Source of the DNA: Actinomycetota bacterium
Lineage (GTDB): Bacteria; Actinomycetota; Coriobacteriia; Anaerosomatales; Anaerosomataceae
Length of the DNA stretch: 64,000 nt
Assembly: GCA_004348925.1 (NCBI GenBank)
Contig: RCMX01000002.1
Span: 258,909-322,908 of the forward strand
Direction: 5' to 3'
In this document: piece after piece, positions 1 through 64,000 of the stretch
Numbering within the stretch: the first letter of the stretch is position 1
How the letters are laid out: each line of letters opens with the position of its first letter
Program-made: the position numbers and the translations under genes
The notes under the pieces: model-generated
The model's input: only the letters and a program-made list of their open reading frames with translations
Database searches by the model: none
Told to the model about the DNA's origin: nothing

Positions 1-5
1 TACTC

Positions 6-1115
6 GTGATCGCCGCGTTCTTCGCTTTGCTGAAGGTAGCGCCTGCGCTCGTGCCATTCGTGTTCGCTGTGGTCATCGTCTACGTCTTCCGCTCACCGGT
101 TGCGGCACTGGAGCGCCGCGGGCTCAAGCGTGGCCTGGCGGTTGGGTTGTGCTATCTGTTCGCTGTCGCCGGGCTCGTTATCGCGGGCCTCTTCATCATC
201 CCGCCCATCACGGATCAGATCCGTCAGTTCCTGATGGCGTTCCCCGGTTACTACGACAAGGCGTTCGCGCTCTGGCAGCAACTACAGCAGCAGTACAACG
301 CGGTCACACTGCCCTCATGGGTGAACGACGCACTGCTGAATTTCCGGGACAGTATCGCCACCCGCGTCATGGCATGGTCGAGCGCGCTTGCCAACACGGT
401 CTTCTTGGTGGGAAGCGGCGCCGTTGCGCTGCTCTTCAACTCGTTCCTCGCTCTCGTTGTCGGGTTCTGGATGCTGAAGGACTTCGACGCGATCAAGCGC
501 GAGGTCGTGCTTCTCGCGGGTCCGCGCCGCAAGGAAGAGGCCTCGATCCTCTCGGCCAAGGTCTCGAACGTCCTCGGCGGATATCTGAAAGGCCAGCTCG
601 TCGTCTCCGCGTCCACAGCCGTGCTCGTCGCTATCGGACTCTCGATCATGGGCGTGCCCTACGCGCTCGTGCTGGGTCTCCTCGCCGGCGTGCTCAACGT
701 CATCCCGTGGTTCGGCCCCATCATCGCGGAGATCGTCACCGCGATCGCGGCGGCGTTCGTGAACCCGTGGCTCGCGCTGTGGGCGGTCGCATGGATCGCA
801 GCCACGCAGCAGATCACCGACATGTTCATAACGCCTCGCGTGATGTCCGAGCAGGTCGACCTGCATCCGCTGCTCGTGATATTCTCGCTGCTCGTTGGCA
901 GCACGCTTGCCGGCTTCGTCGGCCTGCTGCTGGCGATTCCCGTTGCCGCCATCGGCAAGGGGTTGTTCGTGTACTACTTCGAGAAGCTGACCGATTCGAA
1001 GCTCACCACCGAGCAGGGCGCGTTCTTCAGGGAGAAGAAGCCGTCGTGTGACGAAGACGATCCGGATGCGATCGACTGTGAGCCCGAGACTGTAGACCCC
1101 GAGGAGACTGCGTGA
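6..1115 (+). CDS. AI-2E family transporter (possibly 5'-truncated)
   Basis: Polytopic membrane protein of the AI-2E transporter family (YdiK/PerM/TqsA group), which carries autoinducer-2-like molecules or ions in some members; the substrate here is unknown. About 369 residues are visible, with an N-terminal hydrophobic pair, a soluble amphipathic stretch near residues 70-125, then a C-terminal block of membrane segments containing the family-like stretch VLNVIPWFGPIIAEI and a later ITPRVMSEQVDLHPL. The cytoplasmic tail is acidic. The reading frame stays open to the window edge, so the GTG at position 6 may not be the true start, although the length is normal for the family. Its TGA overlaps the GTG of alaS (GTGA), so the two are probably co-transcribed. 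Confidence 0.85.
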   Translation: MIAAFFALLKVAPALVPFVFAVVIVYVFRSPVAALERRGLKRGLAVGLCYLFAVAGLVIAGLFIIPPITDQIRQFLMAFPGYYDKAFALWQQLQQQYNAVTLPSWVNDALLNFRDSIATRVMAWSSALANTVFLVGSGAVALLFNSFLALVVGFWMLKDFDAIKREVVLLAGPRRKEEASILSAKVSNVLGGYLKGQLVVSASTAVLVAIGLSIMGVPYALVLGLLAGVLNVIPWFGPIIAEIVTAIAAAFVNPWLALWAVAWIAATQQITDMFITPRVMSEQVDLHPLLVIFSLLVGSTLAGFVGLLLAIPVAAIGKGLFVYYFEKLTDSKLTTEQGAFFREKKPSCDEDDPDAIDCEPETVDPEETA

Positions 1116-3736
1116 AGGCCGCCGAGATCCGCGAGAGTTTCCTGTCCTTCTTCGAAAGCAAGGGCTGCCATCGGCTGCCTTCGTCCTCGCTGATACCGGA
1201 CGACCCGTCGCTGCTGCTCACATCGGCCGGAATGGTGCAGTTCAAGCCGGTCTTCCTGGGACTGCGCGACCTTGGTTTCACCCGCGCGACGACCTGTCAG
1301 AAGTGCGCCCGCACGACCGACATCGACATCATCGGGACGACCGGGAGGCACCACAGCTTCTTCGAGATGCTCGGCAACTTCAGCTTCGGTGATTACTTCA
1401 AGAGCGAGGCGTGTGCCTGGGCGTACGAGTACTCGACGCAGGTGCTTGGGCTTGACGCTGACCGCCTCTGGTTCTCGATCTACGAGGATGATGATGAGGC
1501 CGAGGCGATCTGGCGCGACGAGGTCGGCGTTCCGGCGAACCGCATCGTGCGCATGGGAGCGAAAGACAACTTCTGGTCGGCCGGTCCGACCGGTCCCTGC
1601 GGGCCGTGCTCCGAGCTCTACTACGACCAGGGCCCGGAGGTGGGCTGCGGTTCGGCCGATTGCGCTCCCGGTTGCGATTGCGACCGCTTCCTTGAGTACT
1701 GGAACCTTGTCTTCATGCAGTACGACCGTGCGGAGGATGGCACGCTCACGCCGCTCCCGAAGCAGAACATCGACACCGGGATGGGCCTCGAACGTGTGGC
1801 CGCCATCATGCAGGGCGTGCACTCCAACTTCGAGACCGACATCGTGCGCGGCATCATGGAGGTCGCCGAGGACATCACCGGCGCGAAGTACGGCGTGACC
1901 GAGAAGACCGACACGTCGCTGCGCATCATCGCGGACCATGCGCGCGCGGTGACGTTCCTCATCTCCGACGGCGTGCTGCCCTCCAACGAGGGTCGCGGCT
2001 ACGTGCTGCGACGACTCTTGCGTCGTGCGGTCCGCCACGGAAGGCTTCTCGGCGTGGAGAAGGCGTTTCTCGGCAGGCTTGTCGATGAGGTCGTGACACG
2101 CATGGGCGATGCGTACCCCGAGATCCGGGAGCGCCATGATCTCGTGAGCCGCATCGTGGCGAGCGAGGAAGAGCGCTTCGGCACGACGCTCCGGCAGGGC
2201 CTGGTGTTCCTCGGCGAAGAGATCGAGCGCACGAAGGCTGCCGGTAGCGCCGTACTCGACGGCACGCTGGCGTTCGCGCTGCACGACACGTACGGTTTCC
2301 CCTACGAGCTCACCGCCGAGATCGCCGCAGAGGTCGGCCTCGCCGTCGACAAGGCGGCATTCGACGTCGAGATGGACGCGCAGAAGGACCGGGCGCGCGC
2401 GGCGGTCAAAGATGACTCGTGGTCGGCGTTCGGCAACGCGTTCGCCGAGATCGGCAAGCGGCTTTCAGGCGGCGTCGAGTTCCTCGGCTACGGGGCCGAG
2501 GAGGGGGACTCCACTGTTGCCGGCATCATCGCCGACGGCAGGTCCGTTGCGAGTATCGAAGCCGGCACCAAAGCCGAGGTCGTCCTCGCCGCAACGCCGT
2601 TCTACGGCGAGCAGGGCGGGCAGGTGGGCGACACGGGGAGCATCTCGGCAGGAAGCGCCCGCTTCGACGTGAGCGACACGCGCATCCCGATGCCGGGCCT
2701 CATCTCGCATGTGGGCACGCTCGAGTCGGGATCGCTTGCCGTCGGCGACAACGTGCATGCCGCGATAGACAGCGCGCGACGCGCCCGCATCCGCCGCAAC
2801 CACACGGCGACGCACATCCTGCACTGGGCGCTTCGCAAGGTCATCGGCGAGCACGTCCATCAGTCCGGCTCGCTCGTCACGCCCGATCGTCTCAGGTTCG
2901 ACTTCACGCACTTCGAGGCGCCAGGAGCCGAGCAGCTTGAGAAGATCGAGCGTCTCGTGAACGCCAAGATCATGGAGAATCACCCGGTCCGCAACTACGA
3001 GACCTCGCTTGCCTCGGCGCGTGAGATGGGTGTGACAGCACTCTTCGGCGAGAAGTACGGCGATATCGTCCGTGTGCTCGAGGTCGGTAACTTCAGCAAG
3101 GAGCTCTGTGGCGGCACACACGTCGGCCGCTCGAGTGAGATCGGCTTCCTCAAGATCGTGTCCGAGGGCAGTGTCGGCGCCAACCTGCGCCGCATCGAGG
3201 CCGTCACATCGTTCGGCGCCCTGGAGTACGTGTACGCCGAGGAGGCGACGCTCGGTGAGCTTGCTGGTGCGCTCAAGGCCCGCCACACCGAGCTGCCGGC
3301 CAAGGTCGAGGCGATGCAGCGCAGACTCAAGGAGACCGAGGCAGCGCTGGCCGAGGCGAAGCGCCGCTCATTCGGCGGCGCGGACGGCGACGCTCTGTTC
3401 GCCGAGACTCCCGCGGGCTACGGGGTAGTCGTGACCAGGCATGACGGCCTTGACTCAGATGATCTTCGCGCTGCGGCCGACGCGCTGCGCGAGCGGCAGC
3501 CCGATGGCGCTGTAGTCATGGCGAGCGTCCGGGACGGCAAGGTACTCCTCCTCGCGGCAGGTTCGCCGGGCGCTGTCTCGGCAGGGTTCGATGCAGGCGC
3601 CGTGATTCGCGCGATGGCACCGCATGTGGGCGGCGGCGGTGGTGGCAAGCCTGCGATGGCGCAGGCCGGCGGCAAGGACCCTGCGGGCATCGACGCCGCG
3701 CTCGACGCCGCGCGCGAGCTGCTTGGCGTCCGGTAG
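1112..3736 (+). CDS. alaS: Alanyl-tRNA synthetase
   Basis: Cytoplasmic class II synthetase that charges tRNA-Ala and edits mischarged Ser/Gly. At 874 residues it is full length. The N-terminal half is the catalytic domain (TSAGMVQFKPVFLG, GRHHSFFEMLGNFSFGDYFK). The editing domain carries the zinc-type motifs HTATH (residues 564-568) and CGGTH (666-670). The C-terminal DHHA1 domain ends in a glycine-rich stretch followed by KPAMAQAGG, close to the usual GGRPDMAQAGG. The GTG start overlaps the upstream stop and has GAGGAG just before it. ruvX follows after 4 nt, a very common alaS-ruvX-mltG arrangement. No anomalies seen. Confidence 0.98.
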   Translation: MKAAEIRESFLSFFESKGCHRLPSSSLIPDDPSLLLTSAGMVQFKPVFLGLRDLGFTRATTCQKCARTTDIDIIGTTGRHHSFFEMLGNFSFGDYFKSEACAWAYEYSTQVLGLDADRLWFSIYEDDDEAEAIWRDEVGVPANRIVRMGAKDNFWSAGPTGPCGPCSELYYDQGPEVGCGSADCAPGCDCDRFLEYWNLVFMQYDRAEDGTLTPLPKQNIDTGMGLERVAAIMQGVHSNFETDIVRGIMEVAEDITGAKYGVTEKTDTSLRIIADHARAVTFLISDGVLPSNEGRGYVLRRLLRRAVRHGRLLGVEKAFLGRLVDEVVTRMGDAYPEIRERHDLVSRIVASEEERFGTTLRQGLVFLGEEIERTKAAGSAVLDGTLAFALHDTYGFPYELTAEIAAEVGLAVDKAAFDVEMDAQKDRARAAVKDDSWSAFGNAFAEIGKRLSGGVEFLGYGAEEGDSTVAGIIADGRSVASIEAGTKAEVVLAATPFYGEQGGQVGDTGSISAGSARFDVSDTRIPMPGLISHVGTLESGSLAVGDNVHAAIDSARRARIRRNHTATHILHWALRKVIGEHVHQSGSLVTPDRLRFDFTHFEAPGAEQLEKIERLVNAKIMENHPVRNYETSLASAREMGVTALFGEKYGDIVRVLEVGNFSKELCGGTHVGRSSEIGFLKIVSEGSVGANLRRIEAVTSFGALEYVYAEEATLGELAGALKARHTELPAKVEAMQRRLKETEAALAEAKRRSFGGADGDALFAETPAGYGVVVTRHDGLDSDDLRAAADALRERQPDGAVVMASVRDGKVLLLAAGSPGAVSAGFDAGAVIRAMAPHVGGGGGGKPAMAQAGGKDPAGIDAALDAARELLGVR

Positions 3737-3740
3737 CGCG

Positions 3741-4166
3741 ATGCGGCTCCTCGGCCTCGACATCGGTGAGGCGCGCGTGGGCGTCGCGGTCTCCGACCCG
3801 GCCGGCACCATCGCTTCGCCACTCGTCGTCCTCGATGCACGCCTGCTGACGCGGGACATCAGACCGTTGAGGACGCTCGTGGACGACTACGAGGTCGAAG
3901 GGCTGGTCGTCGGCTTGCCGCTGAGCATGAACGGCTCGGAAGGTCGCCAATCGGCGACCGTTCGAGCGGTCGCCGATCGTCTCGGCAAGGAGCTTGCACT
4001 GCCGGTGATGTATGCGGATGAGCGGCTCTCCTCGGCGACCGCTGCGCGGGCTATGGGCTCGGGCGGCGTCAAGGCGAAACAGCAGCGCGGCAGGCTCGAC
4101 ATGGTGGCTGCCGCAATCATCTTGCAGGCGTACCTCGACGGCCAACGGAAGCCTGAGGAGCTATGA
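3741..4166 (+). CDS. ruvX: Putative pre-16S rRNA nuclease / Holliday junction resolvase-like YqgF
   Basis: RNase H-fold YqgF/RuvX family protein of 141 residues, involved in 16S rRNA 5'-end maturation and/or junction resolution depending on species. The N-terminal GLDIGEARVGVAVSD carries the catalytic Asp7; VVGLPLSMNGSEG and DERLSSATA are the other conserved blocks. A longer open frame extends upstream inside alaS, but the ATG at 3741 is chosen because it begins exactly at the family N-terminus MRLLGLDIG. The 3' end overlaps the ATG of mltG (ATGA). Confidence 0.93.
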   Translation: MRLLGLDIGEARVGVAVSDPAGTIASPLVVLDARLLTRDIRPLRTLVDDYEVEGLVVGLPLSMNGSEGRQSATVRAVADRLGKELALPVMYADERLSSATAARAMGSGGVKAKQQRGRLDMVAAAIILQAYLDGQRKPEEL

Positions 4167-5335
4167 GCGCTACGGAGAAGCGAGGCCAGGAGCGCGGGAA
4201 TCCCACGCCAGCCGAGAGGAGCAGGGAGGTGCCCGTCATCGTTCCGGACGTTCCGGAGAGTGCAGCTTCAGCTCCGGCGACTGTCGAGGAGGCACGAACC
4301 CGGCGTCTGACGCTTGGCGTGGTCGTCGTTCTCGTCGGTGTCCTGATAGCGGTGGGCATCCCTGCGTTCGGTGTCTGGAACGTCCTGCTCAAGCCGGAGA
4401 CCGATGTACCGGCCGGGCGCCCCGTTCAGATCGAGGTGCCTGCCGGAGCCGACACCAAGACCATCGCAGGCATCCTGTCGTCCGCTGGCGTAATCGACAA
4501 CTCCTCGATGTTCCGGGTCCGCTCGCGGATCGACGGGGTGGACGGCAAGTTGCGACCGGGTGTGTATGACCTCAAGACCGGCATGTCGTTCGGCGATGTC
4601 GTCGATCAGCTGCTTTCGGGCCCGCCCATCCCGTACGTGAAGGTCATCATCCCCGAGGGATTCACGATCGAGCAGATCGGTGCGCGGCTCGAGAAGGAGC
4701 TGGGAATCTCGGCCGCCGAGTTCAACGATCTTGCGCTCAAGCAGGGCGCCGCATTTGCCGGGGAGTACGCATTCCTCGGTGGGGTGCGCACGGGATCGCT
4801 CGAGGGCTACCTCTTCCCGAAGACGTACAACATCCCTGAAGGCTCGAGCGCACGTGACGTCATCGCGATGATGCTCACGCAGTTCGGCCAGGAGATCGAG
4901 GCGGTCGACCTCGCTGACGCCAGCGCCAAGAACCTCACCCTCCACGATGTCGTCACGATTGCATCGATGATCGAGCGCGAGGCCCGCGTCGCCGATGAGC
5001 GACCGCTCGTGTCCTCGGTCATCTACAACCGGCTCGGACGCACGATGCACCTGGAGATCGACGCGACCATCGAGTACATTCTGCCCGGAACGCGACCACG
5101 GCTGCTCAATCGCCACCTGCGCATAGACAGCCCGTACAATACCTACATGTACGGCGGGCTTCCCCCCGGCCCCATCGCCAGCCCCGGTCTTGCATCCCTT
5201 GAGGCCGCAGCACACCCTGCCGATACCGGGTATCTGTACTACGTGCTCACAAGCACCGACGGTTCGCACACGTTCACGACGAATGAGGCCGACTTCCTGA
5301 AGGCCAAAGAGAAGTCCCGAGAGGTGGTGCCGTAA
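4163..5335 (+). CDS. mltG: Endolytic murein transglycosylase MltG (YceG-like)
   Basis: Single-pass membrane enzyme (390 aa) that cleaves nascent peptidoglycan glycan strands. A charged cytoplasmic N-terminus precedes one membrane helix at about residues 50-72. An extracellular LysM-like part (PEGFTIEQIG) and the YceG catalytic domain follow. The expected catalytic Glu lies in SMIEREA (Glu271); conserved blocks EIDATIEYIL, SPYNTYMYGGLPPGPI and a late YYV stretch are present. It overlaps ruvX by 4 nt, continuing the alaS-ruvX-mltG operon. Confidence 0.95.
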   Translation: MSATEKRGQERGNPTPAERSREVPVIVPDVPESAASAPATVEEARTRRLTLGVVVVLVGVLIAVGIPAFGVWNVLLKPETDVPAGRPVQIEVPAGADTKTIAGILSSAGVIDNSSMFRVRSRIDGVDGKLRPGVYDLKTGMSFGDVVDQLLSGPPIPYVKVIIPEGFTIEQIGARLEKELGISAAEFNDLALKQGAAFAGEYAFLGGVRTGSLEGYLFPKTYNIPEGSSARDVIAMMLTQFGQEIEAVDLADASAKNLTLHDVVTIASMIEREARVADERPLVSSVIYNRLGRTMHLEIDATIEYILPGTRPRLLNRHLRIDSPYNTYMYGGLPPGPIASPGLASLEAAAHPADTGYLYYVLTSTDGSHTFTTNEADFLKAKEKSREVVP

Positions 5336-5339
5336 GCTC

Positions 5340-6275
5340 ATGGCGGATGCTGCGATCCGCGTGCTCGGCGCACGCAAGGTCTACTCCGTACCCGGCAAGC
5401 CGAGGCGAACGGCGGTAGCCGATGTCTCGATAACGGTCGATGCCGGTACGATCCACGGACTTCTCGGCCCAAACGGTGCAGGGAAGACGACCACCCTCAA
5501 GATGTTGCTCGGCCTCGTCAAGCCCTCGGCGGGCACCTTCGAGGTCCTCGGCGCAGACTCCACCCGTCCCTCGGGACGTCGCCATCTCGGGTTCCTGCCC
5601 GAGCAGCCGTACTTCCCGATCCACCTGACGGCGCGCCAGGCTATGCGGTTCTATGGGTCGCTCGTCGGCCTCGAGGCCGAGGTCGTGAAGGAGCAGACGG
5701 CCAGCCTGCTCGATAGAGTCGGGCTCGCGGATGCTGAGCGCACGGAACTCTCGAAGTTCTCTCGGGGCATGCTGCAACGCCTCGGCATCGCACAGGCGCT
5801 TCTCGGCTCGCCGGAGGTCGTGATCTTCGACGAGCCAGCGTCCGGCCTCGACCCGGTCGGTCAGCGCGACGTCCGCAACCTCATGCTGGAGTTGCGGGCG
5901 GCGGGCATCACCGTGTTGCTGTCCTCGCATCAGCTTTCCGAGGTCGAAGCCGTGTGCGATCGGGTGACGATCCTCAACCGCGGCACGGTCGCCGCCGAGG
6001 GTGACATCAACGCGCTCCTCAACGTTGACGGGCGCACGTCCGTGCGGGCGACGGGTATGGACGCGTTGCCGTCGCAGGTCGCGTCAGAGGCCGAGGACAC
6101 CGTCGTTTCCGGCGGCGTTTGGGTCTTCTCTGTTCCCACCGCCGCCACGAGGACGGTCGTCGATGCCATCGACGACGCCGGCGGCACCATCGTCGCGATC
6201 ACGCCGAAGCGGGAGTCGCTTGAGGACTACTTCGCCTCGCTCCTTGCGAGCGGTCCGAAGGGGGTGGAGTCGTGA
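5340..6275 (+). CDS. ABC transporter ATP-binding protein (ABC-2 exporter type)
   Basis: Single-domain ATPase of 311 residues. Walker A is GPNGAGKTT (43-51, Lys49). The signature motif is degenerate (LSKFSRGMLQRL in place of LSGGQ), as in many CcmA/NatA-like drug or lipid exporter ATPases. Walker B/D-loop is VVIFDEPASGLD, and the His switch lies in LLSSHQLSEVE. About 75 extra C-terminal residues form the domain usual in this group. The 3' end overlaps the permease gene by 4 nt, so the two form one exporter; the substrate cannot be read from sequence. Confidence 0.9.
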   Translation: MADAAIRVLGARKVYSVPGKPRRTAVADVSITVDAGTIHGLLGPNGAGKTTTLKMLLGLVKPSAGTFEVLGADSTRPSGRRHLGFLPEQPYFPIHLTARQAMRFYGSLVGLEAEVVKEQTASLLDRVGLADAERTELSKFSRGMLQRLGIAQALLGSPEVVIFDEPASGLDPVGQRDVRNLMLELRAAGITVLLSSHQLSEVEAVCDRVTILNRGTVAAEGDINALLNVDGRTSVRATGMDALPSQVASEAEDTVVSGGVWVFSVPTAATRTVVDAIDDAGGTIVAITPKRESLEDYFASLLASGPKGVES

Positions 6276-7009
6276 TCAAGCGGATCTGGCCGATCGCAGC
6301 CGCAGTCATGATGGACAGCCTTCGCCGCAAGGTCGTGTATGTGGTGCTCGTGTTCGCGGCGCTGCTCGTCCTTGCGATCCCGTCGCTGCCTGACTACGGG
6401 CTTGGAGTGGAGAGCGCCGTGTATCGCGAGATCGCGCTTGCGCTTTCATACGTCACGGGCCTGGTGATAGCACTTTCGCTTGCCGCGAACCGCGTTCCTT
6501 CGGAGCTTGAGAAGCGAACCGTGTACAACGTGCTGTCAAAGGGCGTGAGTCGGTGGGAGTATCTCGTCGGAACGTGGCTCGGCATTCTGGGCGTGATGGC
6601 CGGCGCGATCGTGGCGTTCACGACCGTCGAGATGGTCATGGGGTACTTCACCTACGGCGAGCTCATGTGGCGCCTGTGGCAGGGAGCGCTTGCTACCTGG
6701 CTCGAGATGGGCGTGATCTCGGCGTTCGCCGTGGCGGTGTCCTCGGTCGCGGGGCCGGTCGTCGTCGTGACGGCCACCCTTGCCGCGCTCTTCATCGGCC
6801 ACTCGCGCAGCACGCTTCTAGGCGGCGAGGGTGCACTTGCTTTCAAGCCGTTCTATCCGTCGCTTGATGCATTCAACGTCGTGAACCCCGTCGCGCATGG
6901 CACCGGTGTTCCGCTTGTCTACGTGCTGAGCATGATCGTCGTCTTCATCGGATTCGCCGGCGTCTGTCTGAGTCTGGGTGTTGCGCTTCTCGGCAGGAGG
7001 GACCTGTGA
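6272..7009 (+). CDS. ABC-2 type transporter permease
   Basis: Integral membrane protein of 245 residues with about six hydrophobic segments. It begins IKRIWPIAAAVMMDSLRRK, the usual N-terminal layout of ABC-2 permeases: a short cytoplasmic amphipathic helix, then TM1. It carries the short motif SELEKRTVYNVLSKGVSRWEY, shared with NosY/gliding-type ABC-2 permeases that act on envelope substrates. It overlaps the ATPase gene by 4 nt and is followed after 1 nt by the next gene, so all three appear to be one transcription unit. Confidence 0.85.
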   Translation: MIKRIWPIAAAVMMDSLRRKVVYVVLVFAALLVLAIPSLPDYGLGVESAVYREIALALSYVTGLVIALSLAANRVPSELEKRTVYNVLSKGVSRWEYLVGTWLGILGVMAGAIVAFTTVEMVMGYFTYGELMWRLWQGALATWLEMGVISAFAVAVSSVAGPVVVVTATLAALFIGHSRSTLLGGEGALAFKPFYPSLDAFNVVNPVAHGTGVPLVYVLSMIVVFIGFAGVCLSLGVALLGRRDL

Positions 7010-7010
7010 G

Positions 7011-7694
7011 GTGAGCATCCGACGCGAGACATGGTTGCCGCTGGCGATTGCCGCTGCGTTCCTGACGCTGGCGCTTGGCGGACAGGCGGTGGGCGATCGC
7101 ATCGTCGCCGCACCGAGCAATGCTACGACCGCGGCAGTCGGCAGGGCGTCGTTGTCATACCTCACGGGCATTCGCCGGTATGCCGGTGCGGTACTGTGGA
7201 ACCGCGTCGAACCGTTGCTGCATGGCTACTACGATGGTGTGCCGCTCTACGAGCAGCGCTATATGCTCAGCACCATCGCTGCGGTAGAGTGGCTCGACCC
7301 GACATTCGACCAGCCGTACTACGTCGGCTCGTGGATTCTCTCGCGCAACGGCAAGGTCAGCGAGGGGCTCGACATGGCGCGTCGGGGAACCGAGCGAATA
7401 CCGCAGTCAGGCACGCTGCACATGTCGTACGCGCAGATGCTGTTCGTCTTGAAACGGGACGTGAAAGGGGCAGTCGAGCAGTCGATGCTGGCTGTCGAGC
7501 CGTCGATGTCGTGGGCCGATGATGTGGAGAAGATCAACGGCTACGCGGCGATCGAGCAGTTGCTGCGACAGGCGGGGGAGACGGCACGTGCCGACGCGGT
7601 GGCCGTTGAGATCGACCGTCTCGATGAGATCGTCGGCAAGACGGCTCCAACCGACGTGCACGACCACAACGGGGATGGCACGCCCGACCACTGA
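7011..7694 (+). CDS. Membrane-anchored helical-repeat (TPR-like) protein of unknown function
   Basis: I do not recognise the family. The product (227 aa) has one N-terminal hydrophobic segment at about residues 8-28, acting as a signal anchor, then a helical extracellular part. Alternating helices such as WILSRNGKVSEGLDMARRG and AQMLFVLKRDVKGAVEQSM look like TPR repeats. The Asp/Asn-rich C-terminus (HDHNGDGTPDH) resembles a single calcium-binding loop. The GTG at 7011 is chosen because AGGAGG sits 8-15 nt upstream, whereas the earlier in-frame start lies inside the permease gene. Immediate linkage to the ABC-2 exporter suggests an accessory role there (inference). Confidence 0.7.
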   Translation: MSIRRETWLPLAIAAAFLTLALGGQAVGDRIVAAPSNATTAAVGRASLSYLTGIRRYAGAVLWNRVEPLLHGYYDGVPLYEQRYMLSTIAAVEWLDPTFDQPYYVGSWILSRNGKVSEGLDMARRGTERIPQSGTLHMSYAQMLFVLKRDVKGAVEQSMLAVEPSMSWADDVEKINGYAAIEQLLRQAGETARADAVAVEIDRLDEIVGKTAPTDVHDHNGDGTPDH

Positions 7695-7706
7695 CACGGG
7701 AGTCAC

Positions 7707-8234
7707 ATGCCGCTGCTCGCACCCGATCGCTATCTGACCGACGTGCACGCCATCGATCTCGCTGCACTCAAGGCGAGCGGTGTCCGTGCGCTGCTGCTTG
7801 ATATCGACAACACCATCCTGCCTCGGGACACCAATGTCGTGCCTCCGGAACTGGCGGCCTGGGCGGCCGACGTTGTCCGCCAGGGCTTCGGGGTGTGCCT
7901 CGTCTCCAACAACTGGCACGAGCGCGTGAAGATCGTCGCCGCCGAGCTCGGACTCGATCTTGTCGCGAAGGCGATCAAGCCGCTCCCGTTCGCCTTTTGG
8001 ATAGCGGCCCGACGGCTCGGCGTTCGTGCGCGCGAATGCGTCGTCGTCGGCGATCAACTGTTCACCGACGTGCTTGGCGGAAGGCTCATCGGGGCGCGAA
8101 CGATCATGGTGCTGCCCCTGTCCGCCACGGACCTTCCGCACACGCTTTTGCTGCGAAGGCTCGAGGCGAGGATAATGAAGGGCGCCCAGGCGGATGGACC
8201 TACCCGGACGACGCGAGGAGTGGACCCGACGTGA
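7707..8234 (+). CDS. YqeG family HAD-IIIA type phosphatase
   Basis: Small cytoplasmic HAD-superfamily hydrolase (175 aa). Motif I is LDIDNTILPRD (catalytic Asp32 and Asp34), motif II lies in LVSNN, the motif III Lys in AKAIKPLP, and motif IV is VVGDQLFTD. Motif order and length match the YqeG family, often found beside aroE in Firmicutes and Actinobacteria; a YqeG-like member in Synechocystis acts on phosphatidylglycerol phosphate, but the substrate here is unproven. Its TGA overlaps the aroE start. Confidence 0.9.
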   Translation: MPLLAPDRYLTDVHAIDLAALKASGVRALLLDIDNTILPRDTNVVPPELAAWAADVVRQGFGVCLVSNNWHERVKIVAAELGLDLVAKAIKPLPFAFWIAARRLGVRARECVVVGDQLFTDVLGGRLIGARTIMVLPLSATDLPHTLLLRRLEARIMKGAQADGPTRTTRGVDPT

Positions 8235-9127
8235 TGATCGACGGACGTACGCGCCCGGCCGGTGTCGTCGGGTGGCCGATCGAGCATTCGCTGTCACCGG
8301 CGATGCATAATGCCGCGTATGCCGAGATGGGTCTGAACTGGGCGTATCTCCCGTACGCGGTTCCCGACCAGGGCGCGCTGCTGAGATTCGCCGATATGGC
8401 CCGATCAATCCCGTTCGTCGGCTTCAACGTGACCATGCCGTACAAGCAGGCGATTCTGGAGCTCTGCGACGAGGTGGCGATGCTCGCGCAGATGGCTGGT
8501 GCCGTCAACACCGTCCATTGCACCGAGGGTCGGTTGATCGGCTACAACACCGATAGCCGCGGCCTTCTCGAATCGCTCGCAGAGGAGGCCGCGTTCGTAC
8601 CCGAGGGCAAGCGGGTCGTGGTGCTTGGCGCGGGGGGCGCCGCCGGTGCTGCGGTCGCAAGCTTCATCCTCGGCAAGGCCGCGCATCTGACGATCGTCAA
8701 CCGTGACGTTGAGCGGGCCGAGGGCCTCAAGGATCGTGCCGCCCGTTACCTGCGTGGCATGGAGGTCGTCACGACTGCTCCGGGCGACTACGCCGAGGAG
8801 GCCGTTCGCGCGGCCGATCTGGTCGTGAACGCGACATCACTGGGCATGAAACCCGATGATCCGAGCCCGATTCCCGTCGAGTGGCTACACGCGGGTCTGA
8901 TCGTCTACGACATGGTGTACTGTGCGCACCCCACGGCGCTGCACGTGGGCGCGTCGTCTATGGGCGCACGCACGCTCGGTGGTCTCGGTATGCTTGTCGC
9001 ACAGGGTGCGCTCGCAATCGACATCTGGACCGAGAGCGCGCAGGTGCACGCGCCGAGAGCGACGATGCGCGAGGCCGTCGAGCAGGCGCTTGTCAGCGAA
9101 GAGACGCTCGGGGGCGACGACCGATGA
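8231..9127 (+). CDS. aroE: Shikimate 5-dehydrogenase
   Basis: NADPH-dependent reduction of 3-dehydroshikimate to shikimate. The N-terminal substrate domain shows GWPIEHSLSPAMHNAAY, with GFNVTMPYKQAIL holding the catalytic Lys. The Rossmann domain has VVLGAGGAAGAAVA and the conserved VVNATSLGMKP. The length of about 298 residues is normal. GTG 8231 or ATG 8234 could start; GAGGAG at 8215-8220 fits GTG slightly better. The longer upstream frame is a run-through of the phosphatase gene. The 3' end overlaps pilB1 (ATGA), so an aromatic-amino-acid gene is translationally coupled to the first pilus gene. Confidence 0.95.
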   Translation: MMIDGRTRPAGVVGWPIEHSLSPAMHNAAYAEMGLNWAYLPYAVPDQGALLRFADMARSIPFVGFNVTMPYKQAILELCDEVAMLAQMAGAVNTVHCTEGRLIGYNTDSRGLLESLAEEAAFVPEGKRVVVLGAGGAAGAAVASFILGKAAHLTIVNRDVERAEGLKDRAARYLRGMEVVTTAPGDYAEEAVRAADLVVNATSLGMKPDDPSPIPVEWLHAGLIVYDMVYCAHPTALHVGASSMGARTLGGLGMLVAQGALAIDIWTESAQVHAPRATMREAVEQALVSEETLGGDDR

Positions 9128-10797
9128 CCGCCGCATCCGGCAAGAGACTCGGTAAAGTCCTGGTGCAGTCAGGCCTGATCACCCAGGAGCAGATGGAGAC
9201 GGCGGTCGCCGCCGCGGACGGTCGCTCGCTCACCGCTGTGCTGATCGAGCAGGGCGTGGCTTCTGACACCAAGATCGCGCAGGCGGTCGCGGAGAGCATG
9301 GGGCTCGCGTTCGTCGACCTCGCAGGCTATGAGATCGATCCGAGCGCCGCGATGCTGCTATCGAACGACCTTGCGCGGCGTCACATGGTGCTGCCCATCA
9401 AGATCCAGGACGACGAGCTCGTGGTCGCTATGGCGGACCCCGCCAACATCTTCGCCATCGACGACCTTCGCATCGTCACGGGCTACGAGATCCGGCCCGT
9501 CGTGGCCACCGAGAGCGATGTCACCAACGCGATCGAGAAGTTCGCGACCATGAATCAAAACGTCGACCAGATGGTTGGCGATCTGGGTGACATCGATGTC
9601 GAGGCGGAGCGGGAGGCCGAGGAGGCGGCCGCCGACGAAGAGGCGCCCGTCGCAAAGCTCATGAACCTCATCGTTACCGAGGCCATTCGACAGGGCGCGG
9701 GCGACATCTATGTGGAACCCCTTGAGACAGAACTCCGCGTCCGGTACCGCATCGACGGTGTGTGCCAGGTCGTGATGAAGAGTCCCATCAAGCTGCACCG
9801 GCAGCTGCTCAGCCGCATCAAGATCGCCTCGGGAATGGATATCGCCGAGAAGCGCATCCCGCAGGACGGACGTTTCGGCGTGGTTCTTGATGGCAAGACC
9901 GTCGACTTCCGTGTCGCGGTCTTGCCAGCGGTCAACGGCGAGATGTGCGTCATGCGACTCCTGCGCAAGGATTCGATTATGCTCTCTCTGGAGGACCTCG
10001 GATTCCTGGAAGAGCCGATCGGACGGCTGCTGGATGCGCTCGAGAAGCCGTACGGCTGCATTCTTGTCACGGGACCGACCGGCTCGGGTAAGTCCACCAC
10101 GCTGTACGCGGCCATCAACAAGACGACCAGTCCGACCGTGAACCTCATCACGGTGGAGGATCCGGTCGAGTATCGACTTGAAGGACTCTCGCAGGTGCAC
10201 GTGAACGAGAAGGCGGGTCTCACGTTCGCCTCGGCACTGCGGTCGATCCTCCGGCAGGATCCCGATGTTGTGATGATCGGTGAGATCCGGGATAAGGAGA
10301 CCGCCACCATCGCCATCGAGGCGGCCCTTACCGGGCACCTCGTTCTGTCGACGCTGCACACCAACGATGCGCCGTCGGCGCTTACCCGACTGACCGAGAT
10401 GGGTGTCGAGCCGTTCCTCTCGGCATCGGCCATCAACTGCGTGCTCGCGCAACGTCTCGGTCGACGCCTCTGTCCCGAGTGCAAAGAGGCGTACACGCCC
10501 ACAGCCGAGGCGCTCGATCGTGTCGGATTCCCGTACGAACCGGACAAGATCCCCACCCTCTACCGGGCGGTCGGTTGCAAGCGCTGCGGCGACATCGGCT
10601 ACAAGGGACGCATGGGTATCCATGAGGTCATGACCGTCACCGAGGAGATCGAGCGTGCGTGCGTGAATCACGCGTCAGGCGATGACATCAAGCGCATCGC
10701 TGTGGCGTCAGGCATGCGCACGCTGCGCGATGACGGTTTCGCCAAGGTGCTCATGGGCGTGACGTCGATCGAGGAAGTCCTGCGCGTCGTTGTGTGA
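9124..10797 (+). CDS. pilB: Type IV pilus extension ATPase PilB/GspE (paralog 1)
   Basis: Cytoplasmic hexameric ATPase that powers pilin assembly (557 aa). The N-terminal MshEN-like region starts RLGKVLVQSGLITQEQ (residue 8 on). The catalytic part has Walker A GPTGSGKST (317-325, Lys323), Asp box LITVEDPVEY, Walker B DPDVVMIGEIRD and His box GHLVLSTLHTNDAPS. A four-Cys zinc site is formed by CPECKE and CKRCGD. The start ATG overlaps the aroE stop, placing the true N-terminus well inside the long upstream open frame. A second copy (15171-16841) lies about 4.4 kb downstream with Walker A at the same residue number. Confidence 0.95.
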   Translation: MTAASGKRLGKVLVQSGLITQEQMETAVAAADGRSLTAVLIEQGVASDTKIAQAVAESMGLAFVDLAGYEIDPSAAMLLSNDLARRHMVLPIKIQDDELVVAMADPANIFAIDDLRIVTGYEIRPVVATESDVTNAIEKFATMNQNVDQMVGDLGDIDVEAEREAEEAAADEEAPVAKLMNLIVTEAIRQGAGDIYVEPLETELRVRYRIDGVCQVVMKSPIKLHRQLLSRIKIASGMDIAEKRIPQDGRFGVVLDGKTVDFRVAVLPAVNGEMCVMRLLRKDSIMLSLEDLGFLEEPIGRLLDALEKPYGCILVTGPTGSGKSTTLYAAINKTTSPTVNLITVEDPVEYRLEGLSQVHVNEKAGLTFASALRSILRQDPDVVMIGEIRDKETATIAIEAALTGHLVLSTLHTNDAPSALTRLTEMGVEPFLSASAINCVLAQRLGRRLCPECKEAYTPTAEALDRVGFPYEPDKIPTLYRAVGCKRCGDIGYKGRMGIHEVMTVTEEIERACVNHASGDDIKRIAVASGMRTLRDDGFAKVLMGVTSIEEVLRVVV

Positions 10798-10937
10798 TGC
10801 GCTTGTTTTGAACGCGGTTGTCATGTTGTGCCAGCCTGTCTGACGTGCGAAACTGAGGAGGCGGGGCCCCTCAGGGCCGTGCTGTCGCGTGTCGTCACTT
10901 CGCGACGGACATCCGAAGCCACGGGAGTTGAAGGTCG
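10798..10937 (+). other. Intergenic gap between pilB1 and the roadblock gene
   Basis: A 140-nt gap with no coding signal. It holds two small inverted repeats (ggccc-ctca-gggcc and gtcgcg...cgcgac). I find no convincing promoter and no match to the conserved core of c-di-GMP-I riboswitches. It could separate the pilB1 transcript from the regulatory module. Confidence 0.4.
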
Positions 10938-11537
10938 ATGGTGGACAAGGGTATCGGGGATTACTTCATCTCGGATGCGGACGATGACTCGTTCGACGAC
11001 GAGTTGCTGACCGCTCCAGTAGTCGTTCCGACGACGCAGGCCGTGCCGCAAGCAGTGCCCGCGCAGCAGGTGCCGACTCAGAGCGCGCCGCCTGTGGCGC
11101 CGCCCATTGCGAGTGCGCCGGTGGTGGTCGCCCCTCCAGAGGCGCGGCCGACTGCAGCCGCACGCCAGGCCACGCGCGAGGAGCGCCTTGCGTCGGCGCT
11201 CGACAGCCTCATGCAGGAGGATCCGGACATCCAGGCTGCCGCGTTGGTCAGCCTCGACGGGTTCACGATGGCATCAGCACTGCCTGCCGGCATGCAGCCC
11301 GATCGTGTCGGTGCGATGTCGGCGGCCATCCTCGGCCTGGGTGAGCGTGCCGCGGCGGAGTTGGGTCGCGGCCATCTGTCGCAGGTCTTCATCGAGGGTG
11401 ATACGGGCTACGTGCTGCTCATGGCCGCGGGCGACCGCGCCGTCCTGACGGTCATGGCCGACGCCAACGCAAAGCTGGGACTTGTCATCTACGATATGCG
11501 AGCCACAGCCGGGACAATCGCCGAGATTCTCGGCTAG
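10938..11537 (+). CDS. Roadblock/LC7 domain protein (MglB/CvnB-like)
   Basis: 199 residues. Residues 1 to about 85 are an acidic then Pro/Ala/Val-rich unstructured linker (DADDDSFDDELL, later PAQQVPTQSAPPVAPPI). The C-terminal half is a roadblock/LC7 fold: a helix (RLASALDSLMQEDPDIQAAAL), the strand VSLDGFTMASALP, the central helix VGAMSAAILGLGERAAAEL and strands such as GYVLLMAAGD. Roadblock proteins of this kind bind and regulate Ras-like GTPases (MglB-MglA in Myxococcus, CvnB-CvnD in Streptomyces). A conservon-type GTPase gene lies two genes downstream between the two pilB paralogs, so a control role in pilus dynamics is likely (inference). Confidence 0.85.
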   Translation: MVDKGIGDYFISDADDDSFDDELLTAPVVVPTTQAVPQAVPAQQVPTQSAPPVAPPIASAPVVVAPPEARPTAAARQATREERLASALDSLMQEDPDIQAAALVSLDGFTMASALPAGMQPDRVGAMSAAILGLGERAAAELGRGHLSQVFIEGDTGYVLLMAAGDRAVLTVMADANAKLGLVIYDMRATAGTIAEILG

Positions 11538-11576
11538 ACCGCCCGGCACTCCGGGGGAAAGGCAAGAACCAGGCCG

Positions 11577-13652
11577 ATGGCACTTCGCGGCAATCTCAGG
11601 GACTTCTCACTACCCGATGTCTTCCAGCTTGTACAACTGAGCAAGAAGACGGGGGTCTTGCGCATCACGAGTTCGGACGCCGACGGAAGCATCTGGTTCC
11701 GCGACGGCGACGTCTTCTTCGCGCAGTCGAACTGGCATCGCGATCCGCTCGGCCAGCGGCTGGTGACCACCGGGCGCATCACGCCGAGTGCGCTCGTGAA
11801 GGCGCTTGAGATCCAGCGCGTGGAGCCTGTGGGTGGTCGTCGTCTCGGGCAGATCCTCGTCGACGAAGGCTACCTCACCGACAAGGTGCTCGAGACGTTC
11901 GTGCAGGAGCAGATCCAGGACACCATCTTCGATCTGATGCGTTGGGACGAAGGCGACTTCGATTTCGAGGTTCTGCCGGAAGTGGCCGACGAAGATATCG
12001 GCCTCTCAGTGTCGATCGAGAACATCGTCATGGAGGGTAGCCGCCGTCTCGAAGAGTGGAACCGGATCAAGAAGAAGGTTCCCTCTGTGGAGATGGTCTT
12101 CAAGATGGCCACCGCTCCCGGCGAGGGAACGTTCGAGATCTCGCTCAAGCCGAGTGAGTGGGCGCTCTTGCTGCTGGTTGACGGCACCCGCGATATCTCC
12201 GATCTCGCCACCGCGATGAACAAGACCGACTTCGAAGTCGCTCGTGTCATCTACGGTCTCTTCTCGGCCGGACTGCTCGAAGTCCCCTCTGAGGATGAAG
12301 TCGAACGGCTTCGGGCGGAACGCGCGGGGCGTGAAGACAAGCGTGCCAACCTCGAGGCCGAGCGTCGTGCACGCGATGAGGCGGCGGCACTCGAGGCGAT
12401 CAATCTTGAGGCGGAGATTGCGGCGGAAGCCGCGGCACGCCAGGCCGCCGAGCAGCGGGCCGCTCAGCAGCTCGAGCAGGAGCGAGCCGATGAGGCCGAA
12501 GCCGGGGCTGCCGCTGTCGCCGCCGACCTGGCTTCTCAGGCCGCTCAGGCGGAAGCGGAGCCGCATGAAGAGCCTGAGTTCCTGTCGGTGACCAAGACGC
12601 GCGCCTCTGCCGAGGATATGGCGATCTTCGCCGAGATGATGGAAGCCGTTCTCGATCACCCCGTCGAGGCGGAACCCGAGCCCGAACCGGCACCTGCACC
12701 GGAACCGGTACCGGAGCCCGAACCGGAACCGGAACTCGAACCGGAGCCCGAACCTGAGCCGACACCGGAACCGGAACCGGAACCGGAACCGGAACCGGAG
12801 CCCGAGCCCGAACCCGAACCCGAACCCGAACCCGAACCCGAACCCGAACCGGTACTGGAAGCCGAGCCGGAACCCACACCCGCACCGGAACTTGAACCGG
12901 AACCGGAACCCGCACCCGTGCCGGAACCGGAACTCGAATTGGAGCCTGAGCCCGAGCCAGAAGTCGGCATCGACGCGGAAGCGCTGTTCGGTGCGCTGAA
13001 TGCAGTGGAGACGAGCGAGATTCCTGCTCCGCCTATCGCCGAACCTCTGTCCGAGACAGCGGCCCAGGTCGTCGAGACGCTTCCCACGACCGTGATGACA
13101 GGCGACCTGGAGACCGATCTCAGGGCGCTCGGGCTTGGTGAGACGCCGGTGGAGCTTGCCCTGGAACCTGTCCTCGAGAACGCGGTCGAGGGCGCCGAAT
13201 CAGCGTATCTTGATTTCCCGGTGGCACCGGCAATGGAACCCGAGTCCGAGCCCGAGCCCGAGCCGGAATACGAACCCGAACCCGGGCCGGAGCCCGAGCC
13301 CGAGCCGGAACCCGAACCCGAACCGACTCGGATATCCTCGGCGACGAGCGACCTGGACGACTTGCTCAGGTCCCTGTCTGCCGACGATGAGACGCTTGAG
13401 CCCGCCGAGCCGACGACGGGAGTCATCTCCACGGATGCGTATCTCGCCGAGTTCGAAGGAGACACGACGCTCAGCTACGGTCTTGGCGATGAGATCACCG
13501 CCCTCACAGGCGGCGGCGGAGCCGCGCGTTCTCGCCCCGTCGCAACGGTGGGCAAGATCCCCGACTCCGAAGACAGCGTGGTGCTGCACCGGGACCAGCT
13601 TGTGGACCGTGACCTGCTTATGAAGATCATCGAAGGCATCGAGAAGCTCTGA
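11577..13652 (+). CDS. PATAN/DUF4388 domain protein with Glu-Pro repeat rods
   Basis: 691-residue cytoplasmic protein. The N-terminus (about 1-50; [20 protein letters not shown]) is a DUF4388/PATAN domain. Residues 57-80 and 89-112 form two RLGxxLV..G.I..-type 24-residue repeats like those of MshEN c-di-GMP domains. A winged-helix-like segment follows near 190-245 ([17 protein letters not shown]). Then come an Ala/Glu coiled coil (about 255-335), a first Glu-Pro rod (366-462), a loosely ordered linker, a second short Glu-Pro rod (554-583) and a conserved-looking C-terminus ([18 protein letters not shown]). PATAN proteins act on PilB in cyanobacteria; here the gene sits between roadblock and GTPase genes in a pilus locus. 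Exact function unknown. Confidence 0.85.
12672..12962 (+). repeat. Glu-Pro coding hexanucleotide tandem repeat (large)
   Basis: In-frame tandem of gaaccg/gaaccc/gagccc hexamers encoding (Glu-Pro)n, interrupted by a few Ala, Leu, Thr and Val codons. The most uniform block is at about 12796-12846, where cccgaa repeats back to back. Because the unit is 6 nt, slippage would lengthen or shorten the rod without a frameshift. Confidence 0.9.
13236..13325 (+). repeat. Glu-Pro coding hexanucleotide repeat (short)
   Basis: Second Glu-Pro stretch of the same gene (residues 554-583), with Ser, Tyr and Gly interruptions. It is separated from the first by about 90 ordinary codons. Confidence 0.85.
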
Positions 13653-13668
13653 GAACGGAGTCCGCGCA

Positions 13669-14196
13669 ATGCAGTCAGTGAAAGTCGTCGTCACAGGTCC
13701 ATTCAACGCAGGAAAGACGACCTTCATAAAGTCGGTCAGCGAGATCACGGTGCTCTCAACGGAGCGTCAGGTCAGTGATGTCTCCGGTGAGGGTGGGGGA
13801 GAGACCACCGTTGCGATGGACTTCGGCCGGATTACGATCTCGGATGACGTCGTCCTCTACCTTTTCGGCACGCCGGGCCAGGAGCGGTTCTCCTTCATGT
13901 GGGAGACACTGTCCGAGGGCATGCTCGGGTTCGTGCTGCTCGTCGATGCGAAGAGCCAGGATTCGATTCGCGACGCGGCTTCCATGATCGAGTTCTTCAC
14001 GGACATGTCTGACGTTCCGTTTGTCGTCGCGGCGAACAAGGTAGATGCGAACGACTCGCAGACGCTTTCGGCAGTGCGTGCCAGCTTGGGGCTTGCCGAC
14101 GACGTGCCGCTGTTGGCCTGCAATGCCAAGGAGAAGGACAGCGTGAAGTCTGTGCTGCTTGGCCTGCTCTACCGCATTCTCGACAGCATGAGATGA
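13669..14196 (+). CDS. Small Ras-like GTPase (conservon CvnD/MglA-like)
   Basis: 175-residue single-domain GTPase. P-loop GPFNAGKTT (10-18), switch II GTPGQERF, G4 NKVD (123-126) and a G5-like CNAKEKD are all present. The GPF-x-x-GKTT and PGQ-RF-FMW layout is that of conservon CvnD-type proteins rather than Rab/Ras. No membrane segment or obvious lipidation signal is seen. Its likely partner is the roadblock protein encoded at 10938-11537. Location between pilB1 and pilB2 argues that it switches pilus machinery activity or polarity, as MglA does in Myxococcus (inference). Its stop overlaps the next ATG (ATGA). Confidence 0.9.
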   Translation: MQSVKVVVTGPFNAGKTTFIKSVSEITVLSTERQVSDVSGEGGGETTVAMDFGRITISDDVVLYLFGTPGQERFSFMWETLSEGMLGFVLLVDAKSQDSIRDAASMIEFFTDMSDVPFVVAANKVDANDSQTLSAVRASLGLADDVPLLACNAKEKDSVKSVLLGLLYRILDSMR

Positions 14197-15062
14197 CGCT
14201 TGTGGATCCCAGACTCTACATCCTCGGGGGTCTGCTCGTTCTGTTCCTGGTACTCCTGGTCTATCTTCTCGCGTCGCTGCGGCGCTACCGACGTGCCCTT
14301 CACACTGCGCGTACGGCACGTGCACAGACGGACCATGAGCCGCAGCTTCCCGAGACGATCGGCGCGAACCCGGAGCACATCGAGCGAGACGTGTTCGCCC
14401 CTGTAGACCTGATTCCCGAGAGCGTGCTCGGTGCACCGTTGAGAACAGGTGACTGGATGCCCGACGCGCCAGCGCGCGTGGAGGAATCGTCCGAGCGGAT
14501 GCCGGTTGTGCCCGAATCGTCGGACTTCGCTTCACCCTGGGAGACGCTACCCGAACCCGAACTGGAACCCGAACTGGAACCCGAACCGCTACCCGAACCC
14601 GAAGCCGCGCCCGCGCTCGCGCCTACCCCTGAGCCGCTACCCGAACCGGAACAGCGCATGGCTACGGTTCACGCCCTGCTTGAAGAACTGATGGCGGGGT
14701 CGCCCGAACCGGCGCCAGACACGGGCGCTCCAGTGGCACCCGCGAGTCCGACTGTGACGATTCCGCCGGTGGTGGTTCACATGGAACCCCGCCAGGCGGC
14801 ACCGTCGGCGGGGAGCGTGCTGTCGTCCGCCAGCGCGATCGCGGCCGCGCGCTCCGCCGTGGAATCGCCGGCGCCGGAATCCTCGGGGGCGGCTACGGAG
14901 CCACATGAGTACCGACTTGTTGCTCCTGTCGAGCTGCACTTCACGGGTGGCGAAAGCAGGGTTGGCGTACGGCCGGGCACGCGCGCGTTTGCCGAGTTCC
15001 AGCGCCTGGCGGGTCTCCTTCTCGCCGATGTGGGCGAGTCGCGATACGAACGCCGCTCCTGA
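14193..15062 (+). CDS. Membrane-anchored protein with Glu-Pro repeat, unknown function
   Basis: 289 residues, family not recognised. One transmembrane helix near residues 7-28 (LYILGGLLVLFLVLLVYLL) is followed by a basic stop-transfer patch (RRYRRALH), so most of the protein should lie in the cytoplasm. A Glu-Pro rod (about 120-153), an Ala/Pro/Ser-rich linker and a conserved-looking C-terminal region (EYRLVAPVELHFTGGESR, GTRAFAEFQRLAGLL) follow. It is translationally coupled to the GTPase gene, and the Glu-Pro rod echoes that of the PATAN protein. It may be the membrane receptor or tether of the switch module (inference). Confidence 0.75.
   Translation: MTLVDPRLYILGGLLVLFLVLLVYLLASLRRYRRALHTARTARAQTDHEPQLPETIGANPEHIERDVFAPVDLIPESVLGAPLRTGDWMPDAPARVEESSERMPVVPESSDFASPWETLPEPELEPELEPEPLPEPEAAPALAPTPEPLPEPEQRMATVHALLEELMAGSPEPAPDTGAPVAPASPTVTIPPVVVHMEPRQAAPSAGSVLSSASAIAAARSAVESPAPESSGAATEPHEYRLVAPVELHFTGGESRVGVRPGTRAFAEFQRLAGLLLADVGESRYERRS
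14550..14651 (+). repeat. Glu-Pro coding repeat in the membrane-anchored protein
   Basis: Codons alternate gaa/ccc/ccg with Leu and Ala substitutions ([18 protein letters not shown]). Same composition as the rods in the PATAN gene 1.3 kb upstream. Confidence 0.85.
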
Positions 15063-15170
15063 CACGAGCGAATCCGTCGCCCAAGACCGCCAGTTTGTCG
15101 TACCATGAGCACACACGTTCGGGGGACGTGTGGGCTTGTTCGTCCAGACCGTTCGCATCAGGGAGTGCTC

Positions 15171-16841
15171 GTGGCGGAAGCCGGTCAGCGACTGGGACAG
15201 CTTCTCCAACGCGCGGGTGTCATCACCGAGCGTCAGCTGAACGACGCCCTTGAAGTCCACAAGGCGACCGGAAGCCCCATCGGCCGTGTCCTGGTGGACC
15301 TCGGATACGCGACGCAGGGCGCGATTCTCGCCGTCATGGCTCGTCAGATAGGCATCCCGTATATCGATTTCGCCGAGAAGAAGCCCGATCCTCACGCCAT
15401 CTCGATCGTTCCGCGCGACCTGGCCGCTCGCTACACGTTGATGCCTGTCGAGTTCGACGACGAGAATCACCTTCTCGTCGCGATGGCCGACCCACAGAAC
15501 GTGCTTGCGCTTGACGACCTGCGCATCATCACCGGCTATGAGATCCGCCCGGCGATCTCCACGAAAGACGACATCCTCGCCGCTATCGAGGACTATTACA
15601 AAGTCGCCGAGCATGTTGACACCGATTTTCTCGATGGTGACGACGGCGGCAATCTCGACCTTGAGGCGCTCACCGAAGTGTCTGATGAGGCCCCGATCGT
15701 CAAGCTGGTCAACTACATCATCAACAAGGCCGTCTCGGACCGTGCGTCCGACATCCACATCGAGCCTCAGGAGAAGGATCTCCGCGTCCGCTATCGCGTT
15801 GACGGCGTGCTTCACGAGGTCATGCGAAGCCCGAAGGCAACGCAGCAAGCCATCATCAGCCGCTTCAAGATCATGTCGGACATGGATATCGCTGAGAACC
15901 GCAAGCCGCAGGACGGACACACTGCGCTCACGATCGCCGGCCACAAGATGGACTTCCGCGTTTCCACGCTTCCGACGGTGTATGGCGAGCGGGTCGTTCT
16001 CCGTATCCTCCGCAAAGACAACATCATGCTGCGGCTTGAGGACCTTGGCTTCTTGCCCGGCACGCTTGAGCGGTTCGAGTCGTCGTTCCGCAAACCTTAC
16101 GGCGCGATTCTCGTTACCGGGCCGACCGGTTCCGGCAAGTCGACCACGCTCTACGGCGCGGTGAACGTCCTCAACGACCCGGCCAGGCACATCCTTACCG
16201 CCGAGGATCCGGTCGAGTATCGCCTGCCGGGAGTGAACCAGGTGCAGACCAATGCACGCGCAGGGCTGACGTTCGCGCGGGCGCTGCGCTCCTTCCTGCG
16301 ATGCTCACCGGACATCATCCTTGTCGGTGAGATCCGAGACCAGGAGACGGCGAAGATCGCCATCGAGTCCGCGCTCACCGGCCACCTCGTGCTTTCGACG
16401 CTCCACACCAACGATGCGCCGGGCGCCATCACCAGACTCACCGAGATGGGCGTCGAGCCGTTCCTCGTAGCGTCGGCCGTCGACTGCGTACTCGCGCAGC
16501 GGCTTGCCCGCAAGCTGTGCGGCGACTGCAAAGAGGAGTACGCTCCTCAGAAGCAGGCGCTGTTGGACGCGGGCTATCCTGCCGACAATCTGCCTGACAA
16601 GCTCTTCCGCGCCGTTGGCTGCAAGAAGTGCGGGGGGACCGGGTATCGCGGTCGGATGGGCTTGCACGAAGTAATGCTGCTGTCCGAGGAGATCGGCGAT
16701 CTTACCGTCAAGGAGGCCACCTCCGAGGAGATCAAGCAGGTGGCGATGGCTCAGGGGATGCTCACGCTGAAGCAGGACGGCCTTGAGAAGGTTCGTATGG
16801 GTGCTACCTCGATAGAGGAGATCATGCGGGTTGTCGCGTAA
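15171..16841 (+). CDS. pilB: Type IV pilus extension ATPase PilB/GspE (paralog 2)
   Basis: 556 residues and collinear with paralog 1 (Walker A GPTGSGKST again at 317-325). The N-terminal MshEN is well preserved: two 24-residue motifs at 7-30 and 36-59, separated by exactly 5 residues. Asp box LTAEDPVEY, His box GHLVLSTLHTNDAPG and the zinc Cys (CGDCKE, CKKCGG) are present. The segment before Walker B reads RCSPDIILVGEIRD instead of the usual RQDPD. GTG 15171 is preferred (GGGAG at 15161-15165); an upstream in-frame start at 15105 has no good SD. The 108-nt gap before it holds a 7-bp hairpin (cacacgt/acgtgtg, 15113-15133) and no clear promoter. Confidence 0.95.
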   Translation: MAEAGQRLGQLLQRAGVITERQLNDALEVHKATGSPIGRVLVDLGYATQGAILAVMARQIGIPYIDFAEKKPDPHAISIVPRDLAARYTLMPVEFDDENHLLVAMADPQNVLALDDLRIITGYEIRPAISTKDDILAAIEDYYKVAEHVDTDFLDGDDGGNLDLEALTEVSDEAPIVKLVNYIINKAVSDRASDIHIEPQEKDLRVRYRVDGVLHEVMRSPKATQQAIISRFKIMSDMDIAENRKPQDGHTALTIAGHKMDFRVSTLPTVYGERVVLRILRKDNIMLRLEDLGFLPGTLERFESSFRKPYGAILVTGPTGSGKSTTLYGAVNVLNDPARHILTAEDPVEYRLPGVNQVQTNARAGLTFARALRSFLRCSPDIILVGEIRDQETAKIAIESALTGHLVLSTLHTNDAPGAITRLTEMGVEPFLVASAVDCVLAQRLARKLCGDCKEEYAPQKQALLDAGYPADNLPDKLFRAVGCKKCGGTGYRGRMGLHEVMLLSEEIGDLTVKEATSEEIKQVAMAQGMLTLKQDGLEKVRMGATSIEEIMRVVA

Positions 16842-16882
16842 GGATTCTTGCAGGAAGCCGCTTTCGGGGAGGGGTGCGGCCG

Positions 16883-17947
16883 GTGTTGGACTTGAACGAA
16901 CTACTCACGCGGCTCGTCGAGCTTGACGGGTCCGATCTGCACATCACCGTCGGGATGCCGCCCGTGATGCGCGTCAACGGCAAGCTGGTGCCCACCGAGG
17001 GTCCGCGCCTCACGCCTCGAGACTCCAAGGAGATGCTCTACTCCATCCTCACGCAGGAGCAACGCGAGAAGCTTGAGCGCGACTGGGAGTTCGACTTCGC
17101 TTATGCGCTGCCAGGAGTTGCCCGCTTCAGGGTCAATGCATACTTCCAGAGAGACAGCCTGGGCGCCGCCTTCAGGCATATCCCGGTCGGCATCAAAGGG
17201 TTCGAGGAACTCGGCCTTCCGAAGATCTTGCCGGAGTTCTGCAAGAAGCCACGCGGGTTCGTGCTCGTCACCGGCCCCACCGGTTCCGGAAAGTCCACGA
17301 CGCTTGCCTCGATGGTGGACTACATCAATTCATCGCAAGAGGTACACATCATCACCATCGAGGATCCGATCGAGTATCTGCACCAGCATCGTCGATCGGT
17401 CATCAACCAGCGCGAGGTCGGTGCCGACACGCATAGCTTCTCCAATGCGCTCAAGTACATCCTGCGCCAGGACCCAGACGTGATCCTCATCGGCGAGATG
17501 CGTGATCTGGAGACCGTCGCTGCGGCCCTCACCGCCGCCGAGACAGGCCACCTCGTGTTTGCGACGTTGCACACACAGGACGCCGCCCAGACAATCGACC
17601 GCGTCATCGACGTGTTCCCGCCCTACCAGCAGCAGCAGGTGAGGATCCAGCTCGCCGGCACCCTTCAGGGAATCGTCAGTCAACAACTGTTGCCCACGCC
17701 CGACGGGAAGAGCCGCGTCGTCGCCGCCGAGGTCCTTGTGCCCACACCCGGCATCCGGAACATGATCCGAGAGGGCAAGACGCATCAACTCATGAGTGCG
17801 ATGCAGGCGGGACAGCAGTATGGTATGGTCACGATGGATCAGAGCCTCGCGGACCTCCACAAGCGCGGGCTCGTGACGCTCGACTATGCGCTTCAGAGAT
17901 CGGTCGATCCGAACGTGCTGAAAACACTGTTGGGCCGCGCGCCGTAG
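16883..17947 (+). CDS. pilT: Type IV pilus retraction ATPase PilT
   Basis: 354-residue cytoplasmic ATPase that powers pilus disassembly and twitching. The N-terminal ELDGSDLHITVGMPP is the PilT-type PAS-like start. Walker A GPTGSGKSTT, Asp box ITIEDPIEYLH, Walker B DPDVILIGEMRD and His box GHLVFATLHTQDA follow. The C-terminal GIRNMIREGKTHQL corresponds to the PilT-specific AIRNLIRE motif needed for retraction, separating it from the PilB copies. GTG 16883 is chosen because GGAGG (16868-16872) is 10 nt upstream; GTG 16874 would leave only 1 nt. Confidence 0.95.
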   Translation: MLDLNELLTRLVELDGSDLHITVGMPPVMRVNGKLVPTEGPRLTPRDSKEMLYSILTQEQREKLERDWEFDFAYALPGVARFRVNAYFQRDSLGAAFRHIPVGIKGFEELGLPKILPEFCKKPRGFVLVTGPTGSGKSTTLASMVDYINSSQEVHIITIEDPIEYLHQHRRSVINQREVGADTHSFSNALKYILRQDPDVILIGEMRDLETVAAALTAAETGHLVFATLHTQDAAQTIDRVIDVFPPYQQQQVRIQLAGTLQGIVSQQLLPTPDGKSRVVAAEVLVPTPGIRNMIREGKTHQLMSAMQAGQQYGMVTMDQSLADLHKRGLVTLDYALQRSVDPNVLKTLLGRAP

Positions 17948-17961
17948 GAAGAGGAGACGCC

Positions 17962-19176
17962 ATGGCCACTGTGACCTTCAAATACAGCGTCCGAGACAAG
18001 GCCGGCAAGGTCGTCAACGGCAAGCTCGAAGGAGAGAGTCGAGACGCGGTAGCCGCGAAGTTGCGGCAAATGGGCTACATCATCCTCGACCTGAACGAGG
18101 ATCGTCTTGCCGCGCTGAACAAGATCCAGTTCGGCACGACCATCAAGGCAAAGGACATCACCATCTTCGCCCGGCAGTTCGCGACGATGATCAACGCCGG
18201 ACTCTCGCTGACGAAGTGCCTGAGCATCCTGGCGGGTCAGTCCGAAAGCAAAGAGCTCCGCGAGGTCATCGCGCAGGTCGGTCGCGACGTAGAGGCTGGC
18301 CAGTCGCTTTCCGAGGCGATGGCCAAGCATCCGAAGCCGTTCCCGCCGATCTTCATCAACATGGTGCGCGCCGGCGAGACCGGTGGTGTGCTCGATGAGG
18401 TCCTCGTCCGCGTGGCGGATCATTTCGAGCGTGACGCTTCTCTCAAGGCAAGGATCAAGTCAGCGATGACCTATCCGGTCGCTATGGGTTCTCTCGTCCT
18501 TATCGTCTTGGTTGCGATGATGATCTTCGTCGTGCCCACCTTCCAGAAGATGTTCAGCGACATGGGAGGAAAGCTGCCGCTCCCGACGCAGATACTTGTG
18601 AACATCTCCGAGGGAGTACGCAGTTGGCCCGGGCTTGTCGTACTTGTTGTCAGCATTGGCTCCTACATCGGCTTCAAGTTGTGGGTTGGGACCGAGTCGG
18701 GCCGTTTCATCTGGGACGGCATCAAGCTTCGCATGCCGGTCATCGGCGGCATGGTCCGCAAGCTTGCACTGGCTCGATTCACTCGAACATTCGGCACCCT
18801 CGTCGCCGCAGGCGTTCCGATCCTCTCGGCGTTGGAGATCGTCGCCGAGACTGCTGGCAACGAAGTCGTCTCCCGTGCCGTCAAGAAAGTGCGCTCTGCA
18901 ATCAAAGAGGGCGAGACCATCGCGAAACCGCTCGGGGAGTCGCCCGTGTTCCCGTCGATGCTCGTCCAGATGATAGCGGTCGGCGAGGAGACCGGCGCGC
19001 TTGACGCCATGCTCTCCAAGATCGCGGACTTCTACGATGAGGAAGTATCAACGGCGGTCGACGGTCTGACATCGCTCATCGAGCCGCTCATGATGGCGAC
19101 GCTCGGTGTCATCGTCGGTGGCATCGTCATCGCGCTCTACATGCCGATGTTCCAGGTCATCACGCTCGTCAAGTAG
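17962..19176 (+). CDS. pilC: Type IV pilus inner-membrane platform protein PilC
   Basis: 404-residue polytopic protein with two GspF domains. The N-terminal part (YSVRDKAGKVVNGKLEGES) is cytoplasmic. Domain 1 holds FARQFATMINAGLSL and the conserved PPIFINMVRAGETGG. A membrane helix pair lies near residues 175-235. Domain 2 has the parallel block LARFTRTFGTLVAAGVPI and IAVGEETGALD, and a C-terminal helix ends YMPMFQVITLV. PilC is the platform contacted by PilB and PilT, here encoded directly upstream. Confidence 0.95.
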   Translation: MATVTFKYSVRDKAGKVVNGKLEGESRDAVAAKLRQMGYIILDLNEDRLAALNKIQFGTTIKAKDITIFARQFATMINAGLSLTKCLSILAGQSESKELREVIAQVGRDVEAGQSLSEAMAKHPKPFPPIFINMVRAGETGGVLDEVLVRVADHFERDASLKARIKSAMTYPVAMGSLVLIVLVAMMIFVVPTFQKMFSDMGGKLPLPTQILVNISEGVRSWPGLVVLVVSIGSYIGFKLWVGTESGRFIWDGIKLRMPVIGGMVRKLALARFTRTFGTLVAAGVPILSALEIVAETAGNEVVSRAVKKVRSAIKEGETIAKPLGESPVFPSMLVQMIAVGEETGALDAMLSKIADFYDEEVSTAVDGLTSLIEPLMMATLGVIVGGIVIALYMPMFQVITLVK

Positions 19177-19204
19177 ACAAGTGCAGGATTTCCGAATCTT
19201 TTGC

Positions 19205-19231
19205 TAAAGGGTCGGTCGCGCGCGCCGATAT
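19205..19231 (+). promoter_or_regulatory. FliA/WhiG (sigma-28)-like promoter of the major pilin gene
   Basis: TAAAGGGT at 19205-19212, exactly 11 nt, then GCCGATAT at 19224-19231. The sigma-28 consensus is TAAAGTTT-N11-GCCGATAA; 13 of the 16 positions match, including the full GCCGATA. The predicted start would give a leader of about 45 nt. No sigma-70 pair is evident in this gap. Confidence 0.65.
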
Positions 19232-19247
19232 ACCGTTTGTAGGCCAG

Positions 19248-19264
19248 TGGGGGCGTGGCCCCCA
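19248..19264 (+). promoter_or_regulatory. GC hairpin in the pilin mRNA leader
   Basis: tgggggc (19248-19254), loop gtg, gccccca (19258-19264): a perfect 7-bp stem lying just before the AGGAGG ribosome site (19271-19276). It would sit near the 5' end of the pilin message and could stabilise it. Confidence 0.5.
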
Positions 19265-19285
19265 AGTAGAAGGAGGCGGACATCT

Positions 19286-19666
19286 ATGCGGATGTTCAAG
19301 AAGGATGAGGGCTTTACCCTCGTCGAGCTCATGGTCGTCGTTCTCATTATCGGTATTCTTGTTGCTATCGCGATCCCGGTCTTCAACGCAGCGTCTGACA
19401 GCGCCCGGCTTCGCACCTGCCAGTCGAACCAGCGCACGATCGAGGGTGCCGTTCAGCAGTACCTGGCCGCCGACCCGGACAACGCCTGGGCTGCCGACCT
19501 CGTTGACTCTGGCAACATCCTGGTTACTGACAGCTACATCAAGACCGCGCCGACCTGCCCGGCCACGGGTGGCGGGACGTATGGTGTCAATGCTTCCGGT
19601 ACCGTCACCGGCGACAACGGTGCGAACCCCGGCAACTTTACTGCCACGGGTCACAGTCACTTCTAG
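19286..19666 (+). CDS. pilA: Major type IV pilin (type IVa prepilin)
   Basis: Prepilin of 126 residues. The short basic leader MRMFKKDEG is cut after Gly9, giving a mature protein that starts FTLVELMVVVLIIGI with the required Glu5. The hydrophobic assembly helix is followed by a small globular domain with two cysteines (RTCQSN and APTCPA) that may form a disulfide. The C-terminus is Gly/Thr/Asn-rich and ends HSHF. A longer in-frame start at 19247 lacks any SD; ATG 19286 has AGGAGG 9 nt upstream. A strong hairpin follows the gene. Placed before pilD and the other prepilins, it is the likely main pilus subunit. Confidence 0.93.
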   Translation: MRMFKKDEGFTLVELMVVVLIIGILVAIAIPVFNAASDSARLRTCQSNQRTIEGAVQQYLAADPDNAWAADLVDSGNILVTDSYIKTAPTCPATGGGTYGVNASGTVTGDNGANPGNFTATGHSHF

Positions 19667-19686
19667 GCCGACACGAACGGCTCCAG

Positions 19687-19718
19687 CGAAGGCCGGCGGC
19701 ACATGCCGTCGGCCTTCG
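19687..19718 (+). terminator. Hairpin terminator/attenuator after the pilin gene
   Basis: cgaaggccggcggc (19687-19700), loop acat, gccgtcggccttcg (19705-19718): a 14-bp stem with one G-U pair. It is followed by the moderately T-rich gcgttccttcgt. It would limit read-through into pilD, fitting high pilin and low peptidase expression. Confidence 0.65.
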
Positions 19719-19781
19719 GCGTTCCTTCGTCTCGAGTGAACTGATACCCTGTCGGAGTCGCCCGCAGGGAGGAGCCGCACT

Positions 19782-20615
19782 TTGGATGCAGTCCCCATAT
19801 GGTTCTTCCTTCTGTCTGCCGGGTTGTTCGGTCTGCTCTTCGGCAGCCTTGCGAACGTCATCATCTGGCGCGTGCCGCGTGGCGAGTCCATAATCGCCCC
19901 TGGCTCTCACTGTCCGTCATGCGAGTCGGCGATCCGTTGGTACGACAACATCCCCGTCATCTCGTGGGTGATTCTGGGCGCACGCTGCCGCGAGTGTGGG
20001 GTACGGATCTCCGCGCGGTACCCGATTGTCGAGGCTGCCTCAGGGCTTCTGTGGCTGGTGGCTGCGGCGACCTGGGGAATGAGCATTCAGACGCTCTTCG
20101 GCATCGGGCTGTTCTACCTTCTGCTGGTCCTCACGCTCATAGATCTCGACCACATGAGGCTGCCGAACTCGATCGTCGCGGCGCTTGGGGTCATTGGGGT
20201 TGTCGGTGTGACTGTAGCGCAAGTCACGGGCGAGCCGGCGGTCCCGCTGTTCGTCGGACGCGGGTTGCTCGACACGCCGCTGGCGTATGCGGTCAGCGGC
20301 GTCCTCGTCGGCGGTGGCATCAGCGTCGCCATGGCGGGCTCATATGCGCTTATCAGGAAGTCCGCCGGACTCGGCATGGGAGATATCAAACTGCTCGCTG
20401 TGCTCGGCCTGTACTTCGGACCCTACGTTCTCATGGTGTTGATGATCGCCAGTCTTCTCGGCGCAGTCGTCGGCGTAGTGGCGCTCCGTCGACAGAGCGG
20501 CTCAGCAAGAGCACGCATCCCCTTCGGACCGTTTCTCGCAGCAGGGGCACTCGTCGTAGCGTTGTGGGGACCGTTGGTGTTGGACTGGTACCTGAGACTT
20601 GCGGGTGTTCGATAG
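19782..20615 (+). CDS. pilD: Prepilin peptidase / N-methyltransferase
   Basis: 277-residue membrane aspartyl protease that cuts prepilin leaders and methylates the new N-terminus. TM1 is followed by GSLANVIIWRVPRGESI, then a cytoplasmic four-Cys zinc domain (CPSCESAIRWYDNIPVISW, CRECG). The catalytic Asp pair is in LIDLDHMRLPN and LGMGDIKLL. The TTG start at 19782 is supported by GGGAGGAG just upstream and by the family N-terminus. A small single-substrate cluster is implied because all the prepilin-like genes surround it. Confidence 0.95.
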   Translation: MDAVPIWFFLLSAGLFGLLFGSLANVIIWRVPRGESIIAPGSHCPSCESAIRWYDNIPVISWVILGARCRECGVRISARYPIVEAASGLLWLVAAATWGMSIQTLFGIGLFYLLLVLTLIDLDHMRLPNSIVAALGVIGVVGVTVAQVTGEPAVPLFVGRGLLDTPLAYAVSGVLVGGGISVAMAGSYALIRKSAGLGMGDIKLLAVLGLYFGPYVLMVLMIASLLGAVVGVVALRRQSGSARARIPFGPFLAAGALVVALWGPLVLDWYLRLAGVR

Positions 20616-20678
20616 GCGAAGGCCCGTACGCATCGCAGCCGGCAATGTTGAGTTGTTGTGAAGCCTCCTGGGGGCGCT

Positions 20679-20706
20679 TCAAGGGGGAAGGGGGGCGTGC
20701 CGATAC
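20679..20706 (+). promoter_or_regulatory. FliA/WhiG-like promoter candidate for the minor pilin operon
   Basis: TCAAGGGG at 20679-20686 and GCCGATAC at 20699-20706, spacing 12 nt (11 if the upstream box is shifted by one). The -10 octamer matches the sigma-28 consensus in 7 of 8 positions. It resembles the pilin promoter in both boxes, which supports common control. The whole 155-nt gap (20616-20770) otherwise shows only short weak hairpins. Confidence 0.5.
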
Positions 20707-20770
20707 GCTGTCTGTAAGCGGTGACATTCCGCTCGATCCGGCTGTTGCCGACGACTGGGGCGTGAGGGAC

Positions 20771-22300
20771 ATGGTTCACATCATGCGTGGCGCGATCGAT
20801 CGCGACGAGGGCATGTCCGTTCTCGAGATCATGATTGCGGCTGTCATTCTCTTCATCGTACTGACCGGCGTGCTCGGACTCGTCGGTACGACCACTATGA
20901 TGGGCGTCGATGCCAAACAGAGGAACGTGATGGTGAACGCGCTCAATGCCTACGTGGAGCGCGTTCAGTCTCTTCCGTTCAGCTCGGTCGACCTGGAGGC
21001 GAACGGTGGTGCGCTCGCTTCTGAAGAATCGACGAGGGTCGGCGAATTCACCGTGACGATCCGGCCGGCGGTCGAAGATGGCGCGAATGCGGCGCTCAAG
21101 AATCTCACCGTTTCTATCACGATATCGGCGCCGCGGCGCACGAACGTCTCTATGACGACTACGGTGCCGATTCGTGACCGTAGCCAGTTCCTGACGCAGG
21201 CGAACCGGTCTCCTGAAACCGATCCTTCAATTGCGTTCATCGACGCCTACACGCCACCGGAGGGTTCGGTGGTGTGGGGCACTTCGTGCGTGGGAGCCAC
21301 CGGGGTCCTGAAGCTTGCGGTCGAGGCGGCCGCATCCGAGGGCCGCGTTATCACCAACGTCGCACTGTGGATCGATGATTCGTATCTGGCAAAGGACACG
21401 CTACTCAACCAAGCCACATGGAATCCTGCTACGCAGGACTTCTCTGAGTCGACGTTTGTGTGGGACACGCGCCAGACGGAAGATGTCGTGCAGGACGACG
21501 GAGTGACGTATCTGCCCGTCGAGATCATCGCTGATGGCATGCGGACGGTGAGCGCGTACGTGCTGGATGACCAGGGCGTCAGCGTCTACACCGTGCGCCA
21601 TTTTCTTGTGGACAATCACGAACCTGGCATACCTGGAGTACCGGTCACCACCGTCGAATCGAACACGAGCGCGACGCTGAACTGGCTCAAGTCGTCCGAT
21701 GGGACCACGGACTCGGACCACTATCAAGTGCGGATGTTCAAGCAGCCACTGGGTGATACCGGTTCCGTTTCTCCCTTCGAGCACTGGCCGGAGGTATCGG
21801 TGGGCACGCCCGCAGGAACCTCGCTTGCGTACACGGAGGGGACCTCGTTCTCGCGTTACTATCCCGTCGTCCGCGCACTGAGTCCCCGCCCTCTTGCGTC
21901 GGAGTACACGACCGGAAGCCCGATCTTCGTGACCCGTCCTCTCATCACCGGGGGGTACAAGATCACGCAAGACAATAAGAAGTACACAGTGACCTCCTCG
22001 CTCACGTGCTCTGCGCCGACGTTCCCAACGTCAGGCCTCACCTATCGTTGGTACCGGTTCTCGGCGGATGCTCCGACACCGGTGGCGGTCGGAACCGGCG
22101 CGAGCCTCACCGCGGACTCGGTGGTGCTGACCGTGCAGAACCAGAACACCCCCTGCCCCAAGGTCAGCTATTACTGCGTCGCCTCGTACACGCCACTTGG
22201 AGTAGGCGGCGGTACGCCGGAGACCAAGACATCCAACACCATAGCGACCACCGCAACCGGTGTCGTCGGTAGCACTGCGTACGGGGTGGGGACATGGTGA
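20771..22300 (+). CDS. Large minor pilin with Ig/fibronectin-like ectodomain
   Basis: About 509 residues. The N-terminus is a prepilin signal: DRDEG followed by MSVLEIMIAAVILFIVLTG, with Glu at mature position 5. After the assembly helix comes a pilin-like head (about 45-145). An Ig-like region (GVLKLAVEAAASEGRVITNV, ALWIDDSYLAK), a fibronectin III-like module (PGIPGVPVTT, ATLNWLKSSDG, SDHYQVRMF) and a further beta-rich C-terminal part with two or more Cys follow. Such a size is far above ordinary minor pilins and suggests a tip adhesin (inference). ATG 20771 is tentative; GTG 20762 and ATG 20783 are alternatives. The longer frame to 19799 is a pilD shadow. Confidence 0.8.
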   Translation: MVHIMRGAIDRDEGMSVLEIMIAAVILFIVLTGVLGLVGTTTMMGVDAKQRNVMVNALNAYVERVQSLPFSSVDLEANGGALASEESTRVGEFTVTIRPAVEDGANAALKNLTVSITISAPRRTNVSMTTTVPIRDRSQFLTQANRSPETDPSIAFIDAYTPPEGSVVWGTSCVGATGVLKLAVEAAASEGRVITNVALWIDDSYLAKDTLLNQATWNPATQDFSESTFVWDTRQTEDVVQDDGVTYLPVEIIADGMRTVSAYVLDDQGVSVYTVRHFLVDNHEPGIPGVPVTTVESNTSATLNWLKSSDGTTDSDHYQVRMFKQPLGDTGSVSPFEHWPEVSVGTPAGTSLAYTEGTSFSRYYPVVRALSPRPLASEYTTGSPIFVTRPLITGGYKITQDNKKYTVTSSLTCSAPTFPTSGLTYRWYRFSADAPTPVAVGTGASLTADSVVLTVQNQNTPCPKVSYYCVASYTPLGVGGGTPETKTSNTIATTATGVVGSTAYGVGTW

Positions 22301-22866
22301 CGATGGCTCCCTCGATGCGACGCGAAGACGGCTTCACGCTTACCGAGCTGCTTGTTGTGCTTGGCCTGTTGTCCGTGATCCTGGGTGCCGCGTGGCTCGG
22401 GTTCCAGGTTGCGAACAACGGAAGCAAGGCGAGCGACCGGCAGTCGTATATCAGCCATGAAGTCGGCTTTCCACTCGACTACATGGAGCGCATCCTCATT
22501 CAGAACTACGGCTTCGACAACACGTACCCAGGGACAACCGGCTACCGCGTTGCCGCTCTCACCGATCGTGACAATGACGGGCATCCCGAGAAGTACATCT
22601 TCGAGGCGACGAGCGCGGGCGTACTACAAGTCACTACGTCCGAAGAGGTTGATAGGCCGACGCCGAAGGTGTACGTGATCTCGGAGCACAACAGCAACGT
22701 TGCGCAGACGAAGGTGCTGTTCAAGTACTTCGACGCGAACCTCAACGAAATCACGAACATGGGAAACGTCGATAGCCAGGCGCGCAGCATGTCGATGACG
22801 ATCGTGACTACCTATGACGGGCAGTCGTTCTCCGACACGCGTCGCGTGTTCTTCCGCAACCGCTAG
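22294..22866 (+). CDS. Minor pilin (prepilin-type N-terminal cleavage domain)
   Basis: 190 residues. The leader MVTMAPSMRREDG is cut before FTLTELLVVLGLLSVILG, with Glu5 present. The head domain contains DRDNDGHPEKYIFEATSAG, resembling PilW/ComGF-like minor pilins in layout, but I cannot assign an exact family. The start overlaps the previous stop, so it is coupled to the large minor pilin. Confidence 0.85.
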   Translation: MVTMAPSMRREDGFTLTELLVVLGLLSVILGAAWLGFQVANNGSKASDRQSYISHEVGFPLDYMERILIQNYGFDNTYPGTTGYRVAALTDRDNDGHPEKYIFEATSAGVLQVTTSEEVDRPTPKVYVISEHNSNVAQTKVLFKYFDANLNEITNMGNVDSQARSMSMTIVTTYDGQSFSDTRRVFFRNR

Positions 22867-22892
22867 TGCGTAGCTACCAGGAGGTGCGTCCG

Positions 22893-24473
22893 ATGAACGC
22901 GAAGATGCGCAGATTGCTCTCCGATGAGAGTGGTGTCGCGCTCATCACCGTGATCGGCATCATGGCGGTCATCACCGTCCTTGCCGTCGGCTCGTTCGTG
23001 CTTGCCCAGCAGACGCTCTTCGAGTCCAAGAAGATCGAGGATCAGTCGCGGGCGTTCCGCGCGGCGAGCAGCGGTCTCGACGTGGTCCTCACAACCTTCT
23101 CCGACGAATCGACTGCGACCGACTTCCCGATCACCGGCGAGACGCCGGACGGCGCGTACACCGTGACGCTCGAAGACCTGGGCGGGAGCGAGTACCGCTT
23201 GATCTCTTCCGGCGTAGGCCTGGACGGTAGCAATGAGACGGTCAAGCAGCAGTTCTACTACATGAACCTCTGGAAGATGAATTTCGCGGGCACCGGGCCT
23301 CAATCTCTGATCAGCGGTTCCGGTGGCCTTGCGGGCACGTCGAACATCATCGGCCCGTTCTACATGAAGGGGAATCTCGCCATCGCGAACAACATGTCGT
23401 GTCTGGAGGGCCCGTTCTTCGTGAAGGGCGGCAATATCACCGTCGGGTCCAGCGGATCCCTTGGCACGTCGAGCACGTACGTGAAGGTCTACTGCGATGG
23501 CACCGGTAACCCCGCTGTTCCTGCGAATGGCGCCAAGGGCGGAGCAGGCGGCGTGTTTGTAACGTCAGTGTCTCGAAGCGTGCCCGATATCACGTTGCCG
23601 ACGATTACTGACGAGATGCTTGAACAGTGGGCATCCAAGTCACAGTCGGAGTCGATCGACAACATCATGGGCACGCCGGACAAGAATCTTGGCGCGAACC
23701 TCGAGACCAGCAACGGTCAGGCATCCGACTACAGCTTGATGAAGCCGCCGGGCACGCTGACCTGGACGAGGGCGATGGCGCAAGCCACACCCACGAACGT
23801 GAACTACAAGTTCATAGGGCGTGCAGACGGAACCATCTCGGCCCGAGGGGCCGGCACCACGAATCTCACGCTCGGAGGCCGTTCATTCGGTGCCTGGGGT
23901 TCGGTGACGACGACAGACGGCATCTCTCTGCCGGCGGGCCCGACAGGTGCGAATTACACGTTGGCGAACAAGCACGATGACTTTGCGTACGACGACGTGA
24001 ACAACCGTTTGTACATTTCGGGCACTGTGTTCGTGGATGGCTCGCTGACGATCAGCGAGAACATGACCTATATCGGTAACGGAAGCATCGTCGTGAATGG
24101 CCCCGTGTACATCAACGGTACCGTTCGTCCGTACGGGACGAACACTCAGGGCGAGTCGAACAAGTACGCGCTGGGTCTCGTAACGCCGGTCGACATGTAT
24201 GTGAACTTCAGCAGCAACAACAACTATGCGAACAAGAGCGCTGATGAGATTCGGGCCACGACCCCGGACCTGGCAGGAGCATTCTTCTGCCAGGGGACCG
24301 TACACTTCGGCAACAACCCGCTGGTGCGAGGGTCGGTCATCGCCGGCAAGATCGACTCCGGCGGACCCAATATGTGCCTCGTCACCAACCCGCTCCTGCC
24401 GACGTATCTTCCCGAGTCGCTCCCTGGCGTGGATCGCGGTCTGCTCATGCCGGGGCTGTGGACGCGGGGATGA
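22893..24473 (+). CDS. PilX-like minor pilin with large repetitive beta ectodomain
   Basis: 526 residues. The N-terminus RRLLSDESG-VALITVIGIMAVITV has the PilX-type signal (Gly at -1, no Glu at +5), typical of the tip-complex PilX/GspK-like class. The ectodomain is unusually long and Gly/Asn-rich. It has repeated short strands such as GPFYMKGNLAIANNMS, GPFFVKGGNITVGSSG and GTVFVDGSLTISENM, which look like a beta-helix or bactofilin-like fold. ATG 22893 is chosen because AGGAGGTG sits 6-14 nt upstream; an earlier GTG at 22866 has no SD. It closes the pilin operon. Confidence 0.8.
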   Translation: MNAKMRRLLSDESGVALITVIGIMAVITVLAVGSFVLAQQTLFESKKIEDQSRAFRAASSGLDVVLTTFSDESTATDFPITGETPDGAYTVTLEDLGGSEYRLISSGVGLDGSNETVKQQFYYMNLWKMNFAGTGPQSLISGSGGLAGTSNIIGPFYMKGNLAIANNMSCLEGPFFVKGGNITVGSSGSLGTSSTYVKVYCDGTGNPAVPANGAKGGAGGVFVTSVSRSVPDITLPTITDEMLEQWASKSQSESIDNIMGTPDKNLGANLETSNGQASDYSLMKPPGTLTWTRAMAQATPTNVNYKFIGRADGTISARGAGTTNLTLGGRSFGAWGSVTTTDGISLPAGPTGANYTLANKHDDFAYDDVNNRLYISGTVFVDGSLTISENMTYIGNGSIVVNGPVYINGTVRPYGTNTQGESNKYALGLVTPVDMYVNFSSNNNYANKSADEIRATTPDLAGAFFCQGTVHFGNNPLVRGSVIAGKIDSGGPNMCLVTNPLLPTYLPESLPGVDRGLLMPGLWTRG

Positions 24474-24545
24474 GTCTATTGACAAAGGGCGTCTGACTGC
24501 GGTTCGATGATACGCAGTATATGCATGTGTGGACGGTCATCATGC

Positions 24546-24574
24546 TTGGCGACATGTGCGCTATGCTTTAGAAT
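24546..24574 (+). promoter_or_regulatory. Sigma-70-type promoter upstream of pilM
   Basis: TTGGCG (24546-24551), 17-nt spacer, TAGAAT (24569-24574). It lies in the 174-nt gap between the PilX-like gene and pilM and is the best housekeeping-type promoter in the pilus locus. pilMNO and the PilP-like gene can thus be expressed apart from the pilin genes. Confidence 0.65.
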
Positions 24575-24647
24575 GACCCGGGGGAACGTCACCAACATCA
24601 CAGTAGTAGTCGAAGTCTAGTCGTGGCACAGATTGAAGGAGGATCCT

Positions 24648-25769
24648 TTGAGTTCGATCTCCTTCGGCAGCAGTTCGTCGACAGTAGGCCTGGATATCGG
24701 GACCGATCACGTGCGTGCTGTGCAGCTACGGCCCGCGGGTGCTGGCTTCCTTCTCACGGGCTACGGTGCGGTCGAAGTGCCGATGGGTGCGGTCGTCGAG
24801 GGCGAGATCGTCGATATCGATGCCGTAACCTCCGCTATTCGTGAAGTGTGGCGTCGCTCCGGGGTCCGGGGCAAAGACGTCTGTATCGGCGTTTCCAATC
24901 AGAAGGTCATCGTTCGTCTCATCGACCTTCCCTTCATGGAGCGCGCCGAGCTTGCCGGAGCCATCCAGTATCAGGCCCAAGACTACATTCCGATGGCCAT
25001 CGAGGAATCGATTCTCGACTTTCAGATCATCGGCGACTACATGACTCCGAGCGACGAGCACATGATGGAAGTGCTGCTCGTCGCTGCGCACCGCGACATG
25101 ATTGGTTCCACAGTCGCGGCGGTAGAGGGCGCCGGATTGCGTCTCAGCCAGATCGATGTCTCGTCCTTTGCGATCGTGCGAGCACTCATGGGACCCAATG
25201 GGATGTCCGATCTCGACGAGTCCGGTTTTGCCACGGGGATCATCCACATCTCTTCTGGGATCACCAACATCGCAGTGGTCGAGAAGGGGATTCCGAGGTT
25301 CAATCGCATCTCGTCGCTCGCCGGCAATCAGTTCACGCAGGCAATCGCGAACGTGCTCAACCTCACCTTTGATGAGGCCGAGCAGCTGAAGATCAACGTC
25401 GGGCTTCCGGATATCGATGGCGGGGCCGTTCAGACCCCTCCTGACGTGGATCCTGCGATGGCGCCGATCGTTCAAGACTCGCTAGAACGTGAAGTCAACA
25501 AGTTCATCGCCGAGGTTCGGCGGTCGCTTGACTACTACCTCACTCAGACCTCTCAGGTGCGCACCATCCAGCGGATACTGCTGACGGGAAGTGGTGCACA
25601 GCTCAGGAATCTTCCGAAGTATCTCGAAAAGGGACTTCAGGCGCAGGTCGTGATCGGTGACCCGCTTGCGCGGGTCCAGGTCCCAGCCAATCTCCAGCAA
25701 GCCGTCTTTGCCGACCGTATGGGCAGCGCGACCGCCATCGGACTTGCGATGGGAGGAGTTGAGCTGTGA
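24648..25769 (+). CDS. pilM: Type IV pilus assembly protein PilM (actin-like ATPase)
   Basis: Cytoplasmic actin/FtsA-fold protein (373 aa) that binds the PilN N-terminus. It opens with STVGLDIGTDHVRAVQL (phosphate-1 loop), then has CIGVSNQKVIVRLIDLPFM, the pilM-typical QYQAQDYIPMAIEE, the adenosine loop ILLTGSGAQLRNLPKYLE and a C-terminal GSATAIGLAMGGV. TTG 24648 is preferred over TTG 24633 because the strong SD AAGGAGGA (24636-24643) would otherwise lie inside the coding sequence. Its stop overlaps pilN. Confidence 0.93.
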   Translation: MSSISFGSSSSTVGLDIGTDHVRAVQLRPAGAGFLLTGYGAVEVPMGAVVEGEIVDIDAVTSAIREVWRRSGVRGKDVCIGVSNQKVIVRLIDLPFMERAELAGAIQYQAQDYIPMAIEESILDFQIIGDYMTPSDEHMMEVLLVAAHRDMIGSTVAAVEGAGLRLSQIDVSSFAIVRALMGPNGMSDLDESGFATGIIHISSGITNIAVVEKGIPRFNRISSLAGNQFTQAIANVLNLTFDEAEQLKINVGLPDIDGGAVQTPPDVDPAMAPIVQDSLEREVNKFIAEVRRSLDYYLTQTSQVRTIQRILLTGSGAQLRNLPKYLEKGLQAQVVIGDPLARVQVPANLQQAVFADRMGSATAIGLAMGGVEL

Positions 25770-26365
25770 TGCGCATCAACCTGCTTCCTCCCGAGATTCT
25801 TGAGAAGCGAAAAGGCGAGAAGCGACTGGTGTACGTGGCGGTTGTTGCGGTTATCGTCGTCATCGTTCTGGCGGGCGTGTACGGTCTTGCGTACATGCAG
25901 ACAAGCGCCAAGAAGACGCAAGTCGCTGCCCGGGAGCAGGAGCTGGCGACCACGCAGACGCGCGCGAACGAGCTGGCGGTGTTCGAGGAGAAATCGCTTG
26001 AACTCGAGCGACGTAAGGCCGTCGCCGACACCGCGCTCGCAGGTCGCTTCAACTGGTCGCGTCTGTATGACGAGATCTCACTCGTCATGCCCACTGACCT
26101 CTGGGCCACCGTTCTCAACACAGATGAGAACACGGGACTGACGCTTGATGGCTACGCACTTGACAGCGCTTCGGACACACCGGATCTGGGCCACAAGTCG
26201 ATCGCGAAGCTGCTCGTTCGGCTGGCCGATCTCGATCAGCTGTACGATGTCTGGCTGACGAACGCGGCAAAGACCGAGTTGAACGAGCGCGGCGTCATCC
26301 AGTTCAGTGTCACCGCTGGCGTCAGCGAGTCTACGGTCGCGTCTTCGGGCGCCGGGAATCAGTAA
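25766..26365 (+). CDS. pilN: Type IV pilus alignment protein PilN
   Basis: 199-200 residue bitopic protein. The first residues RINLLPPEILEKRKGEK are the conserved PilM-binding motif (INLLP). One membrane helix follows (about 22-44), then a coiled coil rich in Ala/Glu/Gln and a small ferredoxin-like domain (WATVLNTDENTGLTLDGYAL). GTG 25766 or ATG 25769 starts; GGGAGGAG upstream serves both. It links cytoplasmic PilM to extracytoplasmic PilO. Confidence 0.9.
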   Translation: MMRINLLPPEILEKRKGEKRLVYVAVVAVIVVIVLAGVYGLAYMQTSAKKTQVAAREQELATTQTRANELAVFEEKSLELERRKAVADTALAGRFNWSRLYDEISLVMPTDLWATVLNTDENTGLTLDGYALDSASDTPDLGHKSIAKLLVRLADLDQLYDVWLTNAAKTELNERGVIQFSVTAGVSESTVASSGAGNQ

Positions 26366-26380
26366 GGACGGGGTGACAGT

Positions 26381-27019
26381 ATGAACCGACTATCAGCCCA
26401 GACTCAGATGATTCTCGCTGCGGTACTCATAGCGCTTATTGTCGTCGGCGCGCTCTTCTTGGGGGTTCTGCCTGAATTCGACAGAGCGAAGCAGCTTGAC
26501 ACCCAGATTCAGGACCTGGATGGTCAGATCAACACAGCCAAGCTCCTGGTCAGCCGCAGGCAGAGTGCAAAGGCACAGGCGGCTCAGACCGAGGTCGACC
26601 TGATCAAGATCGCCAACCAGGTTCCCGAGTCTCCGGAGTTGCCCTCGCTGATCATCAATCTGCAAGACACCGCGAACGCTGCTGGACTGGATTTCGTGCA
26701 GATCGCGCCAGCGGTTCCCACCGCGGTGGTCGACCAGGGCGGACAGCCTGCTGGCTACACATCGATCGCGATCGAGGTGAAGGTCGAGGGCCAGTGGGCC
26801 GACATGATCGACTACATCAGCAGGCTCAGCAAGTACACGCGCGGGGTTCGGGTCAAGACCGCAGCGTTCTCTAGCGTCGCTGGCACGGACGCGAAGGACC
26901 GCTACGTCGAGGGAAGGATCAGCCTCGTGGTCTACACGATGTCTGTCATCAATGTGAATGCCCCTGCCGTTCCGTCTGCGCCGGTCACGCCGCCCGCGGA
27001 CGCACAGCCTTCGCAGTAG
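26381..27019 (+). CDS. pilO: Type IV pilus alignment protein PilO
   Basis: 212-residue bitopic protein with a TM near residues 8-30 (QMILAAVLIALIVVGALFLG), a coiled coil (AKQLDTQIQDLDGQINTAKL) and a PilO/GspM ferredoxin-like domain (LPSLIINLQDTANAAGLDFV, IAIEVKVEGQWADMIDYI). It forms heterodimers with PilN in other systems. The gene lies 15 nt after pilN in the expected order. Confidence 0.9.
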   Translation: MNRLSAQTQMILAAVLIALIVVGALFLGVLPEFDRAKQLDTQIQDLDGQINTAKLLVSRRQSAKAQAAQTEVDLIKIANQVPESPELPSLIINLQDTANAAGLDFVQIAPAVPTAVVDQGGQPAGYTSIAIEVKVEGQWADMIDYISRLSKYTRGVRVKTAAFSSVAGTDAKDRYVEGRISLVVYTMSVINVNAPAVPSAPVTPPADAQPSQ

Positions 27020-27038
27020 TTCGACGGAAGGGAATACC

Positions 27039-27653
27039 GTGCCCGACGAGTTCGCAGTTCCCGAGACCGGACAACCGGTTGCGGCCGTGCCTGTTGAGGC
27101 GGCAGCACCAGCGAAGAAGACCAGCAAGGGTCTGCTGATAGCGCTCGGTGCGCTGGCGATCCTTGTCGTCATCGGCGCTGTCGCTGCGGTGCTTGTGCTG
27201 TTCGTGTTCCAGACATCGACTGACAACAGCGTTGAGGTCCGTGTGCCGGAGGGACAGACGGCACAGGCGGGTACCTCGGCAACGACCACCGAGACCGCAG
27301 AAGCGGGATCGCCCGCTGCGGCTGTTTCCAATTCGGAGGTCTTCACGTTCCGTGATATCTTCGCACCGCTGGTTGGCGCTACCTCCACGGAGACTTCCGC
27401 CACCGAGACGACCACCGATACGGTCGTTCCGGGCGACTATGCGGCAGATACCCTGTACCTCATCGCCATCGGTTCCGAGAGCGGCGTGCCGTCTGCGAGC
27501 ATGATTTGGAACTCGCAGACCTACACGCTGAACGAAGGCGACACGATTCCGAACACTCCCTGGAAGGTCTTCGACATCCGTACGAGCGATGTCATCATGC
27601 TCTACGGCGACCAGCAGGTCGTTCTGTCGGTCGGGCAGGGCATATCCAAGTAG
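27039..27653 (+). CDS. PilP-like bitopic pilus assembly protein
   Basis: 204 residues, GTG start with GGAAGGGA upstream. A Pro/Ala-rich cytoplasmic N-terminus, one TM at about 31-56 (LLIALGALAILVVIGAVAAV) and a Thr/Ser/Glu linker precede a compact C-terminal domain. That domain begins FTFRDIFAPLVG and continues LYLIAIGSESG, TLNEGDTIPNTPWKVFDI, MLYGDQQVVLSVGQG. This resembles the PilP/GspC HR domain (the RDPF entry motif plus the small beta domain). PilP normally binds the outer-membrane secretin PilQ; no secretin gene is present and the cell appears monoderm, so the role must differ. Placed where pilP belongs, after pilO. Confidence 0.7.
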   Translation: MPDEFAVPETGQPVAAVPVEAAAPAKKTSKGLLIALGALAILVVIGAVAAVLVLFVFQTSTDNSVEVRVPEGQTAQAGTSATTTETAEAGSPAAAVSNSEVFTFRDIFAPLVGATSTETSATETTTDTVVPGDYAADTLYLIAIGSESGVPSASMIWNSQTYTLNEGDTIPNTPWKVFDIRTSDVIMLYGDQQVVLSVGQGISK

Positions 27654-27694
27654 TGAGTTACCCGGGTGCCCCGCCCGGTACGAGAACTCCGTAG

Positions 27695-27717
27695 AAGCGC
27701 CGCGCAACGCGGCGTTT
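27695..27717 (+). terminator. Rho-independent terminator ending the pilus locus
   Basis: aagcgccgcg, loop caa, cgcggcgttt: a 10-bp stem (one G-U) whose right arm ends in TTT and is followed by cgcgttcc. It separates the PilP-like gene from aroC. A -10-like TAGAAT at 27729-27734 may start the aro transcript, but I see no good -35. Confidence 0.65.
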
Positions 27718-27762
27718 CGCGTTCCTGGTAGAATTCTCAGCAGTCGACCGAGAGGCCGCGCG

Positions 27763-28914
27763 ATGCGCTACACAACCGCTGGTGAGTCTCATGGACGTGC
27801 CCTCGTCACTATCGTGACGGACGTTCCCGCGGGCATTCCCCTCAACGCCGCCGACATCGACAGCGACCTCGCGCGACGTCAGCGCGGCTACGGTCGCGGC
27901 GGACGCATGGAAATCGAGACCGATAAGGCCACGGTGCTCTCCGGCATCCGGTTCGGGCGAACGCTGGGGACGCCGATCGCGCTCACCATCGGAAATCGGG
28001 ATTGGGACAACTGGACCGACGTGATGTCGACATGGGGCGAGCCGGTGGAATCCGCGCGCGTGACTGCTCCACGTCCGGGCCACGCCGACCTGGCCGGCAT
28101 GTTGAAGATCGGGTCAAGGGACGCGAGGGACATCCTCGAGCGCGCGAGCGCGCGTGAGACGGCCGCGCGTGTCGCGGCAGGCGCCATCGGCCGAGCGCTG
28201 TTGCGAGAGATGGGGGTCTCGGTCAGTTCATACGTCGTCCGCATCGGAGATGCCGTGCTCGCCGACGAGATCGACCCGCGCTCGATGGACGCGTCGCATA
28301 TCGAGACGAGCGACGTTCGCTGCCCCGACGAAGCGGCTGCCGCTCGGATGCGTGCTGCCATCGACGCGGCGCGGACGGCGGGGGAGAGCCTGGGGGGAGT
28401 ATTCGTCGTGACCGCTACCGGCTTGGTCCCGGGTCTCGGCGGGTACGCTCAGGCGGACCAGCGACTCGATGCCAGACTTGGTGCGGCAGTGCTGTCGATA
28501 CCCGCGATCAAAGGCGTGGAATTCGGGGATGGGTTCGAGCTTGCTGGTCGACCCGGCTCTCTCGCGCACGATGCGATCAGGTACGAGTCGGGGAGCGGCT
28601 TCGTGCGCGACACGAATCGTGCGGGCGGCCTCGAAGGCGGCATGACGAACGGCGAGCCGCTCGTCATCCGCGGAGCCATGAAGCCGATCCCGACCCTCAT
28701 GACGCCGCTCGCGAGCGTCGACATCGACACGCTTGCCTCGGTGGACGCATCCAGAGAGCGCTCTGACGTGTGCGCCGTTCCCGCTGCAGCGGTCGTCGCC
28801 GAGGCCGAGGTGGCGCTTGTGCTTGCGACCACATACGCCGAGAAGTTCGGCGGGGATTCCGTCGCGGACATGCGCGGCGCTCTCGACGCTTACCTGGCGA
28901 GGATCGCCCGGTGA
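27763..28914 (+). CDS. aroC: Chorismate synthase
   Basis: Converts 5-enolpyruvylshikimate-3-phosphate to chorismate using reduced FMN (383 aa). Recognised from MRYTTAGESHGRALVTIV at the N-terminus, RRQRGYGRGGRMEIETD, the TPRPGHADL-like APRPGHADLAGMLK, and SARETAARVAAGAIGR. ATG 27763 matches the family N-terminus exactly; upstream in-frame codons overlap the terminator region. The stop overlaps the next GTG (GTGA). Confidence 0.97.
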   Translation: MRYTTAGESHGRALVTIVTDVPAGIPLNAADIDSDLARRQRGYGRGGRMEIETDKATVLSGIRFGRTLGTPIALTIGNRDWDNWTDVMSTWGEPVESARVTAPRPGHADLAGMLKIGSRDARDILERASARETAARVAAGAIGRALLREMGVSVSSYVVRIGDAVLADEIDPRSMDASHIETSDVRCPDEAAAARMRAAIDAARTAGESLGGVFVVTATGLVPGLGGYAQADQRLDARLGAAVLSIPAIKGVEFGDGFELAGRPGSLAHDAIRYESGSGFVRDTNRAGGLEGGMTNGEPLVIRGAMKPIPTLMTPLASVDIDTLASVDASRERSDVCAVPAAAVVAEAEVALVLATTYAEKFGGDSVADMRGALDAYLARIAR

Positions 28915-30509
28915 AGCATGTCATGCTGATAGGCTTCATGGGCGCCGGCAAGTCACGGGTGGGCGCACTTCTCGCGGACAGGCTTGGGATCCCGTTCCTG
29001 GACCTCGATCGGCTGGTGGAGCAGCGCGAGGGCCGCGCGATCCCGGCGATCTTCGAGCGCAGCGGGGAGGCCGCGTTTCGAGATGCAGAGCATGCAGCCC
29101 TCCGGTCACTTGAATCGCTTGAGCCCGCGGTTGTCGCCTGCGGTGGTGGTGTCATCCTGAGCGATGAGAATCGGTCACTGCTCTCTCGTCTCGGCCAGGT
29201 CGTGTATCTATCGGTCACTGCCGAGGAGGCACTTGCCAGGATCGGCGACACCAGCGGCCGGCCTCTCCTGTCAGGCGATGCAGCCTCGATGGCACCCCGG
29301 ATCCTGGGAGCGCGTTTGGCGCTCTATCGCGCGGCTGCCGATTTCATCGTCGACACCAGCGGTCGCGCGCCTGCAGAAGTCATGGAAGAGGTGCTCGGAC
29401 TGATACAGGCATCCGCCGAGCGGAGCCTCGTTCACGTGAGCGCCGGCGCCGGGTACGACGTGATGGTCGGCTCCGGCACGATCGCAGCAGTCGGTGAGAC
29501 GGTCACGGCGACGACTAGGGCGCGGCGAGCCGTGATCATCAGCGACACGAACGTGGCGCCTCTGTACACAGCTGCCGTCACGGCCTCGCTCGCCGCTGCC
29601 GGAGTCGAGTCGGAGATCATCGTCTTCGAGGCGGGTGAGACATCCAAGAATTGGGAGACCGCGGGCATGCTGGTCTCGCATATGGCGAATCGTCGTCTCG
29701 GACGCGATGGTGCGGTCGTCGCCCTCGGCGGCGGCGTTGTAGGCGACTTAGCGGGATTCGCTGCGGCCGTCTATGTCCGGGGCATCCCCGTGGTTCAGGT
29801 CCCCACGACACTGCTCGCGCAGGTCGATAGTTCGCTTGGGGGCAAGACAGGTGTGGATTTGCCGGCCGGCAAGAATCTCGCCGGCGCATTCTGGCAGCCG
29901 AGCGCGGTCATCTCGGACATCTCGGTGCTCGCAACGTTGCCCGATGCTGAGTGGGCAAGCGGACTGGTCGAGGTCGCGAAGAGCGCTTTGCTGGCTGGCG
30001 AAGCAGAGACACAGGCGTTGGAGAGAGACGCGCATCACCTGCGCTTTCGCGATCATGTGGCCGTTCGGCATGCGGTTCTTATGGCCGCAGGCTTCAAAGC
30101 GCGCGTCGTGAGCGACGATGAGCGGGAGTCCGGCAGTCGTGAGTGCCTCAACTTGGGGCATACCTTCGGGCATGCGCTTGAGCGTGTCGTCGGCTACGGA
30201 ACGATCTCGCACGGCGTCGCAGTGGCTATCGGGATGCGATTCGCGGCTCGGCTTGCCGAGGAGCTCGTGGGTGCGGAGCCGCGGCTCACACAGCGCATCG
30301 ACACGCTGCTTGATATGATCGGCGCCACGGACGCCATGCCGACAGGAATCGTCCCGGAACGGATCATCGAGGCGATGCTCGGCGACAAGAAGGCACGCGG
30401 TGGCGTTGTCAGGTTCGTTCTCTTGCGCGACCCTGGTGACTGGGTGATCGTGCCGGTGGAGGCCGCGGTGCTAGAGCGCCACGTGGAATCTGTGCTCGAA
30501 CGTGACTAG
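28911..30509 (+). CDS. aroKB: Fused shikimate kinase / 3-dehydroquinate synthase
   Basis: Single 532-residue polypeptide. Residues 1 to about 168 are AroK: P-loop GFMGAGKS (8-15), shikimate-binding AIPAIFERSGEAAFRDAE, and CGGGV. From about residue 173 the chain is AroB (VHVSAGAGYDVMVGSG), with NAD-binding GGGVVGDLAGFAAAVYVRG, QVDSSLGGKTGVDLP and the metal-binding LNLGHTFGHALE. No stop or frameshift separates the halves, so this is a true gene fusion covering steps 2 and 5 of the shikimate pathway. Fused AroK-AroB proteins are known, for example in Thermotoga. GTG start coupled to aroC. Confidence 0.95.
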   Translation: MKHVMLIGFMGAGKSRVGALLADRLGIPFLDLDRLVEQREGRAIPAIFERSGEAAFRDAEHAALRSLESLEPAVVACGGGVILSDENRSLLSRLGQVVYLSVTAEEALARIGDTSGRPLLSGDAASMAPRILGARLALYRAAADFIVDTSGRAPAEVMEEVLGLIQASAERSLVHVSAGAGYDVMVGSGTIAAVGETVTATTRARRAVIISDTNVAPLYTAAVTASLAAAGVESEIIVFEAGETSKNWETAGMLVSHMANRRLGRDGAVVALGGGVVGDLAGFAAAVYVRGIPVVQVPTTLLAQVDSSLGGKTGVDLPAGKNLAGAFWQPSAVISDISVLATLPDAEWASGLVEVAKSALLAGEAETQALERDAHHLRFRDHVAVRHAVLMAAGFKARVVSDDERESGSRECLNLGHTFGHALERVVGYGTISHGVAVAIGMRFAARLAEELVGAEPRLTQRIDTLLDMIGATDAMPTGIVPERIIEAMLGDKKARGGVVRFVLLRDPGDWVIVPVEAAVLERHVESVLERD

Positions 30510-30524
30510 TCGGGGGTGTTCGGT

Positions 30525-30977
30525 ATGCTGCGGATCCTGATAGTGAGTGGACCGAATCTGAATCTTCTCGGACGACGCGAGACCGATGTGTACGGTGCGA
30601 AGACGCTGGAGCAGATCGAGGCCGGGCTCATGTCGCTGGCCGATGAATTGGGTGCGGAAACCGTCTTCTATCAGTCGAACCACGAGGGAGCCATCATCGA
30701 CCGGTTGCACCAGGCGCTCGACGACGTGGACGGGATCGTGATCAACCCCGGTGCGCTTACCCACTACTCGTTCGCGCTGCGCGACGCTATCGCGGCGATT
30801 GCGATGCCCGTCGTCGAGGTCCACATGAGCAACATCCATGGACGTGAGTCGTTTCGCCAGCAGAGCGTGACGGCGGCCGTCTGCATCGGTCAGATCGCAG
30901 GATTCGGGGAGACGTCGTATGCGCTGGGTCTACGAGCGGTCGTCGACGTGATCAGGGCAGGTGCTGATGAACGCTGA
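30525..30977 (+). CDS. aroQ: Type II 3-dehydroquinate dehydratase
   Basis: Dodecameric-type enzyme of 150 residues for step 3 of the shikimate pathway. It carries all family blocks: [47 protein letters not shown] and [17 protein letters not shown] 30525 is preferred because a GGGGGTG element lies 7 nt upstream; GTG 30516 is possible. It completes, with aroE, aroC and aroKB in this window, all steps except AroA and the DAHP synthase. Confidence 0.95.
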
Positions 30978-32055
30978 GCCGAGACTTGCAGCGCTGAGAC
31001 GACGTCTGGCGCAAGATGGCGTGCAGGCGATCCTGCTCACCGGCGTGTCGAACATGCGCTACGTGACGGGTTTTGATGGCGTGTTCGATCCGATGATCAA
31101 TGCCGCATGTCTGGTCACGCCCGAGATCGCTCGCTTCTACACCGATCACCGATACAGCGCGGCCGCTCTGGAGGCTGCGGTGGGCACCCCGTGGTCGGTG
31201 CGGGTCCCTGATGACTCGCTCTACATCGAGGCGTGCGCCGAATTGCATGACGACGGAGTGACCGGGCTGGCCCTTGAATCCTCCGTTCCATACGGACGCT
31301 TCAAGTTCATCTCCGAGCAGTTCACGGGCAGTGTCCGGGTGGTTGAGCACCTGGTCGAAGAGATCAGGCAGATCAAGGAATCGCATGAGCTCGAACGGAT
31401 CGAGGCCGCAGCCCGTCTGACGGACAGGGCGTTCGATCATGTGCTGGGGTTGGTCGGTCCGGGAATGACCGAGCGCGAGATCGCGCTTGAACTCGAGTTC
31501 TTCATGCGACGCAATGGCTCCGACGACATCGCGTTCGATCCCATCGTGGCCAGCGGTCCCAATTCCGCCAAGCCGCACGCGGGCGTGAGCGATCGCGTCA
31601 TCGGCGATGGGGAGTTCCTCAAGTTGGACTTCGGCGCTCGAATCGCGGGCTACTGTTCGGATATGACGCGGACGATCGTCATCGGCAAGGCGACCGATAG
31701 GCACCGGGAGGTGTATGCGGCAGTGCTCGAAGCGAACCAGGCGGGAATCGCCGCCGTGAAGGCGGGCATCCCCGGGAAGGACCTGGATGCGGTAGCACGC
31801 GCTGTGTTGGAATCCAAGGGTTTCGGCGAGTTCTTCACTCACGGACTCGGTCACGGGGTGGGACTCGATATCCACGAGCTGCCCACCGTGGGCAAGCGAA
31901 GCCACGATGCGCTCCGCAACGGTTCGGTCATCACGGTCGAACCCGGCGTCTACATGCCCGGCTTCGGCGGTGTTAGAATCGAGGACCTGGTAGCGGTCGA
32001 GGAGACAGGCGGACGTGTGCTCTCATCCTCTCCTCGTGAACTGATCGAGATCTAG
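30967..32055 (+). CDS. pepP: Xaa-Pro aminopeptidase (M24 family)
   Basis: Cytoplasmic metallopeptidase of 362 residues with a creatinase-like N-terminal domain ([23 protein letters not shown]) and an M24 pita-bread C-terminal domain. Metal ligands are visible in [43 protein letters not shown] and GVRIEDLV. Location directly before efp is a classic arrangement. ATG 30967 (or GTG 30961) overlaps the aroQ end. Confidence 0.93.
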
Positions 32056-32069
32056 GAAGGGTTCATCCT

Positions 32070-32630
32070 ATGGCAGTCACCACCAGCAACTTCAAGAACG
32101 GCATGTGCATCATGTACGACGGCAAGATGTGGATCATCGTTGAGTTTCAGCACGTCAAGCCCGGTAAGGGCGGGGCGTTTGTGCGCACGAAGCTCAAAGA
32201 ACTCAAGACCGGGCGAGTCGTGGATATCACGTTCCGTGCGGGCGAGAAGATGGACGATGTCCGGGTGGAGACCAAGCGTATGCAGTACCTGTACAACGAT
32301 GGCTCCGCATTCCACTTCATGGACACGGCCAGCTACGAGCAGATCGAGTTGGATGCCGACTTCGTTGGAGATACGGCGAAGTGGCTGAAGGAGAACGACG
32401 AAGTCGAGCTGATGGTCGCGGACGGCGACTTCATCGGCGTCGAGCCTCCGATGTTCGTCGAGCTTGAGATCACCGAGACGGACCCCGGCTTCAAGGGCGA
32501 CACCGTCCAGGGCGGTACGAAGCCCGCGACGCTTGAAACCGGCGCGGTCGTTCAGGTGCCGATGTTCATCAACGCCGGCGAGCGAGTGAAGATAGACACG
32601 CGAGACGGACGGTATGTAACGCGCGTTTAG
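32070..32630 (+). CDS. efp: Translation elongation factor P
   Basis: 186-residue three-domain factor that relieves ribosome stalling at polyproline. KOW-like N-terminus (TTSNFKNGMCIMYDGK), tip loop PGKGGAF with the normally modified Lys33, and C-terminal OB domains (GDTVQGGTKPATLETGAVV, VKIDTRDGRYVTRV). No modification enzyme lies in the window. Relevant context: the window encodes proteins with long Glu-Pro repeats, though alternating EP is less stalling-prone than PPP. Confidence 0.97.
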   Translation: MAVTTSNFKNGMCIMYDGKMWIIVEFQHVKPGKGGAFVRTKLKELKTGRVVDITFRAGEKMDDVRVETKRMQYLYNDGSAFHFMDTASYEQIELDADFVGDTAKWLKENDEVELMVADGDFIGVEPPMFVELEITETDPGFKGDTVQGGTKPATLETGAVVQVPMFINAGERVKIDTRDGRYVTRV

Positions 32631-32644
32631 TCGCGCTCCGCCCT

Positions 32645-32672
32645 TTGTCGCATATGCGCCCTCCTGTATACT
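32645..32672 (+). promoter_or_regulatory. Sigma-70-type promoter before the carboxylase genes
   Basis: TTGTCG (32645-32650), 16 nt, TATACT (32667-32672). It lies in the 105-nt gap after efp and would give a leader of about 55 nt to the carboxyltransferase start. Confidence 0.6.
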
Positions 32673-32735
32673 ATTGCGACCGCGCGTGCGAACCAGCAGC
32701 GTGCAGCCTAGCCGATTGCTTCAGGGATGGTGTAG

Positions 32736-34580
32736 ATGCGACCGGTCCACATAACCGATACCACCCTGCGTGACGCGCACCAGTCGCTCTGGGCGACGCG
32801 CATGACGCTTGCCGACATGTTGCCCATATTGCCCAAGATGGATTCGGTCGGCTACTGGTCGCTGGAAGTCTGGGGCGGGGCGACGTTCGACGCAGCGCTC
32901 CGATTCCTCGATGAGAATCCCTGGGATCGGTTGCGCATCATCAAGCGGCACACCCCGAAGACGCCGCTCCAGATGTTGCTGCGCGGGCAGAACCTTGTCG
33001 GCTATCACCACTACAGCGATGACATCGTTCGCCGGTTCGTGCACGCGAGCAAACGCAACGGCATCGATGTCTTCCGGATCTTCGACGCGCTCAATGACAT
33101 CCGGAACGTGGAGGTCTCGGCTGCTGCGGTCAAGGAATGCGGTGGCCACTTCGAGGGCGCGATCAGCTACACCGTGAGCCCGGTGCACACGCTCGACAGC
33201 TACCTGGAGTACGCGCAGCAGCTAAAGGACATCGGTGCAGACACCATCTGCATCAAGGACATGGCGGGCATGCTGACGCCGTTTCGCACAGCGAAGATGG
33301 TGAGCGCGCTCAAAGACCAGATCGGCTTGCCCGTTCACGTTCACTGTCACTACATCGGCGGGATGGCCCCGATGAACTACCTGAAGGGCGTCGAGGCAGG
33401 CGCCGACATCATCGATACCGCGGTGGTCGCGCTCGCGTTCGGCAACAGCCAACCGGCTGTGGAGATGATCGTCGCGGCCCTTAAGGAGTCCGAGTACGAC
33501 TCGGGCATCGATCTCGATCTGCTCTTCGAGATAGCCGAGTACTGGGAGAACGTGCGCGAGTCCAAGAAGCTCAAGCGTGGCGTCACCTCGCTCATGCACA
33601 TGGAAGTCTTCAGCCACCAGGTCCCGGGCGGCATGCTCAGCAACCTGGTGAGTCAACTTGAGCTTCAAAAGGCGACCGACAGGCTGCCCGACGTTCTCAA
33701 GGAGATTCCCAAGGTGCGCGCCGAGGTCGGCTACCCGCCGCTTGTCACGCCCATGTCCCAGATCGTCGGTACGCAAGCGGTCATCAACGTTCTCACCGGC
33801 AAGCGCTGGGCCGTGGTTCCTCAGGAGATGAAGGACTACATTCGCGGGTACTACGGCAAGGCGCCGGGCCCTATGGACGACGAGATCGTCACGAAGGTGC
33901 TAGGCGACGAGAAGCCGCTGGGACCGGACGTCCGTCCCGGCTCGCTTGCGGTCGGTTCGTACGAGCAGGCTGCCGCGGAGATAGGCGACCTCGCACACAG
34001 CGAAGAAGACGTTCTCATGTACGCGCTCTTCCCGAACGAGGCGCGTACGTATCTTGAGCTGCATCAGGAAGGCGCCGAGCGCGCCGTGTTCCTCATGGGT
34101 GAGGAAGCGAACACCGTCAGGGAGGAAGATTCTGTGGATGTCAATCAGATCAGGGAACTCGTGAAGCTTCTCGAGTCCTCCGACGTTACCGAAATCGTCA
34201 TCGAGGAGGGCGACACGAAGGTCGTTGTCCGCAAGGGTGGCGCCGCTCCTGTCGCAGCAGCAGCGGCGGTTGCGGCTCCGGCTGCATCGGTTGCCGAGAC
34301 TGCCCCGGCGCCTGTCGCTGGCGCGCGTCCCGCTACCTGGAAGACGATAACCGCGCCGATGGTCGGCACGGTCTACCGCGCCGGAGCACCCGGCGCCGCT
34401 CCGTTCGTAGAGGTGGGTGACACCGTCGCCGAAGGTCAGCCGCTCTGCATCCTTGAAGCGATGAAGCTCATGAACGAGATAGCTGCCGAAGAGAGCGGCA
34501 TCATCCGCGAGATCGTGGTCGGCAACGCCGAACCCGTTGAGTACGGCGCCGTGCTCTTCTACTACGAGCCGGTGGCCTAG
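32736..34580 (+). CDS. Carboxyltransferase subunit (PycB/OadA-type) fused to AccB-like biotin carrier
   Basis: 614 residues. Residues 1 to about 455 are the pyruvate/oxaloacetate carboxyltransferase TIM barrel plus PYC_OADA tail: DTTLRDAHQSLWATRM, FRIFDALND, CIKDMAGML, VHVHCHYIGGM, ending ALFPNEARTYLE. From Val467 the sequence becomes AccB-like (VNQIRELVKLLESSD, VTEIVIEEGDTKVVVRKG), followed by an Ala/Pro linker and the biotinyl domain (APMVGTVYR, EAMKLMNE with Lys577). With the adjacent biotin carboxylase it should form a two-gene pyruvate carboxylase-like enzyme. No OadB/OadG sodium-pump genes are present. The AccB part sits exactly where accB lies in Firmicutes. Confidence 0.88.
   Translation: MRPVHITDTTLRDAHQSLWATRMTLADMLPILPKMDSVGYWSLEVWGGATFDAALRFLDENPWDRLRIIKRHTPKTPLQMLLRGQNLVGYHHYSDDIVRRFVHASKRNGIDVFRIFDALNDIRNVEVSAAAVKECGGHFEGAISYTVSPVHTLDSYLEYAQQLKDIGADTICIKDMAGMLTPFRTAKMVSALKDQIGLPVHVHCHYIGGMAPMNYLKGVEAGADIIDTAVVALAFGNSQPAVEMIVAALKESEYDSGIDLDLLFEIAEYWENVRESKKLKRGVTSLMHMEVFSHQVPGGMLSNLVSQLELQKATDRLPDVLKEIPKVRAEVGYPPLVTPMSQIVGTQAVINVLTGKRWAVVPQEMKDYIRGYYGKAPGPMDDEIVTKVLGDEKPLGPDVRPGSLAVGSYEQAAAEIGDLAHSEEDVLMYALFPNEARTYLELHQEGAERAVFLMGEEANTVREEDSVDVNQIRELVKLLESSDVTEIVIEEGDTKVVVRKGGAAPVAAAAAVAAPAASVAETAPAPVAGARPATWKTITAPMVGTVYRAGAPGAAPFVEVGDTVAEGQPLCILEAMKLMNEIAAEESGIIREIVVGNAEPVEYGAVLFYYEPVA
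34118..34580 (+). other. accB: Internal ribosome site and possible nested accB (free biotin carrier)
   Basis: Inside the fusion gene, CAGGGAGGAA (34118-34127) precedes an in-frame GTG at 34134 with 8 nt between GGAGG and GTG. Translation from it would give a 148-residue protein spanning exactly the complete AccB-like part, from VDVNQIRELVKLLES to the stop. The overlap of an ideal SD with the domain boundary suggests either a functional second product or the relic of a once separate accB. Confidence 0.5.
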
Positions 34581-34583
34581 CTC

Positions 34584-35987
34584 ATGTTCAGCAAGATCCT
34601 TATCGCCAACCGTGGCGAGGTCGCACTGCGCATCGTGCGTGCCTGCAAGGAGATGGGTGTTGCCTCGGTGGCGGTCTTCTCCGAGGCGGACCGCGATTCA
34701 TTGCACGCTCGCATGGCTGACGAGGCCATCTGCATCGGGCCTGCCTCTTCGTCGCTGTCCTACCTGAGCATGCCGAACATCATCTCGGCAGCGCTCATCA
34801 GCGGTGCTGAGGCGATCCATCCGGGTTACGGCTTCCTGGCCGAGAACGCCGCTTTCGCGCGGGCTGTTGCAGATTCCGGACTTACGTTCATCGGACCGTC
34901 GCCCGATGCGATCGAGCGTATGGGCGACAAGGCGGTGGCCCGCCAGACGATGATGGAAGCCGGTGTGCCGTGCGTTCCCGGAAGCAAGGGTGTGGTCGAG
35001 TCGACGGAGGATGCCCTCACGTTCGCGCGTGAGGTCGGTTTTCCCGTCCTCATCAAGGCATCTGCGGGTGGCGGCGGTAAAGGCATGCGCGTCGCCAACG
35101 ACGAGAAGGAGCTCCACGCCAACTTCACTGCAGCAAAGACCGAGGCTGCTGCGGCGTTCGGAAACGATGAAGTCTACATCGAGAAGTACCTGGCGCGACC
35201 GCGCCACGTCGAGATGCAGGTTCTCGCCGACACGCACGGCAACGCAGTCTATCTGTATGAACGCGACTGTTCGGTGCAGCGCCGCCACCAGAAGCTCATC
35301 GAGGAGGCGCCCTCGCCCGCGCTAACGCCGGAGCTGCGCGCAGAGATGGGTGCGGCGGCGATGAAGGCCGTGCGTGCCGTCGAGTACGTGAACGCTGGCA
35401 CCGTCGAGTTCCTGCTCGATACCGACGGCCGCTTCTACTTCATGGAGATGAACACGCGTGTTCAGGTCGAGCATCCGGTGACCGAGCAGGTCACCGGCGT
35501 TGACATCATCAAGGAACAGCTGCGCATCGCGGCCGGGGAGCCGATGAAGCACGCGCGCCAGGAAGACGTCCATCTGACCGGACACGCGATCGAGTTCCGT
35601 ATCAACGCCGAGGATCCGCTGCACAACTTCCGCCCGCATCCCGGGAGAATCGACGTCTTCAACCCGCCCGGGGGGTTCGGTGTTCGCGTGGACAGCCACA
35701 TGTACTCCGGTTACAGTGTCCCGCCGTACTACGATTCCCTGCTCGCGAAGCTCATCGTGTGGGGAGAGACGCGCGCCGAGGCAATTGCCCGTGCGCGGCG
35801 TGCCCTCGATGAGTTCATCGTCGTTGGGATTCCCACCACGATCCCGTTCCATCAGTACGTGGTCGAAGAGAAGCACTTCCAGCGTGCGGAGGTCTATACT
35901 GACTTCGTCGAACGATATGCAACGACCGAGGACATCACGTCCTTCGTGACGGGCGTTCCGGTGGCCGAGAAGGAGGCGAGCGAATGA
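34584..35987 (+). CDS. accC: Biotin carboxylase (AccC/PycA-type)
   Basis: ATP-grasp enzyme of 467 residues that carboxylates the biotin carrier. Start FSKILIANRGEVALRIVRAC; glycine-rich ATP loop KASAGGGGKGMRV; catalytic region EMNTRVQVEHPVTEQVTG; C-terminal LLAKLIVWGETR. Starts 3 nt after the fusion gene and overlaps the Asp23 gene by 4 nt. It may serve acetyl-CoA carboxylase and a pyruvate carboxylase; the sequence does not distinguish these. Confidence 0.95.
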   Translation: MFSKILIANRGEVALRIVRACKEMGVASVAVFSEADRDSLHARMADEAICIGPASSSLSYLSMPNIISAALISGAEAIHPGYGFLAENAAFARAVADSGLTFIGPSPDAIERMGDKAVARQTMMEAGVPCVPGSKGVVESTEDALTFAREVGFPVLIKASAGGGGKGMRVANDEKELHANFTAAKTEAAAAFGNDEVYIEKYLARPRHVEMQVLADTHGNAVYLYERDCSVQRRHQKLIEEAPSPALTPELRAEMGAAAMKAVRAVEYVNAGTVEFLLDTDGRFYFMEMNTRVQVEHPVTEQVTGVDIIKEQLRIAAGEPMKHARQEDVHLTGHAIEFRINAEDPLHNFRPHPGRIDVFNPPGGFGVRVDSHMYSGYSVPPYYDSLLAKLIVWGETRAEAIARARRALDEFIVVGIPTTIPFHQYVVEEKHFQRAEVYTDFVERYATTEDITSFVTGVPVAEKEASE

Positions 35988-36325
35988 GTGACGAGATCAT
36001 GCTTGAAGGGCTCGGCGTAGCTCCCGGCGTACTCGAGACGATCGCGACGCTCGCTGCCCAGCAGGTGCAAGGCGTCGAGGAGGTGCTCACCCGCGGGGTC
36101 GCCGGTCTTGTCCAGAAGGGTCCCGGCCGAGGTATCGTCGTGTCCGTGGGCGAGGACGGCACGTTCACAGTGCAGCTGCATCTCGCTGTGAAGTACGGAA
36201 CCCCGCTCCGCACGGTCGCCACGGATGTCCAGCGCGCGGTGAGCGACGCGCTCCTCACTCAGACGGGCCAGAAAGCCTCGGCAGTCGATGTCTTCATAGA
36301 CTCGATCGTCTTCCCGGAGCAGTGA
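35984..36325 (+). CDS. Asp23/Gls24 family envelope stress protein
   Basis: Small (113 aa) YqhY/Asp23-like protein: GVLETIATLAAQQVQGVEEV, then VAVKYGTPL-like LAVKYGTPLRTVATDVQRAV and VDVFIDSIVF. YqhY-type members are genetically linked to accBC and influence acetyl-CoA carboxylase activity in Bacillus; the same order (biotin carboxylase, Asp23, nusB) is kept here. Confidence 0.9.
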   Translation: MSDEIMLEGLGVAPGVLETIATLAAQQVQGVEEVLTRGVAGLVQKGPGRGIVVSVGEDGTFTVQLHLAVKYGTPLRTVATDVQRAVSDALLTQTGQKASAVDVFIDSIVFPEQ

Positions 36326-36353
36326 CCGTGCCTGTTCTGCAAGGGAATTCCTG

Positions 36354-36791
36354 ATGCTCGAGCGCACGCGAGCGCGCCGACAGGCGCTACAGATGCTGTA
36401 CCAACGCGAGCTCACCGGAGACTCCGTGACCTCGATTCTCGAGACGAAGTCCTACAGTGACGAGGATGGTGAGCCCTCGGAGTATTGCCGTGTGCTCGCA
36501 CTCGGCACCGAGCGAGAGCTGTCCGGCATCGACGCGCAGATAGAATCCACGTCGGAGCATTGGGCGATCTCGCGGATGCCTATCGTCGACCGCAACATCC
36601 TGCGGCTCGCCATCTACGAGATCGAGTTCCAGGAGGAGATCCCGGACTCCGTTGCCATCAATGAGGCGGTCGAGATGGCGAAGGTGTACGGCGGTCCCGA
36701 TTCCTCCAAGTTCGTGAACGGCGTGCTCGGTAGAATAGCCGAGCAGCACACGGGCGTTCCCGTCCAACCGATCGAGGATGTGGAGGAGTAG
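36354..36791 (+). CDS. nusB: Transcription antitermination factor NusB
   Basis: 145-residue all-helical RNA-binding factor for rRNA antitermination. Recognised by ERTRARRQALQMLYQRE, ISRMPIVDRNILRLAIYEI and the C-terminal PDSVAINEAVEMAKVYGG with SSKFVNGVLGRI. Its TAG overlaps the GTG start of xseB by 1 nt. Confidence 0.96.
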   Translation: MLERTRARRQALQMLYQRELTGDSVTSILETKSYSDEDGEPSEYCRVLALGTERELSGIDAQIESTSEHWAISRMPIVDRNILRLAIYEIEFQEEIPDSVAINEAVEMAKVYGGPDSSKFVNGVLGRIAEQHTGVPVQPIEDVEE

Positions 36792-37102
36792 TGGCCGACG
36801 AGAAGTACACGTTCGAGCAGGCGAAGATCCGTCTCGAGGAGATCGCCGCGCTCGCTCGCAAGAAGGACACCTCGCTTGAGAAGAGCCTCGACCTTCTCGA
36901 AGAAGGTGTGCGCCTTGCCAACATCTGCACGGAGCTTGTCGACCACACCGACCTGAGCGCGACTGCTACCGTCGAAGTCCCGGAGGACGCGGACGCATCG
37001 GCATCCATGCCTGCAGAAACGGATCCCGTTATGGAGGAGCCGACAGCGGATCCGACCACGGACGCTCCGCAGGTTCCCAACGACGAGGTCGAGTCTCAGT
37101 AG
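36791..37102 (+). CDS. xseB: Exodeoxyribonuclease VII small subunit-like protein
   Basis: 103 residues. Residues 7 to about 52 match XseB (YTFEQAKIRLEEIAALARK, SLEKSLDLLEEGVRLAN), then an unusual acidic Thr/Asp/Glu-rich tail of about 45 residues extends the protein beyond the normal 70-80. The large subunit xseA, which usually lies directly upstream, is not in the window. GTG start; coupled to nusB. Assignment is by the N-terminal helical repeat and position. Confidence 0.75.
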   Translation: MADEKYTFEQAKIRLEEIAALARKKDTSLEKSLDLLEEGVRLANICTELVDHTDLSATATVEVPEDADASASMPAETDPVMEEPTADPTTDAPQVPNDEVESQ

Positions 37103-37112
37103 CGCTTCTTAC

Positions 37113-37142
37113 CGCGCGATGACCGTCAGCGGTCAGCGCGCG
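37113..37142 (+). terminator. Hairpin after xseB
   Basis: cgcgcgatgaccg, loop tcag, cggtcagcgcgcg: a 13-bp stem with one mismatch. No T-run follows, so termination may be weak or Rho-assisted. It lies in the 122-nt gap before dxs. Confidence 0.5.
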
Positions 37143-37224
37143 ATGCGAGTGGTACGATTCGATTCGCGGGACCTTCGCGCGAATCGCTCAGCACGTCATC
37201 GAACGGCAGGAGAAGGAACCCTCT

Positions 37225-39147
37225 GTGTGCGCCGAGCGCATCCTTGATGCTATAGACTCACCGGCCGACCTCACAGGACTCGAGGTCGGCCAACTGGAGC
37301 AGTTGGCTGCCGAGATCCGCACCGAGCTCATCGAGACGGTTGCGGACACGGGCGGACACCTCGCTCCCAACCTTGGCGTCGTCGAACTCACACTTGGCCT
37401 TCATCGTGCGCTCGATTGCCCTGACGACAAGATCGTTTGGGACGTCGGGCATCAGTCCTACGTGCACAAGCTGATCACCGGTCGTCGGGATCGATTCTCC
37501 ACGTTGCGCACATACGGCGGCGTGTGCGGGTTCCCGAAGCGCTCCGAGAGCCCGTTCGACGTGCATGACACCGGCCACGCGTCCACGTCGATCTCTGTCG
37601 CGCTCGGCATGGCCTGCGCTCGGGATGCCGTCGGCGGGACGGAGACGGTCGTGGCCGTGATCGGCGACGGTTCGCTCACGGGAGGCATGGCCTTCGAGGC
37701 GCTCAACCACCTGGGTCACCTTCAGAAGCGCATGATCGTGCTGCTCAACGACAACGAGATGTCGATCTCGCCGAACGTAGGCGCACTTTCAGGCTACCTC
37801 GCGCGCGTTCGTCTCGACCGGCGGTACCGCCGCCTGCGCGACGATGTGGAAACGGCGCTTGGCCGCACCAGGATCGGTGCAGCGATGGTCGCTGCGGGTG
37901 AGGCCGCCAAGGAGTCGGTGAAGCAGCTTCTGGTGCCCGGCATGCTCTTCGAGGAGCTTGGGCTCAAGTACGTCGGTCCCATTGACGGTCATGACATCAC
38001 GCAGGTCGAGAAGGCGATCCGTCTTGCCAAAGACGTCGACGGGCCGGTCATCGTGCATGTGGTCACCCGGAAGGGGAAGGGCTACACGCACGCCGAGGAT
38101 CGCCCAGACACCTTCCACGGGATCAGCCCCTTCTCCATCGAAAGCGGCAAAGTCAACGGCACCGACGGACCCATGTCGTACACCGAAGCATTCGGTCGGG
38201 CACTCGTGGCCGAGAGTGAGAAAGACGAGCGCATAGTCGCGATCACTGCAGCGATGCCGTCGGGAACGGGTCTTGCGTCCTTCGCTGAGCGCTTTCCCGA
38301 CCGCTTCTTCGACGTCGGTATCGCGGAGGAGCATGCCGTGGGACTTGCTGCCGGACTTGCATCCGGAGGTCGTGTCCCCGTCGTGGCCATCTACTCGACG
38401 TTCATGCAGCGAGCATACGACCAGCTCATCATGGACGTCGCGCTTCAGGGGCTGCACGTCGTCTTTTGCCTCGATCGGGCCGGTCTCGTCGGCGAGGATG
38501 GCCCCACACACCATGGGGTCTTCGACCTGACCTTCTTGCGAGCCGTTCCGGGGCTCTCCATCATGGCGCCTTCGAACGAGGCCGAGATGGTCCACATGCT
38601 TCACACCGCGTTGCGGATGAACGGTCCGGTTGCGATACGGTACCCGCGTGGGGCCGGTGAAGGCGTGGCGCTCCCCACAGAGCCGCTTGTTCTTGAGACA
38701 GGGCGCGCGGACGTTCGCCGAGAAGGAAGCGGCGTCGCGATACTCGGCATCGGCTCGATGGTGGGAGTCGCCGAACGCGTGGCGGATCTGCTCGGCGAAG
38801 ACGAGATCAACCCGAGTGTCGTGAACATGCGTTGGGTCAAGCCGATCGACCTGGAGACAGTGGCCTGGGCGGCATCGCACGGTCTCATCGTCACGGTAGA
38901 GGAGAATACCGGTATCGGCGGTCTGGGTGCAGCGGTGCTCGAGGCGCTGTCCGACCTGGGTTTGAGCGTGCCGGTCCTTCGACTAGCCGTCCCGGACTGC
39001 TTCGTAACGCACGGGGCGATGAAGCAGCTGCTTGCCGAGATCGGGCTCACGCCCGAGGCGGTGCGCGGTGCGATCCTCGGCAAGCTCATGGATGCTCGAG
39101 GCACAGACGAGGAGCGCTCAGATGGCGGGACGCCGCGCAGACGTTGA
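37225..39147 (+). CDS. dxs: 1-deoxy-D-xylulose-5-phosphate synthase
   Basis: TPP enzyme (640 aa) for the first step of the MEP isoprenoid pathway. Motifs: SSRGGHLAPNLG-like DTGGHLAPNLGVVELT, WDVGHQSYVHKLITGR, the TPP/Mg motif GDGSLTGGMAFEALNHLG with NDNEMSIS, transketolase pyrimidine domain FCLDRAGLVGEDGPTHHG and C-terminal VTVEENTGIGGLGAAV. GTG start with an AGGAGAAGG SD. The 3' end overlaps tlyA by 26 nt. ispA, often next to dxs, is absent. Confidence 0.97.
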   Translation: MCAERILDAIDSPADLTGLEVGQLEQLAAEIRTELIETVADTGGHLAPNLGVVELTLGLHRALDCPDDKIVWDVGHQSYVHKLITGRRDRFSTLRTYGGVCGFPKRSESPFDVHDTGHASTSISVALGMACARDAVGGTETVVAVIGDGSLTGGMAFEALNHLGHLQKRMIVLLNDNEMSISPNVGALSGYLARVRLDRRYRRLRDDVETALGRTRIGAAMVAAGEAAKESVKQLLVPGMLFEELGLKYVGPIDGHDITQVEKAIRLAKDVDGPVIVHVVTRKGKGYTHAEDRPDTFHGISPFSIESGKVNGTDGPMSYTEAFGRALVAESEKDERIVAITAAMPSGTGLASFAERFPDRFFDVGIAEEHAVGLAAGLASGGRVPVVAIYSTFMQRAYDQLIMDVALQGLHVVFCLDRAGLVGEDGPTHHGVFDLTFLRAVPGLSIMAPSNEAEMVHMLHTALRMNGPVAIRYPRGAGEGVALPTEPLVLETGRADVRREGSGVAILGIGSMVGVAERVADLLGEDEINPSVVNMRWVKPIDLETVAWAASHGLIVTVEENTGIGGLGAAVLEALSDLGLSVPVLRLAVPDCFVTHGAMKQLLAEIGLTPEAVRGAILGKLMDARGTDEERSDGGTPRRR

Positions 39148-39916
39148 GCTGGTCGAGCGAGGGCTCTTCGCTTCGCGCGAGCGCGCCCGTGCGGCGATCC
39201 TTGCCGGTGAAGTGAAGGCAGATGGCGTTCGCATCGACAAGGCAGGACAGCCGCTGGGCCCGGATGCCCTCATAGAAGTCGCGGAGCGTCAGCGGTACGT
39301 CTCTCGTGGCGGCCACAAACTCGAGGGCGCGCTCGACGCGTTCAGCATCGATGTGAACGGGCTTCGCGCGATCGACGTCGGTGCATCGACCGGTGGGTTC
39401 ACCGACTGCCTGCTGCAGCGCGGCGCGGTCTCGGTGGTCGCTCTCGACGTCGGATACGGTCAGCTCGCGTGGTCGCTGCGCACCGATGCACGTGTGACGG
39501 TGGTGGAACGCACGAACGTGCGTGAAGCCGACCTCAGCGCCCTCGGTGCGCCGTTCGACATCGTTGTGATCGACGTGTCGTTCATCGCGCTCGATCGCGT
39601 TATGCCGAAGTTGCTGGAAGCCGCAGGTGCCGAGGGTCAGGTCGTGGCACTGGTTAAGCCACAGTTCGAGGCTGGTAAAGGGCGTGTTGGTAAGAAGGGT
39701 GTTGTACGGGATGCAATCGTGCACGAAGACGTCTTAGCGGGCGTCATCGCCACGGTTGAGACGGCTGGCCGGGTGGTTCGTGGGGTGACCTGGTCGCCGC
39801 TCAAGGGTCCCGAGGGTAATATTGAGTTCTGGATCTGGTTTGGCAGCAGCGGTGAACCGTCGGACGTTGATCCGGCGAGCGTCGTCAAGGCGGCGCACCA
39901 GGCGTTAGGGGACTGA
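39122..39916 (+). CDS. tlyA: TlyA family rRNA (cytidine-2'-O)-methyltransferase
   Basis: 264 residues: N-terminal S4 RNA-binding domain (VELVERGLFASRERARAAI) and a Rossmann methyltransferase (RGGHKLEGALDAF, AIDVGASTGGFTDCLLQRG, DVGYGQLAW). TlyA methylates C1409 of 16S and/or C1920 of 23S rRNA. The name hemolysin is historical. The ATG lies inside the dxs 3' end. The order dxs-tlyA-nadK-recN is conserved in many Gram-positives. Confidence 0.93.
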   Translation: MAGRRADVELVERGLFASRERARAAILAGEVKADGVRIDKAGQPLGPDALIEVAERQRYVSRGGHKLEGALDAFSIDVNGLRAIDVGASTGGFTDCLLQRGAVSVVALDVGYGQLAWSLRTDARVTVVERTNVREADLSALGAPFDIVVIDVSFIALDRVMPKLLEAAGAEGQVVALVKPQFEAGKGRVGKKGVVRDAIVHEDVLAGVIATVETAGRVVRGVTWSPLKGPEGNIEFWIWFGSSGEPSDVDPASVVKAAHQALGD

Positions 39917-39917
39917 A

Positions 39918-40766
39918 GTGCGCGTCTTGTTGGTACCGAACCCCATGAATGACCGATCCGTGGCGGCCGCCTGTGAGGTCGCTTTGTGGCTCGACGCCAG
40001 AGGGTGCGAGGCCGTGCTTGTGACCGACGACGCCGAGGCATGCGCGATGCCCTTGCGCGGCGTGTCGCGATCGGAGATCGGCGAGCCGGGGCTTGCCGTC
40101 GCGCTCGGCGGCGACGGGACGATACTCAAGGCGGTACACCTGCTCGCCGGTGTCGACGCGCCGATCCTCGGGGTGAATCTCGGTAGACTCGGTTTTCTTT
40201 CGGGCGCGGAGGAGAGCGAGCTGTTCTCGGCTCTGGAATCCGTGCTTGCGGGCGAGGCGCGAATCGAACGGCGTGCGACGCTTCAGGCGCTTGTCGATGT
40301 CGGTGGCCGTGAGGCGGGTCGATTCCACGCGCTCAACGAGGTGTTCGTCGGCCGGGGTGGCGGGGCGCGGGTCGTCGAGCTGGAAGTGTGCGTGAATGGC
40401 GCACGTCTGTGGGACTTTCCCTGTGACGGCGTCATCGTCGCAACGCCGACGGGATCGACGGCGTACGCGCTTTCTGCGGGAGGTCCGATCGTCTCGCCGG
40501 ATGTGCGCGGCATCGTCCTCGTGCCCGTTGCGCCACACACGCTCGACTCGCGACCGGTCGTGATCGGTCCGTCCGACACCGTGGAGATATCGTGCCCCAA
40601 TCGCGCGCGTGCCGATGCCTGCGTCACGGTCGACGGCGATCAGGTGCCGTGCCGTCGCGCGCTTGACTCGGTCACTATCCGGGCAGGAGAGCACGATGTT
40701 CGTCTGCTCAAGCCCGACGGAAAGGGCTTCATCGAAGTGCTCGCCGACAAGTTCCTTGGAGCATGA
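39918..40766 (+). CDS. nadK: NAD kinase
   Basis: ATP-NAD kinase (282 aa) that makes NADP. The signature GGDGTILKAVHLLAG is present, followed by GVNLGRLGFLSG, LNEVFVGRGGGARVV and TPTGSTAYALSAGGPIVSP. GTG start directly after tlyA; recN starts 1 nt after the stop. Confidence 0.96.
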   Translation: MRVLLVPNPMNDRSVAAACEVALWLDARGCEAVLVTDDAEACAMPLRGVSRSEIGEPGLAVALGGDGTILKAVHLLAGVDAPILGVNLGRLGFLSGAEESELFSALESVLAGEARIERRATLQALVDVGGREAGRFHALNEVFVGRGGGARVVELEVCVNGARLWDFPCDGVIVATPTGSTAYALSAGGPIVSPDVRGIVLVPVAPHTLDSRPVVIGPSDTVEISCPNRARADACVTVDGDQVPCRRALDSVTIRAGEHDVRLLKPDGKGFIEVLADKFLGA

Positions 40767-40767
40767 C

Positions 40768-42393
40768 ATGCTGCTCGAACTGCACGTGAGGAATCTCGCG
40801 CTGGTCGAGGAGGTCTGGCTGGAGTTCAGCGACGGCCTCACCGTCCTGACCGGTGAGACCGGCGCCGGTAAGACCGTGCTGGTCGGTGCGCTCCAGCTGC
40901 TCCTTGGCGAGCGGGCGGATACCACGCTCGTACGTTCGGGTGCCGAGGAGGCGCTGATCGAAGGTCGCTTCCTCATAGATGGCGAGGAGCGACTGGTACG
41001 GCGACGCATCAGCGCCGAGGGCCGGTCGCGTTGCATGATCGATGACGAGATGGCCACCGTCGGCGCGCTCGCGGAGCTCCTCGGCGGAATCGTCGATCTT
41101 CACGGGCAACACGAGCATCAGGCGTTGTTGTCGGTATCGCGCCATGCGGGGTACTTCGACAGATTCATCGGCGAGCAGGCGCTCGAGGCGCTCGCAGCAT
41201 ACAAACAGGCGTTCACGGCACGGCAGGAAGCGGTCTCCGAGCTGGCGCTCCTGGAGGATGCGCTCGCGGATCGGGAGCGGCGGATCGACTACCTGCGTTT
41301 CCAGATCGCGGATATCGACGCCGTCTCGGCGCATCCGGGAGAGGACGCGGAGATCGAACTCGCTCTACCGCGGATGCGGCACGGCGACCGGCTGACGAGC
41401 GCGGCCTCGGTCGCGTGGAGCGCTCTCGAGGGCGACGACGCGGCGGTGGCACGGCTTGGCGAAGCGCTTGGCGGACTGCACCGGGCATCCGGATTGGATC
41501 CGGCCCTGGACGGCATCGCACGTGAGCTCGAAGAGACCGTGACAGCTGTAGACGGGATCGCGTCACGTCTCCGCGGCTATGCGGAGTCGGTGGAGCACGA
41601 TCCACACGCGCTCGAGGCCGCCGAGAATCGCCTGGCCGCGCTTATCGCGCTCAAGAAGAAGTACGGGGATACGCTGGAGAGCGTGCTTGCGGTTCGCGAC
41701 GCGGCAGCGCTCGAGCTCGACCAGCTCGGCGAGGGGACGTTGGCCCTCAAGCGCGCGGAGGAGCGACTCCAGGAGCGTGACGCTGCGTTGACGGAAGCCG
41801 CAGGCTCGCTCGCTGAGATTCGTGTCGCCTCGGCATCTGCGTTCGAGAGCGCGCTGACCGATGCTGCCCGCGACCTCGCGTTCTCGGATGCCAGGTTCGC
41901 CGTGCGACTGCAGGAGTTGCCACCGGGATCATGGAGCAGCGATGGCCCGCAGCGCGTGGAGTTCCTCTTCTCCTCGAGCGCCGGAGATGCGCCGCGGTCC
42001 CTCGCGAAGATCGCTTCGGGCGGTGAGATCTCGCGCGTCATGCTTGCGCTTAAGGACGTGCTCGGCCACGCCGACCACACGCCCGTGCTCGTTTTCGACG
42101 AGGTCGACGCGGGAATCGGCGGTGCGACTGCGATCGCGGTCGGGAAGCGCCTAGCCTCGCTTGCCGAGACCCATCAGGTGCTCGTGGTCACTCATCTCGC
42201 GCAGGTGGCGGCGTTCGCCGCCCAGCAAGTGGTCGTCGAGAAGGACAGCACCGAAGGGCGTAGCGTCACGGTGGCCCGGCCGGTCGGGTCTGACGAACGG
42301 GTCGCCGAGATAGCTCGAATGCTCTCCGGGGGCACGACGGTGACCGGGCTGGAGCACGCGCGGGAGCTGCTCGCGATGGCGGCGTCCGCGTAG
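40768..42393 (+). CDS. recN: DNA repair protein RecN
   Basis: SMC-like ATPase of 541 residues for double-strand break repair. Walker A TGETGAGKTVL (Lys35); long coiled-coil arms in the middle (ADRERRIDYLRFQIADI; RLAALIALKKKYGDTLE); signature KIASGGEISRVMLALK and Walker B VLVFDEVDAGIGG; C-terminal VTHLAQVAAFA. The ATG at 40768 begins at the family N-terminus MLLELHVRNLALVEEV. argR, commonly upstream of recN, is absent. Confidence 0.97.
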   Translation: MLLELHVRNLALVEEVWLEFSDGLTVLTGETGAGKTVLVGALQLLLGERADTTLVRSGAEEALIEGRFLIDGEERLVRRRISAEGRSRCMIDDEMATVGALAELLGGIVDLHGQHEHQALLSVSRHAGYFDRFIGEQALEALAAYKQAFTARQEAVSELALLEDALADRERRIDYLRFQIADIDAVSAHPGEDAEIELALPRMRHGDRLTSAASVAWSALEGDDAAVARLGEALGGLHRASGLDPALDGIARELEETVTAVDGIASRLRGYAESVEHDPHALEAAENRLAALIALKKKYGDTLESVLAVRDAAALELDQLGEGTLALKRAEERLQERDAALTEAAGSLAEIRVASASAFESALTDAARDLAFSDARFAVRLQELPPGSWSSDGPQRVEFLFSSSAGDAPRSLAKIASGGEISRVMLALKDVLGHADHTPVLVFDEVDAGIGGATAIAVGKRLASLAETHQVLVVTHLAQVAAFAAQQVVVEKDSTEGRSVTVARPVGSDERVAEIARMLSGGTTVTGLEHARELLAMAASA

Positions 42394-42447
42394 TGACGCG
42401 GTGCAGTCTGCTAGACTTGAGCGTCGGTCAGTACCCGAGAGGACAGC

Positions 42448-43569
42448 ATGCGGTTTCAGGGCATCGCCCGGCTCGATAGGCGCACCAAGGACCTCGTGAA
42501 GCGCCTCGGTCGCAACGATATCGCCATCATCGATCACACGGATATGGACCGTGTGAGTGCTGAATCGTTGCTGGAATCGGGCGTGGAGGTCGTGATCAAC
42601 GCCGCTCGCTCGATCTCCGGGACGTATCCGAACCTCGGCCCTCTGATCCTCGTCCGCGGGGGCGTGCGGCTCATCGATGCGGCCGGAGAAGTCGTCTTCG
42701 AGAGGATCAAAGAAGGCGATGTCATCGAGGTCGCGGGTGATGATGTGCTTCTGGACGGTGTCGTGGTTGCCTCGGGAACGCGCCTCACCGTCGACATGGT
42801 CGAGCACGCCATGGAAGAGGCCAAGTCAGGACTCGACCAGCAGCTTGAGAGCTTCGCGCGCAACACGCTCGAGTACATCTCACGCGAGAAGACACTGCTC
42901 ACCGAAGGCGTCTCGGTTCCGGTGACGCGGACCGCCATCGCAGGTCGCCATGCGCTCGTGGTCGTCCGGGGCTACGACTTCAAGGAAGACTTCCAGGCGC
43001 TCGTGCCGTACATACGGGAGGTCCATCCGGTCCTCATCGGCGTGGACGGCGGCGCCGACGCGATCAGGGACTTCGGGTTCAAACCCGACATCATCGTCGG
43101 AGACATGGATTCGGTGACGGACGTGGCGCTCCAGGGTGGTGCCGAACTGATCGTCCATGCATACGCCGATGGTCGCGCGCCCGGTGAGGACCGTCTCGAG
43201 AAGCTTGGTGTGAAGTGGACGTCGTGGGCGATGGCCGGCACGAGCGAAGACCTCGCACTGCTGCTTGCGTACGAGAGCGGTGCCGAGCTTATCGTCGCTG
43301 TAGGAACGCACGCCAATCTCATCGAGCACCTGGACAAGGGCCGAAAGGGTATGGCATCGACGTTCCTGGTGAGGCTCAAGGTCGGCCCTAGGCTGGTCGA
43401 TGCGAAGGGCGTGAACAAGCTCTACCGTGCTTCGGTCAAGCCGTCGCAGCTTGTGGTGCTCGTCGCCGCAGCGCTCACGGTAGCGTCCACTGCCATCATG
43501 ATCTCGCCGCAGGCCCGCAACATCGTCGCGTTGCTGCTGCTGAAGCTGCGTACCACGATCGGTCTGTAG
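42448..43569 (+). CDS. steA: SteA-like cell-division/cell-wall protein
   Basis: 373 residues, matching the actinobacterial SteA-like family: a conserved N-terminal region (GIARLDRRTKDLVKRLG, DMDRVSAESLLESGV, ISGTYPNLGP), then a thiamine-pyrophosphokinase-like domain (GVDGGADAIRDFGFKPDIIV, GDMDSVTD), and one C-terminal membrane helix (QLVVLVAAALTVASTAIMI). SteA is linked to septal peptidoglycan and RipA in Corynebacterium. A -10-like TAGACT (42412-42417) lies in the 54-nt gap after recN without a clear -35. Confidence 0.88.
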   Translation: MRFQGIARLDRRTKDLVKRLGRNDIAIIDHTDMDRVSAESLLESGVEVVINAARSISGTYPNLGPLILVRGGVRLIDAAGEVVFERIKEGDVIEVAGDDVLLDGVVVASGTRLTVDMVEHAMEEAKSGLDQQLESFARNTLEYISREKTLLTEGVSVPVTRTAIAGRHALVVVRGYDFKEDFQALVPYIREVHPVLIGVDGGADAIRDFGFKPDIIVGDMDSVTDVALQGGAELIVHAYADGRAPGEDRLEKLGVKWTSWAMAGTSEDLALLLAYESGAELIVAVGTHANLIEHLDKGRKGMASTFLVRLKVGPRLVDAKGVNKLYRASVKPSQLVVLVAAALTVASTAIMISPQARNIVALLLLKLRTTIGL

Positions 43570-43582
43570 ACCGGGAGGACAC

Positions 43583-44452
43583 ATGTACAACCTCAGATAT
43601 CATGTAGCATCTCTGGTCGCCGTTTTCCTGGCGTTGACGGTCGGACTGGTCCTTGGAACCGTCGTCGCCGAACGAGGCACCCTTGAAGGCCAGTCATCAA
43701 CGCTCGTAGCCGACCTGCAGAAGCAGTTTGCCCAGATACAGAAGGACAATGCGGATCTGCGCTCGGGCCTGGAGCGCGACCGCACCTTCGCCGAGGATGT
43801 CGTCCCTGCCCTGACAGCGGGTTCACTGGACGGCAAGACTATCGTGGTGTTGGTCAATTCGGGTCGCAGCAATGGGCTTTCGGCTGCGGCGAAGGCGATC
43901 GAGACCGCCGGCGGCACCGCGATCGTGCTCACGCAGGAGTCCGCCGGGATGGGCCTCGACGAGACCATCCCCGAAGAGTTGCCAGCGCTGCTCGGAGGCT
44001 CGTTCGTAGGTGAGGCGGCGCCCGCGAGCGATGCGTTCAAAGACGCCGTGGCTGAAGCCGTCGCGACCGAGCTTCGTCGCACGGGCGACCGGCCCGTCCT
44101 CGACGTCCTCCTGAAGAGCGGTGCCATCTCCTCGGACGCCAGGAGTGATTTCGCGGGAGTCGACGGGTGCGTGCTCATGACGGCGTTCGGCGGCCAGCCG
44201 GACGATCTCGCGGCAAGAGTGGCAGGCGCGCTTGGCGTTCATGGTGCGACGATCGTCGGCGCCGAGGCCACGAGCCAGGTGACGGGCGTCGCTGCGGAGT
44301 CGGTCGATCGCGGATTCTCGGCGCTCGACAACGTCGACACGCCACAGGGTTCATTCTCGCTGGTGTGGTTGCTCGCCGGTCGGGCGAGCGGGTACTTCGG
44401 CGTTGGGCCCGGCGCAGACGCCGTCTACCCTGCGGTCACCGCGGGGGGTTAG
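43583..44452 (+). CDS. SteB/MctB-like membrane protein (copper transporter family, DUF3186)
   Basis: 289 residues: a short N-terminus MYNLRYHVASL, one TM (VAVFLALTVGLVLGTVVAE), a coiled coil (VADLQKQFAQIQKDNADLRS) and an extracytoplasmic alpha/beta domain (DGKTIVVLVNSGRSNGLS). The family is annotated both as mycobacterial copper transporter MctB and as SteB, the SteA partner. Because it follows steA directly, the SteB role in cell division is more likely than copper transport (inference). Ends overlap the convergent glycosyltransferase by 4 nt. Confidence 0.85.
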   Translation: MYNLRYHVASLVAVFLALTVGLVLGTVVAERGTLEGQSSTLVADLQKQFAQIQKDNADLRSGLERDRTFAEDVVPALTAGSLDGKTIVVLVNSGRSNGLSAAAKAIETAGGTAIVLTQESAGMGLDETIPEELPALLGGSFVGEAAPASDAFKDAVAEAVATELRRTGDRPVLDVLLKSGAISSDARSDFAGVDGCVLMTAFGGQPDDLAARVAGALGVHGATIVGAEATSQVTGVAAESVDRGFSALDNVDTPQGSFSLVWLLAGRASGYFGVGPGADAVYPAVTAGG

Positions 44453-45129
44453 CGTCGCTCGAGGAGCAGAGCGATAAGCGTTCGCAGCACGTGGAGGAAC
44501 TGGCGTCCGCGATGTGCGAAGCCGACCAGGTCTCTGCCTGTGGCGGCATGCGTCATGGAGACGGGTACCTCGATGACACGGAGTCCGGCTCGCAGCGCCC
44601 GCACGGTCAACGCCACCTCCGCACCATAGCCCGGAGCGAACGGCTCGACGGCCTCCCAGGCCTGTCTGCTGAGTGCGCGCTGTCCCGAGAGGGGAGCGAG
44701 CGCATCGAATCCGTTGCCCAGCATCGCGATGCCGCGTCTCGCGAGCCCCTTCACGAGTCCGAGCCCACCTGATCGGGCGGGGCGGGGAAGCACTCCCACC
44801 GTCATGCCCGCGTCTCCGGTGAGCACGGGTGCGATCAGCAGCTCGGCTTCGGCGGCAGTCGCTCCGAGGTCGGCATCGAGCAGAACGAGAATGTCGGCGT
44901 CGTCGCGTACCGCGTTCAGCCCGGCCTGCAAGGCACCGCCCTTGCCGACGTTCGTCGGCATGACGAGCACCTCGGCCCCGGCCCCGGCGGCGAGCGCGGC
45001 GGTGTCATCCCGCGATCCGTCGTCGATGACCACGACGCGGTCGACGCTGCTCACGGAGCGTGCTGCGGTCACTGACGCCGAGATCCGCTCGGCTTCATCG
45101 TGCGCGGGCATGAGGACGATGACGCTCAT
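44449..45129 (-). CDS. Family 2 glycosyltransferase
   Basis: 226-residue cytoplasmic GT-A enzyme. SVIVLMPAHDEAERISASV at the start, RVVVIDDGSRDDT, NVGKGGALQAGL and the DxD-like LLDADLGA; QRALSRQAWEAVEPFAPGYG follows. This is the dolichyl-phosphate mannosyltransferase-like group that moves sugars to polyprenyl phosphate. The C-terminal end lacks membrane helices. It overlaps murJ by 4 nt (ATGA) and is convergent with steB. Confidence 0.88.
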   Translation of the reverse strand: MSVIVLMPAHDEAERISASVTAARSVSSVDRVVVIDDGSRDDTAALAAGAGAEVLVMPTNVGKGGALQAGLNAVRDDADILVLLDADLGATAAEAELLIAPVLTGDAGMTVGVLPRPARSGGLGLVKGLARRGIAMLGNGFDALAPLSGQRALSRQAWEAVEPFAPGYGAEVALTVRALRAGLRVIEVPVSMTHAATGRDLVGFAHRGRQFLHVLRTLIALLLERR

Positions 45130-46796
45130 GAGGGGTTGCGTTTCCGGGCGATCGCATCGGTCAGTCGCCTGACACCTGCGCGCACTTCTCCGACACCGAA
45201 TGCCGCCGAGAGACCGTACGCGATGCCAAGCCCGGGGACACCGGCGAGCACGAGCTGCAGCAGGAAACCTGCACCTGCGGCGAGCGGTGCGGTGAGACGC
45301 ATGATGCCGAGTGCCGCGGCTGCCGCGATGACCGACGCTACCAGCACCCGGAGAACGGTCCATACGATCCCGCGGATGTCGAAACCGCCGATGTGTCGCC
45401 GAAGCAGGAGCGCGAGCACGATGAGGTGGGCTGTGAAGAAGATACCGTCGGCGATTGGGATGCCACGAACCCCGAAGCCGGCCCATCCCGCGAATCCAGC
45501 GGTGAGGGCGGCGTAGAGGCTCACCTGGAGGACCGTGAGGACGAGATTCGTGACCATCGGCGTTCTTGTGTCCTGCAGTGCGTAGAACGTCTTGAGCACG
45601 AACATGTAGCCCGCGAAGAAGAACAGGCCGGCCGCCCACCACACGAGCACGCCCGCGACGACAGGCACGTCGGCCGACGTGAAGCTGCCGGCGCGATACA
45701 GGCGGACGACCGGCTCGGCGAGCGCGACCAGCAGCGTCGCGAGCGGGATGATCAACACCGCCGTCGAGCGGAAGCCGCTCGAGAACATCGCTTTGAAGCC
45801 GACCCAGTCCTTCTTCTCGGCAAGCGCGGACAGCTCGGGGAAGACGGCGGTCGCCAGGGCCACCGCGAAGATGCCGTAGGGTAGCTGGTAGAACATCCAG
45901 GCGTATTGCAGGATCGCCGGACCCCGGTCCGTCGCACCGAAGGCGTACGCATTGCGGAACGAAACAGCGACCAGGTTGGTGATCGTGTACACCAGTAGAG
46001 GCCCCATCTTCACTGCGATCGTTCGGAGCGCCGGGTGCTTCCAGTCGATCCGGGGTGTGTAGCGTATGCCGAGCTTCACGAGGCTCGGAATCTGTACCAT
46101 CGCCATCGTGACGACGCCGAGTGTCGTACCCACTGCCAGGCCGGTGACCGCCAGTTGCGGGTGGGTGTCCCTGAGCGGCACGTAGAAGCCAAGAAGCGTG
46201 ACGATAACCACGATGTTGTTGAAGATGGGAGCGACGGCCGGCCACAGGAACTTGCGGTACGAGTTCAGGATGCCGGTCGTGACCATGCCGGCGCCGTAGA
46301 AGACCACCTGGACTGCGAAGAAGCGGAACAGGTAGACCGCGAGCTCGGCCTTCTCGGCGGAGATGCGGAACGTCTGCGTGCGCACGAATGGCTCGGCCCA
46401 GACGGTGCCCGCGATCGCGACCACGCCCAGGACCAGCACCGTGATGTTGAAGACGTAGCTCGCGAACTTCCAGGCTTCATCCTCGCCGTCGCGCTGCATG
46501 CGCTCGATGAACATCGGGATGAATACCGAGGACAGCACCCCGCCTGCGGCAAGCTCGAAGATCATGTTCGGGATGTTGTTGGCGACGCTGTATGACGCTG
46601 AGAGCGCCGTGACTCCGAGCGCGTAGGCCATCGCCCATGTGCGCATGAAGCCGGTGATGCGCGACGTCGCCGTGGAGATCGACATGACCGCAGTCGATCG
46701 CGCTATCGATTGCTGAGCGGCGATGGTTCCTCCCGGTGTGCGTGGCGTACCGCGTCGATTGTAGCCGACAGCAGCCGTTTTCTGCTCGCGCAACAC
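45126..46796 (-). CDS. murJ: Lipid II flippase MurJ (MVF family)
   Basis: Polytopic protein of up to 556 residues and about 14 membrane segments. Family marks: TSRITGFMRTWAMAYALG, YSVANNIPNMIFELAAGGVLSSVFIPMF, FFAVQVVFYG and YALQDTRTPMVTN. MurJ moves lipid II across the membrane for peptidoglycan synthesis. Start is unclear: GTG 46796 and TTG 46793 lack an SD, ATG 46685 cuts into the conserved N-terminus and also lacks one, while GGGAGG lies 4 nt before an ATC codon at 46724. A gene copy away from the dcw cluster, co-transcribed with a glycosyltransferase. Confidence 0.9.
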   Translation of the reverse strand: MLREQKTAAVGYNRRGTPRTPGGTIAAQQSIARSTAVMSISTATSRITGFMRTWAMAYALGVTALSASYSVANNIPNMIFELAAGGVLSSVFIPMFIERMQRDGEDEAWKFASYVFNITVLVLGVVAIAGTVWAEPFVRTQTFRISAEKAELAVYLFRFFAVQVVFYGAGMVTTGILNSYRKFLWPAVAPIFNNIVVIVTLLGFYVPLRDTHPQLAVTGLAVGTTLGVVTMAMVQIPSLVKLGIRYTPRIDWKHPALRTIAVKMGPLLVYTITNLVAVSFRNAYAFGATDRGPAILQYAWMFYQLPYGIFAVALATAVFPELSALAEKKDWVGFKAMFSSGFRSTAVLIIPLATLLVALAEPVVRLYRAGSFTSADVPVVAGVLVWWAAGLFFFAGYMFVLKTFYALQDTRTPMVTNLVLTVLQVSLYAALTAGFAGWAGFGVRGIPIADGIFFTAHLIVLALLLRRHIGGFDIRGIVWTVLRVLVASVIAAAAALGIMRLTAPLAAGAGFLLQLVLAGVPGLGIAYGLSAAFGVGEVRAGVRRLTDAIARKRNPS

Positions 46797-46814
46797 GGGC
46801 GCGTTGTGTTCCGG

Positions 46815-46917
46815 TATACTGGCGGTCGGGCACCCCGAAACGCGCTACCGTGGCGGGTGCAGCTCCCTGAGCCGACAGTTCTGGCTCGACGCATGTCCGA
46901 AACCGGTCGACAGGGAG
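46815..46917 (+). promoter_or_regulatory. -10 element and structured leader that can hide the ribosome site
   Basis: TATACT at 46815-46820 lacks a clear -35. Downstream, CTCCCTG (46863-46869) can pair with CAGGGAG (46911-46917), which is the SD region of the next gene, with a nested GAGCC (46869-46873)/GGCTC (46883-46887) hairpin. This could reduce translation of the gene at 46924. Confidence 0.4.
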
Positions 46918-46923
46918 GCGAAT

Positions 46924-48651
46924 GTGAGACGGAATCGCGCACTGGCTGCGGCATCACTCGCGCTCGCACTTCTCTGTCTCACCGGCTGCGCCAGCGTTCC
47001 TGCGGCGCCTTCAGCGGCCGCGAAGCCCGTGCTCGTCATCGTAACGGCTCCGCTTGCCTGGAGCGAGGTCACACCCGAGGCGATGCCGGTTCTCACCGGA
47101 CTCGCGCAGGACGCAGCATCAGGCTTGCTCGTGTCCCGGGCGCCACAGGAATCGGGGCGCGTTCTCGGGACGTATCCCTCGCGCGGCGGACAGCAGATCG
47201 CCACCGTCGAGGTCTCCGGCACCGCGGCCGAGATGGACGTGGCGATAGCGGAGTCTCTCAGACGCATCACCCCTGAGACCGCGGTCGTTGTCGCATCCCG
47301 GCTTGCCGGCGCGACCCCCGGACATGGTGCGCCCGCAGGTGTCGTCGTCGTATCCGGAGGCGGATATGGGTCCGGGCTGCTCACGAGCATTTCGACCCGT
47401 CGCCCGGGGCTCGTGACTGACGCGGATGTCGCGGCGACGGTGGAACACATCGCGGGTCGGTCCACAGCCGCGTCCGGCCGCGCGTTCTCGGTCGGCGAGG
47501 ACGGGCGCACGCCGGAAGAGCGTACAGCCTGGCTTGCGCGCGTCTCGGGATTCCTGAACGCGGTCGAGCGTATCCGCGTTCCCATCTTCAACGTGTATAC
47601 GGCCGTCATGGTCGTTGTGCTGCTCGGCGGGTGGCTCACAGCCGAGAGGTACCGTACCGGCGCCAGGTACGCATACTGGTCGGTGGTGTTCAGGCGCGTC
47701 ATCCTGCTCGGGCTCGTGCTTCCTGCTGGCGCCACGCTGCTGCATGTCATCGACCGATTCCCGGCCACGCCGCAGCGCATCGTGGCGCTGATGCTCGCCG
47801 CATCCGGACTGCTCTGGATCTTCGCCGAGTTCGCCTGGCATAAGTGGGGGACCACCGGCGCGGTCGCCTTTGCGGGCATCGCGACGGCGCTCATTCTTGG
47901 CGTGGACCAGCTGGCTGGCGCCACGCTGTCGCTGTCGAGCGTCTTCTCGTACTCGCCGCTCATCGGCTTTCGCTTCTTCGGCATCGGGAACGAGGGCGCC
48001 GCGCTTCTCGTCGGCGGAGCGCTCGTCGGACTTGCCCTCGAAATGGACGCCGCTCAGACCACCGTCGCCTCGCGCCGGCGCCTGATCGCGATAGTCGGAC
48101 TCGCTGCCGTGGTGGTGTGCGCCGCACCGTTCATCGGCGCGAACGTCATCGTGTCGGTGTGGGGCACCGTCACCTTCGCCGCATTCTGGATAGCGGCCGA
48201 GAAGCGCCGTGTTCGCCCGCGTGATGTCGCGGTCGTCATCGGCCTCGCACTCGTCGCGCTTGTGGCGATGGTCGCGCTCGATCGCCTCACCGGCGGGACG
48301 CACATCGGCAGGGCCGTCGGCGAGGCGGCGAGCGGCGGCCTCGGCGGTCTGCTCGCCGAGCGGATGGCAACTAGCGTCCGCATCTTCACAGATTCGCCGC
48401 TACCCGCCATCGTGCTGGCCATCGCGGCGGTCCTTGCCTACCTGCGGCTACGTCCGATGGGCCGTATGGCAGTTGTGCTCGAACGCAATCCTGTCTTTGC
48501 TGCCGCCATGTCCGCTGGTCTCGTCGGCGGGTTCGTCGGCGCCGTCTCCGAGGATTCAGGTGTCGTCGTGCTGGCACTCGTCATCACCTACCTCATCGGC
48601 GGCCTGGTGGCCCTGATGCTTGAGACCGATGGAGAGGTGGCTGCCGGGTGA
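46924..48651 (+). CDS. Large polytopic membrane lipoprotein of unknown function
   Basis: 575 residues. N-terminal lipoprotein-like signal (ALAAASLALALLCLTGC), then an extracytoplasmic alkaline-phosphatase-like alpha/beta part (about 40-210; VLVIVTAPLAWSEVTPEAMP), then about ten membrane helices. It holds the short motif FRFFGIGNEGAALLVGG, which I recall as conserved (FYGIGNEYMG) in uncharacterised Firmicutes membrane proteins of the same layout. GTG 46924 is chosen because AGGGAGG lies 6 nt upstream. It sits between murJ and a MraY-like gene, so an envelope polymer role is plausible. No experimental function known to me. Confidence 0.75.
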   Translation: MRRNRALAAASLALALLCLTGCASVPAAPSAAAKPVLVIVTAPLAWSEVTPEAMPVLTGLAQDAASGLLVSRAPQESGRVLGTYPSRGGQQIATVEVSGTAAEMDVAIAESLRRITPETAVVVASRLAGATPGHGAPAGVVVVSGGGYGSGLLTSISTRRPGLVTDADVAATVEHIAGRSTAASGRAFSVGEDGRTPEERTAWLARVSGFLNAVERIRVPIFNVYTAVMVVVLLGGWLTAERYRTGARYAYWSVVFRRVILLGLVLPAGATLLHVIDRFPATPQRIVALMLAASGLLWIFAEFAWHKWGTTGAVAFAGIATALILGVDQLAGATLSLSSVFSYSPLIGFRFFGIGNEGAALLVGGALVGLALEMDAAQTTVASRRRLIAIVGLAAVVVCAAPFIGANVIVSVWGTVTFAAFWIAAEKRRVRPRDVAVVIGLALVALVAMVALDRLTGGTHIGRAVGEAASGGLGGLLAERMATSVRIFTDSPLPAIVLAIAAVLAYLRLRPMGRMAVVLERNPVFAAAMSAGLVGGFVGAVSEDSGVVVLALVITYLIGGLVALMLETDGEVAAG

Positions 48652-49685
48652 ACGCATTCGCGCCGATGCTTCTGCCGCTGATCGTCCTTCTCTCCTGCGT
48701 GGCCGTTCCCGTCGCCTTCATGCGCATGCTCACACCGTCGCTCGCGCACGGACGGCACGTGCTCAACTACCGCGGCCGCGAGGTCTACGCTGGACTCGGG
48801 ATCGTGTGGGTCATCTGGGCCGGGTGCGCGATCGTGTGCGGTGTAGCGACGGCGGCGGTCGATGACACCACCGCGCTGGTCGCACTGACGCTTCTCGGCC
48901 CACTGGCGCTGGTCGCCTCTTCGCTCGGTCTCATCGATGACGCCTACGGGACCGGCGCGGACAAGGGATTCAGGGGTCACTTCAGAGCACTCGCCCGCGG
49001 TCGCGTGACGACGGGCATGCTCAAGCTCCTCGGCATCGGCGTCGCATCGCTCGTGGTCGCTGCCATCCTGGGACAGGTGGCGCCGTGGCGTGCCGGTGTG
49101 TCCGGGGTCGGCCAGCTGGCGGTCATCCTGGTGGCGGCCGCAGCGATCGCGCTGACGGCGAATCTCGTCAACCTCACGGATCTGCGTCCCGGTCGTGCAC
49201 TCAAGGTGTACACGCTGCTCGCCGTTCTCGGCTCGGCGCTTGTGCTAGCGGCGACGGTGTCCGGCACGGGGCTGGGCGCCAGCTCCTCGACGCTCGCCGT
49301 GCTGTCAGCGCTCTCGCTGCTCCTTGCGATGCTCGGCCCCGTGTTCGCCGTCTGGCGGTTTGACCTCGGCGAGCACGGCATGCTCGGTGACGCTGGCGCC
49401 AACGCGATGGGAGCAGTTGCAGGGGCGGTCATCGTGCTTGGAGCACCGCTGTGGGCGCTTGCCCTGTACGCAGCGGCCATGCTCACGCTCAACATCGCTT
49501 CCGAGAAGGTGTCCTTCTCGGCGGTGATCGAGCGAACCGGCTGGTTGCACCGGATCGACGGCCTTGGCCGCCTGGCCGAGACGGGACCGACCCCTGAATC
49601 ACATGAATCGTCCGCGACCTCGACGTCTGATGTCGTCGACTCGCGGTATCATCTTGAAGACGACCACGACGCACAGGAGGTATGA
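48648..49685 (+). CDS. MraY/WecA-like glycosyltransferase family 4 membrane protein
   Basis: 345 residues, about ten membrane helices. Motifs of the polyprenyl-phosphate phosphosugar transferase family: [15 protein letters not shown], the Asp pair [44 protein letters not shown] and [14 protein letters not shown]. It differs from true MraY, whose gene should lie in the dcw cluster to the right of the window, so it may start another lipid-linked glycan. Overlaps the unknown membrane protein gene by 4 nt and pyrG by 4 nt if pyrG starts at 49682. Confidence 0.85.
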
Positions 49686-49693
49686 GAGAGCAC

Positions 49694-51307
<1,614 letters not shown>

Positions 51308-51330
51308 CGTCGGAATCCCCGGAGCAGTAA

Positions 51331-52398
51331 ATGAGACTCATCTGGGCGAACGTGACGGCTGTCGAGAGCGAGCGCGACGGTCTGCAGCGACTTGCAGTCC
51401 GGCTTGACGACGGCGAGACCGGCACTGCGCTGCTCTACACATCGCTGAGTGCGCCCTCTGCCGAGGGAGACCGTGTACTTCTCAACAGCACAGCTGTCGA
51501 TCTTGCACTCGGAACGGGCGGACTGCATTTCGTCGTTGCGCGTGGCGGCACGGGAGTCGCACTTGATGCGCCCTCAGGAGGCCACGTCATGAAGGCCCGA
51601 TACACGCCGCTCCAGCGGGACGTCTGCGCGGTGGAGGAGGCGTCGAGCCCGCACGCTGCGGTGATGGCAGCAGCGTCGACGCTTGAGGATGTGCCGGTGG
51701 TGTGTTGCGGCCTGCACAGCCAGCTGCTGCCCGTGGCCGCAGCCATCAAAGCGCACGACCCGGCGCTCCGCGTTGCATACGTGATGACCGACGGGGCCTC
51801 TCTGCCGCTGGCGTTTTCGAACCTCGTTCCCGGGATGCGAGAGGCCGGTCTCATTGATTGTACGCTCACGGCGGGACAGGCTTTCGGCGGGGAGTATGAA
51901 GCAGTGACGCTTCACTCGGCACTTCTGGCTGCGAGGCATGTGTGCGAGGCGGACGTCGTCGTTGCGGCGCTTGGGCCGGGGATAATGGGCACTTCGACGC
52001 CGTTCGGCCACGGGGGAATCGCACAGGGCGAGGCTATCAACGCCGCGGCTGCGCTCGGGGGGCGCCCTGTCGCGGTTGTGAGGATCTCCTTCGTTGACCC
52101 GCGTGAACGCCATCACGGCGTCAGCCATCACACGCTCGCTGCGCTCGGCACGATCGCGCTCGCACCGGCGCTGGTCGCAGTGCCCGTGCTTTCGGCCTCT
52201 GCGGCGGCGGTGGTCGACGAGGCTCTTGAATCGGCCGGCGTCTGGCGCCGTCACACTCGTGCTGACGTTGAGGTGGCCGCTTTGCCGGATACCCGTGGGC
52301 TCCGCATGCACTCGATGGGGAGGGGCCCCGCGGACGACCCGGCATTCTTCGCGGCTGCGGCCGCGGCGGGATCGGTCGCCGCCGGGCTCTGCGGCTAG
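51331..52398 (+). CDS. DUF3866 family protein
   Basis: 355 residues, member of the actinobacterial/Firmicutes DUF3866 family of unknown function. Recognised from the N-terminal beta part ([39 protein letters not shown]), [49 protein letters not shown] and [18 protein letters not shown]. No membrane segment. No function can be read from context; it lies between pyrG and ald. Confidence 0.85.
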
Positions 52399-52458
52399 CG
52401 TATTCGCGTTTTCCGGCTGCTCCTGCGGGCTGCATTCATCCCGTCCGCCGACCGGTAC

Positions 52459-52486
52459 TTGCGCCTTCCCTGACCTGCGATACACT
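52459..52486 (+). promoter_or_regulatory. Sigma-70-type promoter of ald
   Basis: TTGCGC (52459-52464), 16 nt, TACACT (52481-52486). It lies in the 190-nt gap after the DUF3866 gene and would give a leader of about 95 nt. A small hairpin (tgggt/accca) lies near 52556-52569 before the AGGAAGGA ribosome site. The rest of the gap shows nothing further. Confidence 0.55.
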
Positions 52487-52588
52487 GGTCGGGTCCTGCG
52501 CTGGGCATGCTATCCACACATCAACAGAGCGCACGCTCAGGATATACATGCAGATTGGGTTTCTACCCACGATAGGAAGGATACGACG

Positions 52589-53701
52589 GTGATTATCGGC
52601 GTACCCAAGGAAATCAAGAACAACGAGTTCCGTGTCGGCATGACCCCGGGTGGCGTTCGTGAGTTCGTCGCGCACGGACACTCGGTCCTGGTTGAGAAGG
52701 CGGCCGGTGAAGGTTCGTCGTTCAGCGATGACGAGTACATCGCTGCTGGCGCTGAGCTGGTCGGCACGCCCGACGAGGTCTTCGCCCGTGCCGAGATGAT
52801 CGTCAAGGTCAAGGAGCCGCAAGCGGTTGAGATCTCGCGTCTGCGCCCCGGCCAGATCCTCTACACGTATCTCCACCTTGCTCCGGACCTTGCTCAGACG
52901 CAGGGGCTCATCAAGTCCGGTGCGGTCTGCATCGCCTACGAGACCGTTGAGCTTCCCAATCGCTCGCTTCCGCTGCTCGCCCCGATGTCCGAGGTCGCCG
53001 GCCGCATGGCAGCACAGGTCGGCGCCACGTACCTGCAGAAGCCGTTCGGCGGACGCGGTGTGCTCATGGGTGGCGTTCCCGGCGTGCTCCCCGCCAAGGT
53101 CGTCGTCCTCGGCGGTGGCGTGGTCGGCACCAACGCGGCATACGTTGCGATGGGCATGGGCGCCGACGTCACGATCATGGACGTCAACCTGGACCGTCTG
53201 CGCTACCTGGATGAGATCTGGGGCAACCGGATCCGCACTCTGTACTCCAGCAAGCACAACATCGAGGAGGCTGTCTACGCAGCAGACCTCGTGATCGGCG
53301 CGGTTCTGCTGCCGGGCGCGAAGACGCCGTACCTCGTCACCGCGGACATGCTTCCGAAGATGAAGCGCGGATCGGTCGTCGTCGATGTATCCGTCGACCA
53401 GGGCGGCTGCATCGAGACCACGCATGCCACGACCCACGCTGATCCCACGTACTTCGTCGACGGTGTCCTCCACTACGGTGTTGCGAACATGCCCGGTGCG
53501 GTGCCGAACACCTCGACGATGGCGCTCACGAACGCGACACTCCGATACGGTCTCGCTATCGCCGACAAGGGCTGGAAGCAAGCCGTGCTCGACGATGCTG
53601 CGCTCGCCAAGGGCGTGAACGTTCTCGATGGCAAGATCACCTACAAGCCTGTCGCCGACGCGCATGGCATGAACTACTCGCCGCTGGAGAAGCTCCTCTA
53701 G
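52589..53701 (+). CDS. ald: Alanine dehydrogenase
   Basis: NAD-dependent interconversion of alanine and pyruvate (370 aa). [19 protein letters not shown] at the N-terminus, KVKEPQ, QRKPFG-like [18 protein letters not shown], and the Rossmann motif [38 protein letters not shown] near the end. GTG 52589 begins at the family start; the longer upstream frame runs through the DUF3866 gene. A single-gene unit between its own promoter and a terminator. Confidence 0.96.
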
Positions 53702-53725
53702 GCGGAATCGCACGGCGATCTGAAC

Positions 53726-53753
53726 GCGAGGGCGGCCAATCGGTCGCCCTCGC
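53726..53753 (+). terminator. Rho-independent terminator of ald
   Basis: gcgagggcg (53726-53734) and cgccctcgc (53745-53753), a 9-bp stem that can be extended into the loop by gcc/ggt. It is followed at once by tctataat. The T/A-rich tail is also the TATAAT described for xerD. Confidence 0.65.
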
Positions 53754-53755
53754 TC

Positions 53756-53761
53756 TATAAT
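53756..53761 (+). promoter_or_regulatory. TATAAT box directly before xerD (possible leaderless start)
   Basis: Perfect TATAAT ending 6 nt before the xerD ATG. There is no SD-like sequence between terminator and ATG, so transcription from this box would start at or next to the ATG. The -35 position falls in the ald terminator stem and does not match consensus. Confidence 0.45.
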
Positions 53762-53767
53762 CGGTGC

Positions 53768-54673
53768 ATGAACGCGAGCATCGATGAGTTTCTGGCGTAC
53801 CTCTCCGTCGAGCGGGGCGCCTCGCCGCACACCGTGTCTGCGTACAGGCGTGACCTCCGCGAGTACGCGGACACCCTGGATGCCCGAGGCGTGCATTCGC
53901 CGTCGGGCGTGACCCGCGAAGACGTCACCGCCCATATCACCGCATTGCGCGCCCGTGGCCTCGCGCCCCGTTCGGTAGAGCGCAAGGTGGCGGCGATCAA
54001 GTCCTTCCACCGCTTTTGTGTTCGGGAGGGTATCGCCGAAGAACAGCCCACCGCGCGTATCCCGCTGCCGAAGGTGCCAGAGCGTCTCCCCGATGTGATC
54101 TCGATCGACGATGCCGAACGGCTGCTGTCGCAACCGTTCCCCGAAGGTCCGGTCGGATACCGCGACAGCACGTTGCTGGAACTGCTGTACGGGTGCGGTC
54201 TGCGCGTGAGCGAGGTCACCGGACTTGACGTGGAGAACGTCGATCTTGATGGAGGCTTCATCCGGGTCTTCGGGAAGGGGAGCAAGGAGCGCCTCGTCCC
54301 CGTGAGCGGAGCTGCCGAGCAGAGCCTGCGCGAGTATCTGGTGCATGGACGACCCTATCTGCGCGCCAAGAAGGCGAACCTGCGGCAGGATCCCTCGGCC
54401 GTCTTCTTGAGCCAACGCGGGCAGCGTATGAGCCGACAGGCGATCTTCATGATCGTCCGCGTGTATGGCGGACGAGCCGGACTCGATCTTCACCCGCACT
54501 CGCTGCGTCATTCGTTTGCCACGCACATGCTTGAAGGCGGAGCGGACCTCCGATCCCTTCAGGAGATGCTCGGCCATGCCGACATCTCCACGACGCAGGT
54601 GTATACGCACGTCGATCGTGCGCATCTGCGTGAGGAGTATCTCTCGACGCATCCGCGCGCGCGGTTGAGATGA
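53768..54673 (+). CDS. xerD: Site-specific tyrosine recombinase XerD
   Basis: 301-residue recombinase for chromosome dimer resolution. N-terminal SAM-like core-binding domain (FLAYLSVERGASPHTVSAYRRDL), catalytic domain with GCGLRVSEVTGLD (first Arg), HSLRHSFATHML (His244, Arg247), LGHADISTTQVYTHV (His270, nucleophile Tyr279). Length and context (housekeeping genes, no att repeats or phage genes) support XerD rather than an integrase. Confidence 0.93.
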   Translation: MNASIDEFLAYLSVERGASPHTVSAYRRDLREYADTLDARGVHSPSGVTREDVTAHITALRARGLAPRSVERKVAAIKSFHRFCVREGIAEEQPTARIPLPKVPERLPDVISIDDAERLLSQPFPEGPVGYRDSTLLELLYGCGLRVSEVTGLDVENVDLDGGFIRVFGKGSKERLVPVSGAAEQSLREYLVHGRPYLRAKKANLRQDPSAVFLSQRGQRMSRQAIFMIVRVYGGRAGLDLHPHSLRHSFATHMLEGGADLRSLQEMLGHADISTTQVYTHVDRAHLREEYLSTHPRARLR

Positions 54674-54779
54674 TCGTGGGAATATGTCTCGTGGCTGGAA
54701 ATTATCTGCTGCAACAACGGTCAGAGGAGTAGAATAGACGTGGTTCTGCGGTTCCAGAATACGAGGAGGCGGATCGAGC

Positions 54780-55853
54780 GTGAACAGTAAGACGATAAGA
54801 GTGCTTTCGGTACTGCTAGCTCTGGTTTTGCTCGTTGCGTTTGTGCCCGGTTGCGCGAAGAAGACCGACACCGGCACAGGCACCTCGGACGGGACGACCC
54901 CGCCCAAGTCCACCGTCAAGGCCGCTATGGTCACCGACGTCGGCGGACTCGGCGACAAGTCGTTCAACGACGGTGCATACTCCGGTCTCCAGCGCGCGGA
55001 GAAGGAACTCGGTGTGGAGATCAAGGTTCTGGAGTCCAAGGAGATCACGGACTACGAGTCGAACATCGACCAGCTGGCCACTGCGGGCTTCTCGCCCATC
55101 TTCGCAGTCGGCTTCCTGATGACCGACACGGTCTCCAAGATGGCCACCGCATTCCCGGACACGCAGTTCGGCGGCGTCGATGAGTTCTTCGACCCGGTTC
55201 CTGCGAATGTTGTCGGTCTGAACTTCAAGGAGGAGGAAGGCAGCTACCTCGCAGGTGTCGTAGCCGGCCTCGCCACCAAGGATTCATTCGACAGCAAGCT
55301 CAACTCCGACAACGTCATCGGCTTCGTCGGCGGTATGGATATCCCGCTGATCCAGAAGTTCGAGGCTGGCTTCATCGCCGGCGCGAAGTCGGTCAACCCC
55401 GACGTCAAGGTCATCTCGCTCTACGCGGGCAACTTCACCGACCAGGCGAAGGGTAAGGAGCTCGGCTACTCGCTCATCGAGCAGAAGGCCGACGTCATCT
55501 ACGCTGCCGCTGGCCAGGTCGGCCTCGGCACCGTTGAGGCGTGCAAGGACAAGGGCGCCCTGTTCATCGGCGTCGACGTGGACCAGTACGAGACCGTCGC
55601 GAACAGCGGCGACGTCATGCTGACCTCCATGATCAAGCGCGTCGACAACGCTGTCTTCGAGACCATCAAGGCAGTCGTTGACGGATCCTTCCCCGGCGGG
55701 ACCATCAAGGTCTTCGGTCTGGCCGAGGAAGGCGTAGGACTCGCCCCGTACCATGACTTCGAGTCCAAGGTCCCGCAGGCGATCAAGGACGCAGTCGAGA
55801 AGGCTCGCACCGACATCATCGCCGGTACGATCACCGTCCCGACGGCACCGTAG
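54780..55853 (+). CDS. bmpA: BMP family ABC transporter substrate-binding lipoprotein
   Basis: 357 residues with a lipoprotein signal (LLALVLLVAFVPGC), a Thr/Gly-rich linker, and a periplasmic-binding fold of the BMP/PnrA class: VTDVGGLGDKSFNDGAYSGL, NIDQLATAGFSPIFAVGF, FVGGMDIPLIQKFEAGFIAG, YAAAGQVGLGTVEA and VDVDQYET. These proteins bind purine or other nucleosides. GTG start with GAGGAGGCGG upstream. It heads the ATPase-permease-permease importer. TAGAAT at 54731-54736 region may be a -10, but no -35 is convincing. Confidence 0.93.
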   Translation: MNSKTIRVLSVLLALVLLVAFVPGCAKKTDTGTGTSDGTTPPKSTVKAAMVTDVGGLGDKSFNDGAYSGLQRAEKELGVEIKVLESKEITDYESNIDQLATAGFSPIFAVGFLMTDTVSKMATAFPDTQFGGVDEFFDPVPANVVGLNFKEEEGSYLAGVVAGLATKDSFDSKLNSDNVIGFVGGMDIPLIQKFEAGFIAGAKSVNPDVKVISLYAGNFTDQAKGKELGYSLIEQKADVIYAAAGQVGLGTVEACKDKGALFIGVDVDQYETVANSGDVMLTSMIKRVDNAVFETIKAVVDGSFPGGTIKVFGLAEEGVGLAPYHDFESKVPQAIKDAVEKARTDIIAGTITVPTAP

Positions 55854-55900
55854 GCACGAAGCTGCTGACCGTGCTCTGTGACGGTCGATTGCGGTAGACT

Positions 55901-55936
55901 GAGAGGGGCGGCCGGTATCGTCCGGTCGCCCCTCTT
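55901..55936 (+). terminator. Intercistronic hairpin between the binding protein and ATPase genes
   Basis: gaggggcggccgg (55903-55915), loop tatcgt, ccggtcgcccctc (55922-55934): a 13-bp stem with one G-U, extendable at its base. Little T-run follows. It probably attenuates transcription so that the lipoprotein is made in excess over the transporter core, or protects the upstream message 3' end. Confidence 0.6.
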
Positions 55937-55970
55937 CGATGACATGAAGCACAACCCGGGAGGTCTTTGC

Positions 55971-57539
55971 ATGCCGCTGCTCGAGCTGCGCGAGATCACG
56001 AAGGTGTTTCCAGGAGTGCTTGCCAACGACCGCGTTTCGATGCGGCTGGAGCGCGGGGAGATCGTCGCCCTGCTCGGCGAGAACGGCGCAGGCAAGTCAA
56101 CGCTCATGAACGTCGTGTACGGGCTGCTGACGGCCGACGGCGGCGAGGTGCTCGTCGATGATGCGCCTGTGAAGATCAAGTCGCCCCGCCACGCCATCGA
56201 CCTCGGTATCGGGATGGTGCACCAGCATTTCATGCTTGTAGAGCCGCTCACGGTGACCGAGAACATCGTACTGGGCCGTGAGCCCGGTCGGCTCGGGGTC
56301 ATCGATTTCGCCACTGCCCGGGAGCGCGTCCGTGAGATTTCTGAGCGCTACGGCCTGAGAGTGGATCCCGACGCGAAGATCATCGATCTCTCGGTGGGGA
56401 TGCAGCAGCGAGTCGAGATCCTCAAGGCGCTCTACCAGGGCGCACGGGTGCTCATCCTCGATGAGCCTACCGCCGTGCTGACCCCGCAGGAAGTGACCGA
56501 GTTGTTCACGGTCGTGCGGTCGCTTGTCGACGAGGGCCTCTCGGCGGTCTTCATCACCCACAAGCTCGAGGAGGTCGTGGCTATCGCAGACCGCATCCTC
56601 GTCATGCGTGACGGGAAGGTCGTCGGAGAGACCACCCCCGCTGCGACCGACGAAATCGGGCTTGCCAGGATGATGGTCGGACGGGACGTCGTCCTGCGTA
56701 TCGAAAAGGGTGCTTCCAAGCGCGGGGCGACCGTGCTCGAAGTGGAGGACATCCATGTCGATGACGACCGCGGACTTGAGGCGGTCAAAGGAATCAGCTT
56801 CAGCGTGAGCGGCGGCGAGATACTCGCCATCGCAGGCGTCGATGGCAACGGCCAACGCGAGCTCGTCGAGTCGATCGTCGGTTTGAGGCGGCCCAAGGGC
56901 GGTCGCATCGAACTGAAGGGCAATGACATCACGCACGCGAACGCCCGGGCATCCATCGAGGCCGGCGTCTCGCACATCCCCGAGGACCGGCATCGTCGCG
57001 GTTTGGTCCTTGAGTTCGACATCGCCGAGAACATCATTCTCGGCGATCATCGCACGCCGCCGGTTGCCAGGAACGGCATCATGCACCCGAAGGCGATCAC
57101 CGAGGTCGCCCGCAAGCGCATTGCCGACTACGACATCCGGACTCCCTCCGAGCGGGTCGATGCCGAGAACCTCTCCGGCGGCAACCAGCAGAAGGTCGTC
57201 GTCGCCAGGGAGATCGGTCGAAACCCGGAGTTGCTCGTGGCGGCTCAGCCGACGCGAGGCCTTGATGTCGGAGCCATCGAGTTCGTCCACCGACAGATCA
57301 TTCGCGAGCGTGATGCCGGCAAGGCGGTCTTGCTTGTGAGCCTTGAGCTCGAAGAGGTACTCTCGCTCGCCGATCGCATACTCGTCATCTACGAGGGACG
57401 GATCGTCAAGGAGTTCGCTGTCGCAGACGCCGATGCCGAGACGCTCGGGTACTACATGACCGGCGGTGGCGGCAGCAAGATTGACAAGGACGCGATTCCG
57501 GGCACGCCCGAGACGCCTGCGACGGGAGGAGACGAATGA
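55971..57539 (+). CDS. nupO: Nucleoside-type ABC importer ATP-binding protein (two ABC domains)
   Basis: 522 residues with tandem ABC domains as in the sugar/nucleoside CUT2-like group. Domain 1: GENGAGKST, signature LSVGMQQRVEIL, LILDEPTAVLTPQE. Domain 2: a degenerate Walker A (GVDGNGQREL), as normal for this group, signature LSGGNQQKVVVARE and AAQPTRGLDVGA. ATG 55971 follows the SD GGGAGGTC (about 55958-55965); ATG 55944 upstream would place that SD inside the gene. Its stop overlaps the permease start. Confidence 0.93.
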   Translation: MPLLELREITKVFPGVLANDRVSMRLERGEIVALLGENGAGKSTLMNVVYGLLTADGGEVLVDDAPVKIKSPRHAIDLGIGMVHQHFMLVEPLTVTENIVLGREPGRLGVIDFATARERVREISERYGLRVDPDAKIIDLSVGMQQRVEILKALYQGARVLILDEPTAVLTPQEVTELFTVVRSLVDEGLSAVFITHKLEEVVAIADRILVMRDGKVVGETTPAATDEIGLARMMVGRDVVLRIEKGASKRGATVLEVEDIHVDDDRGLEAVKGISFSVSGGEILAIAGVDGNGQRELVESIVGLRRPKGGRIELKGNDITHANARASIEAGVSHIPEDRHRRGLVLEFDIAENIILGDHRTPPVARNGIMHPKAITEVARKRIADYDIRTPSERVDAENLSGGNQQKVVVAREIGRNPELLVAAQPTRGLDVGAIEFVHRQIIRERDAGKAVLLVSLELEEVLSLADRILVIYEGRIVKEFAVADADAETLGYYMTGGGGSKIDKDAIPGTPETPATGGDE

Positions 57540-58663
57540 GCGCCGCAGCTGAAGATCGTTCGACGAATCGCGACTGGGCTGCGATCGCACAGAAGGTTGG
57601 AACCCCGTTCGCTTCGGTGCTTCTTGCGATACTCATCGGCTCTCTGATCATGTGGGTCTCGGGCTACGATCCGATAGCCGCGTACGCAGCGCTGTTCCAG
57701 GGGTCGTTCGGAACACCAAAAGCGTTCGGCGACACGCTGCTCAAGTCGACGCCGCTCATCCTCGCGGGTTTGGGCCTTGCGTACGGTTTCCGGGCGAACC
57801 TCTTCAACATCGGCGCCGAAGGCCAGCTCTTCATGGGTGGTCTCGCCGCGGGTTGGCTCGGCCTCGTGCTCGCCGGCCAGCCGTGGTACGTGGCGTTGCC
57901 GTTGCTTCTTCTTGCGGCGATGCTGGCTGGAGCCGCCTGGGCCTTCATCCCGGCGATTCTCAAAGCGCGAATCGGTGCACATGAAGTCATCACGACGATG
58001 ATGTTCACCTACATCGCCCGGTACTTCGTCTCGTATCTCGTTATCGGGCCGCTGAAGTCACCCGGTCAGATTCCTCAGACCGGCCTATTGCCCCCCGAAT
58101 CGCAACTCCCGCGCATACAGTCGCTCTTCTCGGACGCCACGTTGCAGGCGATGCCATTCCTGAAGATGGGGCGGGCGCACATGGGCATTCTGGTGGCCAT
58201 CGTCGCTGCCGTCATCGTCTGGTGGGTCTTGAAGTACACGACGCTCGGCTATGAGAACCGCGCCGTCGGCTACAACCCATGGGCCGCGGAAACGGGCGGC
58301 ATCTCCGTGCAGTGGACGACCGTCAAGGCGCTCTGCATCTCCGGATCGCTCGCCGGTCTTGCAGGTGCTGTTGAGGTGATGGGGGTCCATCACCGGCTCT
58401 TCGACCAGTTCTCCTCGGGCTTCGGGTTCACCGGAATCGCCGTCGCCCTGCTTGCGAAGAACCATCCGATTGCGGTCATTCCTGCGGCGCTTCTGTTCGG
58501 GGCGCTGTCTGCCGGTGCTGGGACGATGCAGCTGATGGCGGACGTCCCCCAGAAGATCATCCTTATTGTTCAGGCGCTGGTGATCTTCTTCGTGGCAGCC
58601 GAGGGGATCGTCACGTACTTCGTCAAGCAGCGTCAGAAGGAGGCGACCAGCAATGTTGGCTGA
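57536..58663 (+). CDS. nupP: Nucleoside ABC importer permease 1
   Basis: 375-residue BPD_transp_2 family permease with 8-10 membrane helices. Typical stretches: FGDTLLKSTPLILAGLGLAYG, FRANLFNIGAEGQLFMGGL, AHEVITTMMFTYIARY, GYENRAVGYNPWAAETGGI and GFTGIAVALLAKNHPIAVI. Overlaps the ATPase by 4 nt and the second permease by 11 nt. Confidence 0.92.
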   Translation: MSAAAEDRSTNRDWAAIAQKVGTPFASVLLAILIGSLIMWVSGYDPIAAYAALFQGSFGTPKAFGDTLLKSTPLILAGLGLAYGFRANLFNIGAEGQLFMGGLAAGWLGLVLAGQPWYVALPLLLLAAMLAGAAWAFIPAILKARIGAHEVITTMMFTYIARYFVSYLVIGPLKSPGQIPQTGLLPPESQLPRIQSLFSDATLQAMPFLKMGRAHMGILVAIVAAVIVWWVLKYTTLGYENRAVGYNPWAAETGGISVQWTTVKALCISGSLAGLAGAVEVMGVHHRLFDQFSSGFGFTGIAVALLAKNHPIAVIPAALLFGALSAGAGTMQLMADVPQKIILIVQALVIFFVAAEGIVTYFVKQRQKEATSNVG

Positions 58664-59612
58664 CATCATCACCCCCGACCTCTTCGCCTCCGCGCTCCGC
58701 ATGGCCACACCGCTCGCGCTTGCCGCCATCGGCGGAACCATCTGCGAACGATCAGGTGTCGTGAACATCGCGCTCGAGGGAATCATGCTCTGCGGCGCAT
58801 TTGCCGGTGTCGCTGTGACGCTAGCGGTCGGGAACGCGTGGCTCGGCGTTCTGGCAGCCGTACTGGCCGGTGTCGTCATCGCTGCGATCCACGCCTTCAC
58901 CTCGATCAACCTGCGTTCTGACCAGGTTGTCTCGGGAACGGCTATCAACATCCTTGCGCTTGGCCTGACCGGATTCTTGATGGAGATCCTGTACGGTCAC
59001 CCCGGGACCACCGAGGCTGTCACGACAATCAAACCGATATTCCGCTTCGCATCTGAGCGTGGCGGCGGAGGGTTCGTTGCCGAAGTCTGGCACTGGGTGA
59101 ACACGATCCTCTTCTCGCACACACCTATCGTGTATATGGCGATCATCATCGCCATCGCGATGCAATGGGCCATGTACAACACACGGTGGGGACTGCATCT
59201 GCGCGCACTTGGGGAGCATCCCCGGGCCGTCGACACCGTCGGCGTCAGCGTGCTGAAAGGCCGCTGGATCGCCGTCCTGATAAGCGGCGCGCTTGCTGGC
59301 CTCGCGGGCGCGAATCTCACGCTCGAGCAGGTCGGATCGTTCACCGAGAACATGACGAATGGTCGGGGATTCATCGCACTGGCAGCCAACATCTTCGGAC
59401 GCTGGACGCCGGTGGGCTCATACGGCGCATCGCTGCTCTTCGGCTTCGCTGACGCGCTCCAGATCAAGCTGCAGATCTTCCGAGGCGAGATCAACATCCC
59501 TCCGCAGTTCTTCCTCATGCTGCCGTACATCCTGACGGTCATCGTGCTTGCGGGTGTCGTCGGCCGTTCAGTCGGCCCGGCGGCGGTCGGGAAGCCGTAC
59601 GAGAAGGGGTAA
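58653..59612 (+). CDS. nupQ: Nucleoside ABC importer permease 2
   Basis: 319-residue permease pairing with the previous one: ATPLALAAIGGTICERSGVVNIA, ALEGIMLCGAFAGV, SDQVVSGTAINILALGLTG, LHLRALGEHPRAVDTVGVS and GFIALAANIFGRW. Together with the lipoprotein, ATPase and permease 1 it makes a complete uptake system of the BmpA-NupOPQ type; the exact nucleoside is not predictable. Confidence 0.92.
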   Translation: MLADIITPDLFASALRMATPLALAAIGGTICERSGVVNIALEGIMLCGAFAGVAVTLAVGNAWLGVLAAVLAGVVIAAIHAFTSINLRSDQVVSGTAINILALGLTGFLMEILYGHPGTTEAVTTIKPIFRFASERGGGGFVAEVWHWVNTILFSHTPIVYMAIIIAIAMQWAMYNTRWGLHLRALGEHPRAVDTVGVSVLKGRWIAVLISGALAGLAGANLTLEQVGSFTENMTNGRGFIALAANIFGRWTPVGSYGASLLFGFADALQIKLQIFRGEINIPPQFFLMLPYILTVIVLAGVVGRSVGPAAVGKPYEKG

Positions 59613-59616
59613 GGGC

Positions 59617-59925
59617 GTGCTGCTGGCCCGGGGTGGCGAACCGGTGCGATGGACGGCCGCGCTCGGCTGGGCGTGCACATGGGCATTGGGTGCGGCGCTG
59701 GGCGTGGCGCTCGGAGGCTATCTCACGCTTACCAGTGGAGCGGGAGCTCCCGGGCAGTCCGCCCTTGATCCGACGACCGATCTGGTGATACTACCGATCG
59801 CCGCCTTCGGCATCGTCTTCGCGCTCCACCTGGGAGGACAACTGGTGCTCGGCGTCATCCGGGGCCGTCGTGTTGCGCAACCACAGAGCGAGCGCTATCA
59901 CCGCGACGAGGAGCCCACCGAGTAG
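59617..59925 (+). CDS. Small two-helix membrane protein, unknown
   Basis: 102 residues, GTG start 4 nt after the permease stop with AAGGGGTAAGGG upstream. Two hydrophobic segments (about 12-37 and 55-82; LGWACTWALGAALGVALG and LVILPIAAFGIVFALHLGG) and a charged C-terminus. I do not recognise a family. Its last 135 nt overlap a gene candidate on the other strand. It may be an accessory protein of the importer operon or simply a trailing gene. Confidence 0.55.
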   Translation: MLLARGGEPVRWTAALGWACTWALGAALGVALGGYLTLTSGAGAPGQSALDPTTDLVILPIAAFGIVFALHLGGQLVLGVIRGRRVAQPQSERYHRDEEPTE

Positions 59926-60045
59926 TGCGTCGACCGGCAGATCCGGACTGAAGTCCCATCCGCGCATAGAGGAGCGGACAACGTAGGCGGCGACCGGGAT
60001 CACGGCCGCCGCCCACAGAGGAATCCTGACCTGCGGCCTGAGCAT
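59791..60045 (-). CDS. Small two-helix membrane protein, unknown (minus strand)
   Basis: 84 residues beginning 1 nt after the stop of the DUF4349 gene, so it is probably translated by coupling. Two hydrophobic segments (PLWAAAVIPVAAYVV and ALLGGLLVAVIALALWL) separated by a short loop, then an acidic tail. No family recognised. Its C-terminal tail overlaps the convergent gene at 59617-59925, so one of the two tails may be annotated too long or one gene may be spurious. Confidence 0.45.
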   Translation of the reverse strand: MLRPQVRIPLWAAAVIPVAAYVVRSSMRGWDFSPDLPVDALLGGLLVAVIALALWLRNTTAPDDAEHQLSSQVEREDDAEGGDR

Positions 60046-60046
60046 G

Positions 60047-61069
60047 CTACTTCGCTGGCGCTTCGTCATCCGGCGCTGCGTCGGCTGCGACGATCGTCCG
60101 CCTGTTACGGCGCGCACGGACGATCGCGCGGATCGCGAAGAACAGCACCGCAGCGATCAGTAGGTACGGTGACAAGGTTATCGTGATGACGATGAGCAGC
60201 TGGATCGCGCTTGCCGCGCCACGGAACCCGGTGGTGACCGCGTCGCCGAAGCCCCAGTCCTCGCCGTTCGGTCTGACGATCGCCTGCGGCTCGGACAGGT
60301 CGATGGTGACGGTCGCCATCGCTGCCTGGCGTTCGAGGTACTTCACTTGCGCGTCAAGCGACTCGATCTCGCCCCGGACCCGTCCGAGCTCGGTCTCGAT
60401 GGCCAGCATCTCGTTCACGTTCTTCGCCGCGTCGAAGAACTCGCGCAGCCGGGCTTCCTCGGCACGAAGGTTGTCGAGCCGGGCCTTCAAATCGACGTGC
60501 TGTTGCGTTACGTCGTCGGTGGTTTCGGCCTGATAGCGCACGGTTCCGATCGCCGAGACCTCATCGACGAATGCCGCGAACTTGTCGGCCGGCACGCGCA
60601 CGGTCACGTAGCCGAGAAGGGGAGTGCCGTCCGATGGTGTGCCGGAATCGCTGTACCGGTAGATGGGCGAGCCGCTATCACTCGCGACCTGCATGCTGGT
60701 GATGACGCCATCGTGTTTCTTGGCGGACGCCTTGATCGTGTCGAGCGCCTCGGTGACCTGCTTGACTTCGATTCGAAGTGCCTTGTTGCGGATGATGAGC
60801 CGGTCGGTCTGTGGGACATTCGCTGCGACGTGGCCGGTGCCGTAGGGGGCGGTCGCCAGCGATTCGTCGGTAGCCACGCCGTCGACACCCTTTGCGGCGT
60901 CCTGATACACATCGGGTGCGCCCATCGACGGTTCGGAGGATGAGCTCCCGGTCGTGCGCGTTCCGGTGAGGCTGTCGATCGCGCCGCACCCTGCGACGCC
61001 GAGCACCAGTGCCAGTGCGGCGACGATCGCGATGATCCGTCCAGTCCATCTGTGCTGCCGAGCGAACAT
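60047..61069 (-). CDS. DUF4349 domain lipoprotein
   Basis: 340 residues. Lipoprotein signal (IIAIVAALALVLGVAGC), Ser/Thr-rich linker, then DUF4349: RLIIRNKALRIEVKQVTEAL, YRYSDSG, GYVTVRVPADKFAAFVDEV, a coiled coil (DLKARLDNLRAEEARLREF; ELGRVRGEIESLDAQVKYLE) and a C-terminal TM (IQLLIVITITLSPYLLIAAVL). Family function is unknown; related proteins sit in the envelope. ATG 61069 is used because AAGGAGGCC (61075-61083 on this strand) would otherwise lie in the coding part. Confidence 0.85.
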   Translation of the reverse strand: MFARQHRWTGRIIAIVAALALVLGVAGCGAIDSLTGTRTTGSSSSEPSMGAPDVYQDAAKGVDGVATDESLATAPYGTGHVAANVPQTDRLIIRNKALRIEVKQVTEALDTIKASAKKHDGVITSMQVASDSGSPIYRYSDSGTPSDGTPLLGYVTVRVPADKFAAFVDEVSAIGTVRYQAETTDDVTQQHVDLKARLDNLRAEEARLREFFDAAKNVNEMLAIETELGRVRGEIESLDAQVKYLERQAAMATVTIDLSEPQAIVRPNGEDWGFGDAVTTGFRGAASAIQLLIVITITLSPYLLIAAVLFFAIRAIVRARRNRRTIVAADAAPDDEAPAK

Positions 61070-61117
61070 CACGGCCTCCTTCGACATAGTCCTCTTCGGG
61101 ACTGTTCCCGAAAAGAT

Positions 61118-61159
61118 GACGCCCCGACCCTCCTGACAGCGCAGGTGGGTCGGGGCGTC
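61118..61159 (-). terminator. Rho-independent terminator for the 47-aa membrane protein gene
   Basis: Perfect 13-bp inverted repeat gacgccccgaccc/gggtcggggcgtc with a 16-nt loop. Read on the minus strand it is followed by ATCTTTTCG. A second, shorter hairpin (ttcggga-ctgt-tcccgaa, 61095-61112) follows. Placed after the small gene and before the DUF4349 gene. Confidence 0.75.
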
Positions 61160-61183
61160 GATGACTTTGGAACAGCGTGCGGG

Positions 61184-61327
61184 TTACTCGCCCGCGCTGG
61201 TCTCGCGCTTCTTCAGTTCCTTAGCCGCATAAGCCAGGAAGCCGATGCCGATCGCGACGACCGCAAAGAAGGCGACGGCGAGCATGTTGACCACGATGCT
61301 CGCGACGTTGTAGCCGAGTGGTGCCAT
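61184..61327 (-). CDS. 47-residue single-pass membrane protein
   Basis: Short gene: ATG at 61327, TAA at 61184. The product begins MAPLGYNVASIVVNM, has one strong hydrophobic helix (about residues 10-34) and a charged tail ending KELKKRETSAGE. Support: a good SD (GGAGGTGA, 61337-61344) 9 nt upstream, an upstream promoter on the same strand (TTGCCC-N18-TAGAAT) and a strong terminator immediately downstream. No family recognised; it forms its own small transcription unit between the DUF4349 gene and mraZ. Confidence 0.7.
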   Translation of the reverse strand: MAPLGYNVASIVVNMLAVAFFAVVAIGIGFLAYAAKELKKRETSAGE

Positions 61328-61370
61328 AAGGGTGGTTCACCTCCATCGCGCCCCGCGAATGTTACTGCTG

Positions 61371-61400
61371 ATTCTAACGTTCGACCCTTGGAATGGGCAA
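61371..61400 (-). promoter_or_regulatory. Sigma-70-type promoter of the 47-aa protein gene
   Basis: On the minus strand TTGCCC (61400-61395), 18 nt, TAGAAT (61376-61371). It gives a leader of about 35-40 nt. The 361-nt stretch 61328-61688 has no gene; besides this promoter and the mraZ control region I see only a short repeat near 61552-61572 (gtgtcac/gtggcac). Confidence 0.6.
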
Positions 61401-61590
61401 CACCGGGACGTTCTACCGGCTACTCCTTCTATTCCGCTGTCAACGTCCGAATCCTGCCTGTCAAACCTAAGACGCGCTCGATTCCCGAACGGTTCGTGTC
61501 GGGGTCGGCCGAGCCGGAATCGTGCCACGGCCGCCCATCGCGTGGAGCCTCGTGTCACAACGGTGTGGCACGGTGGGAAACTTGCCCATA

Positions 61591-61630
61591 AAGTGTTGCA
61601 AAGTGGGATGGAGTGGAATAGAGTTGAGCC
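61591..61630 (+). promoter_or_regulatory. MraZ operator: four 10-bp direct repeats over a promoter
   Basis: Consecutive decamers aagtgttgca, aagtgggatg, gagtggaata, gagttgagcc with a strict 10-nt period and core AGTGg. MraZ of other bacteria binds such spaced GTGG repeats in its own promoter. A sigma-70-like pair TTGCAA (61596-61601)-N17-TAGAGT (61619-61624) lies within the repeats, so binding would block transcription (autoregulation). Confidence 0.7.
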
Positions 61631-61688
61631 ATCGAGGCGCCAGAGGGCGCCGACAATGGGTCCCGATGGAGCGAAGGGGAGGGACGGG

Positions 61689-62123
61689 ATGTTTCTCGGT
61701 GAGCACCAGCACACGCTGGACACCAAGGGGCGTCTGTCGCTGCCCGCGAAGTTCCGGGGTGAGATGACCGGTCGTCTTGTCATCTCCAAGGGACTCGAGG
61801 GATGCCTCTACGTTCATTCTGCGGAAGAGTACGTGGGCTTCCTGGGTCGTCTGACCGACAAGGGCGATTTCGACCCCAAGTTCCGCCAGGTCCGCCGTTT
61901 CTTCTCGTCGGGTGCGGTTGAGACTGAGCTCGACGCGGCGGGAAGGATCTCCGTTTCGTCGAACCTGCGCGAGTACGCGGGACTTGATAAGGACGTCGCC
62001 GTCATCGGCAACGGGGATCGCATCGAGGTCTGGGACGCTGCCAAGTGGGCCGCGTACAACGGTGAGACGACCGATCGTATCGAGGATGTCACCAGGGAAC
62101 TCGCCGAACTCGGCATTCTGTAA
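61689..62123 (+). CDS. mraZ: Transcriptional regulator MraZ
   Basis: 144-residue DNA-binding protein with two AbrB-like swapped-hairpin domains: LGEHQHTLDTKGRLSLPAKFR and a second copy ETELDAAGRISVSSNLREYAG. It is the first gene of the division and cell wall cluster and in other bacteria represses it. ATG 61689 starts MFLGEHQH with a purine-rich SD (GGGGAGGGA) upstream; longer in-frame starts exist but run into the promoter region. Confidence 0.95.
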   Translation: MFLGEHQHTLDTKGRLSLPAKFRGEMTGRLVISKGLEGCLYVHSAEEYVGFLGRLTDKGDFDPKFRQVRRFFSSGAVETELDAAGRISVSSNLREYAGLDKDVAVIGNGDRIEVWDAAKWAAYNGETTDRIEDVTRELAELGIL

Positions 62124-62133
62124 GGCCTTGATA

Positions 62134-63081
62134 ATGGAATACCGGCACATCCCAGTTTTGCTGGCCGAGGTGACGCAGCAACTTCAGTTGCACGACGGCT
62201 CCATCATCGTCGATTGCACTTTGGGCGGGGCAGGTCACGCTAAGCGGGTTGCACAGCTTATCGCGCCTACGGGGATTCTCGTAGGAATCGATCAAGATGA
62301 CGCCGCACTCGCCGCAGCACGAGACACACTACCCCTCGGCCAGCATGTGGTTCTACTGAAGGGAAACTTCGGCGATCTCGACCGGTTGCTCGCAGACGCG
62401 AGCATCCCGTACGTCGACGGCTTCCTGTTCGACCTCGGCGTATCGTCGCCACAATTGGATGTAGCCGGCCGCGGTTTCACGTACCAGGAGGACGTTCCCC
62501 TCGACATGAGGATGGATCCCTCGACCTCGCAGCCTACCGCGGCCGACATCATCAACACCTACAGCGAAGCCGACCTCACCAGGGTCATTCGCGAGTACGG
62601 TGATGAACGGTGGGCCTCGCGCATCGCAGCATTCATCGTAGCCGCGCGGGGCCGCCACCAGGTGACGACGACGGGGGAGCTTGTCGAGCTCATCAAGAAC
62701 GCGATCCCGGCGTCTGCGCGCCGCACCGGACCTCATCCGGCACGTCGGACGTTCCAGGCGCTGCGCATCGAGGTCAACCATGAACTCGAGGTGCTCGAGC
62801 GCGGGGTTCGTTCGGCTGTCAAGTGGCTTGCTCCTGGCGGCAGGGTCGCCGTCATCACGTACCACTCGCTCGAGGATCGCGTGGTGAAGCGCGTCTTCGC
62901 CGAGGAATCCCAGGGATGTGTGTGTCCGCCTGACCTGCCGGTGTGCAGGTGTGGACGCGAACCGGTACTCCGCATAGTCACGAAGAAACCTGTCGTCCCA
63001 ACGGCAGCAGAGATCGACGGCAATCCGCGGGCGAGAAGTGCCCATCTGAGGGTGGCCGAGAAGCAGCAGTCGAACACGTAG
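62134..63081 (+). CDS. rsmH: 16S rRNA (cytosine1402-N4)-methyltransferase
   Basis: SAM-dependent enzyme (315 aa), formerly MraW. Motifs: YRHIPVLLAEVTQQL at the start, DCTLGGAGHAKR, GIDQDDAALAAA, FLFDLGVSSPQLD, RGFTYQEDVPLDMRMD and HPARRTFQALRIEVN; the C-terminal Cys cluster (CVCPPDLPVCRCG) is typical. ATG 62134 matches the family start. Second gene of the dcw cluster. Confidence 0.97.
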   Translation: MEYRHIPVLLAEVTQQLQLHDGSIIVDCTLGGAGHAKRVAQLIAPTGILVGIDQDDAALAAARDTLPLGQHVVLLKGNFGDLDRLLADASIPYVDGFLFDLGVSSPQLDVAGRGFTYQEDVPLDMRMDPSTSQPTAADIINTYSEADLTRVIREYGDERWASRIAAFIVAARGRHQVTTTGELVELIKNAIPASARRTGPHPARRTFQALRIEVNHELEVLERGVRSAVKWLAPGGRVAVITYHSLEDRVVKRVFAEESQGCVCPPDLPVCRCGREPVLRIVTKKPVVPTAAEIDGNPRARSAHLRVAEKQQSNT

Positions 63082-63102
63082 TCGTGGCAGAGGAGGCGGA
63101 AT

Positions 63103-63630
63103 ATGGGAGCGGCGGCGCGTCAGATCGCTGACAGCAGGCGTGCGCCTGCTGCTCGACCGCACCTCCGTCTCGTTCCGACCGCCCCGCGTCGGCGCACCTC
63201 CGTGCGCGCATCGCGCAACGCAGTGGGCTTGTTCCGCATCTGCTGCATTGCGATGGTCGCTCTCGCATGTGTCGGTATGCTCCGCGTGGCGCTCGCCGTG
63301 CAGGCGGAGGAAGCCGCGATCGACGCGATCTCGCTCCGGGAAGACATCCGCTCCGAAGAGCTCGCAGGAAAGTCGCTCGAAGCTGATGCGAGCGCGCTCA
63401 AGGCGCCGTCCAGGATCGAGGCTATCGCCGGCACGGCGCTCAACATGACCGAGGCGCAGCAGGTCACCTATATCGACATCCCTGCGGTCGAAACGGAGAT
63501 CGCGTCCACTTCCGCACCCGCGCCGACCCGTGATTCGGGTGTGGGAGCGGTCGTCTCGAGGATTATGGATCTGGCCGCGGGCGAAGCGCAGGTGCTGCTC
63601 GTCGGCGACGTCGGACTTTCATCGCGGTGA
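63103..63630 (+). CDS. ftsL: Cell division protein FtsL-like
   Basis: 175-residue bitopic protein: basic cytoplasmic N-terminus (Arg/Pro-rich), one TM near 45-65 (FRICCIAMVALACVGMLRV), a septum-type coiled coil (EEAAIDAISLREDIRSEELAGKS broken by short gaps), then SRIEAIAGTALNMTEAQQV as usual near the FtsL C-terminus, plus an extra Ser/Thr/Pro and Ala tail of about 45 residues. SD AGGAGG 6 nt upstream. Assigned by structure and by position between rsmH and ftsI; primary sequence of FtsL is poorly conserved. Confidence 0.82.
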   Translation: MGAAARQIADSRRAPAARPHLRLVPTAPRRRTSVRASRNAVGLFRICCIAMVALACVGMLRVALAVQAEEAAIDAISLREDIRSEELAGKSLEADASALKAPSRIEAIAGTALNMTEAQQVTYIDIPAVETEIASTSAPAPTRDSGVGAVVSRIMDLAAGEAQVLLVGDVGLSSR

Positions 63631-63661
63631 ACGGGTCGTGACGCGTCCCCGGGAGGCGAAG

Positions 63662-64000
63662 ATGGCCCCCAAGAGCCGCCAGCCACAGCGATCGACCCGG
63701 TACGTGCTGCTGCTGGCGGTGTTCGTCGTGTTCCTGGTGGGAGTAGGAGCCAGGCTCGTCTATCTGCAGCTTGTCGCGGGTCCGGCATATGCAGCCATGG
63801 CACACGACCAACGCAGCCGCGAGATGGACGTGCCTGCGCGCCGGGGCTCGATCTACGACCGCGAGGGCGAGCCGCTTGCCGTGAGCATGGAGGCCCGCGA
63901 TGTCTACGCGGTCCCCGACGCGGTGGTCGACAAGCAGGCTGCGGCCACGGCGGTTGCCGGTGTTCTCGGCGGAACGGCCGAGGAATACCTGGGGAAGCTC
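63662..64000 (+). CDS. ftsI: Penicillin-binding protein 2 / FtsI (3'-truncated by window end)
   Basis: Only the first 113 codons are inside the window. A basic N-terminus (PKSRQPQRSTRYV), one TM (LLLAVFVVFLVGVGARLVY) and the start of the PBP dimerisation domain with VPARRGSIYDREGEPLAVS, the hallmark of FtsI/SpoVD-type class B PBPs. The transpeptidase domain is beyond the edge. SD GGGAGG lies 5 nt upstream of the ATG. Fourth gene of the dcw cluster. Confidence 0.9.
   Translation, partial: MAPKSRQPQRSTRYVLLLAVFVVFLVGVGARLVYLQLVAGPAYAAMAHDQRSREMDVPARRGSIYDREGEPLAVSMEARDVYAVPDAVVDKQAAATAVAGVLGGTAEEYLGKL

Follow-up and report, generated by a model that had tools for sequence, protein, structure and literature searches.

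A pilus operon of an environmental actinobacterium (assembly GCA_004348925.1) encodes two minor prepilins of 509 and 526 residues, which raises the question of where in the filament such proteins sit and what they might bind. We analyzed a window of 64,000 nucleotides (contig RCMX01000002.1, positions 258,909 to 322,908), in which both genes lie on the forward strand, like every gene given with coordinates below. They are referred to as V (PilV position) and X (PilX/GspK position), and a small minor prepilin gene at the PilW position, W, lies between them. The initial annotation considered minor pilins of this size abnormal; this premise was too strong, as modular pilins are described as widespread (PMC8179133). 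Large modular pilins and ComZ are already known; what is new is the occurrence of ComZ-type tips in pilus operons of Actinomycetota, together with signs of an exchangeable V-W-X cassette. Little is known about the tip proteins of secretin-less pili.

V, W and X are flanked by pilD and pilM in a type IVa pilus operon without a secretin. Upstream lie genes for a PilB-type extension ATPase (15105..16841; T2SSE, MshEN), a retraction ATPase that we take to be PilT-like from its position (16874..17947; matched by T2SSE in the genome search), a platform protein, presumably PilC-like by synteny (17962..19176), the candidate major pilin PilA of 124 aa (19292..19666; N_methyl over the cut-off, partial ComGC and GspG matches below it), and the prepilin peptidase PilD (19782..20615; A24_N_bact, Peptidase_A24). 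PilM (24633..25769; PilM_2, E=6.4e-59) is followed by PilN-, PilO- and PilP-like genes (25766-26365, 26381-27019 and 26958-27653, together 25766..27653), which were named by position, with synteny in relatives, and whose family matches were weak and all below the cut-off. The secretin search returned none, with its control giving a match in 6 of 14 genomes. The presence of PilB, PilD and PilM and the absence of a secretin characterize this system as a monoderm-type type IVa pilus.

V (20771..22300) and X (22893..24473) were confirmed as open reading frames with prepilin leaders, at the places and lengths given by the initial annotation. The leader of V reads ..RDEG^MSVLE, with both Gly-1 and Glu5 in place, and Glu5 was found in all 38 aligned V relatives. 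An ATG at 20783 offers an alternative start. The protein is predicted to consist of a helix (17-66), a pilin beta-sheet (86-135) and about three Ig/FN3-type modules with approximate borders (~150-284, 285-388 and 389-505), so that, with its class III leader and a non-pilus domain after the pilin module, it has the composition of a modular type IV pilin. FN3 chains were matched by the profile of the 38 relatives, and FN3/Ig chains by the predicted structure, in agreement with the Ig/FN3-like modules first read from the sequence; the V model was weaker than that of X (pLDDT 68, pTM 0.44). In Pfam, N_methyl was found at E<=0.01 in 22 of the 38 relatives and fn3 in five; the window protein was not among the latter and gave only a sub-threshold N_methyl match. 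The first 7 nt of W (22294..22866; 190 aa; N_methyl and IV_pilin_GFxxxE over the cut-off) overlap V. W has Glu5, as do 39/39 aligned relatives, and a PDB search with its profile did not place 6qvf (PilA2) among the matches listed.

X, preceded by an AGGAGG motif, has Gly-1 in its leader and lacks Glu5, which is also missing from 40/40 aligned relatives. Its AF2 model, built on 7 sequences and with a mean pLDDT of 66 (255-303 and 330-362 below 50), contains a pilin helix (13-68), a sheet (80-125), a large beta-solenoid (~130-510) and a last pilin strand (516-525). The predicted solenoid is thus an insertion between the penultimate and last strands of the pilin sheet. Structural alignment of the model with ComZ (6qvi_A) by VIA-align gave Z 23.8 and an rmsd of 6.7 Å over 333 aligned residues at 22% identity, spanning model 50-526 and chain 8-524; the next structural family, ice-binding-protein solenoids (Z 14.4), covered the solenoid only. 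Both matches bear out the earlier reading of a beta-helix. ComZ was also the best PDB match of the 40-member X profile (E=0.0032, next match 0.91), in four collinear stretches that each had a low single score. The relation to ComZ emerged from the VIA re-alignment and from the profile but not from Foldseek, where the X model had nothing at E<=0.001 and ComZ was absent from the best 50 matches. We therefore describe X as predicted, on the model, to be built like ComZ, a pilin with an inserted beta-solenoid.

Other searches were less informative about V and X. Single-sequence PDB searches (phmmer) with the window proteins gave no matches, a Pfam search of the window X gave no family, and NCBIfam matches of V and X (GspK, Verru_Chthon, ComGE) were all weak and below the cut-off. 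X was not filed as GspK proper, as it reached 21.3 bits (E=1.6e-4) against a cut-off of 130. DUF7305 was found at E<=0.01 in 5/40 X relatives, with the window X unmatched; the open-licence PMC papers searched contained no mention of it.

We infer a tip location for V-W-X in this monoderm-type pilus, with good support from the lack of a secretin, the missing Glu5 of X, its ComZ-like architecture and the position of the genes in the slot before pilM. V and X, with the small W between them, probably constitute the ligand-binding, tip-initiating complex of the filament. As positional equivalents of GspI-J-K or PilV-W-X, all three would be cleaved by PilD; X, without Glu5, would cap the filament and hold its ComZ-type solenoid on top through the insertion before the last pilin-sheet strand, while V would dock below it with its Ig/FN3 modules pointing outward. 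PilB and PilM-N-O would then assemble PilA beneath the complex, and the PilT-like ATPase would draw the bound ligand back. We infer complex formation, ligand binding and retraction alike, and the ligand may be a surface, a polysaccharide or DNA. The initial annotation had proposed tip adhesins in place of PilY1: the tip part is well upheld as a probable location, but an adhesin that replaces PilY1 is plausible and unproven.

The known systems closest to this arrangement each share part of it. ComZ of Thermus thermophilus is of similar size to X and is also encoded beside other minor pilins; X is only ~22% identical to it, belongs to a secretin-less actinobacterial pilus, occupies the pilD-pilM slot of a pilus operon, and has a partner that bears FN3/Ig modules. 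ComZ has been described as unusual, and as a unique DNA receptor in the title of the paper (PMC6561018). PilB/PilC of Streptococcus sanguinis resemble V as pilins with C-terminal non-pilin modules in a monoderm-type type IVa pilus, but the modules of V are of Ig/FN3 type, not vWA or lectin, and V is part of a three-gene set with a solenoid cap. With GspI-GspJ-GspK and PilV-W-X the triad shares gene order, roles by position, and a K/X component that lacks Glu5 and has an extra domain set into its pilin sheet, whereas X has a beta-solenoid where GspK has an alpha-domain, and V is large and modular.

DNA is a real alternative ligand because the closest solved relative of X is a DNA receptor. Under this explanation, which we consider unlikely yet the most serious of the alternatives, X would bind DNA for natural transformation and retraction would deliver it to ComEA/ComEC. 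ComZ binds DNA through two lysines, K98 and K233 (PMC6561018), comEC is present in the source genome, and an ORF at its 5' end has a ComEA-like helix-hairpin-helix region, spotted by eye. However, the DNA-binding lysines are not clearly kept in X: on a low-scoring alignment, and with residue numbers shifted by an inferred offset of 2, one position was basic in 6/40 relatives (Asp in the window X) and the other in 20/40 (Lys in the window X). With a median pI of 4.6, the X proteins are acidic, yet ComZ is also described as having no marked positive patch (PMC6561018). Co-occurrence with comEC is uninformative, as this gene is near-universal in the class (140/149 genomes) and does not track the cassette. 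The genome holds 11 T2SSE ATPase matches, three of them in the window, plus other pilins, and the V-W-X pilus need not be the sole filament; DNA uptake was therefore not assigned to it by elimination.

That the triad merely primes assembly, with a PilY1-like protein encoded elsewhere as the true adhesin, appears improbable. In Myxococcus, minor pilins and PilY1 form a priming and tip complex (PMC7541494), but large domains outside the pilin part are already present in V and X. PilY1 (PF05567) had no match in the source genome, in a search whose control gave a match in one genome and below the cut-off, and none in 149 genomes of the class, where the control gave none; as the control failed, we do not claim its absence, and the difference from PilV-W-X tip complexes in this respect is to be read accordingly. 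Still more remote is a secretion pseudopilus in which substrates for export would be bound by the solenoid and the FN3 heads, like GspIJK in type II secretion; the weak GspK match of X and the partial GspG match of PilA would fit it, but no secretin was found and the PilT-like and PilM-P-like genes follow the type IVa order. It seems equally far-fetched that V and X are spread along the shaft. Some minor pilins of Neisseria are found there (PMC10191384), and V, modular at its C-terminus, might be accommodated; however, X lacks Glu5, and a solenoid embedded between the penultimate and last strands of the pilin sheet is the argument used to place ComZ at the tip (PMC6561018).

Relatives of V and X occur beyond this genome. 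Of 149 genomes of the class, 51 had a relative of X and 48 one of V, and by hand count 47 had both; the order pilD-V-W-X-pilM was contiguous in 34 of 40 mapped loci, which were chosen for having X and do not survey all pilus operons. These counts argue against chance. Family counts leave out L067 and L084 (the same loci as L006 and L004), the synteny count leaves out L047-L050 (other loci of the source genome), and L080 (a fragment) and L073 (a 246-aa V fragment) were dropped from A3 and A4, respectively. PilM was found in 55 genomes of the order; by hand count, 47 of them had a strong type-1 X, six a type-2 X, and two (G095 and G103) no detected X of either type. These two tell against the tip-complex reading, as do five genomes of genus g27 that had triads or triad parts with PilM unmatched. 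Many genomes of one order, and some other Actinomycetota, have the predicted ComZ-like architecture as a pilus-operon part.

We lean slightly toward a broader proposal, that the slot between pilD and pilM serves as a docking site for interchangeable V-W-X cassettes, each of which would set the binding target of the pilus, so that a conserved machine is re-targeted by swap or addition. The cassettes would combine either a ComZ-type solenoid with FN3/Ig modules or a second cap type with CarboxypepD_reg/SpaA-type repeats; in one genus the cap is apparently drawn out into a tip fibre of ~5,000 residues, and L129 has a frame of 4,986 residues. ComZ would then belong to a broad family of tip proteins and would not be peculiar to Thermus. 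In titles and abstract openings of open-licence PMC papers, we found neither ComZ-type pilins in Coriobacteriia nor any pilin thousands of residues long. Searched against the PDB, the type-2 X profile matched nothing meaningful, and in Pfam there was only a sub-threshold Bactofilin match; that type-2 X forms a solenoid is only suggested by its sequence pattern. In Myxococcus xanthus one machine is served by alternative sets of minor pilins, which are considered to produce different tips (PMC13190605); there a cluster comprises four minor pilins and PilY1, while here three pilins occur with PilY1 undetected (the search control failed), and replacement of the set also occurs in situ, within the core operon.

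A distinct triad occupies the same pilD-pilM slot in two genomes, one of them from the same genus as a type-1 genome. In two genomes it lies elsewhere, beside a filled slot, and in three the slot has no triad and this one is found elsewhere. Between the congeners G013 and G093 the flanks are kept (PilC 91%, PilD 73% and PilM 68% identical), whereas V, W and X are 27-29% identical over partial stretches only; the whole triad is replaced. Judged from these comparisons, V-W-X appears to be exchanged as a cassette between relatives with the pilus machine unchanged, and this natural replacement would allow a clean test of whether a change of V-W-X alone changes pilus binding.

Three consecutive prepilin genes, named V, W and X for their PilV-, PilW- and PilX/GspK-type positions, fill window positions 20771-24473. 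V (20771-22300) encodes 509 aa, W (22294-22866; 7 nt overlap with V) 190 aa, and X (22893-24473; AGGAGG upstream) 526 aa. They belong to a pilus series in the order PilB, PilT-like, PilC-like, PilA, PilD, V-W-X, PilM, PilN, PilO and PilP-like, in which the names PilT, PilC, PilN, PilO and PilP are our assumption from position and synteny. Secretin had no match in the window genome (7 contigs, 99.2% complete; control positive in 6 of 14 genomes), and the pilus is therefore of the monoderm-type type IVa. Another PilB-type ATPase domain lies upstream of the operon at 9631-10785 (position converted from contig coordinates). A DUF4388 protein with long Glu-Pro repeats (11577-13652) adjoins the pilus genes; after it comes an ORF for a small GTPase-like protein (13669-14196), which we take to be MglA-like.

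The leader of X contains Gly-1 (the last leader residue), and Glu5 (residue 5 of the mature pilin) is absent, in all 40 aligned relatives. The X model, built on 7 sequences (mean pLDDT 66, pTM 0.64; loops 255-303 and 330-362 below 50), predicts a pilin helix, sheet strands to residue 125, solenoid-typical short strands and a long final strand at 516-525. Plain Foldseek produced no match for this model at E<=0.001. VIA-align over 849 Foldseek candidates ranked first ComZ (PDB 6qvi), the DNA-binding tip pilin of Thermus thermophilus with a beta-solenoid inserted in the pilin sheet (Z 23.8, rmsd 6.7, 333 aligned, 22% identity), the match spanning the full length past residue 50. Ice-binding-protein solenoids followed at Z <=14.4; the nearest fold of the ComZ solenoid is likewise an ice-binding protein, according to PMC6561018. 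Independently of the structural match, a profile of 40 X relatives searched against PDB sequences also placed ComZ first (E=0.0032; second 0.91), through collinear stretches that are each weak. X is thus predicted to be alike in architecture to a known solenoid pilin, and from this likeness its conserved C-terminus (..LLMPGLWTR) would be the returning last pilin strand, with the solenoid insertion point equal to that of ComZ.

V (leader RDEG^MSVLE) has both Gly-1 and Glu5, each conserved in 38/38 aligned relatives. Its model, built on 7 sequences (mean pLDDT 68, pTM 0.44), predicts a pilin helix and sheet up to residue 135 and then strand-rich modules to about 505. Foldseek returned 230 matches at E<=0.001, the best 50 of which were mainly multi-FN3/Ig chains, and VIA-align agreed with FN3/Ig, its best 50 matches being tied (Z 11.2 to 10.3). 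The profile of 38 V relatives matched FN3 chains in PDB, mostly at profile positions ~276-365; Pfam fn3 was detected at E<=0.01 in five of these relatives, window V not among them.

Among the named relatives are MAGs labelled Coriobacteriia bacterium and Actinobacteria bacterium HGW-Actinobacteria-1, the latter with an X 94% identical to that of the window. Among 149 class genomes, X was found in 51 and V in 48 (hand count: both in 47, X alone in 4, V alone in 1); many compared genomes are fragmented or incomplete, and some absences may be gaps. The order pilD-V-W-X-pilM was unbroken in 34 of the 40 X-bearing loci mapped, which included three loci cut short (L078, L080 and L086). An additional pilin separates pilD from V in locus L053, V was not recognised in L074, and L073 holds V and X only, without a pilus machine gene. 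Median pairwise identity was 0.75 for PilB, 0.73 for PilC and 0.65 for PilM versus 0.36 for X, 0.33 for W and 0.27 for V; PilO and PilP gave 0.36 and 0.35. By this sequence measure, V and W are the most divergent, and the variability of X is not above that of PilO/PilP.

A second, stand-alone triad lies on contig 2 of the window genome (L047 6400-9774), comprising V2 (491 aa, with CarboxypepD_reg/SpaA-type repeats), W2 (~205 aa) and X2 (424 aa); pilus-family profiles recognised no further pilus gene in the 16-kb stretch around it. X2 and 8 relatives all lack Glu5 (9/9). In genomes G093 and G059, a triad of this type 2 stands between pilD and pilM, replacing type 1, the kind found in the window. 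Between the congeners G093 and G013, the machine genes are 84% (PilB), 91% (PilC), 73% (PilD) and 68% (PilM) identical, and V, W and X share just 27-29% identity over partial stretches. G043, G019 and G087 have no triad between pilD and pilM and a type-2 triad elsewhere; the pilD-pilM slot of G087 carries another small pilin, and in G101 the type-2 triad directly follows pilP. The slot is empty in G095 (L123; pilD 5480-6328, pilM 4065-5192), where X of neither type was found in the genome. Among the order's 55 PilM-bearing genomes, a strong type-1 X occurs in 47 (in a few cases partial at contig ends) and a strong type-2 X in 8, with both in two (G000, G055) and neither in two (G095, G103), as counted by hand. 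Beyond the class, type-1-like V-W-X occupies the same slot in other Actinomycetota (L106, L108, L109, L110, L113) and lies away from recognised pilus genes in L112; the underlying search matched 85 of 296 genomes, many over the pilin part only.

According to PMC10191384, assembly in the systems reviewed there begins at a tip complex of minor pilins, capped by a subunit that lacks Glu5. The models of V and X are of moderate confidence. We infer a comparable tip position and complex, in which X would cap the pilus and V and W would be the subunits next to it. Built into the pilin sheet of X, the solenoid would therefore be rigidly displayed, an argument made likewise for ComZ tip placement in PMC6561018, and V would contribute Ig/FN3 modules. 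The simplest function would be retraction after capture of a ligand, which may be a surface, a polymer or DNA. DNA would fit comEC and the adjoining ComEA-like ORF in the window genome, but comEC is near-universal in the class (140/149 genomes), the X proteins are acidic, and the DNA-binding lysines of ComZ are not clearly conserved (basic in 6/40 and 20/40 relatives). The ComEA-like ORF (L105:2131-2859; helix-hairpin-helix read by eye) lies at the 5' end of comEC and overlaps its listed frame (L105:2265-5432), so the true comEC start is further in.

Modular pilins are widespread (>1,200 proteins and 264 architectures in PMC8179133), and PMC13190605 describes three alternative minor-pilin/PilY1 clusters in Myxococcus. 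With these and ComZ already described, the kinds are known. As far as literature searches show, what is new in combination is the occurrence of ComZ-type caps in pilus operons of secretin-less actinobacterial pili with FN3/Ig V partners, and whole-triad replacement within one operon slot.

In genus g27 (G085, G107, G109, G123, G131), triads or X2-type proteins are present and PilM (PF11104) had no match. The V-W-X-like triad of G107 (L129:502-15462, minus strand) includes an X that is a single open frame of 4,986 aa with no stop and no N; its DNA holds no long tandem array. A PilX-type leader without Glu5 and a type-2 cap are followed up to the end by Ig-like repeats (motif x22, median spacing 90 aa; Big_13 E=1.7e-14 for the whole protein). 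In the passages of PMC8179133 consulted, 860 aa is the length given for the most extreme modular pilin. In the congener G131 (L131:3-6314, minus strand), X reaches at least 2,103 aa before the contig end interrupts it.
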